This document shows positions 1 through 64,000 of a DNA stretch of 64,000 nucleotides, piece after piece (within the stretch, counting starts at the first letter, position 1; each line of letters opens with the position of its first letter). Location: contig OZ025880.1 in the NCBI GenBank assembly GCA_964019415.1, positions 7,524,491 through 7,588,490 of the forward strand, read 5' to 3'. Source of the DNA: Ianthella basta. Its lineage: Eukaryota > Porifera > Demospongiae > Verongiida > Ianthellidae. The notes below the pieces were generated by a model. That model had not been told where the DNA came from, made no database searches, and saw only the letters and a list, made by a program, of their open reading frames with translations. The translations under genes and the position numbers were made by a program.

Positions 1-1
1 G

Positions 2-3000
2 TTGCTGCTGTCGGCAGTCTGGCCGTACTTGACAGAAGAGGTTGTTGTGGACAGCAGTCACCACAGCGACCTGACTCCTCTGTCGGCTCCTACGTGGACT
101 GTTAGAGCCAAAATGGCTGCCTCCACTAGCGGCCTTGCAGGTAAGGTGCACTTCGAAGGGTTGGCCATCTATTCTATGTGTGTGTGTTTGATGATGCCAT
201 GTCTTCCCTCTTGTGGGATGGTAGCGAGTCGTTTGATGAACTTTCTGAAGCTCTGCTACCACACGGAGCCCATGAATGAGATTGCTGCAGGAGGCTATGA
301 CCAGAAGCTGACACAGGACGAGACCAAAGCTGCTGATCTAAGTCAGGCCCTGGATAAACTGACACAGTCTAGAATGGAGTCTCGTCTCCAGGGGCGACGG
401 CACTTCCTGCGGTCCACATTGCAAGCGGGGGTCGGCAGGCTGCAGGGCATGGCCCGGGTGAGGCCCTTGGCCGCTGTCCCTGCCACTTCCAATAGCCTGG
501 CTCCAGACGAGCTGGACAACCTCCTCATAGTGAGTGTGTGTTTTGTCTGGGAGATGTTGTGTCTGGGAGATGTTGTGTCTGGGAGGTGTTGTGTCTGGGA
601 GGTGATTGTGTCTGGGAGATGTTGTGTCTATGAGGTGATTGTGTCTGGGTAGTGTTGTGTCTGGGAGATGTTGTGTCTGGGAGGTGTTGTGTCTGTGACG
701 TGTTGTGTCTGGGAGATGTTGTGTCTGGGAGGTGTTGTGTCTGGGAGGTGATTGTGTCTGGGAGATGTTGTGTCTATGAGGTGATTGTGTCTGGGTACTG
801 TTGTGTCTGGGAGATGTTGTGTCTGGGAGATGTTGTGTCTGGGAGATGTTGTGTCTGTGAGGTGTTGTGTCTGTGACGTGTTGTGTCTGGGAGATGTTGT
901 GTCTGTGAGGTGTTGTGTCTGTGACGTGTTGTGTCTGGGAGATGTTGTGTCTGTGAGGTGTTGTGTCTGTGAGGTGTTGTGTCTGTGAGGTGTTGTGTCT
1001 GGGAGATGTTGTGTCTGTGAGGTGTTGTTTCTGGGAGATGTTGTGTCTGGGAGATGTTGTGTCTGTGAGGTGTTGTGTCTGGGAGATGTCTGCCTTGCAT
1101 GCCAGATGTTCCTCTGGTTTGGGCCCAACTGTTGAGTGCCACAGGAACATCTGGCACACAAGACCATTGCTTGGACTAGGCTTCGGTGTACACTATTGAC
1201 ATTTCTCCCCGCCTCCATGATGACAGCGTTTGTTTCCTGATGCGGAGGACAAGCCCAACCAGTTTACTGAGGGTAGTGCCCCTACCCAGACAGACGAGTT
1301 GTCTGACCTGCGTTTGAAGTCATGTCCTGCTGGCTCTCTCACTACTCACCTGGGCTCCATACTCTGTGGGCTGAGTCAGACGGGAGCAGGTGGGTGGGGC
1401 CTCACCAACTCCTCAGCATCCACACCCATGCACACTCTTAGTTGTATTCCCTTCCCCTTTCCTTCCTTTAGGCCTGCACTATGTCGTGCAGGTGTGGCAT
1501 GAAGTGGTGGAGGAGCTTCGCTACCGCTGGGAAAATGGCCACCTAATTCCCAAGTCAGTGCTCTGTGCTACTGAGCCTGTTCTCCTTGCTTAACTCTGCT
1601 CTGGCTTCTCCTGCAGTTTGCCAGAAGGACCTCCCAGCCTCGACGCCTGCCTGCTCCACCAATGGCTGCAGGTACGTCAAACAGTACCCATTCTAAGACC
1701 TCTCTCACTTATCATTCCCCCTCTCCCCCCCATTGCAGATGCTCAACTGTTGTATCAGGGCAAAGATGGGATACAAACCTCGTGCCAACCCAACAGCTGC
1801 CAACAGCCACTCCTCCACCCCACCCACTTCCCACGGGGCAGAGCAGGCATTTGTTACTCCCAACTCCAGTTTTACTGCCACTGGGAAGAGCCTGCAGCAG
1901 GAGGGGGAGGATGGGAGGAGCCTCCCGTCACAGCAGCAGAAGGGGGAAGGAGAAGATGGGACCAGCTCAGATGAGGATGACAAGTTCTTTGAAGCTCCAG
2001 AGGAATTCGTACAAAGTGAACCAAATGCCAGTTCCCCTCCTTCTGCACTGGAGGGGGAGGGGGAGGTGGAGGGGCTGAGTGACAGCACGTCTCGCCATGG
2101 TGACTGCTCCAACAGTGCTAACCATTCACCTCGAAGCAGTAGCGGTGCTGGTCATCTGAGGGAAGGCGTTCTGCACCCAATGAAAGACATGTTGCTACTG
2201 GCGACGGGGGAACAGCTGTGTGTCCCTGTGACCCAGGACCCCGGCCCCCTCACCGAGGACATGATGGCCGAGCAGGAGCATGTGCTGTCGAAACTGGGCA
2301 CGTCAGAGGAAGCAGCCCACATCCGTGCCCGGCTGCAGGCGGCCTCCCTCCTCTCGGACATGCAGGCCTTCAAGGTAAGTACCTTTCTGCATGCCTTACA
2401 CATCAAAGATCTCCTACTGGTTGTCATGGTGACCTTGTGTCTCCCCTGCCTCCTTTGGCCACAGGCTGCCAACCCTGGCTGTCTCCTTGGGGACTTTGTC
2501 AGGTGGTACTCTCCTCGAGATTGGCAGGAGGAGAGAACAGGAAGTGAAATAGTTGTTAAGGAAACAGGAAGTGGTTCTCTCTTTGGTAAGGAGGAAAGTG
2601 TTGCATCTATGGCTGCAGTTCCAACAGAAACAGGAACTGATGTAACAAACAGAGGTAATGAACAAGCAGGAAGTAGTGTTGAAGGACAGCCTCCTTCTGG
2701 AGTGGCAGGCAAAGGCGAGTCTGAAGTTGTTCATGGAGAGAGTGAAGTGGGGGAGGGGGATGGCTGGGAGTGGGATGTCATCGATGACAGCAGCGAAGGA
2801 GGTGAGGAGGCAGAGAAGGAGGAGGATAAAGGGTCACAGACATGGGTGAGGAAGGGGGAGGGATAGAGAGGAGGGGGAGAGGAACTGGATGGGGAGGAGA
2901 ACACTACATCCTCTGGTGGACTGTGCTTGCCTTCATCATAGTTTGCCACGGGACACCTGAGTGAGCGAATGCGGTTGCCAGGCAACACATGGGTGGAGGC

Positions 3001-4125
3001 GTGGCAGAGGGCAGAGCCTGTCCCTGTCAGCCGCCAGAAGCCTCTGTTTGACGCTACACAGGAGGCGGAGAAGGTGCTTCACCGTCTGTCGGCCCTCTCA
3101 CCGGCTGCCCTGGTCCTGCAGGTGTTGCCTAGTGTGCTGGGCAGTGTGCTGGACAGCATGCGGCAGCATCTCTCCGGTGAGCCACTGGCAGGGACTGCCT
3201 CCCGCTGTGTGTTGGGAGAAGTGGTGAACTCGTTAGAGTGCCTTCCACTCCGCTCTGCAGATGTTGCTGGGTTGTCATCTGCCCGGTCTGTGTATGAGGG
3301 GCTCTGCGCTCTGCTGAACAGGGTCCATGCTCCCTCCATTGGAGACCTAGCCACCTTGCAGGAGAGTGCCCGCCTCGTGGAGCAGGGGGAGGGGCTGGTC
3401 GCTGCGGCACACTCAGTATGGCAGAAGTTGGTGCGGGGCCTGGAGATGAAGGGAGTACCTGTGACAACAGAGAGGCGGGAGGAGCTGAGGTGACCCCACT
3501 TGCATTGTTCCCTGCCACAGTGTCTAGTGTGAGTGCTGCTCTCCTCCCCCTCCAGGGAGGCTGCCACCTCCTTGATAGAGAGGCACATGGTTTCTGTGCA
3601 GAAGACCAGCAGCTGCTCTGTGAGCCTGGCCTTGCATGGCCTGATGGCAGCGCAGATGGCAGCGCAGGTTGGTGGAGCAGGGGGTGGGGGAGGGGCTAGG
3701 GGTGGGGCCAGGGGAGGGACCAGGGGAGGGGCCGGGGGTGGGGCTTGTTTTGTGTTCAATGCAGGATTCCTTTCCAACAGGGTAATGAGCAGAGTGCACC
3801 TGTCGAGAGTGAAGAGGAGGCCAAGGTGGGTGTGGTGGGTGGGTGTGGTGGGTGGGGAGCTGTCCTGCCTAGTTGATAACTGTGGCAATTTCCAATACCA
3901 GGTGACCTCCTGCCTCTCCCTGCCACACCCCTCTCCCTGCCACACCCCTCACAGGTACCTCCCCAAGACTTTCCCAGGCCAATTGTCAAGGAGTATCTAT
4001 TGCGTAACATCCTCAAGTCCCCCACCCCCCACTCCTCGCCTAGCCCACAGAGGATGTTTGCTGTCATCACAGACAATGAGTTTAGACTAGCTGCAGCATT
4101 TTCACGTGACCCGAACACACATTAG
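2..4125 (+). CDS. RAB3GAP1: Rab3 GTPase-activating protein catalytic subunit (5' partial)
   Basis: C-terminal part of the catalytic subunit of the Rab3GAP complex, which with RAB3GAP2 acts on Rab3 and Rab18 in vesicle and ER traffic and autophagy. Exon model from frame and GT-AG sites: 2-140, 225-529, 1227-1389, 1472-1553, 1617-1671, 1739-2374, 2465-2845, 2942-3489, 3556-3667, 3781-3825, 3955-4125 (TAG). Family hallmarks are clear: RYRWENGHLIP followed by LLHQWLQMLNCCI across exons 4-6, KLGTSEEAAHIRARLQAASL in exon 6, AANPGCLLGDFVRWYSPRDW at the start of exon 7, and the terminal QRMFAV..DNEFRLAAAFS. Exon 7 carries a long acidic, low-complexity insert. The 5' part, with the start codon, lies outside the window. 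The first two exons are placed by frame only. No AATAAA is evident in the 148 bp before the next gene. Confidence 0.93.
533..1090. repeat. 16-bp minisatellite in a RAB3GAP1 intron
   Basis: About 35 tandem copies of a 16-18 bp unit, typically GTGTCTGGGAGATGTT, with GTGTCTGTGAGGTGTT and 18-bp GGTGATT variants. They fill most of the intron between exons ending at 529 and starting at 1227. The open frames here on both strands come from the repeat and are not genes. Confidence 0.95.
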
Positions 4126-4273
4126 CACGAGTCACCCCCTCGTACTTAACTTATTGTATAATTGCACAATTTCGTGGAGCCGAAAATCCGGCCAGGCATG
4201 CACGAAGTTTATCCCTGGAGTCTCCGGGCCCCGCGGGGGTTAGGTCGTTGCGCAACTCTACAATCGACAAAGG

Positions 4274-6343
<2,070 letters not shown>

Positions 6344-6444
6344 TGGACGAATCTTGTGACCTAGCTACATTCATTGAATTCGGAGTTTGCGTATGTGTGT
6401 GTATGACATTGTGTAATTCATGCATTTGATGTGTCACGTGCCTC

Positions 6445-6450
6445 AATAAA
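6445..6450 (+). promoter_or_regulatory. Poly(A) signal AATAAA of ZC3H15
   Basis: Canonical AATAAA about 100 bp after the ZC3H15 stop codon. It directly abuts ATG 6451, an upstream in-frame ATG of the next gene, so 3' end formation of one gene and the 5' region of the next share sequence. Confidence 0.7.
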
Positions 6451-6483
6451 ATGGCCGTTTCGTCAGCTGCGAAAGCAGTGAAC

Positions 6484-7565
6484 ATGAAGTTTTATAAGAA
6501 GACCAAGTGCTTCAGGTAGGCGCGCCCCCACGTGTGAAACAGCGTAGCTGTGCCATATGTGAATGTGTCGTTAGCGTAACGACGCATCTGTTGTCTGTTG
6601 GCAGCTGTGCTTGGGGCACGATGGCTCTGGCACTCTCTCAAAGGTATCCCAACCCTCACAGCAAGCACGTGCTCTCAGAAGACGCCATCTCCAGGTATCC
6701 TGTAGCGTGGTGTATGGACGCATTGCGGTATCTGTGATGGCGCGTATTGGGTGCGCGCGTAGAGCTGTCTGACAGTTGAATTGTGACTCTCCCCACAGAA
6801 CAGTGAAGGATGGCCTGCTGTTCAGCACCCGTCTCCTCTCCAAGCGAAACAGCCTGAGGGCTCCAAGATGGGCAGAGCGGGTGAGAGAGGTGGAGGTGCT
6901 GCATGTGTGTGGAGACCTGTTGTAATGTGCTGTGGCATTGACAGCTATGCACCTTTTGTGGCTGGTATCGTCGCAGGTGATTGGAGGAGCTAGCAGTGTG
7001 TTTGTACTGGAGGAGTCCATCGTTGATCCAGGAAGGCAGACGTTTGTCACGTACACACGAAACATATCCTTAACAAAACTGTCTAGTGTCGAGGAGAAGT
7101 GTGAATTCTTTGTCCATCCTAATGACCCGCAAAAGTGAGTTGCTCGTGGTTCTGTGACAGGTACTGACTGAAGCACCATTTGCTGCCTTCCTTATGTAGC
7201 ATTGTGGTGGTGTCTTCATGTGTGAGATGGCATATGCAGCTAAGCTGCTTGAGTGCTCTATGCACACTCCTTACTTCCCACCCTCTTTGCGTACTAGGAC
7301 ATGTGTAAATAAGATGGCTTGGTTCAAGTCAAGTATTTCCGGCTTGTCACGACCCATTGAACATTTTGTCAAGGAGAGGTATCATGGGAATGCGGAGAAG
7401 GCAAGCTGCACTGCACACATGCCAAGTCTTAACCAGTAGCACTTGCATGCACCTCTTGTGCGCTTACCTTTGTTCCTCTCCCCTACTTGCACCCTGTAGG
7501 CAGAGCTAGGCCTGCAGTATGTCATTGACCACCTCATTGCCCCAAATGCACCACAGGACTCCTAG
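6484..7565 (+). CDS. PRELID1: PRELI/MSF1 domain protein, PRELID1-like
   Basis: Intermembrane-space lipid carrier family; with TRIAP1, human PRELID1 moves phosphatidic acid between mitochondrial membranes for cardiolipin synthesis. Exons: 6484-6515, 6605-6694, 6799-6880, 6977-7134, 7298-7400, 7500-7565 (TAG). The product, about 176 aa, contains QRYPNPHSKHVLSED and RAPRWAERV (both PRELI signatures), VFVLEESIVDP and a C-terminal segment with W/F residues (KMAWFKSSISGLSRPIEHF). ATG 6484 gives the N-terminal length seen in human PRELID1; in-frame ATG 6451 would add 11 residues. The intron at 7401-7499 begins with GC (AAG|GCAAGC) instead of GT. It lacks the long alanine/lysine C-terminal tail of vertebrate PRELID1, so PRELID3 is a less likely alternative. 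Confidence 0.9.
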
Positions 7566-7847
7566 CATTGCATGCCACTGGAATATACGTTGTACTAGTT
7601 TTGTATTCCCTATGAAACCTCACACCACTGCATAGGCTGGCTCACAATCATGAGATACTGTGCATGCTCATTCATTGGCTGTATGTATGAATTTTAACCA
7701 GTTACTCTTTGCCATTGTACTCTAGACACTTGTGTGATTGTCAGAATTAATTCTGCATGCCTATAATTATACTGTTGATACGACATAATTACATCACACT
7801 TTTCATGGAGTATTTGTATAATCCAGTGCTTCCTGTAGAGGGGTCCA
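7566..7847. other. Unannotated 3' flank of the PRELID1-like gene
   Basis: About 280 bp of AT-moderate sequence. No gene, repeat or clear poly(A) signal is seen apart from TTAATTCTG-type AT stretches. Confidence 0.5.
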
Positions 7848-8020
7848 GTGTGTCAGGTGGGGGGGGGGGGGAGGGGGTCCAGTATGTCAGGTGGGGGGGG
7901 GAGGGGGGAGGGGGTCCAGTATGTCAGGTGGGAGGGGGGGAGGGGGCCAGTATGTCAGGTAGGGGGGTTCAGTATGTCAGGTGGGAGGGGGGGAGGGGGT
8001 CCAGTATGTCAGGTAGAGGC
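7848..8020. repeat. G-rich minisatellite with GTCCAGTATGTCAGGTGG units
   Basis: Five units of about 35 bp, each pairing the 18-bp word GTCCAGTATGTCAGGTGG with a run of G's (up to 14). The G tracts could form quadruplexes on the + strand. The core GTCCAGT word is shared with the 21-bp satellite family further right. Confidence 0.9.
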
Positions 8021-8184
8021 GTCCCCCCCACACGTGCACATGCTGTTTACCAGGTCCAACTGTCTCACTACCTGTCCAGGCTTCAGACATTCCCAAAATG
8101 CACCAGAGAGGTTGCTTCATACACAACTGATAAAAAGGACTGCTTATATAGGGGAATCCCCAAACATGTCCCTGTAGAGTGCAG

Positions 8185-8338
8185 ATGTAGGGCAGTAGAG
8201 GTGGATGGGTGGGGCAGTAGAGGTGGATGGGTGGGGCAGTAGAGGTGGATGGGTGGGGCAGTAGAGATGGATGGGTGGGGCAGTAGAGGTGGATGGGTGG
8301 GGCAGTAGAGGTGGATGGGTGGGGCAGTAGAGGTGGAT
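8185..8338. repeat. 22-bp minisatellite
   Basis: Seven near-perfect tandem copies of a 22-bp unit containing GGCAGTAGAGGTGGATGG. One copy has AGATGG instead of AGGTGG. Confidence 0.95.
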
Positions 8339-8395
8339 TAGCAGTTCGAGGCACAAACACTCATATTGCTGCAGTCTTGCTGTCTCCAGTAGCTA

Positions 8396-9135
8396 TGGGG
8401 TCTCCAGTGCTACCTACAGGGCCTCCAGTGTATACACATAGGACCTCCAGTGCTACCTATAAAGCCTCCAGTACTATCTATAGGGCCTCCAGTGCTATCT
8501 ATAGGGCCTCCAGTGCTACCTATAAAGTCTCCAGTGCTATCTATAGGGCCTCCAGTGCTATCTATAGGGCCTCCAGTGCTACCTATAAAGTCTCCAGTGC
8601 TATCTATAGGGCCTCCAGTGCTATCTATAGGGCCTCCAGTGCTACCTATAAAGTCTCCAGTGCTATCTATAGGGCCTCCAGTGCTACCTATAAAGCCTCC
8701 AGTACTATCTATAGGGCCTCCAGTGCTATCTATAGGGCCTCCAGTGCTACCTATAAAGTCTCCAGTGCTATCTATAGGGCCTCCAGTGCTATCTATAGGG
8801 CCTCCAGTGCTACCTATAAAGTCTCCAGTGCTATCTATAGGGCCTCCAGTGCTATCTATAGGGCCTCCAGTGCTACCTATAAAGTCTCCAGTGCTATCTA
8901 TAGGGCCTCCAGTGCTACCTATAAAGCCTCCAGTACTATCTATAGGGCCTCCAGTGCTATCTATAGGGCCTCCAGTGCTACCTATAAAGTCTCCAGTGCT
9001 ATCTATAGGGCCTCCAGTGCTATCTATAGGGCCTCCAGTGCTACCTATAAAGTCTCCAGTGCTATCTATATAGCCTCCAGTGCATACCAATAGGGCGTCC
9101 AGTGCTACCTACAGGGCCTCCAATACATCCTATAG
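8396..9135. repeat. 21-bp satellite with 231-bp higher-order repeat
   Basis: About 33 units of 21 bp built on CCTCCAGTGCTATCTATAGG and a variant with ACCTATAAAG. Variants follow a fixed order of 11 units. The rare word GTACTATC recurs at 8471, 8702 and 8933, exactly 231 bp (11 x 21) apart. Both strands stay open because 21 is divisible by three; the resulting SSAIYRA repeats are not evidence of a protein. Confidence 0.97.
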
Positions 9136-9290
9136 GGGGTGCAGTGCATCCTATAGGGGGTGCAGTGTGCATCCAGTAGTGGGTCCAGTGTGTCCTGTAG
9201 GGGATCCAGTGCATCGAGTTAGGTGGTCCAGTGCGTTCTGTAGGGGCCCCAGAACATCCTGTAGGGGGTCTAGTGCACACTGTCGATAAG
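9136..9290. repeat. Divergent 21-bp satellite units (GTAGGGGGTCCAGTGC type)
   Basis: A few degenerate units containing CTGTAGGGG and TCCAGTGCATC. They link the TATAGGGCCTCCAGTGC type just upstream with the main array beginning near 15.5 kb, so both are one family. Confidence 0.8.
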
Positions 9291-9559
9291 AAGCTTAAGT
9301 TCTTTAATATCTGTATAAATTGGAGTTGTTGACAGGTATATGAAATACAGTACATACGCTCATACAATTTCCTCTAGTCAATTGTCTAAAGAATGATTAA
9401 CAATTTGGTAACAAGTCAATGCAATGATATGACTTTAAGGTGCTGTTTGTTATGCACACAGTGCTAGCTTAGAACTGTACGACTAATGTTAATAAAGTTC
9501 AACAGAATCTCACCTCTGATTGCATATTACTACTGTAAATGTGTAACTAGTTGTCAGTC

Positions 9560-10495
9560 TATCAATTGCGGCCGTGGTAGGTAGCCGTGTACTATGGATA
9601 CAAACAATGACAGGGTGGAGATCTGCTTTGACCTTCTGGAAGCAGATGCTGGTAGCTACACCTGCACTGCCAACTTGCACACCTCCAGTGATCCCATGAA
9701 CACTTTAATTCCCCGAGAGGATGGCACAGACCAACATCAACATTGATGTTGAGAGTGGAGGAGTAAGAGCAAGTGTGCTGTGAAGGGAGTTCTGTGGTAT
9801 ATATTGTTGTGCTCTCATGACATTCCAGGCAAAGCTGTGGAACTTGTGGAATTTGATGCCAGCTCTGTAGGAAAGACACTGAGAGAGAACCTGTCTCGCA
9901 AGTCCTTCTGAAGGGACAGAGTAAAGACTTTGATGTGATTGAGCAAGGTGTGGCAGCTAGTCATGTGACCATCATGTGGCTTGTTTGTCAAGTGCCTGCC
10001 ATGTGGTCATGTGACCCAGGGTCGATCAGGTGATGTGGATGATTTTACTGTGCTATTGCTCATTATTTACATGCAGGAAGGAGGAGCCGTGCTAGACCCT
10101 CACATCAGAGAAAACATGTAGATCCCAGACAGTCTGAAGGCCATGCCACTTCCCTGAGCAGGGTCCAGTTGAGCAGGAAGGAGAGCGGTGTTGTAGCACT
10201 GGCCTGCCGTCTTTCTTCAGTGCAGCTGCAGTTATAAAGGCTCTTGCAACTGCTCACCTCACGCTGGTGAGACTGGTCTGGGTCACACAGTCGAGTGCAA
10301 GTGGAGGTGGGAGTCATCCTTGACCTCCCACCTCATGTCCCACTGGTGGATGAGTCGTGGAATGACCAGGAGGCATGGCTTGGTGGATCCTCCCCCAAGA
10401 CGGTCAGAAGTCGTGGTTCCCATGGCAACCTAGTGCCGAACACTGACAGTGAAGTGAAGGAGGGGAAGTCCGAACTCATAAGTGCATGATGAAGA
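9560..10495 (+). pseudogene. Exon-like fragments of an unrecognised gene
   Basis: No complete reading frame. One segment (9594-9720) translates to MDTNNDRVEICFDLLEADAG followed by SYTCTANL; the D-x-G-x-Y-x-C pattern resembles the F strand of an Ig-like domain. After a CAG at about 9829 a second segment reads GKAVELVEFDASSVGKTL and then stops at 9909. Another short stretch at 10078 reads EGGAVLDPHIREN, then stops. Each has possible splice-like borders but they cannot be joined confidently. They may be eroded exons of one gene or chance frames. No function is assigned. Confidence 0.25.
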
Positions 10496-11540
10496 AACTG
10501 GACTAATTATTTGTAAAACTAATAATTTAAATTTAAATTGTTGTATTTCATACATTAAAACTTCTTGAATGTACTGAACTTTTGGCCGTTGTGTTGACAG
10601 TCTGTGCCATGTGTACACACATGCACTGGTTCATTTGGTATTTTTGTCAGATTCCAAAATCTTATGGTAGAGAAATTAGGAATGCCCATCTAGTGGACAC
10701 AGGCAGTACAACAGGTGAACAATGAGTATAATTATTGAAGTAATGCTGAACACTGAATGTCCTGGTCTTAATATATAAAGTGCACACATTGTTAAGTAAA
10801 AATACATGCTTGCTACAAAAGGTGTCTGTCCCGTATTGACATTAACCCAGTTTGTGGATGGTGGTGAATTGTTTCTTCACATGGTGGCAGATGTGATAAG
10901 TCAAATAAAAGACATTGTGCTTCACCCAGTGCTGCAGTGAGGATAACATGCTGCTGGCCTTGTCCTTAGTTGTCATCCAATGTGTCTTATCCTGATAGAG
11001 GGCAGCCCCACCCCTGCCCCACCCCCAGGTATTCCTCAGTCAGCTGGACCAGTCAGTCAATCTGTTCTGTGCTGCATTTGCATTAATCAATGGGAATGGC
11101 TACAGGGAGGGACGGGTTGAAGCGATAGTAGATGGAGGGAAGAAGGGCATCCTTCAGGATGGCATTGACCACTGAAAGAGGGAGTAAGAGAGAGCTTTAA
11201 CTACACTACATGTACATGAAGTGGAGCTCAACTGCACACTGGAACATCAGGATGCACATGCACGTAATAGTGGCAACAGCCACTGTACACACATCCCTCA
11301 CCTTCTGTGTCTGTGGCACTGGATGTGATCCCAACGAGTAGCAGTCCTTCAGCCCCGCCTGTGAAGCCCCGCCCACTTGATCCCCGCCCCCTCACACTTG
11401 TCAGTCCTGAGACTAATGACGCACTGGATTGGAACAGACTTGCTTCATAGCAACCGTGCTTCATGCAGGGCAACCGCAGTGGGGTTGTTGGTCAATAGGG
11501 CACCGTCCTGGGAGAAGGGCAGTGGGAGAGGTGCTGTAGT
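10496..11540. other. Unannotated sequence
   Basis: About 1 kb of AT-rich then GC-richer sequence. No reading frame longer than about 80 codons, no RNA gene and no tandem repeat recognised. Confidence 0.5.
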
Positions 11541-11544
11541 GTCA

Positions 11545-11655
11545 CACATACATACACACATGCACACACACACACACACACACGCAAGCACACACACACA
11601 CATGCAAGCACACACACACACACACGCAAGCACACACACACACACACACACACAT

Positions 11656-11686
<31 letters not shown>

Positions 11687-11713
11687 CAGCACACATACAT
11701 ACAACACACACAC

Positions 11714-11756
<43 letters not shown>

Positions 11757-11769
11757 CACACATACATAC

Positions 11770-11817
<48 letters not shown>

Positions 11818-11848
11818 CACACAGCACACATACATACAACACACACAC

Positions 11849-11930
<82 letters not shown>

Positions 11931-11942
11931 CACACATACAAA
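11545..11942. repeat. Compound (CA)n microsatellite
   Basis: CA dinucleotides with regularly placed GCA, AACA and ATACATACAA interruptions. The block AGCACACATACATACAACAC recurs three times (about 11689, 11755 and 11822), so the interrupted array was itself amplified. Confidence 0.97.
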
Positions 11943-12119
11943 CATGCCTTCTTTCCTCTGCACGCCCTCACATCTTTACTGGTGCTCTTGAAAGGCTCCT
12001 TTTTCTAACAAACAATTGCACACACCAGCACCAGCCCATGCTGTACATCGAGTACACAATTCCACTCGCATTCATAAAATATGCTGCAGAGAGGCTTAAG
12101 CGAATAAACTCTTCCTAAC

Positions 12120-12350
12120 TCGGCCTCCAGTACTACCCAAGTACCTCTAGTGCATAGCCATAGAGCTTCTAGAGCTACACAAATGACCTCCAGTGCTAGC
12201 CATATGGCCTCCAGTACATAGTCATAGGGCCTCCAGGGCTACCCATAGGGCCACCAGCACTACACAAATGACCTCCAGTGCTACCCACACAGGCTCCAGT
12301 GCTACACATAGTACCTCAATTGCTACTCATAGGCCTCCATTACACATGGT
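12120..12350. repeat. Degenerate 21-bp satellite (GGCCTCCAGTGCTACCCA type)
   Basis: About ten decayed units with CCTCCAGTGCTA, CCTCCAGTAC and CATAGGGCC words at roughly 20-21 bp spacing. They belong to the same family as 8.4-9.1 kb and 15.5-30.8 kb. Confidence 0.8.
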
Positions 12351-12431
12351 GTCTGCTATGTCTTCTGGCGTGCCCAATATCCTGTGACACTGAATCAGTT
12401 TCCATAGCCAATAATTTTCCACCGTTGCGTA

Positions 12432-13581
12432 ATGACCTCCTACCTGGAGCACCGTACACAGTCTACTCTCTTGGGCAACTCAGGATTGGATCCTCTTACT
12501 GTTCCCTCCGATGAGCTGCAGGGCTCTGTCTTGGGTCCCACGCTTTTCTCACTGTTTGTAAACGACTTACCCAAAGCTATCACTGGTGCTACCACACTCC
12601 TGTTTGCTGACAATACAACCATCTATGCTATTGGGAAGGATGTGGCCTCTATTGCTGAGACCCTTACCTCTGCTCTCCACCTCGCCAGTGAATGGATGTG
12701 TGACAACCACCTGAGGCTAAATCTGCGGAAAACCAGGACCATGCTCATCCACTCTGTATGGAAAGCAAACCTGCCTCCTCTATCCGTTCCCGTTCACCTC
12801 CTCTCCACACCGGTCCAGCAAGTCCACACCACCAAGTTCCTCGGGGTCTGTATCAATGACACTCTAACTTGGCGTGAGCATGTGCAGTACGTGGCTGCCA
12901 CTGTGAGTAGGAACCTCAACCTGCTGTGCTGCCTGCCTTGGTTCCTCCCCAAGGCTGCTCTCCTACTCTTCTACCGCTCCTACATCCTGCTTTCTTTCGA
13001 TTATTGTGATATGGTTTGGGGCTGCTGCTCAAATGAGGAGGTACTGCTGCTGGAATGCCTGCAGAACTTTGCGCAAGGGCGATTCTTCATCAGCGCTGCT
13101 GGCAATCAGCTAGCTCTGCTAGGAAACAGCTCAGTCTCTCTACCTTGTCCTCCAGGCGAGACTTCCACCTGACCCAACACTCGTACAGAGCCATTCGTGG
13201 CCTTCACCTGCCATACCTGAAGTGCTTATTTACCCTGTCCTCTGCCACTCACGGGCATCACACCAGACTAGCCTCAACAGACATTGTCAATCTTCCCCAG
13301 CCCAAGACCGACTTTGGGAAGAAAGCCTTCAGCTATCGTGGTGCTGCCCTGTGGAATTCTCTACCATCCAACTCTCATGAAGTATCCACTACGTCTGTTC
13401 AAGTCAATGATCTATTTGCATGTCCAGTTTACTCCCTTCTTAGCTGATTACAACTTTCTGCTTTACTTCACAATTTATTAAGACCTCTCATCATCTAATT
13501 ATCACTGTGTAATTTGTTTTTTGTTCTGGGTGCCTAGAACAGTAGCCCCTTGGGCTAAAGGCTTTCCCAGTTAAAATAAGA
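12432..13581 (+). pseudogene. 5'-truncated non-LTR retrotransposon reverse transcriptase
   Basis: C-terminal half of a Jockey/CR1-like reverse transcriptase. Frame 12432-13172 has SYLEHRTQSTLL, the QGSVLGPTLFSLFVNDLP block and LLFADNTTIYA, where the usual catalytic FADD/YADD reads FADN, then HLRLNLRKTR and KFLGV. The thumb and C-terminal part continue in another frame (up to 13447), with FHLTQHSYRAIRGLHLPYL and DFGKKAFSYRGAALWNSLP, so at least one frameshift lies between about 13080 and 13150. No endonuclease or N-terminal RT motifs are present. The 3' end TTTCCCAGTTAAAATAAG near 13581 resembles CR1/L2-type tails. An old, dead copy. Confidence 0.88.
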
Positions 13582-13633
13582 TTCCCTGACCCTGAGAAGG
13601 GGAAAAAGCTGCTCTCCCCTCGCAAACTATTGC

Positions 13634-13968
13634 ATGGTCTGTTGTGACGTCACCATGTTAAATGCTGCATGTCAGTTGTCGGGCTACGCACTGGCCACTG
13701 GCGGAGTGGAGATGAACACAGCACGTTTGGTTGTGTGGCTGGGAGAACTAGTGCTCTTCACAGCAGCCCGATCCCAGACTGGTAAGCCAAGGACATGCAC
13801 GCCGCGCTGGCGTCGTCCAGTGGAGCGGCGATGTGCATGCATCCCTGCGCGTATGTGCAGATGTGACCTTCGCCCTGTCCGAGTACGTGGTCGAGGAGGA
13901 GGCGGGCACGTTGGGAATCAGTCTTAGCGCTGAACTGACCGAACTGGCGCCGACTGAGGGTATGGTAG
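13634..13968 (+). pseudogene. Unrecognised exon-like ORFs upstream of the PARP4-like fragment
   Basis: A segment around 13634-13780 ends at a good donor (CTG|GTAAGC). A second begins after CAG near 13861 and reads VTFALSEYVVEEEAGTLGI, followed by SLSAELTELAPTE. That pattern is vaguely like a Calx-beta strand but too short to assign. They precede the PARP4-like exons by about 200 bp and could be part of the same decayed gene. No function is claimed. Confidence 0.2.
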
Positions 13969-14146
13969 CTACGGCAGCGCTATCCGCTTTCACTCAGCTA
14001 CCAGCTCTATTGCTCATACCACTGATGTCCTACACACACACCTACGTACATGTAGTCACTGTAGTCCTTTGACCACCCTTAGTTAGAGTTTGTGGTTTAG
14101 CACTAGTCATTGCAGCTGCTATCTCTCTCCTCCCTGTCCCCTTCAG

Positions 14147-14617
14147 ATGATGTCTGAGGTCCATCTAGCCGGAGGGGGCAGTGTGAGGCAATTGTCTCCC
14201 GAGGTAGCTCAGCTGGTGGACTATCCATGGGAAGAGGCCAGCGGCAAGTTGAAGGATGTCCTTGCAGTTCCGGTGGAGCCCATGTAGACAGAGCAGGTGA
14301 GGGGATTTGCTAGTGGTAGCCATGGTGATGTGGCCAGTATCATGTGATTGAAATCAATACAGCATCTTTACTACTCACCTGTGGTGCATGTCTCCCCCAG
14401 TCACCCATCCTCCGTCCTACCTGCATGCCACTCCCACCCCTCCACCCCTCTCCTCTCCATCTGAAGGCTGCTAGATGATGTGAAGGAAGGCAGTCCTGAA
14501 CCTGCAGCTCTGGCCAACCTATCCAAAGAGTTCTACTTAGCATTGTCACACCAGGCGGTGGCAAAGAAGACCATTGACAGCAAGAGATCAGTAGCTCAAA
14601 AGCAGGACCTCTGTGAG
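14147..14617 (+). pseudogene. Vault PARP (PARP4)-like helical-domain fragment with in-frame stop
   Basis: Two exon-like segments, 14147-14296 and 14467-14617, each bounded by AG and GT. The first ends in QLSPEVAQLVDYPWEEASGK and LKDVLAVPVEPM, then TAG at 14285-14287, nine bases before the GT donor at 14297. The second reads LLDDVKEGSPEPAALANLSK, EFYLALSHQ and VAQKQDLCE. In order and spacing they match the PARP regulatory helical domain of PARP4: the xEVxxLVxxxWxEAxGxLxxxLxxPV helix, then a FYxLIPH-like segment and an AKKxDLC-like segment. The IPH element is degenerate (ALSHQ). No catalytic PARP, VIT or vWA part follows before the satellite. Probably a gene remnant; the homology rests on recognition by eye. 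Confidence 0.5.
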
Positions 14618-15480
14618 GTGAGGTAGACAACCGAGGGACGTAGTGAGAGCGGCAACAAGTGAACTGGTCAATAAGCAAATAGAGTGTCATTTGGTGCTGT
14701 ATTTGTTCCTAGGCCAGTTAGTGCTGATTTAGCTGCTACATGAGTGACTTTGCATCTATCCCTCTGTATACAAGGATACACTCCCCTCCCCTCCAATTGC
14801 TTCACACAACTGTCCTCCCCTAGTCTCACATAGCCCAGACCATTTCCTTTGTTGCATGACCCTATTGTGCAATAGGGAGAGTGTCTGGTCAACTGCGCAC
14901 TGTAATGAGCTCAACCACTGTCAGTGATCGAGACGTTTGTCTTTGTATTATGTTATCACATGTTATGTGTAGTTTCACTGTATGTTGTAATGTTTCTGCA
15001 TTGTGCGGGTGCGTGTGTTTGTGGTGTGTGCTCTTCCATATTGAAGTGACTTTCTGTTTATCTGGGAGGTCAGAACGATACCCACAAAATTGTAACAGTA
15101 CATTGTTTTGCTCTTAGCTCCAAGTCTCAACTGTCACCCAATCCCGTCACTGTGTTACAACTGTCATTCTCTCCTGTCACAGTGTCACAACCGTCCCATG
15201 AGACGTGGTGACAGTCGGCAAGTCCACTGGGTGGGCCACTCGTAGCAGCACTGAGGCATGTTATTGCTCCTTGCACTGTGAGATCACCCATGGGGACCAG
15301 TCCACACCTCTCTACCAGAGTATAGCTATGCAAAAAAGTTTTGGACTCACATGCAGGATGAGCGAGTGGGTGCAGGGGAAGGGGGCATGATCAGTGAAAT
15401 TGGGCTTGTAGTGCATACAATTCAACATGGGAGTAATAAGGAGTGTACAATGAAACCTCCTTATAAAGTACACCATGCCA
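14618..15480. other. Unannotated sequence
   Basis: About 860 bp with no recognisable gene. Two short direct repeats around TCACTGTGTTACAACTGTC and TCACAGTGTCACAACCGTC lie at 15146-15200. Confidence 0.45.
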
Positions 15481-18002
15481 TAAGACATCCAGAGCTATAC
15501 CCGTAGGGCCTGCAGTGCTACACTTATGGCCTCCACTGCCACCCACAGAGCCTTCAGTGCTACCCGTATGGCCTCACATGCAACCCTTAAGGCCTCCAGC
15601 GCTTCTCAAAGACCACCAGCTCATACCCATCGGGCCTCCAGTGCATCTTGTAGGGGGTCCAGTGCATCTCGAAGGGGCTCCAGTCCATCATGTAGGGGGT
15701 CCAGTGCATCTCGTAGAGGGTCAAGTGCATCCTTTAGGGTTGTCCAGTGCATCTTGTGGGGGCTCCAGTGCATCCTGTAGGGGGTATAGTGCATGTTGCA
15801 AGGGGTCCAGTGCATCTCGAAGGGGGTCTAGTGCATGTCGTAGTTGGTCCAGTGCATCTCGAGGGGGTTCAGTGCATCTCGAAGGGGGTCCAGTGCATCT
15901 CGTAGGGGGTCCAGTGCATCTCGAAGGGGGTCCAGTTCATGTTGTAGGGGGTCCAGTGAATTTCGAAGGGGGTCCAGTGCATCTCGTAGAAGGTCCAGTG
16001 CATCTCGTAGGGGGTAGAGTGCATCTTGTATGGGGTCCAGTGCATCTTGTAGGGGGTCCAGTGCAAGTCGTAGTGGGTCCGATGCATCTCGAAGGAGGTC
16101 CAGTGCATCGTGTAGGGGATCCAGTGCATCTCGTAGGGGTCCAGTGCATCTCGTAGTGGGTCCAGTGCATCATGGGGTCCAGTGCATCTCGTAGGGGGTC
16201 CAGTGCATCTCGTAGGGTGTCCAGTGCGTCTTGTAGGGGTCCAGTGCATCTTGAAAGGTGTCCAGAGCATCTTGTGGGGGCTCCAGTGCATCCTGTAGGG
16301 GGTATAGTGCATGTCGCAAGGGGTCCAGTGCATCTCGTAGGGGGTCCAGTGCATGTCGTAGTTGGTCCAGTGCATCTCGAAGGGGGTTCAGTGCATCTCG
16401 TAGGGGGTTCAGGGCATCTCATAGGGGGTCCAGTGTATCTTGTAGGGGGTCCAGTGCATCTCGAAGGGGGTCCAGTGCATCTCGTAGGGGGTCCAGTGCA
16501 TCTCGAAGGGGGTCCAGTTCATGTTGTAGGGGGTTCAGTGCATTTCGAAGGGGGTCCAGTGCATCTCGTAGAAGGTCCAGTGCATCTCGTAGGGGGTAGA
16601 GTGCATCTTGTATGGGGTCCAGTGCATCTTGTAGGGGGTCCAGTGCAAGTCGTAGTGGGTCCGATGCATCTCGAAGGAGGTCCAGTGCATCGTGTAGGGG
16701 ATCCAGTGCATCTCGTAGGGGTCCAGTGCATCTCGTAGTGGGTCCAGTGCATCATGGGGTCCAGTGCATCTCGTAGGGGGTCCAGTGCATCTCGTAGGGT
16801 GTCCAGTGCGTCTTGTAGGGGTCCAGTGCATCTTGAAGGGTGTCCAGTGCATCTTGTAGGGGGTGCAGTGTATCATATAAGGGATCCAGTGCATCTTGTA
16901 GGGGGTCCAGTGCATATCGTAGTGGGTCCAATGCATCTCGAAAGGGGTCCAGTGCATCTCGTAGGGGGTCCAGTGCATGTTGTAGGGGGTCCAGTGCATC
17001 TCGTAGGGGGTCTAGTGCATCTCATAGGGGGTCCAGTGCATCTCATAAGGAGTCAAGTGCGTATTGTAGGGGGTCCAGTGCATCTCGTAGGGGTCCAGTG
17101 CATCTCGTAGAGGGTCAAGTGCATCATGTAGGAGGTCCAGTGCTTCTCGTAGAGGGTCAAGTGCATCCTTTAGGGTTTTCCAGTGCATCTAGTAGGGGGT
17201 ACAGTGCATCTTGTAGGAGGTCTAGTGCATGTCGTAAGGGGTCCAGTGCATCTCGAAGGGGGTCCAGTGCATGTCGTAGGGGGTCCAGTGCATCTCGTAT
17301 GGGGTCCAGTGTATCTCGTAGGGGGTCCAGTGCATTTCGTAGGGGGTCCAGTGCATGTTGTGGGGAGTTCGGTGCATCTCGAAGGGGGTCTAGTGCATGT
17401 CATAGGGGGTCCAGTGCATATTTAGGGGGTCCAGTGGATCTTGTAGGGGGTCCAGTGCATATTTAGGGGGTCCAGTGGATCTTGTAGGGGGTCCAATACA
17501 TCTCGTAGGGGGTCCAGTGCATCTCGTAAGGGGTCCAGTGCATCATGTTGGGTGTCCAGTGCATCTCGTAGGGGGTCCAGTGCATCTCGAAGGGGGTCTA
17601 GTGCATCTTGTAGGGGGTCCAGTGCATCTTGTAGGGTGTTTAGTGCGTTTTGTAGGGGGTGCAGTGCATCTTGTAGGGGGTCCAGTGCATCTAGTAGGGG
17701 GTCCAGTGCTTCTGGTAGGGGGTCCAGTTCATTCTGTAGGGGTCCAGTGTATTTTGTAGGAGAACCAGTGCAACTGGTAGGGGGTCCAGTGTATTCTGTA
17801 GGTTGTATAGTGTATCTTGAAGGGGGTCCAGTGCATCTGGTAGGGGGTCTAGTGTATTTTGTAGGGGGTCCAGTGTATCTTGCAGAGGGTCCAGTGCATC
17901 TTGTAGAGAGTCCAGTGGATCTTGTAGGGGGTCCAGTGCATTTTGTAAGGGGTCCAGTGCGATCTGTAGGGAGTCCAGTGCATCTTGTTGGGGGCCCAGT
18001 TC
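15481..18002. repeat. 21-bp satellite array, block 1
   Basis: More than 110 tandem units built on GGTCCAGTGCATCTCGTAGG, mostly 21 bp with some 20-bp units. The first 150 bp are the older GGCCTCCAGTGCTACCC form. Variant words (TCTCGAAGG, ATGTTGTAGG, ATCTTGTAGG) are clustered, showing local amplification. A segment around 15.9-16.25 kb is repeated about 582 bp downstream. Long frames on both strands are repeat artefacts. Confidence 0.98.
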
Positions 18003-20385
18003 ATCTTGCTTCATCTTGCCTTGTCTTCCCTCATCTTACCTCATCTATCTTCATCTTGTATCATCTTGTCTCATCTTTCCTCATCTTACCTCATCTTGTC
18101 TCATCTTAATTGCCTCATCTTGCTTCATCCTGCCGCATCTTCCCTCATCTTGCTTCATCTTTCCTCATCTTGCTTCATCTTACCCTGTCTTGCTCCATCT
18201 TTCCTCATCTTTCCTCATCTTACCTCATCTGAGTTCATCTTGCTTCATCTTGCTTCGTCTTGCCTCATCTTGCCGCATCTTCCCTCATCTTGCCTCATCT
18301 ATCTTCCTCTTGTCTCATCTTGCCTCGTCTTTCCTCATCTTACCTCATTTTGCCTCGTCTTGCCTCATCTTGCCTTATCTTCCCTCATCTTACCTCATCT
18401 ATCTTCATCTTGTATCATCTTGTCTCATCTTTCCTCATCTTACCTCATCTTGTCTCATCTTGCCTCATCTTGCTTCATCTTGCGTCATCTTTCCTCATCT
18501 TTCCTCATCTTACCTCATCTTGCCTCATATTTCCTCATCTTGCCTCATCTTGTCTCATCTTGTCTCGTCTTGCTTCATCTTGCCTTATCTCATCTCATCT
18601 AGCCTCATCTTACCTCATCTTGCTTCATCTTGCTTCATCTTGCTTTATCTTTCCTCATCTTGCTTCATCCTGCCGCATCTTCCCTCATCTTGCTTCATCT
18701 TTCCTCATCTTGCTTCATCTTACCCTGTCTTGCTTCATCTTGCCTCATCTTGCCTCATCTTGCCGCATCTTCCTTCATGTTGCCTTGTCTTGTTTCATCT
18801 TACCTCATCTTGTCCCATCTTTCCTCATCATGCTGCATCTTGCCTCATCTTGCTTCATCTTGTTTCATCTTGTCTCATCTTGTCTCATCTTGCCTCATCT
18901 TGTCCCATCTTTCCTCATCTTGCTTCATCTTGCCTCATCTTGTTTCATCTTGTCTCATCCTGTCCCATCTTTCCTCATCTTGCTTCATCTTGCCTCATCT
19001 TGCTTCATATTGCCGCATCTTGCTTCATCTTGCCTCATCTTGTCTCATCTTGCCTCATCTTGTCCCATCTTTCCTCATCTTGTTTCATCTTGCTTCATCT
19101 TGCTTCATCTTGCCTCATCTTGTCTCATCTTGCCTCATCCTGTCCCATCTTTCCTCATCTTGCTTCATCTTGCCGCATCTTGCTTCATCTTGCTTCATCT
19201 TGCTTCATCTTGCTTCATCTTGCCTCATCTTGCTTCATCTTACTTTATCTTGCCGCATCTTGCTTCATCTTGCCTCATCTTGCCTCATCTTGCTTCATCT
19301 TGCTTCATCTTGCTTCATCTTGTCTCATCTTGTCTCATCTTTCCTCATCTTCCCTCATCTTGTCTCATCTTGCCTCATCTTGCTTCATCCTTCCCCATCT
19401 TACCTAATCTTGCCTCATCTTGCTTCATCTTGCTTTATCTTTCGTCATCTTGCTTTATCTTGTCTCATCTTGCCTCATCTTCCCTCATCTTGCTTCATCT
19501 TGCCTCATCTTGCTTCATCTTGCTGCATTTGCTTCATTGGACCGCATCTTTCTTCATTTTGCCTCATCTTGTCTCATCTTGTCTCATCTTGTCTCATATT
19601 GTCTCATCTTGCTTCATCTTGCCTCATCTTGCCTCATCTTGCCTCATCTTCCTTCATCTTACCTCATCTCGTCTCATCTTGCCTCATCTTGCTTCATCCT
19701 AACGTTGCCTCATCTTGCTTCATCTTTCCTCATCTTGCCTCATCTTGTCTCATCTTGCTTCATCTTGTCTCATCTTGCCTCATCTTGCCTCATCTTGTCT
19801 CATCTTCCTCATCTTTCCTCATCTTGCTTCATCTTGCCGCATCTTGCTTCATCTTACTTCATCTTGCCTCATCTTGCCTGATCTTGCTGCATCTTGCTTC
19901 ATCTTGCCTCAATTTCCATCATCTTGTCTCATCTGGCTTCATCTTGCCTCATCTTGCCTCATCTTGCTTCATCTTGCCTTATCTTGCTTCTTCTTGTCTT
20001 ATCTTGTCTTATCTTGCCTCATCTTTCCTCATCTTGCTTCATCTTTTCTCATCCTGCTTCATCTTACCTCATCTTGCCTCATCTTGCTTCATCTTTCCTC
20101 ATCCTGCTTCATCTTGCCTCATCTTGCCTCATCTTCCTTCATCTTGCCTCATCTTGCTTCATCTTGCTTCATCCTTCCCCATCTTACCTCATCTTACCTC
20201 ATCTTGTCTCATCTTGCCTCATCTTGCTTCATCTTGCTTCATCTTGTTTTATCTTTCCCCATCTTGCTTCATCTTGCCGCATCTTCCCTCATCTTGCTTC
20301 ATCTTTCCTCATCTGGCTTCATCTTACCCAGTCTTGCCTCATCTTGCCTCATCATGCCTCATCTTGCTTCATCTTGCCGCATCTG
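18003..20385. repeat. 10-bp TCATCTTGCY satellite, block 1
   Basis: About 238 tandem decamers of TCATCTTGCC/TCATCTTGCT with TTTCC, TTACC, TTGTC and TTCCC variants. One phase slip occurs at a CATTTGCTTCATTGGACCGC interruption (19525-19547). It begins at a GGGCCCAGTTCATCTTGCTT junction and ends at CTTCATCTTGCCGCATCTGG before the next 21-bp block. Confidence 0.98.
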
Positions 20386-20933
20386 GTAGGGGGTCCAGTG
20401 CATTCTGTAGGGGGTCCAGTGCATTCTGTAGGGGGTCCAGTGTATTTTGTAGGGGGTCAAGTGTGTCTTGTAGGAGGTCCAATGCATCTTGTTGGGGGTC
20501 CAGTGCATTCTGTAATGGGTCCAGTGCATCCTGTAGGGGTCCAGTGCATCTTGCAGGGGGTTCAGTGTATCTTGCAGGGGGTCCAGTGAATCTTGTAGGT
20601 GGTCCACTGTATCTTGTAGGGGGTCCAGGGCATCTTGTAGGGGGTCCAGTGCATCTTGTAGGGGGTCCAGTGCAAGTTGTAGGGGGTTCAGTGCAATTTG
20701 TAGGGGGTCCAGTGCATCCTGTAGGGGGTCAAGTGATTCTTGTAAGGGATCCAGTGCATCTTGTAGGGGGTAAAGTGTAAACTCTAAGGGTCCCGTGCAT
20801 CTTGCAGGGGGTCCAGTGCATTCTGTAGGGGGTGCAGTGCATTCTGTAGGGGTTCCAGTGCATCCTGTAGGGGGTCCAGTGTATCTTGTAGGGGGTCAAG
20901 TGCATTCTGTAGGGGGTCCAGTGCATCTAGTAG
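20386..20933. repeat. 21-bp satellite array, block 2
   Basis: About 26 units of the GTAGGGGGTCCAGTGCAT type, here mostly with CATCTTGTAGG and CATTCTGTAGG variants. It is cut at its right end by a 1000-bp insertion. Confidence 0.97.
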
Positions 20934-21933
20934 CAGGGCCGTCGGAGACGGTACGGCTGGTACGGCCATGGCCGCACCACTTTTTGGACAGCTAGCAGCT
21001 TTTATCATTTTTCAAATGCAGTCTTTTTAGCTACTAAACAAGATACCCCCTACCCTACCCACACTAACCGTTGAGGAAACAAAGGAAGCAATAATCTTAG
21101 GTTGTTAGCAGATCCAATGAAGCAGGAGATATTAAATTGGGTCCAATACTACTACAATTATTGTTTGCACCCGCGCTCGTTTCTTCCGCCATGTTTAGTT
21201 ATGTAATCGATTCAGAACGTAATAAAAATGGAGGCTAGCAGCGCGAACGTAGGCAATCGTCTTCTCCCACCAATGAACCCACATCACCTGGCGCTACATA
21301 TGCCAGAAACCTGTATGCAGCACAAAAATTGCAACTTACCGTGATTGTAACTTTGTTGAAGTTCATGCTAGTGATGCCAGCTACAAATGCTGTAAACGAA
21401 CACTCATTCATTGCCTTGAGGTGAGCAAAAACATTCTTGAGGACCACCATGAACCAAAATCGGCTGAATCATTTGATGGTACTCCACATTCATGAACAAA
21501 TAACTGATGTCTTGAAATCGAAAGATGTTGCTAATAATTTTGTTCCATATTCAGAGTTGCAGCACAGATTGCTGCTAGCTAGCTATTTGGGAAGTTTACA
21601 TAGATAACATTGTCTCATAGCTACCCATAGACTAATTTTTGTAGGAATTGCTATTGTGGTATAACATTGAAATGGCTTCATTCATTAATATAATTTTATA
21701 CATTCCGCAGCTGCAGTGTACAGACATATTGCAAAGAAAGTGCATGATAATTATATTGTGAAATCTATGTAGCTATGTAACCCTACATTCATGAGGCACA
21801 AATTTGTAGCAAAATTGCCTGAACCATAACAATAAGAAAATATTTTCGCTCGCTTTGCTCGCAACATTTGTTTCTTTCGCCCATGATCATAACCAATGGC
21901 CTTACCACTTCTGAATTGCTTCCGACGGCTCTG
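20934..21933. mobile_element. Non-autonomous hAT-like DNA transposon (1000 bp)
   Basis: Unique sequence interrupting a 21-bp satellite block. The left end CAGGGCCGTCGGA and the right end TCCGACGGCTCTG are inverted repeats with 12 of 13 positions matching. The CAGRG start is typical of hAT elements. Satellite resumes immediately on both sides. AGTAG on the left and AGTAA on the right could be a short target duplication; a clean 8-bp hAT duplication is not visible. The longest internal frame is about 71 codons, so no transposase is encoded. Confidence 0.65.
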
Positions 21934-22094
21934 AGTAAGGGGTCCAGTGCATCTTGTAGGGGGTCCAGTACATCTTGTAGGGGTCCAGTGCATCTTGTAG
22001 GGGGTCCAGTGCATCCTGCAGTGGGGTCCAGGGCATCTTGCAAGGGGTCCTGTGTATCTTGCAGGGGGTCCAGTGCATCTTGTAGGGGGCCCAG
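21934..22094. repeat. 21-bp satellite, short remainder after the insertion
   Basis: Seven to eight 21-bp units between the hAT-like element and the next 10-bp block. It ends in the conserved GGGCCCAGTTCATCTTGCTT junction. Confidence 0.95.
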
Positions 22095-24288
22095 TTCATC
22101 TTGCTTCATCTTGCCTTGTCTTGCCTGATCTTGCCTCATCTTCCCTCATCTTGCATCATCTTTCTTCATCTTTTCTCATCTTGTCTCATCTTTCCTCATC
22201 TTACCTCATCTTGCCTCATCTTGCCTCATCTTGCCTCGTCTTCCCTCATCTTGCCTCATCTTTCTTCATCTTGTCTCATCTTGTCTCATCTTTCCTCATC
22301 TTTCCTCATCTTACCTCATCTTGCCTCATCTTGCCTCATCTTGCGTCATCTTGCCTCATCTTGCTTAACCTTGCCTCATCTTGTCTCATCTTGCCTCGTC
22401 TTGCTTCATCTTGCCTTATCTCACCTCATCTAGCCTCATCTTGCCTGATCTTGCTTCATCTTGCTTCATCTTGCTTCATCTTGCTTTATCTTTCCTCATA
22501 TTGCTTCATCCTGCCGCATCTTCCCTCATCTTGATTCATCTCTCCTCATCTTGCTTCATCTTACCCCATCTTGCCTCATCTTGCCTCATCATGCCTCATA
22601 TTACTTCATCTTTCCTCATCTTACCTCATCTTGCCTCATCTTGCCTCATCTTGCCTCGTCTTCCCTCATCTTGCCTCATCTTTCTTCATCTTGTCTCATC
22701 TTGTCTCATCTTTCCTCATCTTTCCTCATCTTACCTCATCTTGCCTCATCTTGCCTCATCTTGCGTCATCTTGCCTCATCTTGCTTAACCTTGCCTCATC
22801 TTGTCTCATCTTGCCTCGTCTTGCTTCATCTTGCCTTATCTCACCTCATCTAGCCTCATCTTGCCTGATCTTGCTTCATCTTGCTTCATCTTGCTTCATC
22901 TTGCTTTATCTTTCCTCATATTGCTTCATCCTGCCGCATCTTCCCTCATCTTGATTCATCTCTCCTCATCTTGCTTCATCTTACCCCATCTTGCCTCATC
23001 TTGCCTCATCATGCCTCATATTACTTCATCTTGCCACATCTTGCCTTATCTTTCCTCATCTTAGTTCATCTTGCTTCATCTTGCCTTGTCTTGCCTCATC
23101 TTGCCGCATCTTCCTTCATGTTGCCTTGTCTTGCTTCATCTTGCTTCATCTTGCTTCATCTTGTCTCATCTTGTCTCATCTTGCCTCATCTTGTCCCATC
23201 TTTCCTCATCTTGCTTCATCTTGCCGCATCTAGCTTCATCTTGCTTCACCTTGCTTCATCTTGCTTCATCTTGCTTCATCTTGCCTCATCTTGATTCATC
23301 TTACTTTATCTTGCTGCATCTTGCTTCATCTTGCCCCATCTTACCTCATCTTGCTTCATCTTGTCTCATCTTGTCTCATCTTTCCTCATCTTACCTCATC
23401 TTGTCTCATCTTGCCTCATCTTGCTTCATCCTTCTCCAACTTACCTAATCGGGCCTCATCTTGATTCATATTGCAGCATCTTGCTTAATCTTGCTTTATC
23501 TTTCGTCATCTTGCTTAATGTTGCCTTATCTTGCCTCATCTTGCCTCATCTTGTTTCATCTTGCTTCATCTTGCCTCATCTATCTTCATCTTGCTACATT
23601 TGCTTCATTGGACCGCATCTTTCTTCATCTTGCCTCATCTTGTCTCATCTTGTCTCATCTTTTCTCATCTTGTTTCATCTTGCCGCATCTTGCCTCATCT
23701 TGCTTCATCTTGCCTCATCTTGCCTCATCTTTCTTCATCTTACCTCATATTGTCTCATCTTTCCTCATCTTGCTTCATCCTAATGTTGCCTCATCTTGCT
23801 TCATTGTTCCTCATCTTGCCTCATCTTGCCGTATCTTGCCTCATCTTGCTTCATCTTGCCTTATCTTGCTTCATCTTGTCTTATCTTGCCTCATCTTACC
23901 TCATCTTGCTTCATCTTTCCTCATCCTGCTTCATCTTGTCTTATCTTGCCTCATCTTGCTTCATCTTGCCTCATCTTGCTTCATCTTGCCTCATCTTGCC
24001 TCATCTTGCCGCATCTTGCCTCATCTTGCTTAATCTTGCCTTATCTTGCTTCATCTTGTTTCATCTTGCCTCATCTTGCCTCATCTTGCTTCAACTTGCC
24101 TCATCTTCCTTCATCTTGCCTCGTCTTGCATCATCTTGCTTCATCCTTCCCCATCTTACCTCATCTTGTCTCATCTTGCCTCATCTTTCTTCATCTGTCT
24201 TTATCTTTCCCCATCTTGCCTCATCTTGCCGCATCTTCCCTCATCTTGCCTCATCAAGCCTCATCTTGCTTCATCTTGCCGCATCTTG
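22095..24288. repeat. 10-bp TCATCTTGCY satellite, block 2
   Basis: About 220 decamers. It contains an apparently perfect 420-bp tandem duplication (22191-22610 and 22611-23030). The CATTTGCTTCATTGGACCGC interruption seen in block 1 recurs here at 23597-23619, showing that the blocks are copies of one long unit. Confidence 0.98.
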
Positions 24289-24903
24289 TAGGGGGTCCAG
24301 TGCATTCTGTAGGGGGTCCAGTGTATCTTGTAGGGGGTCCAGTGCATCTGGTAGGGGGTCCAGTGCATTCTGTAGGAGGTCCATTGTATCTTGTAGGGGG
24401 TTCAGTGCATCTTTTAGGGGTCCAGTGCATCTTGTAGGGGGTCCAATGCATCTTGTAGGGGGTCCTGTGCATCTGGTAGGGGGTCCTGTGCATTCTGTAG
24501 GGAGTCCAGTGTATCCTGTAGGGGGTCCAGTGCATGTAGTAGGGGGTCCAGTGCATCTCGAAGGGGGTCCAGTGCATCTTGTAGAGGTCCAGTGCATCTT
24601 GTAGGGGGTCCAGTGCCTCTAGTAGGGGGTCCAATGCATCTTGTAGGAGGTCCAGTGCATCTGGTAGGGGTACTGTGCATTCTGTAGGGTCCAGTGCATC
24701 CTGTAGGGGGTCCAGTGCATCTTGCAGGGAGTCCAGTGTATCTTGCAGGGGTCCAGTGCATCTTGTATGGGGTCCAGTGCATTCTGTAGGGGGTCCAGTG
24801 CATCTTGTAGGGGGTCCAGTGCATTCAGTAGGGGGTCCAGTGCATCCTGTAGGGGGTCCAGTGCATCCTGTAAGGGTCCAGTGCATCTTGTTGGGGGCCC
24901 AGT
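24289..24903. repeat. 21-bp satellite array, block 3
   Basis: About 29 units, with CTGGTAGG, CTTGTAGG and TTCTGTAGG variants. It starts after CTTCATCTTGCCGCATCTTG and ends in the GTTGGGGGCCCAGTTCATCT junction. Confidence 0.97.
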
Positions 24904-26457
24904 TCATCTTGCTTCATCTTGCCTTGTCTTGCCTCATCTTGCCTCATCTTCCCCCATCTTGCGTCATCTTTCTTGATCTTGTCTCATCTTGTCTCATCTT
25001 TCGTCATCTTACCTCATCTTGTCTCATCTTGCCTCATCTTGCTTCATCTTGCCTGATCTTGCCTCATCTTTCCTCATCTTGCCTGATCTTGTCTCATCTT
25101 GCATCGTCTTGCCTCATCTTGCTTCATCTTGCTTCATCTTGCTTTATCTTTCCTCATCTTGCTTAATCCTGCCGCATCTTCCTTCATCTTCCTTCATCTT
25201 TTCTCATGTTGCTTCATCTTACCTCATCTTGCTTCATCTTACTTCATCTTGCTGCATCTTGCTGCATCTTTCCTCATCTTGCTTCATCTTGCTTCATCCT
25301 GCCTCATCTTGTCTCATATTGCCTATCTTGTCCCATCTTTCCTCATCTTGCTTCATCTTGCCGCATCTAGCTTCATCTTGTTTCATCTTGCTTCATCTTA
25401 CATTATCTTGTCGCATGTTGCTTCATCTTGCCTCATCTTGCCTCATCTTTCCTCATCTTGCCTCATCTTGCTTCTTCTTGCCTGATTTTGTTTCATCTTG
25501 CCCCATCTTGCCTCATCTTGCTTCAGCTTGCCTCATCTTGCCTCATCTTCCTTCATCTTGCCTCATCTTGCTTTATCTTACCTCATCTTGTCTCATCTTG
25601 CCTCATCTTGCTTCATCCAAACGTTGCCTCATCTTGCTTCATCTTTCCTCATCTTGCCTCATCTTGCCTGATCTTGATTCATCTTGTCTCATCTTGCCTC
25701 ATCTTGTCTAATCTTCCTCATCTTTCCTCATCTTGCTTCATCTTGCCTCATCTTGCTTTATCTTACCTCATCTTGTCTCATCTTGCCTCATCTTGCTTCA
25801 TCCAAATGTTGCCTCATCTTGCTTCATCTTTCCTCATCTTGCCTCATCTTGCCTGATCTTGATTCATCTTGTCTCATCTTGCCTCATCTTGTCTAATCTT
25901 CCTCATCTTTCCTCATCTTGCTTCATCTTGCCGCATCGTGCTTCATCTTACTCCATCTTGCCTCATCTTGCCTGATCTTGCTGCATCTTGCTTCATCTTC
26001 TCTCATCTCGCTTCATCTTACCTTATCTTGCTTCATCTTGCCTCAATTTCCATTATCTTACCTCATCTGGCTTCATATTGTCTCATCTTGCCACATCTTG
26101 CCTCATTTTGCTTCATCTTGCCTCATCTGGCTTCATCTTGTCTTATCTCGCCTCATCTTGCCCTTATCTGGCTTCATCTTTCCTCATCCTGTTTCATCTT
26201 GCCTCATCTTGCCTCATCTTCCTTCATCTTGCCTCATCTTGCTTCATCTTGCTTCATCCTTCCCCATCCTACCTCATATTGTCTCATCCTGCCTCATCTT
26301 GCTTCATCTTGCTTCATCTTGCTTTATCTTTCCCCATCTTGTTTCATCTTGCCGCATCTTCCCTCATCTTGCTTCATCTTGCCTCATCTTGCTTCATCTT
26401 ACCCAGTCTTGCCTCATCTTGCCTCATCATGCCTCATCTTGCTTCATCTTGCCGCAT
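24904..26457. repeat. 10-bp TCATCTTGCY satellite, block 3
   Basis: About 155 decamers. A 185-bp internal duplication is marked by the rare word TTCATCCAAAYGTTGCC at about 25612 and 25797. Confidence 0.98.
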
Positions 26458-27102
26458 CTTGTAGGGGGTCCAGTGCATCTGGTAGGGGGTCCAGTGCATT
26501 CTGTAGGTAGTCCAGTGCATTCTGTAGGGGGTCCAGTGCATTCTGTAGGGGGTCCAGTGCATCCTGTAGGGGGTCCAGTGCATCCTGTAGGGTTCCAGTG
26601 CATTCTGTAGGGGGTCCAGTGTATCTTGTAGGGGGCCCAGTGCATCTAGTAGGGGGTCCAGTGCATCTTGTAGGGGTCAAGTGCATCCTGTAGGGGTCCA
26701 GTGCATCTAGTAGGGATCCAGTGCATCTAGTAGGGGGTCCAGTGCATCTTGTAGGGGGTCTAGTGCATCTTGTATGGGTCAAGTCTATATTATAGTGTGT
26801 CCAGTGCATCTTGTTGGGGGTCCAATGCATCTTGAACGGGGTCCAGTTCATCTAGTAGGGGGTCCTGTGCATTCTGTAGGGGCTGCAGTGCATCTAGTAG
26901 GGGGTCCAGTGCATTCTGTAGGGGGTCCAGTGCATCTTGCATGAGGTCCAGTGTATCTTGTAGGGGGTCCAGTGCATGTTGTAGGGGGTCCAGTGCATCT
27001 TGAAGGGGGTCCAGTGCATTCTGTAGGGGATCCAGTGCATCCTGTAGGGGGTCCAGTGCATCCTGTAAGATTCCAGTGCATCTTGTTGGGGGCCCAGTTC
27101 AT
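26458..27102. repeat. 21-bp satellite array, block 4
   Basis: About 30 units flanked by the same two conserved junctions as blocks 3 and 5. Confidence 0.97.
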
Positions 27103-28181
27103 CTTGCTTCATCTTGCCTTGTCTTGCCTCATCTTGCCTCATCTTCCCTCATCTAGCGTCATCTTTCTTCATCTTCTCTCATCTTACCGCATCTTGCCTC
27201 GTCTTGCCTCATCTTGCCTCATCTTCCCTCATCTTTCTTCATCTTGTCTCATCTGTCTCATCTTTCCTCATCTTACCTCATCTTGTCTCATCTTGCCTCA
27301 TCTTGCTTCATCTTGCCGCATCTTGCCTCATCTTGCTTCATCTTACCTCATCTTGCCTCATCTTCCTTCATCTTGCCTCATCTTGCTTCATCTTACTTTA
27401 TCTTGCTGCATGTTGCTTCATCTTGCTTCATCTTGCTTCATCTTGCGTCATCTTGCTTCATCTTACATTATTTTGCCGCATGTTGCTTCATCTTGCCTCA
27501 TCTTGCCTTATCTTGCCTCGTCTTGCTTCATCTTGTCTCATCTTGTCTCATCTTTTTTCATCTTTTTTCATCTTGCCTCATCTTGCCTCATTTTGCTTCT
27601 TGCCTCATCTTGTTTCATCTTGCCGCATCTTGCCTCATCTTGCTTCATCTTGCCTCATCTTGCCTCATCTTGCCTCATCTTCCTTCATCTTGCCTCATCT
27701 TGTTTCATCTTGCCTCATCTTGCCTCATCTTGCCTGATCTTGCTGCATCTTGCTTCATCTTCTCTCATCTTGCTTCATCCTACCTTATCTTGCTTCATGT
27801 TGCCTCAATTTTCATCATCCTGCCTCATCTGGCTTCATCTTGCCTCATCTGGCTTCATCTTGTCTTATCTCGCCTCATCTTGCCTCATCTTGCCCCATCT
27901 TTCCTCATCCTGCTTTATCTTGCCTCATCTTGCCTCATCTTCCTTCATCTTGCCTCATCTTGCTTCATCTTGCTTCATCCTTCCCAATCCTACCTCATAT
28001 TGTCTCATCCTGCCTCATCTTGCTTCATCTTGCTTCATCTTGCTTTATCTTTCCCCATCTTGTTTCATCTTGCCGCATCTTCCCTCATCTTGCTTCATCT
28101 TGCCTCATCTTGCTTCATCTTACCCAGTCTTGCCTCATCTTGCCTCATCATGCCTCATCTTGCTTCATCTTGCCGCATCTT
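27103..28181. repeat. 10-bp TCATCTTGCY satellite, block 4
   Basis: About 108 decamers, ending in CATCATGCCTCATCTTGCTT and then CATCTTGCCGCATC, as in blocks 1, 3 and 5. Confidence 0.98.
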
Positions 28182-29149
28182 GTAGGAGGTCCAGTGCATC
28201 TGGTAGGGGGTCCAGTGCATTCTGTAGGGGGTCCAGTGCATTCTGTAGGGGGACCAGTGCATTCTGTAGGGGGTCCAGTACATCTTGTAGTGGGTCAAGT
28301 GCAATCTGTAGGGGGTCTAGTGCATCCTGTAGGGGGGTCCAGTGCATTCTGTAAGGGGTCCAATGCATTCTGTAGGGGGTCCAGTGCATCTTGTAGGGGG
28401 TAAAGTGTAAACTGTAAGGGTCCCGTGCATCTTGCAGGGGGTCCAGTGCATTCTGTAGGGGGTGCCGTGCATCCTGTAGGGTGTCCAGTGCATTCTGTAG
28501 GGGGTCCAGTGCATCCTGTAGGGGTCCAGTGCATTCTGTAGGGGGTCCAGTGTATCTTGTAAGGGGTCCAGTGCATCTAGTAGGGGGTCCGTAGGGGGTC
28601 CAGTGCTCCTGTAGAGTTCCAGTGCATTCTGTAGGGAGTCCAGTGTATCTTGTAGGGAATCCAGTGCATCTAGTAGGGGGTCCAGTGCATCTTGTAGGGG
28701 GTCAAGTGCATCCTGTAGGGGTCCAGTGCATCTAGTAGGGGGCCCAGTGCATCTAGTAGGGGGTCCAGTGCATCTTGTAGGGGGTCTAGTGCATATTGTA
28801 AGGGTCCAGTGCATATTTTAGGGGGTCCAGTGCATCTTGTTGGGGGTCCAATGCGTCTTGAAAGGGGTCCAGTGCATCTAGTAGGGGGTCCTGTGCATTC
28901 TGTAGGGGATGCAGTGCATCTAGTAGGGGGTCCAGTGCATTCTGTAGGGGATTCAGTGCATTTTACAGGAGGTTCAGTTAATCTTGTAGGGGGTCCAGTG
29001 CATCTTGTAGGGGGTCCTGTGCATCTTGAAGGGGGTCCAGTGCATCTTGTAAGGGGTCCAGTGTATTCTGTAGGGTGTCCAGTGCATCCTGTAGGGGGTT
29101 TAGTGCATTTTGTAGGATTCCAGTGCATCTTGTTGGGGGCCCAGTTCAT
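28182..29149. repeat. 21-bp satellite array, block 5
   Basis: About 46 units. It contains the GGGTAAAGTGTAAACT variant also present in block 2 (20767), which makes the two blocks homologous beyond the repeat unit. Confidence 0.97.
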
Positions 29150-30765
29150 CTTGCTTCATCTTGCCTTGTCTTTCCTCATCTTCCCTCATCTAGCGTCATC
29201 TTTCTTCATCTTTTCTCATCTTGTCTCATCTTTCCTCATTTTTCCTCATTTTTCTTCATCTTGTGTCATCTCGTCTCATCTTTCCTCATCTTGCTTCATC
29301 TTGCCTCATTTTGCCTCATCTTTCTTCATCTTGTCTCATCTTGTCTCATCTATCCTCATCTTGCCTCATCTTGTCTCACATTGCCTCGTCTTGCTTCATC
29401 TATCCTCATCTTGTCTCATCTTGTCTTATCTTTCCTCATCTATCCTTATCTTGTCTCATCTTGCCTTGTCTTGCTTCATCTTGCCTCATCTTACCTCATC
29501 TTGCTTCATCTTACCTCATTTTGCTTCATCTTGCTTCATCTTGCTTCCTCTTGCTTTATCTTTCCTCATCTTGCTTCATCCTGCCGCATCTTTCCTCATC
29601 TTGATTCATCTTTCCTAATCTTGCTTCATCTTACCCAGTCTTGCCTCATCTTGCCTCATCATGCCTCATCTTGCTTTATCTTTCCGCATCTTACCTCATC
29701 TTACCTCATATTAGTTCATCTTGCTTCATCTTGCCTCGTCTTGCCTCATCTTGCCGCATCTTCCTTCACGTTGCATTGTCTTATTCATCTTACCTCATCT
29801 TGCTTCATATTACTTCATCTTGCCGCATCTTGCTGCATCTTTCCTCATCTTGCTTCATCTTGCTTCATGTTGCTTCGTCATGCTTCATCTTTCCTCATCT
29901 TGCTTCATCTTACTTTATCTTGGTGCATTTTGCTTCATCTTGCCGCATCTTACCTCATCTTGTCTCATCTTGCCTCATCCTTCTTTATCCTTCCTCATCT
30001 TACCTAATCTTGCCTCATCTTGATTCATATTGCCTCATCTTGCTTAATCTTGATTTATCTTTCGTCATCTTACTTAATCTTGCCTCATCTTGCCTCATCT
30101 TGTCTCATCTTCCTCATCTTTCCTCATCTTACCTCATCTTGTCTCATCTTGCCTCATCCTGCTTTATCCTTCCCCATCTTACCTAATCTTGCCTCATCTT
30201 GCTTCATCTTACCTCATCTTGTCTCATCTTACCTCATCTTGTCTCATCTTGCCTCATCTTGCTTCATCCTAATGTTGCCTCATCTTGCTTCATCCTGCCT
30301 CATCTTGCTTCATCTTGCCTCATCTTGCTTCATCTTGCTATATCTTTCCTCATCTTTCCTCATCTTGCCTCATCTTGTCTCATCTTGCCTCATCTTGTCT
30401 CATCTTCCTCATCTTTCCTCAGCTTGCTTCATCTTGCCGCATCTAGCTTCATCTTACTTCATCTTGCCTCATCTTGCCTGATCTTGCTGCATCTTGCTTC
30501 ATCTTCTCTCATCTCGCTTCATCTTACCTTACCTTGCTTCATCTTGCCTCTATTTCCAGCATCTTGCCTCATCTGGCTTCATCTTGCCTCATCTTGCCGC
30601 ATCTTTCCTCATCCTGTTTCATCTTGCCTCATATTGCCTCACCTTTTTTCATCTTGCCTCATCTTGCTTCATCTTCCCTCATCTTTCCTTATCTTGCTTC
30701 ATCTTACCCAGTCTTGCCTCATTTTGCCTCATCATGCCTCATCTTGCTTCATCTTGCTGCATCTT
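29150..30765. repeat. 10-bp TCATCTTGCY satellite, block 5
   Basis: About 160 decamers, the last block. It ends in the usual CATCTTGCTGCATCTTGTAGG and a single half unit of the 21-bp repeat (to about 30778), then switches abruptly to AT-rich DNA. Confidence 0.98.
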
Positions 30766-33004
30766 GTAGGTCCAGTGCATATACAAATACAAAAACTTGG
30801 ACCTACAAAGAATTAGACATGTAAAAAGCTTTTAGAGACAAAAATTAAAAGCAGAACAAGTTTGAAAATGCAAAAAATGAAAAGATCTAAAAAATAATAT
30901 GTTTTATAAATACAAAATGAACACATTAAAGAAGCAAAATTTAGAGACAGTAAAACATGTTTAAAAATATTATGAATTTGAAAAAGTAAAAAATTAACAA
31001 AAATGTTTTTGAGAATTTAATAAATTTAGGAGACAAAAACATATTTAGACTAGCAAAAAGTTCTAAAGATACAAAACATTTAGGCATAAAAAATGATTTA
31101 AATACAAATACGAGATACAAATTTTCTTACAGATACAAAATTTTGAGGCAAATAAATTGTTCAAAAATACAAAATATTGGTCACTAAAAACTTAAATAAA
31201 TTTTTTTTAAAAATAATAAAGTATTTAAAACGCATAAAATTTAAAGATAGAAGAAAATGTTTCAAGATATAAAATATTTTAGAAACAAAATATAAATTTA
31301 AAACATTTTTGGGCATTCAAAAAATTTGGTCAGAATATTTAAAAGTAAACTAGAAAAAAATTGAAAAATATTAAAATAGATGCGCAAACAACATGGAAAT
31401 ACAAAAATTAGACTTACAAAAAAATTGGACATGCAAAAATTAGACTCAGTATTCACCATGCACAAACTTGCCCACAGCAGAAAGTCCATTCATAAATAAT
31501 TTCTATGCCAGCATCGGCAGTGTATGGTCATGTGCACTTCAAAATTAAAGTCCAGGGAATGTACATTTCTAAGGCTCAACAATGAAAAAGAATTGACGTG
31601 GCAGGTGCTAAAGATCTGATTGTGTGCATATATGTACATGCTTGTGTATGTACATGTGTATAAGAATTCTTAACGATAAAATAAGATTGAAAAACATGTT
31701 TATAAATGCAAAAATAGAGAATGAAAAAAATTAAAAGAAAACATTTTGAGCATACAGAAAATTTGGACAATAAAGGTTTTGCAGATACACAAATTTAGAG
31801 GTAGAAGAACATGAAGATACAAAGTTTTAGAAACAAAACTTAAATAAAAAAATTTGAAAATACAAAAAACATTTTAAGAAAAAATGTAGAGACAAAGCAT
31901 GTTTGGAGATATAAAAAATTGAATAACTAAAAAATTAATTTTTTGAAAATGCAAAAAATTTGGAGACAAAACCATTTCTGGCATATCAAAAAAAGTAAAA
32001 GTAAAGTAATTCAGATGAAGAAAAATTGTAAATACAAAAATAATACTCAAACATTTTGAAAATACAAAAAATTGAACCTACAAAAAATTGGTCATGCAAA
32101 GATTATTAAAGTGCAAAATTGTAGAGGTAGAAGTACTTAATTGTAGATACATAAAATTATAAAAACTTAAAAGAAAAAGTTTGAAAATGCAAAAAATACA
32201 TTGAAGATGCAAAAATTTAGAGACAAAAAACATGTATAAAATTTTGGGAAAATTTATCAAAAATGTTGTTGAGAATACAATAAATTTTGGTGATGAGGAA
32301 ACAATTTTTGCAGCATCAAAAAATTTCAAGATACAAAATAATTTAGATGCATGAAATGTTTTAAATACTAAAAAAGAAACATAAAAACTTTGCGAATATA
32401 AAAAATTGAACATACAAAAATTGGGCATGTTAAAATGTTTCAAAGATAAAATATATTAATTTCCCTAATTAAATCCGCTGCAAAGTGACATTGATAAATG
32501 GAACTTCTCTCCCTACCCCAGATAGTTGCGCATCTTATAACTCTTCCCAGGAGCATCTGATCGTAAGCAATCACATGGAAAAGTTAGATCTCTTTCTTGA
32601 CTTTCAAATCACCCTTCATCGTGTCAGCGCCACAAGCTCACTTGCCATACGAAGCTTTGCTGAGAAGGCTTATTGCCAGCTTCATGGGCAGCCATTGTCA
32701 CATGACTTTCCAATGACACCCTGTTAAAATGTCATAACACTTTGAGTGGAACTTTGGGAAACGACTGCGTAACCAGCCTAAAACGCGCGCTAATGTCTAG
32801 CTGCCAGCAGGAACGATTAGCTTCGTGATTGAAGCAGATTTGTGCGACAAGTCCAGCTTTATTGTACAATTTGTCTTGCCAATTACGTGCACATCACATG
32901 CCGTCACATGCATAACCACGGTAACGTCAAAGAATGTAATAAAACCGCACGGTTCACGCCAAGATAAACTACTTTGTTTACATATGCCATGTCCCACATG
33001 CGTG

Positions 33005-33242
33005 TAGAGGGAAGAGTGCATCCTGTACGGGGTGCAGAGAATCTTGAAGGGGGTCCAGTGCATTTCAAGTGCATCCTGGCGAGGGTCCACTACCTCTTGT
33101 AGGGGGTCCAGTGCATTTCATAAGGGGTCCAGTGCATCTTATAGAGGTCCAGTGCATCCTATGTAGGGTCCCGTTCATCCTGTATAGGGTGGTAAAGTGC
33201 ATTATTTGGGGGTCAAGTGCATCTAGTAAGAACTCCAGTGAA
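33005..33242. repeat. Isolated 21-bp satellite remnant
   Basis: About ten degenerate GGTCCAGTGCAT units embedded in AT-rich DNA, 2.2 kb beyond the last main block. Confidence 0.85.
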
Positions 33243-33479
33243 GAACATGTTTGAAGATATAAAAATTGGAAAACTAAAAATTTAAAAACTTTTTAAAAAT
33301 ACAAAAAATGGAGATAAAAACATTTCCAGCATAACAAAAAATGTACAAGTAATGCAATAGAGATACTCAAACATTTTAGGAATACAAAAAACTGGACCTG
33401 CAAAATAATTAAACATGTAAAAAGTTTTTAGAGACAAAATTAGAAGTAGAAGAACATGAAATAATGGCTAAAAAATGAG

Positions 33480-33850
33480 GCATTTTTGCCAGGTGGCCCA
33501 AAAATACAGGAAGTGGCCCAAAATGAGGTTTGGTTTTTCACATAGATTAAGTTTAAATAAGGTAAAAATTTTTGCCAGGGGCTCAAAATAAGTAGCAAAA
33601 TAAAGCAAATTTTTGAAGGATGACCTAAAAATGCAGAAAGTGCCTAAAATGAGATTTGGTTCTTCACATAGATGAAATTAAAATGCGATTAAATTTTGAC
33701 AAGTGGCCCAAAAATGAAGATAGTGGCCCAAAATGAGGTCTAGTTCTTCACATAGATGAGGTTAAAATGTAATTAAATTTTGCTAAGTGGCCCAAAGATG
33801 AAAATGGTGGCCCAAAATGAGGGCTAGTTCTTCACATGAATGAGGGTTGG
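33480..33850. repeat. About 83-bp tandem repeat (GTGGCCCAAAATGAGG type)
   Basis: Four and a half units, each with a GTGGCCCAAAA pair, TTCTTCACATAGATGAGG and TTAAAATG. The same unit appears inverted at 39780-40040 and direct at 52545-52830. Confidence 0.85.
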
Positions 33851-36800
33851 GGTTAGGGTATGTTTTGATGTATTAATACATTTTTTGTGAATTAAACAGT
33901 TTTGAATTTTGCCCGTCCTTAATTTCATATAAATTTCTGATAAAATATTGAATAAGAAATATAATACAGAATAAAAAACTATTGCTTTATTTAAACAATT
34001 TTGAATTGAAATAGAAATAGTTATTGAAGACGCATTTGGTGTAAACCACTTTTTAATGTGAAAATCTTAAATTAGTAGTGTAAATTCAAACATTTTAGGC
34101 CTTGCAAATATATTTAGTGCATAGTACATTTTGGTGCATAAACGTTTGGCTTAAAAAATATTTATTTTTATAAAAAGCTTTAGATGTGCTATAGCTTTTT
34201 TGGTGATTTTGAAAAGGTTTGGTGTCTGAAAAATGTTACTTGCAAAAATTGATATATGAAATGAAAATTTCACTGTAGAAAAGGCTTGATGCAACAGAAT
34301 ATTTTGATAAACTCAAAACATATTTGGTGTAAAAATTGTTTGCAGCATTGGCAGTGTGTGGTCATGTGCACTTCAAAATTAAAGTACAGGGTATATACAG
34401 TTCTAAGGCTTAAGAATACAAGGGAGATGACATGACAGGTGCTAGAGAACTGGCTGTGTTCATATATGTGCATGCTTGTGTATGTACATGTATACAATAC
34501 TTTTTAAAGATTAAAAATTTGAAAATAGAAAAGCACGTTTATAGATACAAGATCATAAAGAAGTAAAGAAATTGGAAAACATTTTTGATCTTAAATTAGT
34601 AGATTTTTGATCTTAAATTAGTAGTGTAAATTCAAACATTTTAGGCCTTGCAAATATATTTAGTGCATAATACATTTTGGTGCATAAACGTTTGGCTTAA
34701 AAAATATTTATTTTTATAAAAAGCTTTAGATGTGCTATAGCTTTTTTGGTGATTTTGAAAAGGTTTGGTGTCTGAAAAATGTTACTTGCAAAAAATTGAT
34801 ATATGAAATGAAAATTTCACTGTAGAAAAGGCATATAAACTATTGGACATGTAAAAAATTTTCAGATACATTTAGAGGTAGAACATGTTTGTAGATGCAC
34901 ATGCACAAACTAAAAATTTGGATAATAAATTTGGCAAGACTAAATATTCTTAAAGATGCAAAAATTACAGATAAAAGAACATGTTTGAAAACATAAAAAT
35001 TGAAAAACTAAAAATTTAAAAACTTTTAAAAATACAAAAAATGGAGATAAAAACATTTCCAGCATAAAAAATGTACAAGTAATGCAATTTAGAGAAAGGA
35101 AAAATTGTAAATACACAATAGAGATACTCAAACATTTTGGAAATACAAAAAACTGGATCTACAAAAAATTAGAGATAAGAAGTTTTTAGAGACAAAAATT
35201 AGAAGTAGAAGAACATGTTTAAAAATGCAAAAAATAAAAAAGTAAAAACTAAAATGGTCTGTAAATACAAAAGAACACATTAAAGAAGCAAAATTTAGAG
35301 ACAGAAAACATGTTTAAAGATATAATAAATTTGGAAAAGAAAATAATTAACGAAAATGTTTTTAAAAAAATAGAATGAATTTAGGAGACCAAAAGCATAT
35401 TTGGAATATGTCTCTAATTTTGCATGTTAATTTTTTAAGTCTAATTTTTATGTTTGAGTAATCTTTTTGGCATTTTCAATTTTGTCTTCCTAGTCAACTT
35501 TTAAATTTTTGATATGCCAGAATTGTTTTAAGGCAAAACTTTTTGCATGCCCAAAAAGTTCTAATTTTATTTTATTAGTTTCTTATATATGAATCAAATT
35601 ATTAATTTTGTCATAATGTGTTAAAATCATGATACATTATTGGAATAAATAATTGATCCAATGATCATAATTAGAATGATGGCAAAATATATTAATTAAT
35701 GAACAAGTGTTTGAATGAATGTTTTTTAAATATTTTATATCTCCAAACATATTCTTCTACCTTAAATTTGTATCTTTGAAAACTTCCAGCATGTCATTTC
35801 TTTGTATGTCCAAAAATGTTTTGCATTTCTAAAATATATATGTATCTCTTATTTGTAGTTAAAACATTTCTTACACCTAATTTTTTGTATCTTCAGAACT
35901 TTTTGAAATTTTCTTACAGATACAAAATTTTGAGGTAAAATAAATTGCTTAACTTTACAAATTTTGAAAACTAAGAACTTAAATGATAAAATTTTAGGAA
36001 TACAAAAAGTATTTTAAGACGCACAAAATTTAAAGATAGAAGAACATGTATGAAGATATAAAATATTAAAAAAACAAAAATGTAAAATTAAATTTTTTTT
36101 GCATTCAAAAAAATTTGGTTTGAAAATGTAAAAATTAACTAAAGAAGTAATTGAAGAATACCAAAAATGATATGCAAACAATATGGAAATACAAAAATTA
36201 GACCTACAAAGAATTGGACATGCAAAATTAGACAATATGTTTTTACTGATACAAAGATGTAGAGGCAGAAGAACATGTTTGTAAATACATTATTTCGGAA
36301 ACTATAAATTTAAAAAGCAAAATTTATGAAATACAGAAAATAAATATGCAAAAATTAGATATAGAAAAACATGTTTGGAGATATAAAATATTTAAATAAA
36401 TAAAAATTTGAAATTCAAAATTTTGGGTCTAATATGGGTATCATTGAATAGCCCTTCAAAAATGACCTCTAGGGAATGTAAGTGTGGTAGGCGGAGTTAC
36501 GCTAGTTTTTGAGATAAAGCGATTTAAAAATGTTCGAAGGAGGATGCTGTCAGAATATGTCATCAGATTTGCTAAAGGACAAAGGTCTATTATAGGTAAT
36601 TTGGCATTTTGCCATTAGTAACCTTAAGGTAAGGGTTAGGGCCATCGTTAGTGGCCCATTTTGGGCCACCGTTTTGTCAAAATGGGCCACTCCTCTGTAA
36701 TTTTGGGCCACTGGGCGGATTTCCGGGCCACCCTAGACAATTTTGGGTCACTTTGGCCCATTTCAAAATGTGCCACTTTTGAGATTCTGGGCCACCAAAA

Positions 36801-37619
36801 TGTGCCACTTTCTATTTTTTGGGCCACCTTTCATTCCACTTTTGGGCCACTCTTCCTGGCGAAATGGGTCACCACTGCGGATATTCCGGGCCTCTGAGGT
36901 CCGTGGGCTCTGGGCCACATTTTGGTTATGGTGCTTTTGATACTTTTGCTCTTAACAGGCTGCCAAATTTGCCCCTGTCCCTTTTTTGGTAGCTAGGACT
37001 GCTTTGTTGCTTTGGGTTTTGTTTTGCAGTGAGCGGCCACGCACCTTTGTGCAGTTCACCGTGGGACTCTTGGGGATTTTGCTGAATGTGGTTTTGTCCA
37101 TGCCTTACCATTACTTGTAGAAGTGAGTCCTCTTTAGTGAACTTGACGTGTACATTTGCTCTTTTTCCCATTATTCCAGGCGGTATCCAAGTAGGGAACC
37201 TTGGCCGCAACTTTGTGCCGCATGCCTAAGCACACAATGCACATATTAGGGTTAGGGCTAGGATGGAACAATGATGACCCAAACCAAAATGCTATAGAGT
37301 AGTCTATCACAATATCTGTTGTAAACGCAGCATCAATATATACACTCCTGTAATTGCATGTATTTCCGAGAATCTTCATTTTTTTAGTGTTTCAGTAGTC
37401 CAGAAGCGAACTTTTCTAGCAAATTTTAGAATTCTATGTCAAACATGTAAAATTTATTTCCCAGAATTGAAAAAAGATTGGGCCCAAATAGGCCAAAGTG
37501 GCCCAGTGGCCCATTTTTTCCTGAAAGCAGTAGAAAAATTTTTTTTGTGGAATGAATACCTACTACCTTCCTAGTTACTATTTCTGTGAGTGAACAAAAT
37601 CCCTAGTTCAAGAAAAAAA

Positions 37620-38290
37620 GAATGGGCCACTTTGGGATTGGCCCAAAAGGTGGCCCATTTTTGGAAACCCTGCAATTCTATCCAAAATGGTAAATCTGCA
37701 TCAGACATGTTGTTAGGAATCCCCTGGGGTAAAAAAGAAAACAGGCCAGTTTGGCCTAAAAGCAATGGGCCAAAGTGGCCCATTTTCCTTTTTTACCCTA
37801 AGGGTCTCCCAACAACATGTCTGATGCAGATTTACAATTTGGGGTTAAATTGCAGGGTTTCCAAAAATGGGCCACCCCTTTTGGGCCAAAGTGGCCCATT
37901 TTCCTTTTTTACCCCAAGGGCCTCCCAACATCATGTCTGATGCAGAATTACCATTTGGGGTTAAATTGCTGGGTTTCCAAAAATGGGCCACCCTTTTGGG
38001 CCAAAGTGGCCCATTTTCTTTTTTTACCCCAAGGGTCTCCCAACAACATGTCTGATGCAGATTTACCATTTGGGGTAAAATTGCAGGGTTTCCAAAAATG
38101 GGCCACCCTTTTGGGCTAAAGTGGCCCATTTTCCTTTTTTACCCCAAGGGTCTCCCAACAACATGTCTGATGCAGATTTACCATTTGGGGTAAAATTGCA
38201 GGGTTTCCAAAAATGGGCCACCCTTTTGGGCCACTTTGACCCAAAAATGGCCCATTTTTTAAAAACCCCGATTTCTACCCAAAACGGTAA
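37620..38290. repeat. 115-bp repeat, left arm
   Basis: Five units of about 115 bp with CATGTCTGATGCAGATTTAC, TGGCCCATTTTCC and GGGTTTCCAAAAATGGGCCA. The first unit is inverted relative to the others. Confidence 0.92.
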
Positions 38291-40049
38291 AAATGCATCA
38301 GATGTGATATTGGGACAACCCTGGAGCAAAAATAAAAAATGGGCCACTGTGGCCCAAAAAGAGGCAAAATTCTTTAATAATAACCCAGGACTTGTCAAAA
38401 CACTTGCAAAGCATCAAGGAACCAGTCTGGATGCGTTTGGTAAAAGAAAAAATGGGCTACTTTTGGACAAAATTTAACCCCAAAATTTTAAATCTGTCTG
38501 AAAATTGTAAAAGTGTATTCAAATGGCACTTCTGAACACTTTTTGAATGGTGGCCTATTTTTGAGAAAATCTTGCCCCACAAAAAAAATACTGCGCGGAA
38601 TTGCAATTTTTTTAAAGGGACATCAACTTACCTTGACGAAGCAATTCCCAAAAGATGGGGATCCCTAGTCCAAAGTGGACAAAATGGGCCGTTGCGGCCC
38701 AAAATTCCACCAGCGAGTGGCCCAAAATTAGAGACAAAAATTAAAAGTAGAAATTGAATGTTTGAAAATGCAAAACAGAAAAAATCTAAGAAATAAAATG
38801 TTTTAGAAATACAAAAAGAACATTAAATAAGCAAATTTAGGGACAGTAAAACATATTTAAAGATATAATAAATTTGGAAAAGGAAAAAATTAACAAAAAT
38901 GTTTTTGAGAATATAATGAATTTAGAAGACAAAAACATATTTGAATATCAAAATGTTCTAAAGATACAAAAAATTTAGGCGTAGGAAATGTTTTAAATAC
39001 AAATAAGAGATACATATATGTTAGAAATACAAAAAATTTTAGACATACAAAAATGGACATGCTAGAAGTTTTCAAAGATACAGAATTAAGGTAGAAGAAT
39101 ATGTTTGGAGATATAAAATATATAAGAAACATTCATTCAAACACCAGTTCATTAATTGATATTTTCTGCCATCATTTTAATTATGATCATTGGATCAATT
39201 ATTTATCCCAATGTATCATTATTTAACACTTTATGGCAAAATTAAAAATTTTTGGGCATACAAAAATGTTTACCTTAAAATAATTTTAGCATATCAAAAA
39301 TTTAAAAGTTGACTGAGTTAGCATTGCATTCTATATAAGTTGATGGCGAGAGTACATACCTTAAATAAATATTCACAAGTGTGTTGTTGAGAATTTTTTA
39401 CAATAACAGAAGTGAACATTACATCATGTTGATCAATATAGGTATATACTGGCACACGCATCTGCGTGTGCATCATGCAAGGAAAACAGTCAATAATATG
39501 AGAAGTCATAGACATTGTCATTGTTGGTTCTCATGCTCGTCCCCATCACGGCAGCTGTGTTCCCCCTTTGCACGGCTACAGCAACTCTCTGTTGCAGGTA
39601 GAAATGTGACTGGGGCAGAACATGTTGACTAAAAAGAAAAAATTGAAAATGCCAAAAAGCATACTTGAACATGGAAATACATAAAAATTGGACCTAAAAA
39701 TTGACATGCAAAAATTAGACATTTTTTACAGATGCAAAATTTTGAAATAAAATAAATTGTGACCTTATTTTAACTTAATCCATGAGAAGAACCAAACCTC
39801 ATATTAGGCCACTTCCGGTAATTTTGGGCCACCTAGCAAAAAATGCATCATTTTTGAGCCATTTTTTTTATTTTGAGGCCATCTGACAAAATGTGGCCTC
39901 ATTTTAACCTCATTCATGTGATGAACTAGACCTCATTTTGGGCCACCACCTTCATTTTTGGGCCACTTAGCAAAATATAATCGCATTTTATCCTCATTCA
40001 TGTGAAGAACCAAATCTCATTTTAGCTCACTTTCTGCATTTTTAGGCTT

Positions 40050-41594
40050 CCTTTTTGATGCAAATAACTTCTTGTTTGCTGCAAACAACTTCCTGCTCGC
40101 TGTAAACAGCTTCCTGTTTTTTGCAAACGACTTCTTGTTTGCTACAAACGACTTCCTGTTAGCTGCAAACGACTTTCTGTATTGCTGCAAGCCACTTTCC
40201 TATTGCTGGAAATAACTTCTTGTTTGCTGCAAACGAATTTCTGTATTGCTGCAAACCACTTTCTTGTTGATGCAAATAACTTCTTGTTTGCTGCAAACGA
40301 ATTCTTGTATTGCTGCAAGCCACTTTCTTTTTGATGCAATTAACTCCTTCTTTGCTGCAAAAGACTTCCTGTTTGCGGCAAACGACTTCCTGTTTGCTGC
40401 AAATAACTTTCTGTTGGCTGCAAACGACTTCCTGTTTGCTGCAAACGACTTCCTGTTTGCTGCAAACGACTTCCTGTTTGCTGCAAACGACTTTCTGTTT
40501 GCTGCAAACGACTTCCTGTATTGCTGCAACCGACTTTCTTTTTGCTTAAAACAACTTCTTGTTTGTTGTAAAGGACTTCCTGTTGGCTGCAAATAACTTT
40601 CTGTTGGCTGCAAACGACTTCCTGTTTGCTGCAAATAACTTTCTGTTGGCTGCAAACGACTTTCTGTTTGCTGCAAACGACTTCCTGTTTGCTGCAAACG
40701 ACTTCCTGTTTGCTGCAAACGACTTCCTGTTTGCTGCAAACGACTTCCTGTTTTCAGCAAACAACTTTCAGTTTGTAGCAAATGACTTTCTGTTTGCTGC
40801 AAACGACTTCCTGTTTGCTGCAAACAACTTCCTGTTGGCTGCAAAATAACTTTCTGTTGGCTGCAAACGACTTCCCGTTGGCTGCAAAAAACTTTGTTTG
40901 CTGCAGACGACTTCCTGTATTGCTGCAACTGACTTTCTTTTTGCTTAAAACAACTTCTTGTTTGTTGTAAAGGACTCACTGTTGGATGCGAACGATTTTC
41001 TGTATTGCTGCAAATCACTTTCTTTTTGCTGCAAATAAATTCTTGTTTGCTGCAAAAGACTTTCTGTTTGCTGCAAACGACTTCCTGTTGGCTGTTAACG
41101 ACTACCTGTAATGCTGCAAGCCACTTTCTGTCTAACTGCTAATAAATTTTAGTTTGCTGTAAACGACTTTCTGTTTGCTGCAAACAACTTTCCGTTGGCT
41201 GCAAACTACTTCCTGTCGGCTGCAAATGATTTCCTGTAATGCTTCAAGCTACATTCTTTTTACTGCTAATAAATACTTGTTTGCTGTAAACGACATTCTG
41301 TTTGCTGCAAACGACTTCCTGTTGGCTGCAAACGACTTCCTGTAATGCTACAAACCACTTTCTTTCTGATGCAAATAACATGTTTGCTGCAAACGACTTC
41401 TTGTTTGCTGCAAACGATTTTCTGTTGGCTGCAAACGACTTCCTGTAATGCTACAAAACACTTTCCTTTTGATGCAAATAACATGTTTGCTGCAAACGAC
41501 TTCTTGTTTGCTGCAAACAATTTTCTGTTGACTGCAAACGACTTTCTGTTGGCTGCAAGCGACTTTCCCTATGGTTGCAAATGGCTTTCTTTGG
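40050..41594. repeat. 21-bp satellite of the GTTTGCTGCAAACGACTTCC type, left arm
   Basis: About 70 units of 21 bp. Each contains the 13-bp palindrome GTTTGC-N-GCAAAC followed by GACTTCCT. The array is unrelated in sequence to the TCCAGTGCATCT satellite but has the same period. It is interrupted by the sequencing gap. Confidence 0.95.
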
Positions 41595-41794
41595 NNNNNN
41601 NNNNNNNNNNNNNNNNNNNNNNNNNNNNNNNNNNNNNNNNNNNNNNNNNNNNNNNNNNNNNNNNNNNNNNNNNNNNNNNNNNNNNNNNNNNNNNNNNNNN
41701 NNNNNNNNNNNNNNNNNNNNNNNNNNNNNNNNNNNNNNNNNNNNNNNNNNNNNNNNNNNNNNNNNNNNNNNNNNNNNNNNNNNNNNNNNNNNNN
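41595..41794. other. Assembly gap (200 N)
   Basis: Exactly 200 N, a size often used for gaps of unknown length. By symmetry with the right arm, the missing sequence should include more 21-bp satellite and possibly a TTAGGG array. Confidence 0.99.
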
Positions 41795-42915
41795 GGCAAA
41801 ATCAGCAACTTTGTCGACATCCTGCACATCGACGGTAAATTGTGAAACGTCGTCACCGCTCAGAGAGATTGCTAGCAATGATCTCTCGGCACTTGCAGAA
41901 ATTCAAGACAATACGCAGCTTAATGCTGCTTCTGCCCACCTAACCCATATAAATTAATACTTGGAAAATGCTGAGCTGGCTGAAAGAAGGCGAAGTTTGA
42001 GCGACTGCAGTACAGCGCGACTCGATTCTATCTCAACAACGACGACGAATATAACATCTACCAGCATCTGAGATGTCATCACCACCAAGGAACGACTCAA
42101 TTCTATAGGCTCAGCGTGCGACGATCCCGCAAACATGGTCCACACGCGAAGCTTCAATCCAGTCCAATTTGGTCGAGCATGACTTGCAGACTACTAGAAA
42201 CGCATTGGACGTATAGCTCGACGATCAGCATGTAACAGTAAAGAAAAATAGAGCTAAAGGTCTCCAAGGGGGTGGAGTCCTAGCAGCAATCAGGCCACAG
42301 ATGAAGCTTAGTATCACCCAACACGCACGCACGCCGATCGCAGACTCACCGTGACTCCCTCGAAGCTTGATAGCGTCCCTAGTTGCTCGCAGGGTGGGCT
42401 TCAGCGAGCAAACCGACGAGCTCACCCTGGCCTAGGAGATGAGACGGCCATCTTCTTGATCAAATTCCAACTTCCAAACCAATGTTAAAATGGCGCATAC
42501 TTACATACATACAATACATACGTGCATACATACATATATATGGGTATGCGTGTAGGAGATGTCACATAGGCATCACACACTTGAGCGAGGTATAGCTATT
42601 GTGTGTGAATGTATGTGTACAGTAGGGCCGGTTGTCCTGACTGAATGGTTGAAATCAGCTATTGGTAACTGATAGTCAAGCTAGTGATGTCGTTCTGTTG
42701 AGAGCTTTAGCCATTCTTCCTAGTTCCCATTGTCACTGCTTGAACTAGACTTGTAGCTGCCATAAAGAGTCGCTAGCTCGATTATCGATTACTCATACCG
42801 ATTACAACCATCCAGTTAGGGACTGCTAATGCAAAGGCACTGTATCCGTGAGTATAAGTGTGGTATGTTGCACACGTGAGTGAGTGAGTCAGCGAGTCAG
42901 TCTGTGAGCGAGTGT
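41795..42915. other. Unannotated sequence after the gap
   Basis: About 1.1 kb of GC-moderate single-copy-looking sequence. There are short frames only (up to 67 codons) and an (ATAC)n stretch at 42500-42545. Nothing recognised. Confidence 0.5.
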
Positions 42916-43063
<148 letters not shown>

Positions 43064-43190
43064 GGTGTTCAACTGCATGGGGTACGCTGCACTGACGAGG
43101 CCCAAAGAGGCTGAAACTCTGCTACTGTAGTAGCAGAGTCTGCAGTTCCCTATTATAGGGTATGCATTATGCATTACTGTGCACATGTCC

Positions 43191-43221
<31 letters not shown>

Positions 43222-43224
<3 letters not shown>

Positions 43225-44316
43225 TAGTATTGTAGCTCTCTCCGACATTATCTGCAGGTCTGCAGCTGACTGGAACCGTTTTATTGTCCTACGTGATGGA
43301 GAAGCAAAGAGAGTCATAGAACACATTTAATTGAGACTTGCACCATTCATTGCATGCACACAACCGCACTGCACCTTCTTGCAATTGGTGTAACCCTTTA
43401 AATCATTTAATTATTTGTTGCACTAATGGTCTATATTAACCTGAGGTATTTGCATGAGCTGCAGGAGTCCCTGTTGATTAGTGCAATTGATCTAATATAA
43501 CAGCTTGAGTAATTAATGTAGCTTGCATATCAATAAATATCAATATCAATAAATATTTAAGTGCACCGTACCCATAGGTACTAGGACACCACGTGGTCCA
43601 ATGCAGCACTGCACAAATTAAAAAGGATAGGGATAATACTATATATTATTACCATATATTAAACTGAACACGGCATATTTGCTTGCACATGCACATTCAC
43701 ATTCAACAGCACATGACTCTGGTGGACAGGAGAGTGTTCACCAGTAATATTTAATGTTATGCACATACGGCTTGCTGCATACCTTTGGAAAAGCGCTGCT
43801 CGGTCGAATAGTATTTTGTTGCAGCTCCCGGATTGCGCAATCGCATAAATGGCTGCAGCCCCCGTCTTCTGCAAAATCGGCGTCGCCTGCCCGGTAAACG
43901 CAGAAAGGCTTCTGCACGAAATTAGCTTCATTCGATAGCCATAGGAGATTAGTCTTGGTGTGTGATGTTTAGGCGCTTGGACTGCTTCATCGCCGTGCAG
44001 CACAAGGCTGTCTGCCTTGTCCCTGTACATAAGGTATAGCGGGGTCAAGGGTCACATGGGTGCTGCACCCATGTCGCGGCAGTCTTAAAAAAGAGTCGGG
44101 CGTGGGTATGCGTGTGTGTTTTCCAGGCGTGGGTATGCGTGTGTGTTTTCCAGTGTTCTGTGCGCGTCTGGATGGTTCAACAGCAGATCTGTCGTCGGTG
44201 ATGTCGGTTTTCGCTCCCATTCTGTCCTGGACCCGTGTCCAGGCTGAAAATCGGGCGTTAGGGCTCTAGCTCGCCGACAGCGGTTTGAACAGGGCTTCGG
44301 GGTTAGATTAGCAGTC
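43222..44316. other. Unannotated sequence
   Basis: AT-rich to about 43780, then GC-richer. A short frame beginning ATGGCTGCAGCCCCCGTC near 43850 is too short to call. A 28-bp direct repeat (GGCGTGGGTATGCGTGTGTG and the following TTTTCCAG) is present twice at 44098-44153. Confidence 0.45.
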
Positions 44317-44550
44317 GTGTGTGATAGTTGTCTCTTAGTTTTTGTGTGTTTTGACGGTTTTGATGACGATTTGACGGCGCCCATACGACGAGGTCATCGT
44401 TACGAGGCGTTCGTTCGCATTACACTCCAGGGGGAGGTCATCTGGCGGAGTGGCCACACTCCTGGCACTTGCCTCTACCCTTCCGACATGCTGGTGCTCC
44501 CTTGTCTGCAAAGGCTCGTGCTGGCAGCAATGCGAGGCCACCTTACATAG
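44317..44550 (+). CDS. Small hypothetical ORF (77 aa)
   Basis: Open frame in a GC-rich island, containing DLTAPIRRGHRYEAFVRITL and ending LAAMRGHLT. No family recognised. Non-repetitive composition makes it a possible exon, but no convincing splice sites, partner exons or poly(A) signal support it. Confidence 0.2.
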   Translation: MCDSCLLVFVCFDGFDDDLTAPIRRGHRYEAFVRITLQGEVIWRSGHTPGTCLYPSDMLVLPCLQRLVLAAMRGHLT

Positions 44551-44749
44551 CACATACGCAACCACACGCGCACTATCATAATAATAATTTTATCTTGCAT
44601 GCAATATGGCCGAAGGTGGTCATAAGGCAAGTGGAGAACATGCACATGCATGCAGTTGATACTTGATGGCCTTGGTATGCAGTCATGCATGCATTCACTC
44701 TTGCCCACACCTACCCACCCACCCACACATACATGCAAACAATGCTGTA

Positions 44750-44807
44750 ACTGCAGACGGCTTCAATAATGAAGCCGTTTCGCCCTTCTGGGGCTCATCA
44801 GTGCAGT
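44750..44807 (-). ncRNA. Hammerhead ribozyme, type I (copy 1)
   Basis: On the - strand: stem I ACTGCA, core CTGATGA, stem II GCCC/GGGC with loop CAGAA, core GAAA, stem III CGGCTTCA/TGAAGCCG with loop TTAT, cleavage triplet GTC, then TGCAGT closing stem I. All conserved core nucleotides are present. Its monomer differs from the others in the loop and flank (CAATAATG on the + strand). Confidence 0.9.
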
Positions 44808-44861
44808 GCTCAAGCCAATTCACAGTCACACGCATGCACAGTCACACGCACAAGCAAGATG

Positions 44862-45253
44862 AGGCAAGATGTGGCAAGATTAGGTAAGATGAGGCAAGAT
44901 ATAGCAAGATTAAGCAAGATGAGGCAAATGAGGCAAAATGAGTCAAGATATTGCAAGATGAGGAAAGAAATAGCAAGATGAGGCAAGATGAGGCAAGATA
45001 TAGCAAGATTAAGCAAGATGAGGCCAGATGAGGCAAGAAATAGCAAGATGAGTCAAGATATTGCAAGATGAGGCAAGAAATAGCAAGATGAGTCAAGATA
45101 TTGCAAGATGAGGCAAGAAATAGCAAGATGAGGCAAGATGAGGCAAGATATAGCAAAATAAAGCAAGATGAGGCAAGATATAGCAAGATGAGGCAAGATA
45201 TTGCAAAGATGAGGCAAGAAATAGCAAGATGAGGCAAGATGTGGCAAGATTAG
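44862..45253. repeat. 10-bp GCAAGATGAG satellite inside the ribozyme array
   Basis: About 39 decamers of GCAAGATGAG with GATATA, GAAATA and GATTAA variants. It is the reverse complement of the TCATCTTGCY satellite at 18-30.8 kb and sits between ribozyme monomers 1 and 2. The following monomer starts directly in stem III. Confidence 0.97.
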
Positions 45254-45302
45254 GGCTTCAATAGTGAAGCCGTTTCGCCCTTCTGGGGCTCATCAGTGCA
45301 GT
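45254..45302 (-). ncRNA. Hammerhead ribozyme, truncated (copy 2)
   Basis: Has CTGATGA, stem II, GAAA and stem III, but the GTC cleavage triplet and 3' strand of stem I are replaced by the end of the 10-bp satellite. It should not cleave itself. Confidence 0.85.
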
Positions 45303-45394
45303 GCTTGCTCAAGCAAATTCACAGTCACACGCACTCGCCACTGGAGCACCCGCCTCCACCTACCCACCCACACCTACACGCACACAATGCAAAA

Positions 45395-45452
45395 ACTGCA
45401 GACGGCTTCAATAGTGAAGCCGTTTCGCCCTTCTGGGGCTCATCAGTGCAGT
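45395..45452 (-). ncRNA. Hammerhead ribozyme, type I (copy 3)
   Basis: Complete three-stem ribozyme with CTGATGA, GAAA and GTC. Predicted cleavage is between positions 45401 and 45400 of the + strand numbering. Stem I ACTGCA/TGCAGT, stem III loop CTAT. Confidence 0.93.
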
Positions 45453-45544
45453 GCTTGCTCAAGCAAATTCACAGTCACACGCACTCGCCGCTGGAGCACC
45501 CGCCCACACCTACCCACCCACACCTACACGCACACAATGCAATA

Positions 45545-45602
45545 ACTGCAGACGGCTTCAATAGTGAAGCCGTTTCGCCCTTCTGGGGCTCATCAGTGCA
45601 GT
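45545..45602 (-). ncRNA. Hammerhead ribozyme, type I (copy 4)
   Basis: Identical over the 58-nt ribozyme to copies 3 and 5, 150 bp downstream of copy 3. Confidence 0.93.
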
Positions 45603-45694
45603 GCTTGCTCAAGCAAATTCACAGTCACACGCACTCGCCGCTGGAGCACCCGCCCACACCTACCCACCCACACATACACGCACACAATGCAATA

Positions 45695-45752
45695 ACTGCA
45701 GACGGCTTCAATAGTGAAGCCGTTTCGCCCTTCTGGGGCTCATCAGTGCAGT
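45695..45752 (-). ncRNA. Hammerhead ribozyme, type I (copy 5)
   Basis: Identical over the 58-nt ribozyme to copies 3 and 4. It is the last copy of the array, 475 bp upstream of the tyrosine recombinase ATG. Confidence 0.93.
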
Positions 45753-46226
45753 GCTTGCTCAAGCAAATTCATATAAATAAATAAATAAATAAGGAGCACC
45801 ATAATAATTTGGCTATAGGAGAAACACACAGGAACGCTTAACCACTATTTGTATTGTCATTTGTAAGCTGGAATCAGTGTGATTCGAATGAAAAACAACT
45901 AAATTCCTAACCCACCACCGACCCACCACAGGCATGCATGGCAAAGGGCATGCACGTACAAGGGGCCATCTTGTGGGAGGGACAACGCAATGACATCGCC
46001 CAACCTGGGGGACATTAGGCCAGGAATTAATCAGTTTGTTATTTGCTCAGTGGAGCTGTTTGTTGTGATTTGTGGTCGCAACAGTGGAGCTGTTTGTTGT
46101 GTTGTTGTGGTCGCAACCAGGAATGCAGATGGGACCATTTTGTGGGCGGGGTCTAGGCTAGCCCACAAAAGGAGGCGCCCATACAGCCAGTGCATTAGTC
46201 CAAAGAGAAAGAAGCGCAAGTTGACA

Positions 46227-49200
46227 ATGGCGGGCGAAGAGGACCTCTTTTGGAAACTTCTGTGGAAATCGGCTTTTGCCCTGGCGGCACAGGGCTCACA
46301 AAGAGGTATGAGCAGTCCCTACAACACCACAATGGCCAGCTAACCTTAATCCCTAACAGTTTCAATCACTGATACCTTCAATACCAAGCCACCTATGTAC
46401 GTACGTACGTACCTACCTAATATACCTACCTACCTACCTACCTACCTACCTACCTACCTACCTACCTACCTACCTACCTACCTACCAAAGTAGTAATCAC
46501 TGATACCTTCAGTACCAAGCCATCTACCTACCTACCTACCTACCTACCAAAGTAGTAATCACTGATACCTTCAGTACCAAGCCATCTACCTACCTACCTA
46601 CCTATACCTACCTTCCCACAGGCAGACAAGGAGGTGCATCCATCCATGAGCACCCCACAGAGACTCCCCCACAACTCCACACCCCTGAGACCCTTCCCCA
46701 CCCCACTGAGGCTCACCAACAGCCCTACCCCGCTGAGACTGGCACAGAGCTCCAGCCTACCGAGACTCGCCCCCTCTCCACCGAGACGGGGACAGAGCAC
46801 CCGCCCACTGAAGTGCCCACGGAGCACCAACCCATTGATACTGGGACCGAGCACCCACCCACAGAGACGGCCACGGAGCACCAACCCACTGAGATGGCCA
46901 CCGAGAACCCACCCACCAAGGCGTCCACAGAGCACTCGCCCACTGAGACCGGGACAGAACACCCACCCACTGAGACCGGGACAGAACACCCACCCACTGA
47001 GACCGGGACAGAACACCCACCCACTGAGACCGGGACAGAACACCCACCCACTGAGACCGGGACAGAACACCCACCCACGGAGACCGGGACAGAACACCCA
47101 CCCACTGAGACGGCCACAACACACCAATCCACCCCAACAAGGTCTCACACACACCAACCCATCCATCTTAAGAGAAACACTGCATGCCCACCTCCCTCAC
47201 ACTGTTTACATTGCAACAGAAATTTCATAGCCATACATACATACATACAAGTGAATTGGCGGCATAAATGCATTACATATGCGGCTTCTCTCTTACGCAG
47301 CAGTGACAGTGATGGTGGTAGCGACTACCAGCCACCAGCCAAACGGCGGCATCAAGGGACTGCCTCCAATAAAGGAGGACGCACGAGGAGCTACCTCGAT
47401 ATCCATGCTCCAGAGCATGAGGCACTACGCGAGAAAATGGACAAAATGAGGTGCTTTTTCACGGACCCGGTCAGCCTACAGAGGGGCCGGGACCCCATTG
47501 CATCAATCACATGGGAGAGAGTACAGCTGCACCATCTACGTAAGTCAGTGTACCTGCCACTTGTTACCCACCCATCCCCACGCACACAGACTATGCCAGA
47601 GGCTCCACACTACGTACGTAGATCACACATCATGTCTGTCTACACACTGTACAATTGAGACCCCCTCACCCGCTAATCCCTTTCCCTCGCACACACTTAG
47701 TCTTCTTTGCATACGTAAAAGAAGAACAGCAGACCAGCCCCGCCCTTGAGTGCCTCTTGGACGCTGAAATGATTGAGGGGTTCGTGTTAACCCTGAAAGA
47801 AAAGCCTCTCCAGGGCATCACCATTTCACGATACCTCGAAAACCTGAGGTATGGCCTACGCTACCTCTACATAAAGGATGGAAAGGAGTACAGCGAGCAG
47901 GAGCACTACATAAACGTGGGCAGACTCGGGGAGCAGTGCCGTAGGCAGGTCGTCTCCTCTACAGCACGCCGAAGCTGGCAAGCATTGCAAGCACAGCAGA
48001 AGTGGGCCGAATGGTGAGTCTGAGGGGGATTTGACAACTTTCAGTGGTGGGCTAAGTGTCAAAGCTATACCAAAGAGTTGCATTGGAGCAACTCAAAGCC
48101 TTACATATACCTACTCCACGGCGTCCATGCCACCCTCCCCTACCCTCCTCCCTTCTCTATGCAGGGATGACATTCTGGCCGCAGTCAAAGAGCAGAAGGG
48201 TCTCTTTGAAGGAGCAACCCGCCCCCGCATAAAGGCCCAGGAGTCTCAGAAACTACTGGCCATGCTCTTCTACGCCGCCCTCCCACCTGGCCGTGCAAAG
48301 GAGTTCCAAACGTTACACGTGGCCATCCACGACAAACTACCTATGCCAGTGGTGGACCAAGCGAGGCCAAACTGCCTCTACATCACTACGGATGGCAGGC
48401 AAGCCTACCTTCTATTGGCCGATTACAAGACTCACAAGAGTTACGGGGACCACTTCCTCCCCCTGGACGATGACAGTCAGCTATTGAGTCACCTTGTGAT
48501 ACACCTAAGTCACCACAGGGAGGTCCTGCTGGGAGCAGGACAACAGACCACTGCCCTCTTCTTAGTGAGTACAAGACATACATATAACTATATATATGGT
48601 ACACCTATGCATGTATACACCACCACCGGAATCACCGCTATCACCATCACAGTGCAGTTGTCGTTCTCTAACTCAATTCTTTCTTTGGTACAGAACGATA
48701 GGGGAGCACCATACAGTGCCAGTTCGTGGACTGCCTACATTGAGGGAATCTTTGAACGCCACATTGCGAAAAAGATTGGCCCCACTTTGCTGAGATCCAT
48801 TTTCGTTACCCACTGTGAGAAGTCAAACCTTTCAGAAGCAGAAAAGGAGTCTATGGCCACAGCCATGCGGCACAGCAGGCGAGCGGTGAGCAAGCACTGA
48901 CATGTGCATTCAAACCCTACTCACTCCATTGCAACCAGCATGCACAAACATATGTCCACCCATGAACCTATGCCTACCAACTTTAACGTGAATCCCTATC
49001 CACTCGTGAATATGCAGCAAAAAGAGCATTACGACAGACGCACACAGGTGGACAGGGAAAAGAAGGGCAGGAAGTACACCGGAGGCCTACTTGAGAAGGC
49101 CCTGTCCTCGGCAACCACCACCACTGAGGACTCGGCCGGGCCATCCACCAGAGAGCCACCAACTGACAGCGACAGTGACAGTGACAACGAAGGACCTGAT

Positions 49201-49485
49201 CTAGGAGACATTGTCGCAATCGTGCTGCCAGACTCCACCGCAGTGAAGCCAAAAGTTGACGTGGGCAAAGTCATGCGGATTGACAAAGCCAAGACGACGC
49301 TCAGGTATTTGCCACTCAACCACGTTGGAGGTAACAGATACCACTGCAAACTCGGGGATATACGGAAAGCCACTGTGGATCAGTGGGTATATCCCGTAGA
49401 TTTCCAGTACAAAGCCACAGAGAACACCTATCAACTCCTATCCACCCCAACAGAAATTCACCTACACAAACACCCACTTACATGA
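46227..49485 (+). CDS. Tyrosine recombinase, Crypton/virus-like, with Pro/Thr-rich N-terminal repeats
   Basis: Predicted site-specific DNA recombinase, likely of a mobile element. Exons: 46227-46305, 46622-47539, 47701-48013, 48165-48564, 48694-48885, 49018-49485; about 789 aa. An optional intron at 47142-47300 keeps frame. Order: MAGEEDLFWKLLWKSAFALA start; Thr/Glu/Pro region with 9-residue ETGTEHPPT repeats; KGGRTRSYLDIH; an N-terminal SAM-like core-binding domain in exon 3; then the catalytic domain: box I Arg in LPPGRAKEF (codon 48292), Lys in DYKTHKSYG, Arg in LLRSIFVTH, His in MRHSRRA, and Tyr in QKEHYDRR (codon 49030). A C-terminal extension of about 150 aa has GDIVAIVLPDS..VGKVMRI, suggestive of a small SH3-like barrel. 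All expected catalytic residues are present and no stops are seen. Intron 1 holds a (CTAC)n microsatellite. The exact element class is inferred. Confidence 0.82.
46394..46612. repeat. (CTAC)n microsatellite in recombinase intron 1
   Basis: Tracts of CTAC at 46408-46486, 46525-46548 and 46586-46615, separated by two copies of AAGTAGTAATCACTGATACC and AAGCCATCTACC-type spacers. Confidence 0.95.
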
Positions 49486-50223
49486 CTCTGTTTAAAATTT
49501 GCTATCACCCACTATCAACGACTGTACCTGTTGCATTAGCAATTTGTAATCATGACGGTAAGCATGTGTAGCGATCCATCCACGACACCTAACTTCACGA
49601 TGGCACCCGATTATGCGCAATAGAACGACGGCATAGAATAGAGACTAGGTAGCAAATTTGGGACCTAAATTGTCACTGAGGAGCAGCTGGTCTAACGCCA
49701 CACAACACCTAACTACTACACATGTACATAGTCACTACGTGGTGCGTGCTGGGGGAGACTCACCTATGACCGACGCTAAGGCTGTGGCTCTTTGGCTGCA
49801 TGTGCACAAGACAACACATATGTAAATGATTTCCGTACAACCAAACCTATCGGGCAAAACGTACTGTAGGCACAAGAGGACTTGATGGTGGGCCATAAGT
49901 GCATTCCTACGCAGATATGCTATGTTTCATAGGGCTAAAGCGCGTCCATGGCGCCTGATTCTGACTATACCCCAACTGCACCTTAGCAGAAAGGTCTACG
50001 GCGAGTCTACAGCGCCGTTTCTAGGGACAGGAGGCCTCCATGGTCATTTCTAGAGAGCTAAGGCTAGCATAGAATGCTTGCTGTGCATACAATACGTGGA
50101 ATTGCAGCATAAAAGGACTGTGGCGAGTCTACAGCGACGTTTCAGGGCACATGAGGCCTCAATGTCTACTACAAGCGAGCTCAGACAAGTCTACAACGCA
50201 CGCCTTCCGCGCTGAAGATAGAA
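49486..50223. other. Recombinase 3' flank
   Basis: About 740 bp without a gene. A direct repeat GGCGAGTCTACAGCG occurs at 49999 and 50122, each followed by a CGTTT..AGG stretch. It runs into the telomere-type array. Confidence 0.5.
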
Positions 50224-50345
50224 CCCTAACCCTAACCCTAACCCTAACCCTAACCCTAACCCTAACCCTAACCCTAACCCTAACCCTAACCCTAACCCTA
50301 ACCCTAACCCTAACCCTAACCCTAACCCTAACCCTAACCCTAACC

Positions 50346-50386
<41 letters not shown>

Positions 50387-50402
50387 CCCTAACCCTAACC
50401 CC
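50224..50402. repeat. Interstitial telomere-type (CCCTAA)n array
   Basis: About 30 tandem CCCTAA hexamers on the + strand, with a single ACCCTAAACC variant at 50363. It passes directly into the GTTTGCTGCAAGCAGGATGT satellite. Confidence 0.98.
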
Positions 50403-52550
50403 TGTTTGCTGCAAACAGGATGTCGTTTGCTGCAAGCAGGATGTCGTTTGCTGCAAGCAGGATGTCGTTTGCTGCAAGCAGGATGTCGTTTGCTGCAAGC
50501 AGGATGTCGTTTGCTGCAAGCAGGATGTCGTTTGCTGCAAGCAGGATGTTGTTTGCTGCAAGCAGGATGTCGTTTGCTGCAAGCAGGAAGTCGTTTGCAG
50601 CAAACAGTAATTGTTGGCATAAACAGTAAGTTGTTGGCATAGAGCAGGAAGACTTTTGCTGCAAACAAGAAGTCGTCTGCAGCAAAGGTTTTTGCAAAAA
50701 ATACAGGAAGTTATTTGCAGCGAACAAGAAGTTGTTTGCAACAAACAGAATGGCGTTTACAGCAAACAGAAAGATGCTTGCATCTAACAATGAGTCAGTT
50801 GCAACAAAACAGAATGTAGTTTGCAGCATTTCTAGAAGTTGTTTGCAGCCAATAGTGAGTCCTTTGCAACAGACCAAAAGTTGTTTGCAGCAATACAGGA
50901 AGCTGTATGGAGCAAATAGGAAAGCGTTGACAGCAGAAGGAAGTCATTTGCTGCCAAAGAAAGCCATTTGCAACCATAGGGGAAGTCGCTTGCAGCCAAC
51001 AGAAAGTCGTTTGCAGCCAACAGAAAATTGTTTGCAGCAAACAAGAAGTCGTTTGCAGCAAACATGTTATTTGCATCAAAAGGAAAGTGTTTTGTAGCAT
51101 TACAGGAAGTTGTATGCAGCCAACAGAAAATTGTTTGCAGCAAACAAGAAGTCGTTTGCAGCAAACATGTTATTTGCCTCTGAAAGAAAGTGGTTTGTAG
51201 CATTACAGGAAGTCGTTTGCAGCCAATAGGAAGTCGTTTGCAGCAAACAGAATGTCGTTTACAGCAAACAAGTATTTATTAGCAGTAAAAAGAATGTAGC
51301 TTGAAGCATTACAGGAAATCATTTGCAGCCGACAGGAAGTAGTTTGCAGCCAACGGAAAGTTGTTTGCAGCAAACAGAAAGTCGTTTACAGCAAACTAAA
51401 ATTTATTAGCAGTAAAAAGAAAGTGGCTTGCAGCATTACAGGTAGTCGTTAACAGCCAACAGGAAGTCGTTTGCGGCAAACAGAAAGTCTTTTGCAGCAA
51501 ACAAGAATTCATTTGCAGCAGAAAGAAAGTGGTTTGCAGCAATACAGAAAATTGTTCGCATCCAACAGTGAGTCCTTTACAACAAACAAGAAGTTGTTTT
51601 AAGCAAAAAGAAAGTCAGTTGCAGCAATACAGGAAGTCGTCTGCAGCAAACAAAGTTTTTTGCAGCCAACGGGAAGTCGTTTGCAGCCAACAGAAAGTTA
51701 TTTTGCAGCCAACAGGAAGTTGTTTGCAGCAAACAGGAAGTTGTTTGCAGCAAACAGGAAGTCGTTTGCAGCAAACAGAAAGTCATTTGCTACAAACTGA
51801 AAGTTGTTTGCTGAAAACAGGAAGTCGTTTTCAGCAAACAGGAAGTCGTTTGCAGCCAACAGAAAGTTATTTGCAGCAAACAGGAAGTCGTTTGCAGCCA
51901 ACAGAAAGTTATTTGCAGCCAACAGGAAGTTTTTTACAACAAACAAGAAGTTGTTTTAAGCAAAAAGAAAGTCGGTTGCAGCAATACAGGAAGTCGTCTG
52001 CCGCAAACAAAGTTTTTTGCAGCCAACAGGAAGTCGTTTGCAGCCAACAGAAAGTCGTTTGCAGCAAACAGGAAGTCGTTTGCAGCAAACAGGAAGTCGT
52101 TTGCAGCAAACAGGAAGTCGTTTGCAGCAAACAGGAAGTCGTTTGCAGCAAATAGGAAGTTGTTTGCAGCCAACAGAAAGTTATTTGCAGCAAACAGGAA
52201 GTCGTTTGCCGCAAACAGGAAGTCTTTTGCAGCAAAGAAGGAGTTAATTGCATCAAAAAGAAAGTGGCTTGCAGCAATAGAAGAATTCGTTTGCAGCAAA
52301 CAAGAAGTTATTTGCATCAACAAGAAAGTGGTTTGCAGCAATACAGGAATTCGTTTGCAGCAAACAAGAAGTTATTTCCAGCAATAGGAAAGTGGCTTGC
52401 AGCAATACAGAAAGTCGTTTGCAGCTAACAGGAAGTCGTTTGTAGCAAACAAGAAGTCGTTTGCAAAAAACAGGAAGCTGTTTACAGCGAGCAGGAAGTT
52501 GTTTGCAGCAAACAAGAAGTTATTTGCATCAAAAAGGAAGCCTAAAAATG
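50403..52550. repeat. 21-bp GTTTGCNGCAAACAGGAAGT satellite, right arm
   Basis: About 100 units. The first nine (50405-50600) are a homogeneous subtype, GTTTGCTGCAAGCAGGATGT, next to the telomeric array. Later units are mostly GTTTGCAGCAAACAGGAAGT. From 50954 onward it pairs with the left arm. Confidence 0.95.
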
Positions 52551-54369
52551 CAGAAAGTGAGCTAAAATGAGATTTGGTTCTTCACATGAATGAGGATAAA
52601 ATGCGATTATATTTTGCTAAGTGGCCCAAAAATGAAGGTGGTGGCCCAAAATGAGGTCTAGTTCATCACATGGATGAGGTTAAAATGAGGCCACATTTTG
52701 TCAGATGGCCTCAAAATGAAAAAATGGCTCAAAAATGATGCATTTTTTGCTAGGTGGCCCAAAATTACCGGAAGTGGCCTAATATGAGGTTTCGTTCTTC
52801 ACATGGATTAAGTTAAAATAAGGTCACAATTTATTTTATTTCAAAATTTTGTATCTGTAAAAAAATGTCTAATTTTTGCATGTCAATTTTTAGGTCCAAT
52901 TTTTATGTATTTCCATGTTCGAGTATGCTTTTTGGCATTTTCAATTTTTTCTTTTTAGTCAACATGTTCTGCACCAGTCACATTTCTACCTGCAACAGAG
53001 AGTTGCTGTAGCCGTGCAAAGGGGGAACACAGCTGCCGTGATGGGGACGAGCATGAGAACCAACAATGACAATGTCTATGACTTCTCATATTATTGACTG
53101 TTTTCCTTGCATGATGCACACGCAGATGCGTGTGCCAGTATATACCTATATTGATCAACATGATGTAATATTCACTTCTGTTATTGTAAAAAATTCTCAA
53201 CAACACACTTGTGAATATTTATTTAAGGTATGTACTCTCGCCATCAACTTATATAGAATGCAATGCTAACTCAGTCAACTTTTAAATTTTTGATATGCCA
53301 AAATTATTTTAAGGTAAACATTTTTGTATGCCCAAAAAGTTTTAATTTTTATTTTTTAGTTTCTTATGTATAAATCAAATTTTTAATTTTGCCATGAAGT
53401 GTTAAATAATGATACATTGGGATAAATAATTGATCCAATGATCATAATTAGAATGATGGCAGAAAATATCAATTAATGAACTGGTGTTTGAATGAATGTT
53501 TCTTATATATTTTATATCTCCAAACATATTCTTCTACCTTAATTCTGTATCTTTGAAAACTTCTAGCATGTCCATTTTTGTATGTCTAAAATTTTTTGTA
53601 TTTCTAAAATATATGTATCTCTTATTTGTATTTAAAACATTTCCTACGCCTAAATTTTTTGTATCTTTAGAACATTTTGATATTCAAATATGTTTTTGTC
53701 TTCTAAATTCATTATATTCTCAAAAACATTTTTGTTAATTTTTTTGCTTTTCCAAATTTATTATATCTTTAAATATGTTTTACTGTCCCTAAATTTGCTT
53801 ATTTAATGTTCTTTTTGTATTTATAAAACATTTTATTTCTTAGATTTTTTCTGTTTTGCATTTTCAAACATTCAATTTCTACTTTTAATTTTTGTCTCTA
53901 ATTTTGGGCCACTCGCTGGTGAAATTTTGGGCCGCAACGGCCCATTTTGTCCACTTTGGACTAGGGATCCCCATCTTTTGGGAATTGCTTCGTCAAGGTA
54001 AGTTGATGTCCCTTTAAAAAAATTGCAATTCCGCGCAGTATTTTTCTTGTGGGGCAAGATTTTCTCAAAAATGGGCCACCATTCAAAAAGTGTTCAGAAG
54101 TGCCATTTGAATACACTTTTACAATTTTCAGACAGATTTAAAATTTGGGGTTAAATTTTGTCCAAAAGTAGCCCATTTTTTCTTTTACCAAACGCATCCA
54201 GACTGGTTCCTTGATGCTTTGCAAGTGTTTTGACAAGTCCTGGGTTATTATTAAAGAATTTCGCCTCTTTTTGGGCCACAGTGGCCCATTTTTTATTTTT
54301 GCTCCAGGGTTGTCCCAATATCACATCTGATGCATTTTTACCATTTTGGGTAGAAATTGGGGTTTTTAA

Positions 54370-55010
54370 AAAATGGGCCATTTTTGGGCCAAAGTGGCCC
54401 AAAAGGATGGCCCATTTTTGGAAACCCTGCAATTTTACCCCAAATGGTAAATCTGCATCAGACATGTTGTTGGGAGACCCTTGGGGTAAAAAAGGAAAAT
54501 GGGCCACTTTAGCCCAAAAGGGTGGTCCATTTTTGGAAACCCTGCAATTTTACCCCAAATGGTAAATCTGCATCAGACATGTTATTGGGAGACCCTTGGG
54601 GTAAAAAAGAAAATGGGCCACTTTGGCCCAAAAGGGTGGCCCATTTTTGGAAACCCAGCAATTTAACCCCAAATGGTAATTCTGCATCAGACATGATGTT
54701 GGGAGGCCCTTGGGGTAAAAAAGGAAAATGGGCCACTTTGGCCCAAAAGGGTGGCCCATTTTTGGAAACCCTGCAATTTAACCCCGAATGGTAAATCTGC
54801 ATCAGACATGTTGTTGGGAGACCCTTGGGGTAAAAAAGAAAATGGGCCACTTTGGCCCATTGCTTTTAGGCCAAACTGGCCCGTTTTCTTTTTTACCCCA
54901 GGGGATTCCTAACAACATGTCTGATGCAGATTTACCATTTTGGATAAAATTGCAGGGTTTCCAAAAATGGGCCACCTTTTGGGCCAATCCCAAAGTGGCC
55001 CATTCTTTCC
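54370..55010. repeat. 115-bp repeat, right arm
   Basis: Units with CTGCATCAGACATG at 54453, 54568, 54682 and 54797 (spacing 114-115 bp), then one inverted unit (CATGTCTGATGCAG at 54916), forming a local palindrome around AAAATGGGCCACTTTGGCCC. Confidence 0.93.
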
Positions 55011-55983
55011 TTCTTGAACTAGGGATTTTTTTCACTCACAGAAATAGTAACTAAGAAGGTAGTAGGTATTCATTCCACAAAAAAAATTTTTCTACTGCTT
55101 TCAGGAAAAAATGAGCCACTGGGCCACTTTGGCCTATTTTGGCCCAATTTTTTTTCAATTCTGGGAAATAAATTTTACATGTTTGACATAGAATTCTAAA
55201 ATTTGCTAGAAAAGTTCGCTTCTGGACTACTGAAACACTAAAACAATGAAGATTCTCGGAAATACATGCAATTACAGGAGTGTATATATTGATGCTGCGT
55301 TTACAACAGATATTGTGATAGACTACTCTATAGCATTTTGGTTTGGGTCATCATTGTTCCATCCTAGCCCTAACCCCAATATGTGCATTGTGTGCTTAGG
55401 CATGCAGCACAAAGTTGCGGCCAAGGTTCCCTACTTGGATACCGCCTGGAATAATGGGAAAAAGAGCAAATGTACACGTCAAGTTCACTAAAGAGGACTC
55501 ACTTCTACAAGTAATGGTAAGGCATGGACAAAACCACATTCAGCAAAATCCCCAAGAGTCCCACGGTGAACTGCACAAAGGTGCGTGGCCGCTCACTGCA
55601 AAACAAAACCCAAAGCAACAAAGCAGTCCTAGCTACCGAAAAAGGGACAGGGGCAAATTTGGCAGCCCGTTAAGAGCAAAAGTATCAAAAGCACCATAAC
55701 CAAAATGTGGCCCAGAGCCCACGGACCTCAGAGGCCCGGAATATCCGCAGTGGTGACCCATTTCGCCAGGAAGAGTGGCCCAAAAGTGGAATGAAAGGTG
55801 GCCCAAAAAATAGAAAGTGGCACATTTTGGTGGCCCAGAATCTCAAAAGTGGCACATTTTGAAATGAGCCAAAGTGACCCAAAATTGTCTAGGGTGGTCC
55901 GGAAATCCGCCCAGTGGCCCAAAATTACAGCGGAGTGGCCCATTTTGACAAAACGGTGGCCCAAAATGGGCCACTAACGATGG

Positions 55984-56022
55984 CCCTAACCCTAACCCTA
56001 ACCCTAACCCTAACCCTAACCC
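55984..56022. repeat. Short (CCCTAA)n telomere-type array
   Basis: Six and a half CCCTAA hexamers directly following the arm sequence ACTAACGATGG and directly preceding the second recombinase copy. A further short stretch (two hexamers) lies at 57925-57936. Confidence 0.97.
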
Positions 56023-56036
56023 AGTCTCCAGAGGAA

Positions 56037-57498
56037 ATGATGCAGCTGGTGTTGAGGGCTGCTTTTGCTTTAGCCACCAGGGCACAGGGAGGTCCTCCTG
56101 ACAGTCTGCAGAGCAAGGATGCAGTTGAACCACCAACACCAGAGCCAGTTATTCCACCAAGACAGGATCCAGTTAACCCACCAACACTGGATCCAATTAG
56201 CCCACCAAGAAAGGATCCAATTAGCCCACCAAGACAGGATCCAATTAGCCCACCAAGAAAGGATCCAATTAGCCCTGCAAGAAAGGATCCAGTTAACCCA
56301 CCAACACTGGATCCAGTTAACCCACCAACACTGGATCCAGTTAACCCACCAAGGAAGGATCCAATTAGCCCAGCAAGACAGGATCCAATTAACCCACCAA
56401 CACAGGATCCAGTTAACCCACCAACACAGGATTCAGTTGGCCCACCAACACCGGAGCCGGTTATCCCAGCAAGACAGGGTCCAGTTAACCCACCAACACT
56501 GGATCCAGTTAACCCACCAACACTGGATCCAGTTAGCCCAGCAAGACAGGGTCCAGTTAACCCACCAACACTGGATCCAGTTAACCCACCAACACTGGAT
56601 CCAGTTAGCCCAGCAAGAAAGGATTCAGTTAACCCACCAACACTGGATCCAGTTAGCCCACCAACACTGGACCCAGTTAGCCCACCAAGACAGGATCCAG
56701 TTAGCCCAGCAAGACAGGACCCAGTTAACCCACCGAGACTGGATCCAGTTAGCCCACCAACACACTCGCCCTCTCCCCCCTGCCCCTCCTCAGACAGTGA
56801 TGACGACGACTATGAGCCAGTACCTAAGATGCCGCGGCGAGACAAGGGAGGGCGGGCAAGGAACTACCTGAACGTCCATCAGTACCCGGCCCTAGAGAGT
56901 CGGATGGAGCAGATGAGAAGCTTCTACGTGGATCCTGTCAGTCTGCGGAGGGAGGGCGATGCCATCAGTCTCGTGACATGGAACAAGGTCTCCCTCCACA
57001 TTCTGTGTGAGTCACCTCCATATGGGGAGAGGGTGTGGCTGCAATGATTTTCATTTGTCAGTAATTATACTTGACTCTTAATTAACAATGCCTTGCCATG
57101 GAGTTGTTGTAATGGGAATCATGACTGTCAGATAGAACTTAGGTGGGTGCTCACTGATGCCCATCTGCCTGTCCACCTCCAGTGTTCCTGGCCTATGTTA
57201 AAGACACCCTGGGCAAGACACCAACACAAGACTGTTTGAGGAGTGAAGAGATGATCCAACAGTTTGTCCAGTCTCTAGTGAAGAAAGGGATACTAGGCAG
57301 CACCATAGCCCAGTACGTGGACCACCTCCAATACGGCCTACGCTACCTCTACTGCAAAGATCACATTAAGAACTACAAGCAGGAGGAACTTTACATCACT
57401 CTGGCCAGGCTGCGGGAAAAGTTCCGCAAGCAAACTGCGCATTCGACAGCTCAGCAGAGCTGGCAAGCTCTGGAGGCAAAGAACAAGTGGATCGAATG
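56037..57498 (+). pseudogene. Tyrosine recombinase paralogue, lacking catalytic domain in view
   Basis: Homologous to the gene at 46227-49485. Exon A, 56037-57006, starts MMQLVLRAAFALATRAQGG just after telomeric repeat. It then has about 27 Pro-rich 8-residue repeats (DPVNPPTL, DPVSPARQ), an acidic SDSDDDDYEP patch and KGGRARNYLNVHQYPALESR. Exon B, 57183-57498, is the core-binding domain (LFLAYVKDT to KNKWIEW) ending in the same phase-2 donor as exon 3 of the intact gene. No exon for the Arg/Lys/His/Tyr catalytic part follows before the 35-bp satellite. It is either truncated or continues beyond the window across more than 6.4 kb of repeat. Reading frames are intact. Confidence 0.75.
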
Positions 57499-57903
57499 GT
57501 GAGTAACTGTCAACGTTTCACTCCCTGACCTCTAACCCCAACCCTTAACCCTGACCTCTAATCTTGAACTCTGACCTCCAAAAAATGCATTTACACAGGT
57601 TTGATATTTATACAAAAATGGCTGCCAGATATAATTATACTTAGTTATCTTGCATTTCCTATCATAAGACGACATAATATGGTTAAATCATTGATTGACT
57701 AATGGCAAAATGTCAAATTACCTATAATAGACCTTTGACCTTTAGCAAATATAATGACATCATTTTCTGACAGCATCATCCTTTAGACATTTTTTAAATT
57801 GCTTTTATCTCAAAAACTAGCGTAACTCCGCCTACCACAATTACGCTCCCAAGAGGTCATTTTTGAAGGGCTATCCAATGATACCCATATTGGACCCAAA
57901 AAC

Positions 57904-60900
57904 CTTTGGGGACCACTATGTAACCCTAACCCTAAAATTAGGCAAGACATGACAAGGTAAGATTAGGCAAGATCTGGCAAGATATGACAAGGTAAGATGT
58001 GGCAAGATATGGCAAGATATGAGAAGGTAAAAATAGGCAAGATTAGACAAGATATGACAATGTAAGATTAGGCAAGATTAAGCAAGATATGACAAGGTAA
58101 GATTAAGTAAGATTTGGCAAGATATGCCAAGGTAAGATTAATCAAGATTTGGCAAGTTAAGACAAAGTAAGATTTGGCAAGATTTGGCAAGATATGACAA
58201 GGTAAGATTAAGCAAGATTTGGCAAAATATGACAAGGTACGATAAGGCAAGATTTGGCAAAATATGACAAGGTAAGATTAAGCAAGATTTGGCAAGATGT
58301 GACGAGGTAAAATTAAGGAAGATTTGTCAAGATATGACAAGGTAAGATTAAGCAAGATTAGGCAAGCTATGACAAGATAAGATTTGGCAAGATTTGGCAA
58401 GATATGACAAGGTAAGATTTGGCAAGATTTAGTAAGATATGACAAGGTAAAATTAGGCAAGATTAGGCAAGATATGACAATGTAAGATTAGGCAAGATTT
58501 GGCAAGATATGACAAGGTAAGATTTGGCGAGATATGGCAAGATATGACAAGGTAAAATTAGACAAGATTAGGCAAGATATGACAAGGTAAGATTAGGCAA
58601 GATTAGGCAAGATATGAAAAGGTAAAATTAGGCAAGATTAGGCAAGATATGACAATGTAAGATTAGGCAAGATATAACAAGGTAAAATTCGGCAAGATTT
58701 GGCAAGATATGACGAGGTAAGATTAAGCAAGATTAGGCAAGATATGACAAGGTAGGATTAAGCAAGATTAGGCAAGATATGACAAGGAAAGATTTGGCAA
58801 GATTTGGCAAGATATAACAAGGTAAAATTAGGCAAGATTTGGCACGATATGATAAGGTAACATTAAGCAAGATTTGGCAAGATATAACAAGGTAAAATTA
58901 GGCAAGATTTGGCAAGATATGATAAGGTAAGATTAAGCAAGATTTGGCAAGATATGACAAGGTAAGATTAAGCAAGATTTGGCAAAATAAGACAAGGTAA
59001 GATTAAGCAAGATTTGGCAAGATGGACAAGGTAAGATTAGGCAAGATTCGGCAAGATATGACAAGGTAAAATTAGGTAAGATTAAGCAAGATATGACAAG
59101 GTAAGATTAAGCAAGATGTGGCAAGATATAACGAGGTAAGTTTAAGGAAGATTTGGCAAGATATGACAATGTAAGATTAAGCAACATTAGGCAAGATATG
59201 ACAAGGTAAGATTAAGCAAGATTTGGCAAGATATGACGAGGTAAGATTAAGGAAGATTAGTCAAGATATGACAAAGTAAGATTAAGCAAGATTTGGCAAG
59301 CTATGACAAGGTAAGATTAAGCAAGATTAGGCAAGATATTACAAGGTAAAATTAGGCAAGATTTGGCAAGATATGACAAGGTAAGATTAATCAAGATTTG
59401 GCAAGTTAAGACAAAGTATGATTTGGCAAGATTTGGCAAGATATGACAAGGTAAGATTAAGCAAGATTTGGCAAAATATGACTAGGTAAGATTAGGCAAG
59501 ATTAGGCAAGATATGACAAGGTAAAATTAGGTAAGATTTGGCAAGATATGACAAGGTAAGATTAAGCAAGATTTGGCAAGATATAACGAGGTAAGATTAC
59601 GGAAGATTTGGCAAGATATGACAAGTTAAGATTAAGCAAGATTTGGCAAGATATGACAAGGTAAGATTAAGCAAGATTTGGAAAGATATGACGAGGTAAG
59701 ATTAAGCAAGATTTGTCAAGATATGACAAGGTAAGATTTTGCAAGATTTGGCAAGATATGACAAAATAAGATTTGGCAAGATTTGGCAAAATATGACAAG
59801 GTAAGATTAAGCAAGATTTGGCAACATATGACAAGGTAAGATTTGGCAAGATATGACAAGGTAAGATTAAGCAAGATTTGGCAAGATTTGACGAGGTAAG
59901 ATTAAGGAAGATTTGTCAAGACATGACAAGGTAAGATTTGGCAAGTTTTGGCAAGATATGACAAGGTAAGATTTGGCAAGATTTGGCAAAATATGACAAG
60001 GTAAGATTAAGCAAGATTAGGCAAGATATGACAAGGTTAGATTTGGCAAGATTTGGCAAGATAAGACAAGGTAAGATTTGGCAAGATCTGGCAAGATAGG
60101 ACAAGGTAAGATTAGGCAAGATTCGGCAAGATATGACAAAGTAAAATTAGGTAAGATTTGGCAAGATATGACAAGGTAAGATTGAGCAAGATGTGGCAAG
60201 GTATAACGAGGTAAGTTTAAGGAAGATTTGGCAAGATATGACAATGTCAGAATAAGCAAGATTTGGCAAGATATGACAAGGTAAGATAAAGCAAGATTTG
60301 GCAAGATATGACGAGGTAAGATTAAGGAAGATTTGTCAAGATATAACAAGGTAAGATTAAGCAAGATTTGGCAAGTTATGACAAGGTAAGATTAAGCAAG
60401 ATTAGGCAAGATATTACATGGTAAAATTAGGCAAGATTTGGCAAGATATGACAAGGTAAGATTTGGTAAATTTGACAAAATATGATAAGGTAAGATTAAG
60501 TAAGATTTGGCAAGATATGCCAAGGTAAGATTAATCAAGATTTGGCAAGTTAAGACAAAGTAAGATTTGGCAAGATATGACAAGGTAAGATTTAAGCAAG
60601 ATTTGGCAAAATATGACAAGGTAAGATTAAGCAAGATTTGGCAAGATATAACGAGGTAAGATTAAGGAAGATTTGGCAAGATATGACAAGTTAAGATTAA
60701 GCAAGATTTGGCAAGATATGACAAGGTAAGATTAAGCAAGATTTGGCAAGATATGGCGAGGTAAGATTAAGGAAGATTTGTCAAGATATGACAAGGTAAG
60801 ATTTGGCAAGATTTGGCAAGATATGACGAGGTAAGATTTGGCAAGATTTGGCAAAATATGACAAGGTAAGATTAAGCAAGATTTGGCAACATATGACAAG

Positions 60901-63900
60901 GTAAGATTTGGCAAGATTTGGCAAGATATGACAAGGTAAGATTAAGCAAGATTTGGCAAGATATGACGAGGTAAGATTAATAAAGATTTGGCAAGATATG
61001 ACAAGGTAAGATTTGGCAAGATTAGGCAAGATATGACAAGGTAAGATTTGGCAAGATTTGGCAAAATATGACAAGGTAAGATTAAGCAAGATTTGGCAAG
61101 ATATGACAAGGTTAGATTTGGCAAGATTTGGCAAGATATGACAAGGTAAGATTTGGCAAGAATTGGCAAAATATGACAAAGTAAGATTAAGCAAGATTTG
61201 GCAAGATATGACAAGGTAAGATTTTGCAAGATTTGGCAAAATATGACAAGGTAAGATTAAGCAAGATTTGGCAAGATATGACAAGGTAAGATTAGGCAAG
61301 ATTTGACAAGATATGACAAGGCAAGATTTGGCAAGATGTGGCAAGATATGACAAGGTAAGATTAAGCAAGATTTGGCAAGATATGACGAGGTAAAATTAA
61401 ACAAGATTTGGCAAGATATGACAAGGTAAGATTTGGCAAGATTTGGCAAGATAAGATATGGTAAGATCTGTCAAGATATGACGAGGTAAGATTAAGAAGA
61501 TGAGGCAAGATATTACAAGGAAAGATTTGGTAAGATTTGGCAAGATATGACAGGTAAGATCTGGCAAGATACGACAAAGTAGGATCTGGCAAGTAATGAC
61601 AAAGTAAGATTTGGCAAGATATGGTAAGGTAAAATTATGCAAGATTAGGCAATATATGACAAGGTAAGATTTTGCAAGATTTAGCAAGATATGACAAGGT
61701 AAAATTAGGCAAAATTAGGCAAGATATGACAATGTAAGATTAGGCAAGATTAAGTAAGATATGACAAGGTAAGATTTAGCAAGAGTTGGCAACATATGAC
61801 AAGGAAAAATCAGGCAAGATTTGGCAAGATATGACAAGGTAAGATTAGGCAAGATTTGACAAGATATGACAAGGTAAGATTAAGCAAGATTTGGCAAGAT
61901 ATGACGAGGTAAGATTACGGATAATTTGGTAAGATATAATAAGTTAAGATTAAGCAAGATTAGGCAAGATATAACAAGGTAGGATTAAGCAAGATTAGGC
62001 AAGATATGACAAGGTAAGATTAGGCAAGATCTGGCAAGATATGACAAGGTAAGATTAAGCAAGATTTGGCAAGATATGACGAGGTAAGATTTGGCAAGAT
62101 TTGGCAAGATATGACAAGGTAAGATTTGGCAAGATTTGGCAAAATATGACAAAGTAAGATTAAGCAAGATTTGGCAAGATATGACAAGGTAAGATTTGGC
62201 AAGATTTGGCAAAATATGACAAGTTATGATTAAGCAAGATATGGCAAGATATGACAAGGTAAGATTAGGCAAGATTTGACAAGATATGACAAGGCAAGAT
62301 TTGGCAAGATGTGGCAAGATATGACAAGGTAAGATTAAGCAAGATTTGGCAAGATATGACGAGGTAAAATTAAACAAGATTTGGCAAGATATGACAAGGT
62401 AAGATTTGGCAAGATTTGGCAAGATGAGATAAGGTAAGATCTGTCAAGATATGACGAGGTAAGGTTAGGAAGATTAGGCAAGATATTACAAGGAAAGATT
62501 TGGTAAGTTTTGGCAAGATATGACAGGTAAGATCTGGCAAGATACGACAAAGTAGGATCTGGCAAGAAATGACAAAGTAAGATTTGGCAAGATATGGCAA
62601 GGTAAAATTATGCAAGATTAGGCAATATATGACAAGGTAAGATTTGGCAAGATTTAGCAAGATATGACAAGGTAATATTAGGCAAAATTAGGCAAGATAT
62701 GACAATGTAAGATTAGGCAAGATTAAGTAAGATATGACAAGGTAAGATTTGGCAAGAGTTGGCAACATATGACAAGGAAAAATCAGGCAAGATTTGGCAA
62801 GATATGACAAGGTAAGATTAGGCAAGATTTGACAAGATATGACAAGGTAAGATTAAGCAAGATTTGGCAAGATATGACGAGGTAAGATTAAGCAAGATTT
62901 GGTAAGTTATGACAAGTTAAGATTAAGCAAGATTAGGTAAGATATAACAAGGTAGGATTAAGCAAGATTAGGCAAGGTATGACAAGGTAAGATTAGGCAA
63001 GATCTGGCAAGATATGTCAAGGTAAGATTTGGCAAGATTAGGCAAGATATGACAAGGTAAGATTTGGCAAGATTTGGCAAGATATGACAAGGTAAAATTA
63101 GGCAAGATTTGGCAAGATATGACAAGGTAAGATTAGGCAACATTTGGCAAGATATGACAACGTAAGATTAAGCAAGATTTGGCAAGATATGACGAGGTAA
63201 GATTAAGCAAGATATGGCAAGATATGACAAGGTAAGATTAAGCAAGATTAGGCAAGATATAGCAAGGTAGGATTAAGCAAGATTAGGCAAGATATGACAA
63301 GGTAAAATTTGGCAACATTAGGCAAGATATGACAATGTAAGATTAGGCAAGATTAGGCAAGATATGACAAGGTAAGATTTTGCAAGATTTGGCAAGATAT
63401 TATAAGGTAAAATTAGGCAAGAAATGGCAAGATATGACAAGGTAAGATTAGGCAAGATTTAGCAAAATATAACGAGGTAAGATTAAGCAAGATTTGGCAA
63501 GATATGACGCGGTAAGATTAAACAAGATTAGCAAGCTATGACAAGGTAAGATTTGGCAAGATATGACATGGTAAGATTTGGCAAGATTTGGCAAAATATG
63601 ACAAGGTAAGATTAAGCGAAATTAGGCAAGATATGACAAGGTAGGATTAGGCAAGATTTGGCAAGATGTGACAAGGTAAGATTTGGCAAGATGTGGCAAG
63701 ATATGACAAGGTAAGATTAAGCAAAATTAGGCAAGATATGACAAGGTTGGATTAGGCAAGATTTGGCAAGATATGACAAGGTAAGATTTGGCAAGATTTG
63801 GCAAGATATGACAAGGTAAGATTAAGCAAGATTTGGCAAGATATGACGAGGTAAAATTAAGCAAGATTTGACGAGATATGACAAGGTGAGATTTGGCAAG

Positions 63901-64000
63901 ATTTGGCAAGATATGACAAGGTAAGATCTGGCAAGATATGACAGGTAAGATCTGGTAAGATACGACAAAGTTGGATCTGGCAAGAAATGACAAAGGAAGA
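57904..64000. repeat. 35-bp satellite built from GCAAGAT words
   Basis: About 170 tandem units running off the window. The consensus is seven pentamers: GCAAG ATTAG GCAAG, then ATATG ACAAG GTAAG, then ATTAG, with TTTGG, TTAAG and ACGAG variants. It shares GGCAAGAT with the 10-bp satellite but in the orientation of 44.9-45.2 kb. A segment around 61.0-61.97 kb is repeated about 973 bp downstream. Frames such as the 222-codon one on the - strand are artefacts of the period. Confidence 0.97.

Follow-up and report, generated by a model that had tools for sequence, protein, structure and literature searches.

Introduction

Yeast Y' elements are telomere-associated tandem units that carry a gene, encode a helicase, are separated from one another by telomere tracts and are highly homogenised; we know of no hammerhead ribozyme (HHR) in them. 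In the R2 retrotransposon, an HDV-like self-cleaving ribozyme at the border frees the element RNA from read-through RNA. Hammerheads of animal genomes are usually ascribed to retrozymes or to Penelope-like retroelements (PLEs), according to the accessible parts of the two sources (PMC7229834, PMC7761336). There, animal retrozymes are described as type I HHRs in tandem repeats of 150–450 bp with a GC content below 50% (PMC7229834), and the HHRs of PLEs and Terminons as minimal motifs without helix III or loop contacts (PMC7761336). Terminons bear HHRs, sit on telomeres and are arranged head-to-tail with telomeric stretches, as far as the available portion of the source goes (PMC6431247). In the open literature, we found nothing joining Crypton and hammerhead, or Porifera and hammerhead. 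The material accessible there, mostly titles and abstracts, describes no hammerheads in the inverted repeats of DNA transposons (including the available parts of PMC8490949 and PMC6431247), and the only telomere-associated repeats with hammerheads that it mentions are Terminons (PMC6431247, in part).

Here, we describe hammerheads from the sponge Ianthella basta. As in retrozymes and in the HHR satellites of newt, schistosome, coral, mussel and axolotl, a type I HHR is repeated in a short tandem array. This array and a single HHR facing it on the other strand belong to one ~8.9-kb subtelomeric unit.

Results

A minus-strand array and a facing plus-strand hammerhead

The window, i.e. the whole 64,000-nucleotide stretch of DNA analysed, contains five CTGATGA...GAAA cores on the minus strand, found by pattern search (44778-44801, 45273-45296, 45423-45446, 45573-45596 and 45723-45746). 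The initial annotation had read them as tandem type I HHRs of which four in five were complete, and both points were borne out over 44750-45752: a structure-aware finder accepts four copies, with stems I/II/III of 6/4/9 bp, and one copy is truncated: at the 45273 core, neither the cleavage site nor the 3' strand of stem I remains. The hammerhead features of the window are:

43086..43146, plus strand: complete HHR; stems 6/4/11; predicted cut 43140/43141
44750..44807, minus strand: complete type I HHR, copy 1; stems 6/4/9; predicted cut 44756/44755; 88.8 bits with a covariance model that has this copy in its training set
44854..45254, unstranded: 10-bp satellite GCAAGATGAG, ~400 bp, between copy 1 and copies 2-5
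45241..45318, minus strand: truncated HHR, copy 2; core kept, damage at the satellite junction; 43.1 bits
45254..45771, minus strand: 150-bp tandem array, 3.5 copies, 98% matches (Tandem Repeats Finder)
45395..45452, minus strand: complete HHR, copy 3; predicted cut 45401/45400; in the training set
45545..45602, minus strand: complete HHR, copy 4; predicted cut 45551/45550; in the training set
45695..45752, minus strand: complete HHR, copy 5; predicted cut 45701/45700; in the training set

Two details of the annotation needed correction. The exact 150-bp spacing holds for the last four cores, the first core lying 495 bp from the second, and stem III, given as 8 bp, is indeed a long paired stem but measures 9 bp once the A-U pair beside the core is counted. 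The four minus-strand copies and the plus-strand copy have all the parts that define type I (CUGANGA/GAA(A) core, three stems, stem I open, NUH site), and H17 is C in each of them. These five complete HHRs (four minus, one plus) compare with none in 200 simulated 64-kb sequences. Note that the CTGATGA/GAAA core pattern by itself carries no significance, at least five cores being present in 7 of 100 shuffles.

The plus-strand HHR, which the initial annotation lacked, faces the array across ~1.6 kb. Its core is CUGACGA, and stem II begins, beside the core, with a G-U pair. It is predicted to adopt a full hammerhead fold (z -3.0), with a 3-nt/1-nt internal loop in helix I where the array copies have a different loop. 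A covariance model built from the genome's own HHRs, from whose training it was left out, gives it 57.6 bits with E 1.1e-12, the E-values of that model being rough.

Profile matches and predicted folds

Searching with covariance models, as had been proposed for these ribozymes, gave a divided answer. No Rfam family matched the window at its gathering threshold; below it, RF02275 (Hammerhead_HH9; E 6.6e-5, 29.4 bits, gathering 52) and RF03152 (RAGATH-1 hammerhead; E 0.0039, 32.5 bits, gathering 56.3) were both detected, and the genome-built model scored clearly. The two Rfam families share the core and the helix I layout with the window HHRs, whereas their scores stay under gathering.

Three array segments were folded in isolation; two are predicted to form the full three-way junction, and the third forms stems II and III. 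Since isolated segments fold as hammerheads, the proposal that each copy may cleave alone is plausible from these models, but the predicted fold is altered in the monomer and tandem contexts. The best fold of a 150-nt monomer cut at another point contains no HHR (z 0.17), and in the tandem transcript stems II and III appear in all three copies while the stem I strands partly pair across neighbours. The window array could release two 150-nt monomers (45700-45551 and 45550-45401), which leaves room for the ~150-nt circular RNAs envisaged in the annotation, but the predicted circular folds of the two monomers do not exceed shuffles in stability (z -0.44 and +0.27).

Related hammerheads across the genome

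The genome searched comprises 209 Mb in 96 contigs (C numbers below; L numbers denote loci). That further copies of the 150-bp monomer exist was confirmed by at least 158 matches. With up to two mismatches, the monomer core has 254 matches, truncated copies counted, against 0 for the reversed control, and the plus-strand partner, with up to three mismatches, has 52 matches against 0 in the control, four or so of them diverged and chromosome-internal. Three partner copies on C4 carry the core change CTTACGA. A pattern excluding the array family adds 165 matches (100 listed) against 5 in its control, giving ~470 HHR cores genome-wide (254 + 52 + 165), with at least one, on C5, counted twice.

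RF02275 matched 11 places elsewhere in the genome (58 scored of 16760 candidates), none above gathering; nine of these are complete, L031 having a changed core and L039 lacking the 3' part. Among 18 further loci fetched, 17 contain a hammerhead whose stems reach at least 6/4/5 bp and one (L060) does not. The genome-built model recovered all 19 loci L046-L064, with 20 matches at E <=2.8e-4. Three dispersed HHRs were folded with their flanks: L036 and L040 are predicted to form the hammerhead, and the best structure of L037 does not.

Across these alignments the stems covary, the predicted fold being kept as the letters change between families. In 27 HHRs, near-identical members included, the second pair of stem II is CG in 11, GC in 11, UG in 3 and AU in 2, and the third pair of stem III is AU in 20, UA in 4 and GC in 3. 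Note that this set was chosen as complete, i.e. for paired stems, so that the variety of letters, and not the pairing, is what counts. In a first alignment (13 rows, 11 distinct), stems I and II were invariant and four stem III pairs changed on both sides. That count was reached by 202 of 500 shuffles, and pair types were fewer than in shuffles (494 of 500 reach the number). The number of cells changed on both sides exceeded all shuffles (10 against 5.1), and the covariation score was reached by 8 of 500.

An 8.9-kb unit at chromosome ends

Array matches recur each 8.9 kb on several contigs. On C74, self-comparison and comparison with the window both give a unit in head-to-tail copies with a period near 8.93 kb, the units being separated at the junction by short CCCTAA tracts. 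On C2, (CCCTAA)n occupies contig bases 6-755, a 750-bp telomere, and the unit follows directly. The unit thereby adjoins a telomere and forms tandem copies joined by telomeric tracts, one chromosome end having been read to the telomere. In this tandem telomeric layout it resembles yeast Y' elements, which encode a helicase and are not known to contain HHRs. Its features in the window are:

41595..41794: 200-N assembly gap; the 22-kb block at its right perhaps mis-oriented
41795..50221, unstranded: window copy of the ~8.9-kb unit, by comparison with C74; left end cut by the gap
44055..44073, unstranded: palindrome CATGGGTGCTGCACCCATG, with a near-twin ~2.3 kb off in the complete units fetched
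47302..49485, plus strand: intron-containing gene, tentatively a tyrosine recombinase (Crypton-like)
47302-47540, 47702-48013, 48165-48563, 48694-48886 and 49018-49485, plus strand: approximate exon pieces of this gene, frames split by intron-like gaps
50222..50401, unstranded: (AACCCT)30 telomere-type tract at the right end of the unit

A ribosomal spacer, first suggested by the 8.9-kb period, was discarded: no Rfam family matched at gathering in the seven fetched loci, so that there is no rRNA there.

At least 19 contig ends, spread over 15 contigs, have an array nearby: arrays lie at both ends of C2, C7, C19 and C23 and at one end of C3, C4, C5, C6, C8, C9, C11, C13, C14, C20 and C22, those of C3, C4 and C8 being 0.2-0.3 Mb inside. 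Judged with the small contigs set aside, the HHR strand runs toward the nearest contig end on 12 contigs (C2, C5, C6, C7, C8, C9, C11, C14, C19, C20, C22 and C23), and at the left end of C2 it is the TTAGGG strand. The exceptions are the units of C3, part of those of C4 and the window's own unit on C13, which points away from the contig end.

Positions are known for 100 of the 254 core matches; among these listed matches there are 24 array clusters, 20 of which have the plus-strand partner within 2.6 kb, facing the array in all 20. No partner was found at the remaining four listed clusters (C2:24221, C2:7801822, C2:15753267 and C8:8431363). A facing partner is also present at 19 of 22 further array places, with none at C9, C19:3 and C19:6777290. 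The C19:3 place is the contig start. The 741-bp piece between the facing HHRs has 40 full-length matches of 97-100% identity (40 scored of 149 candidates).

In all, 23 of the 24 listed clusters belong to the 8.9-kb unit or to a diverged version of it, C8:8431363 being outside that check: 20 are assigned by the partner, L045 (C2:24221) by its flanks, C2:15753267 by an adjoining gene copy and L029 (C2:7801822) as a diverged piece. L029 matches the unit at 85-93% and has a single HHR with one stem III mismatch. A single HHR is also found at C7:9539317, where the sequence is 99% identical to the unit and a long satellite stands in place of copies 2-5, suggesting that this locus may have lost them.

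The gene of the unit

The protein joined from the exon pieces has 13 homologous proteins, down to 36% identity. Read by eye, it contains R (ALPPGR), K (KTHKSYG), R (PTLLRS), H (MRHSRR) and Y (KEHYDRR), which we take to be the tyrosine recombinase order. The sole profile match is to the phage-integrase SAM-like family PF13102, below cut-off (E 0.019 for one exon, 0.1 for the joined protein). NCBIfam gave no match for the gene product, PDB searches with it gave no meaningful match, and the AlphaFold (AF2) model of the homologue P0006 is poor (pLDDT 42.6). Given the weak profile score and the lack of PDB, NCBIfam or AlphaFold support, we name the gene tentatively as a putative Crypton-like tyrosine recombinase. 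A 781-bp piece of it is 100% identical, after rounding, in all 40 scored copies (58 candidates). No reverse transcriptase domain was detected in the scanned frames of the unit, which comprised most of the frames of at least 90 aa that were not largely N. A Pfam match of the array translation to DUF3622 (E 1.6e-5) was rejected as a repeat effect, no single stretch passing.

Facing hammerheads in transposon inverted repeats

Among the 100 listed of the 165 matches outside the array family, neighbouring HHRs within 10 kb comprise 13 facing, 3 back-to-back and 7 same-strand pairs. Facing pairs show fixed spacings of 7238 bp (three places) and ~5.98 kb (two places). The sequences place facing HHRs in the terminal inverted repeats (TIRs) of three element families, two of them with a predicted integrase-core domain. 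In the C6 element (L046), the inverted repeats span at least 753 bp with 98% complementarity; each holds an HHR with an 11-bp stem III, and the element has a match to the integrase-core family PF24764 (E 6.7e-5, 23.1 bits, cut-off 26). In the C1:15085256 family, the inverted repeats extend over 466 bp at 93%, and there is a PF24764 match of E 8.8e-4 and 25.7 bits (30.2 with neighbours); the domain lies 1055-1056 bp inside the HHR on C1, C2 and C3, both ends being observed on C1 only. Four more copies of the PF24764 domain of this family lie beyond the HHR matches listed. The inverted repeats of the C5 element measure at least 363 bp at 99%.

Two of these families, that of L046 and that of C1:15085256, qualify as putative inverted-repeat DNA transposons with HHRs; the window unit does not, its self-comparison showing no TIR and its two HHRs differing in sequence. 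A listed HHR lies within 8 kb of only 7 of the 50 integrase-core loci on contigs that the listing reaches, which means that most integrase-core copies have no HHR or have one outside the pattern. At L051/L052, two other subtelomeric HHR families face each other ~1.73 kb apart with end matches of only 20 and 26 bp, and the sole match longer than 60 bp between the ends of L040/L041 is 69 bp over the HHR. Note that inverted repeats yield a facing geometry automatically, so that facing need not signify a border function.

Discussion

The reading that we favour, with slightly more belief than doubt, is that a facing pair of HHRs, one at each border of an element that has become fixed in the Y'-like 8.9-kb unit, had its telomere-directed half amplified on the spot to form the array. 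As a hammerhead acts on its own strand, a facing pair would cut RNA coming from either side, just inside the border: outward RNA, of the TTAGGG, TERRA-like strand, would be cut at the array, soon after the border, and inward-running RNA at the single plus-strand HHR. The two 150-nt monomers would also come off each array transcript, with ligation into circles as a possible by-product. From the one HHR of the diverged copy L029 we infer that a lone border HHR was multiplied in place to give the array. Transcription, cleavage and border function are likewise inferred, from sequence and arrangement. The same geometry in the inverted repeats of other elements suggests that these ribozymes may be more than small circular-RNA parasites and may trim RNA at the edges of elements. 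The proposed role shares its mechanism with R2, whereas R2 uses another ribozyme class at a single border of a retrotransposon.

A broader version, which we entertain while leaning against it, holds that some DNA-transposon families of this lineage regularly carry facing border HHRs, selected to cut read-through RNA, and that one pair was captured and amplified by a telomere-associated unit, where it would separate TERRA-like from subtelomeric RNA. If true, many chromosome ends carry self-cleaving sites on the telomere-directed strand.

The HHRs could instead be passive passengers, relics of transposon ends homogenised with the unit by recombination and devoid of present function; we consider this rather unlikely. 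The near-identity of the 781-bp gene piece fits it, since recent homogenisation alone would keep such copies alike, and so do broken copies such as the truncated copy 2 and the CTTACGA cores. However, the predicted fold is kept with changed letters across diverged families, where homogenisation is unlikely, and the short end matches at L040/L041 (only those above 60 bp considered) and L051/L052 also speak against passengers. Quite unlikely, in our estimate, is an animal non-LTR retrozyme, the 150-bp repeat being transcribed, self-cleaved, circularised by a ligase and reverse-transcribed back, and subtelomeric by chance. The array has the look of one in its tandem type I HHRs and repeat length (PMC7229834, accessible part), and the 150-bp spacing of its three complete copies would give two 150-nt monomers. 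But with 23 of the 24 clusters among the matches listed so far in the unit or a derivative, the array does not behave as a free retrozyme. In contrast to animal retrozymes, it has a GC content of 57%, above their <50% (PMC7229834, same part), a long stem III, no circular-RNA-like fold and a facing HHR on the opposite strand, and a diverged unit copy carries a single HHR. A free mobile circular-RNA element is not supported, given the placement of the listed clusters, the GC content and predicted circles no more stable than shuffles.

A telomeric retroelement of the Penelope/Terminon type, with HHRs in its terminal repeats, seems to us very improbable. Terminons, in bdelloid rotifers and others, are like the unit in having HHRs at chromosome ends and head-to-tail copies with telomeric tracts (PMC6431247, as far as available). 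Nevertheless, PLE/Terminon HHRs are minimal (PMC7761336, accessible part) whereas those of the unit are canonical, with a stem III of 9-11 bp; moreover, the scanned unit frames gave no reverse transcriptase domain, and the gene is tentatively a tyrosine recombinase. Some of the HHRs described here occur in the inverted repeats of integrase-core elements, others in a telomere-adjoining unit in whose scanned frames no reverse transcriptase was found. Should they cut in vivo, they would make it possible to ask what a genomic hammerhead contributes to the element that carries it, and would offer a test of ribozyme processing of telomere-directed transcripts.

Orientation of the window copy

The window's unit on C13 follows an assembly gap, and its telomere-type tract is reversed together with the unit. 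These two reversals suggest that the 22-kb block right of the gap may be mis-placed in orientation. Of the three contigs on which arrays lie 0.2-0.3 Mb inside (C3, C4 and C8), C8 does fit the orientation rule.

Repeats in and around the 8.9-kb unit

The palindrome CATGGGTGCWGCACCCATG occurs in the window copy of the ~8.9-kb subtelomeric unit and twice in L021, a locus fetched from the same genome; in the complete units fetched, these palindromes are spaced by ~2.3 kb with inverted flanks, and may represent either the termini of a nested element or sites of recombination.

Palindromes and gap
window 44055-44073, palindrome CATGGGTGCWGCACCCATG
L021, positions 1394 and 3659, palindromes CATGGGTGCWGCACCCATG
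window 41595-41794, 200-N gap at the left inner edge of the inverted duplication

The unit lies between the two halves of a large inverted duplication (36642-41565 versus 50404-55983), whose pieces reach 98-99% identity, and is flanked on either side by inverted 21-bp satellites. Satellites with 10-bp (TCATCTTGCC), 21-bp and 35-bp units form very long arrays in the window (15637-30766, 57937-63937 and 44854-45254). The hammerhead array is interrupted at 44854-45254 by the 10-bp unit TCATCTTGCC, which is also found in these very long arrays.

Hammerheads elsewhere in the genome

The plus-strand partner hammerhead is doubled in two 8.9-kb units, on C4 and C7. On C8, four hammerheads on one strand (L032-L035) are separated from their neighbours by 72-83 kb, with surroundings 93-97% identical, and this stretch may have arisen by tandem duplication on a large scale. 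Near chromosome ends, two further families of hammerheads face each other; in one of them, the stem III loop reaches nearly 50 nt.

Hammerhead positions
C4:293315 and 293463, doubled partner, 148 bp apart
C7:9541015 and 9541183, doubled partner, 168 bp apart
C8:5092780, 5175380, 5248233 and 5320449, one strand (L032-L035)
C2:15726114/15727852, C4:243889/245621 and C7:9552334/9554067, facing subtelomeric pairs (L051, L052)
C11 end, facing subtelomeric pair, spacing 4.25 kb

The C6 element with hammerhead-bearing inverted repeats (L046) contains a RING-finger-like frame at 3164-3826 (E 2.4e-4, below the cut-off).
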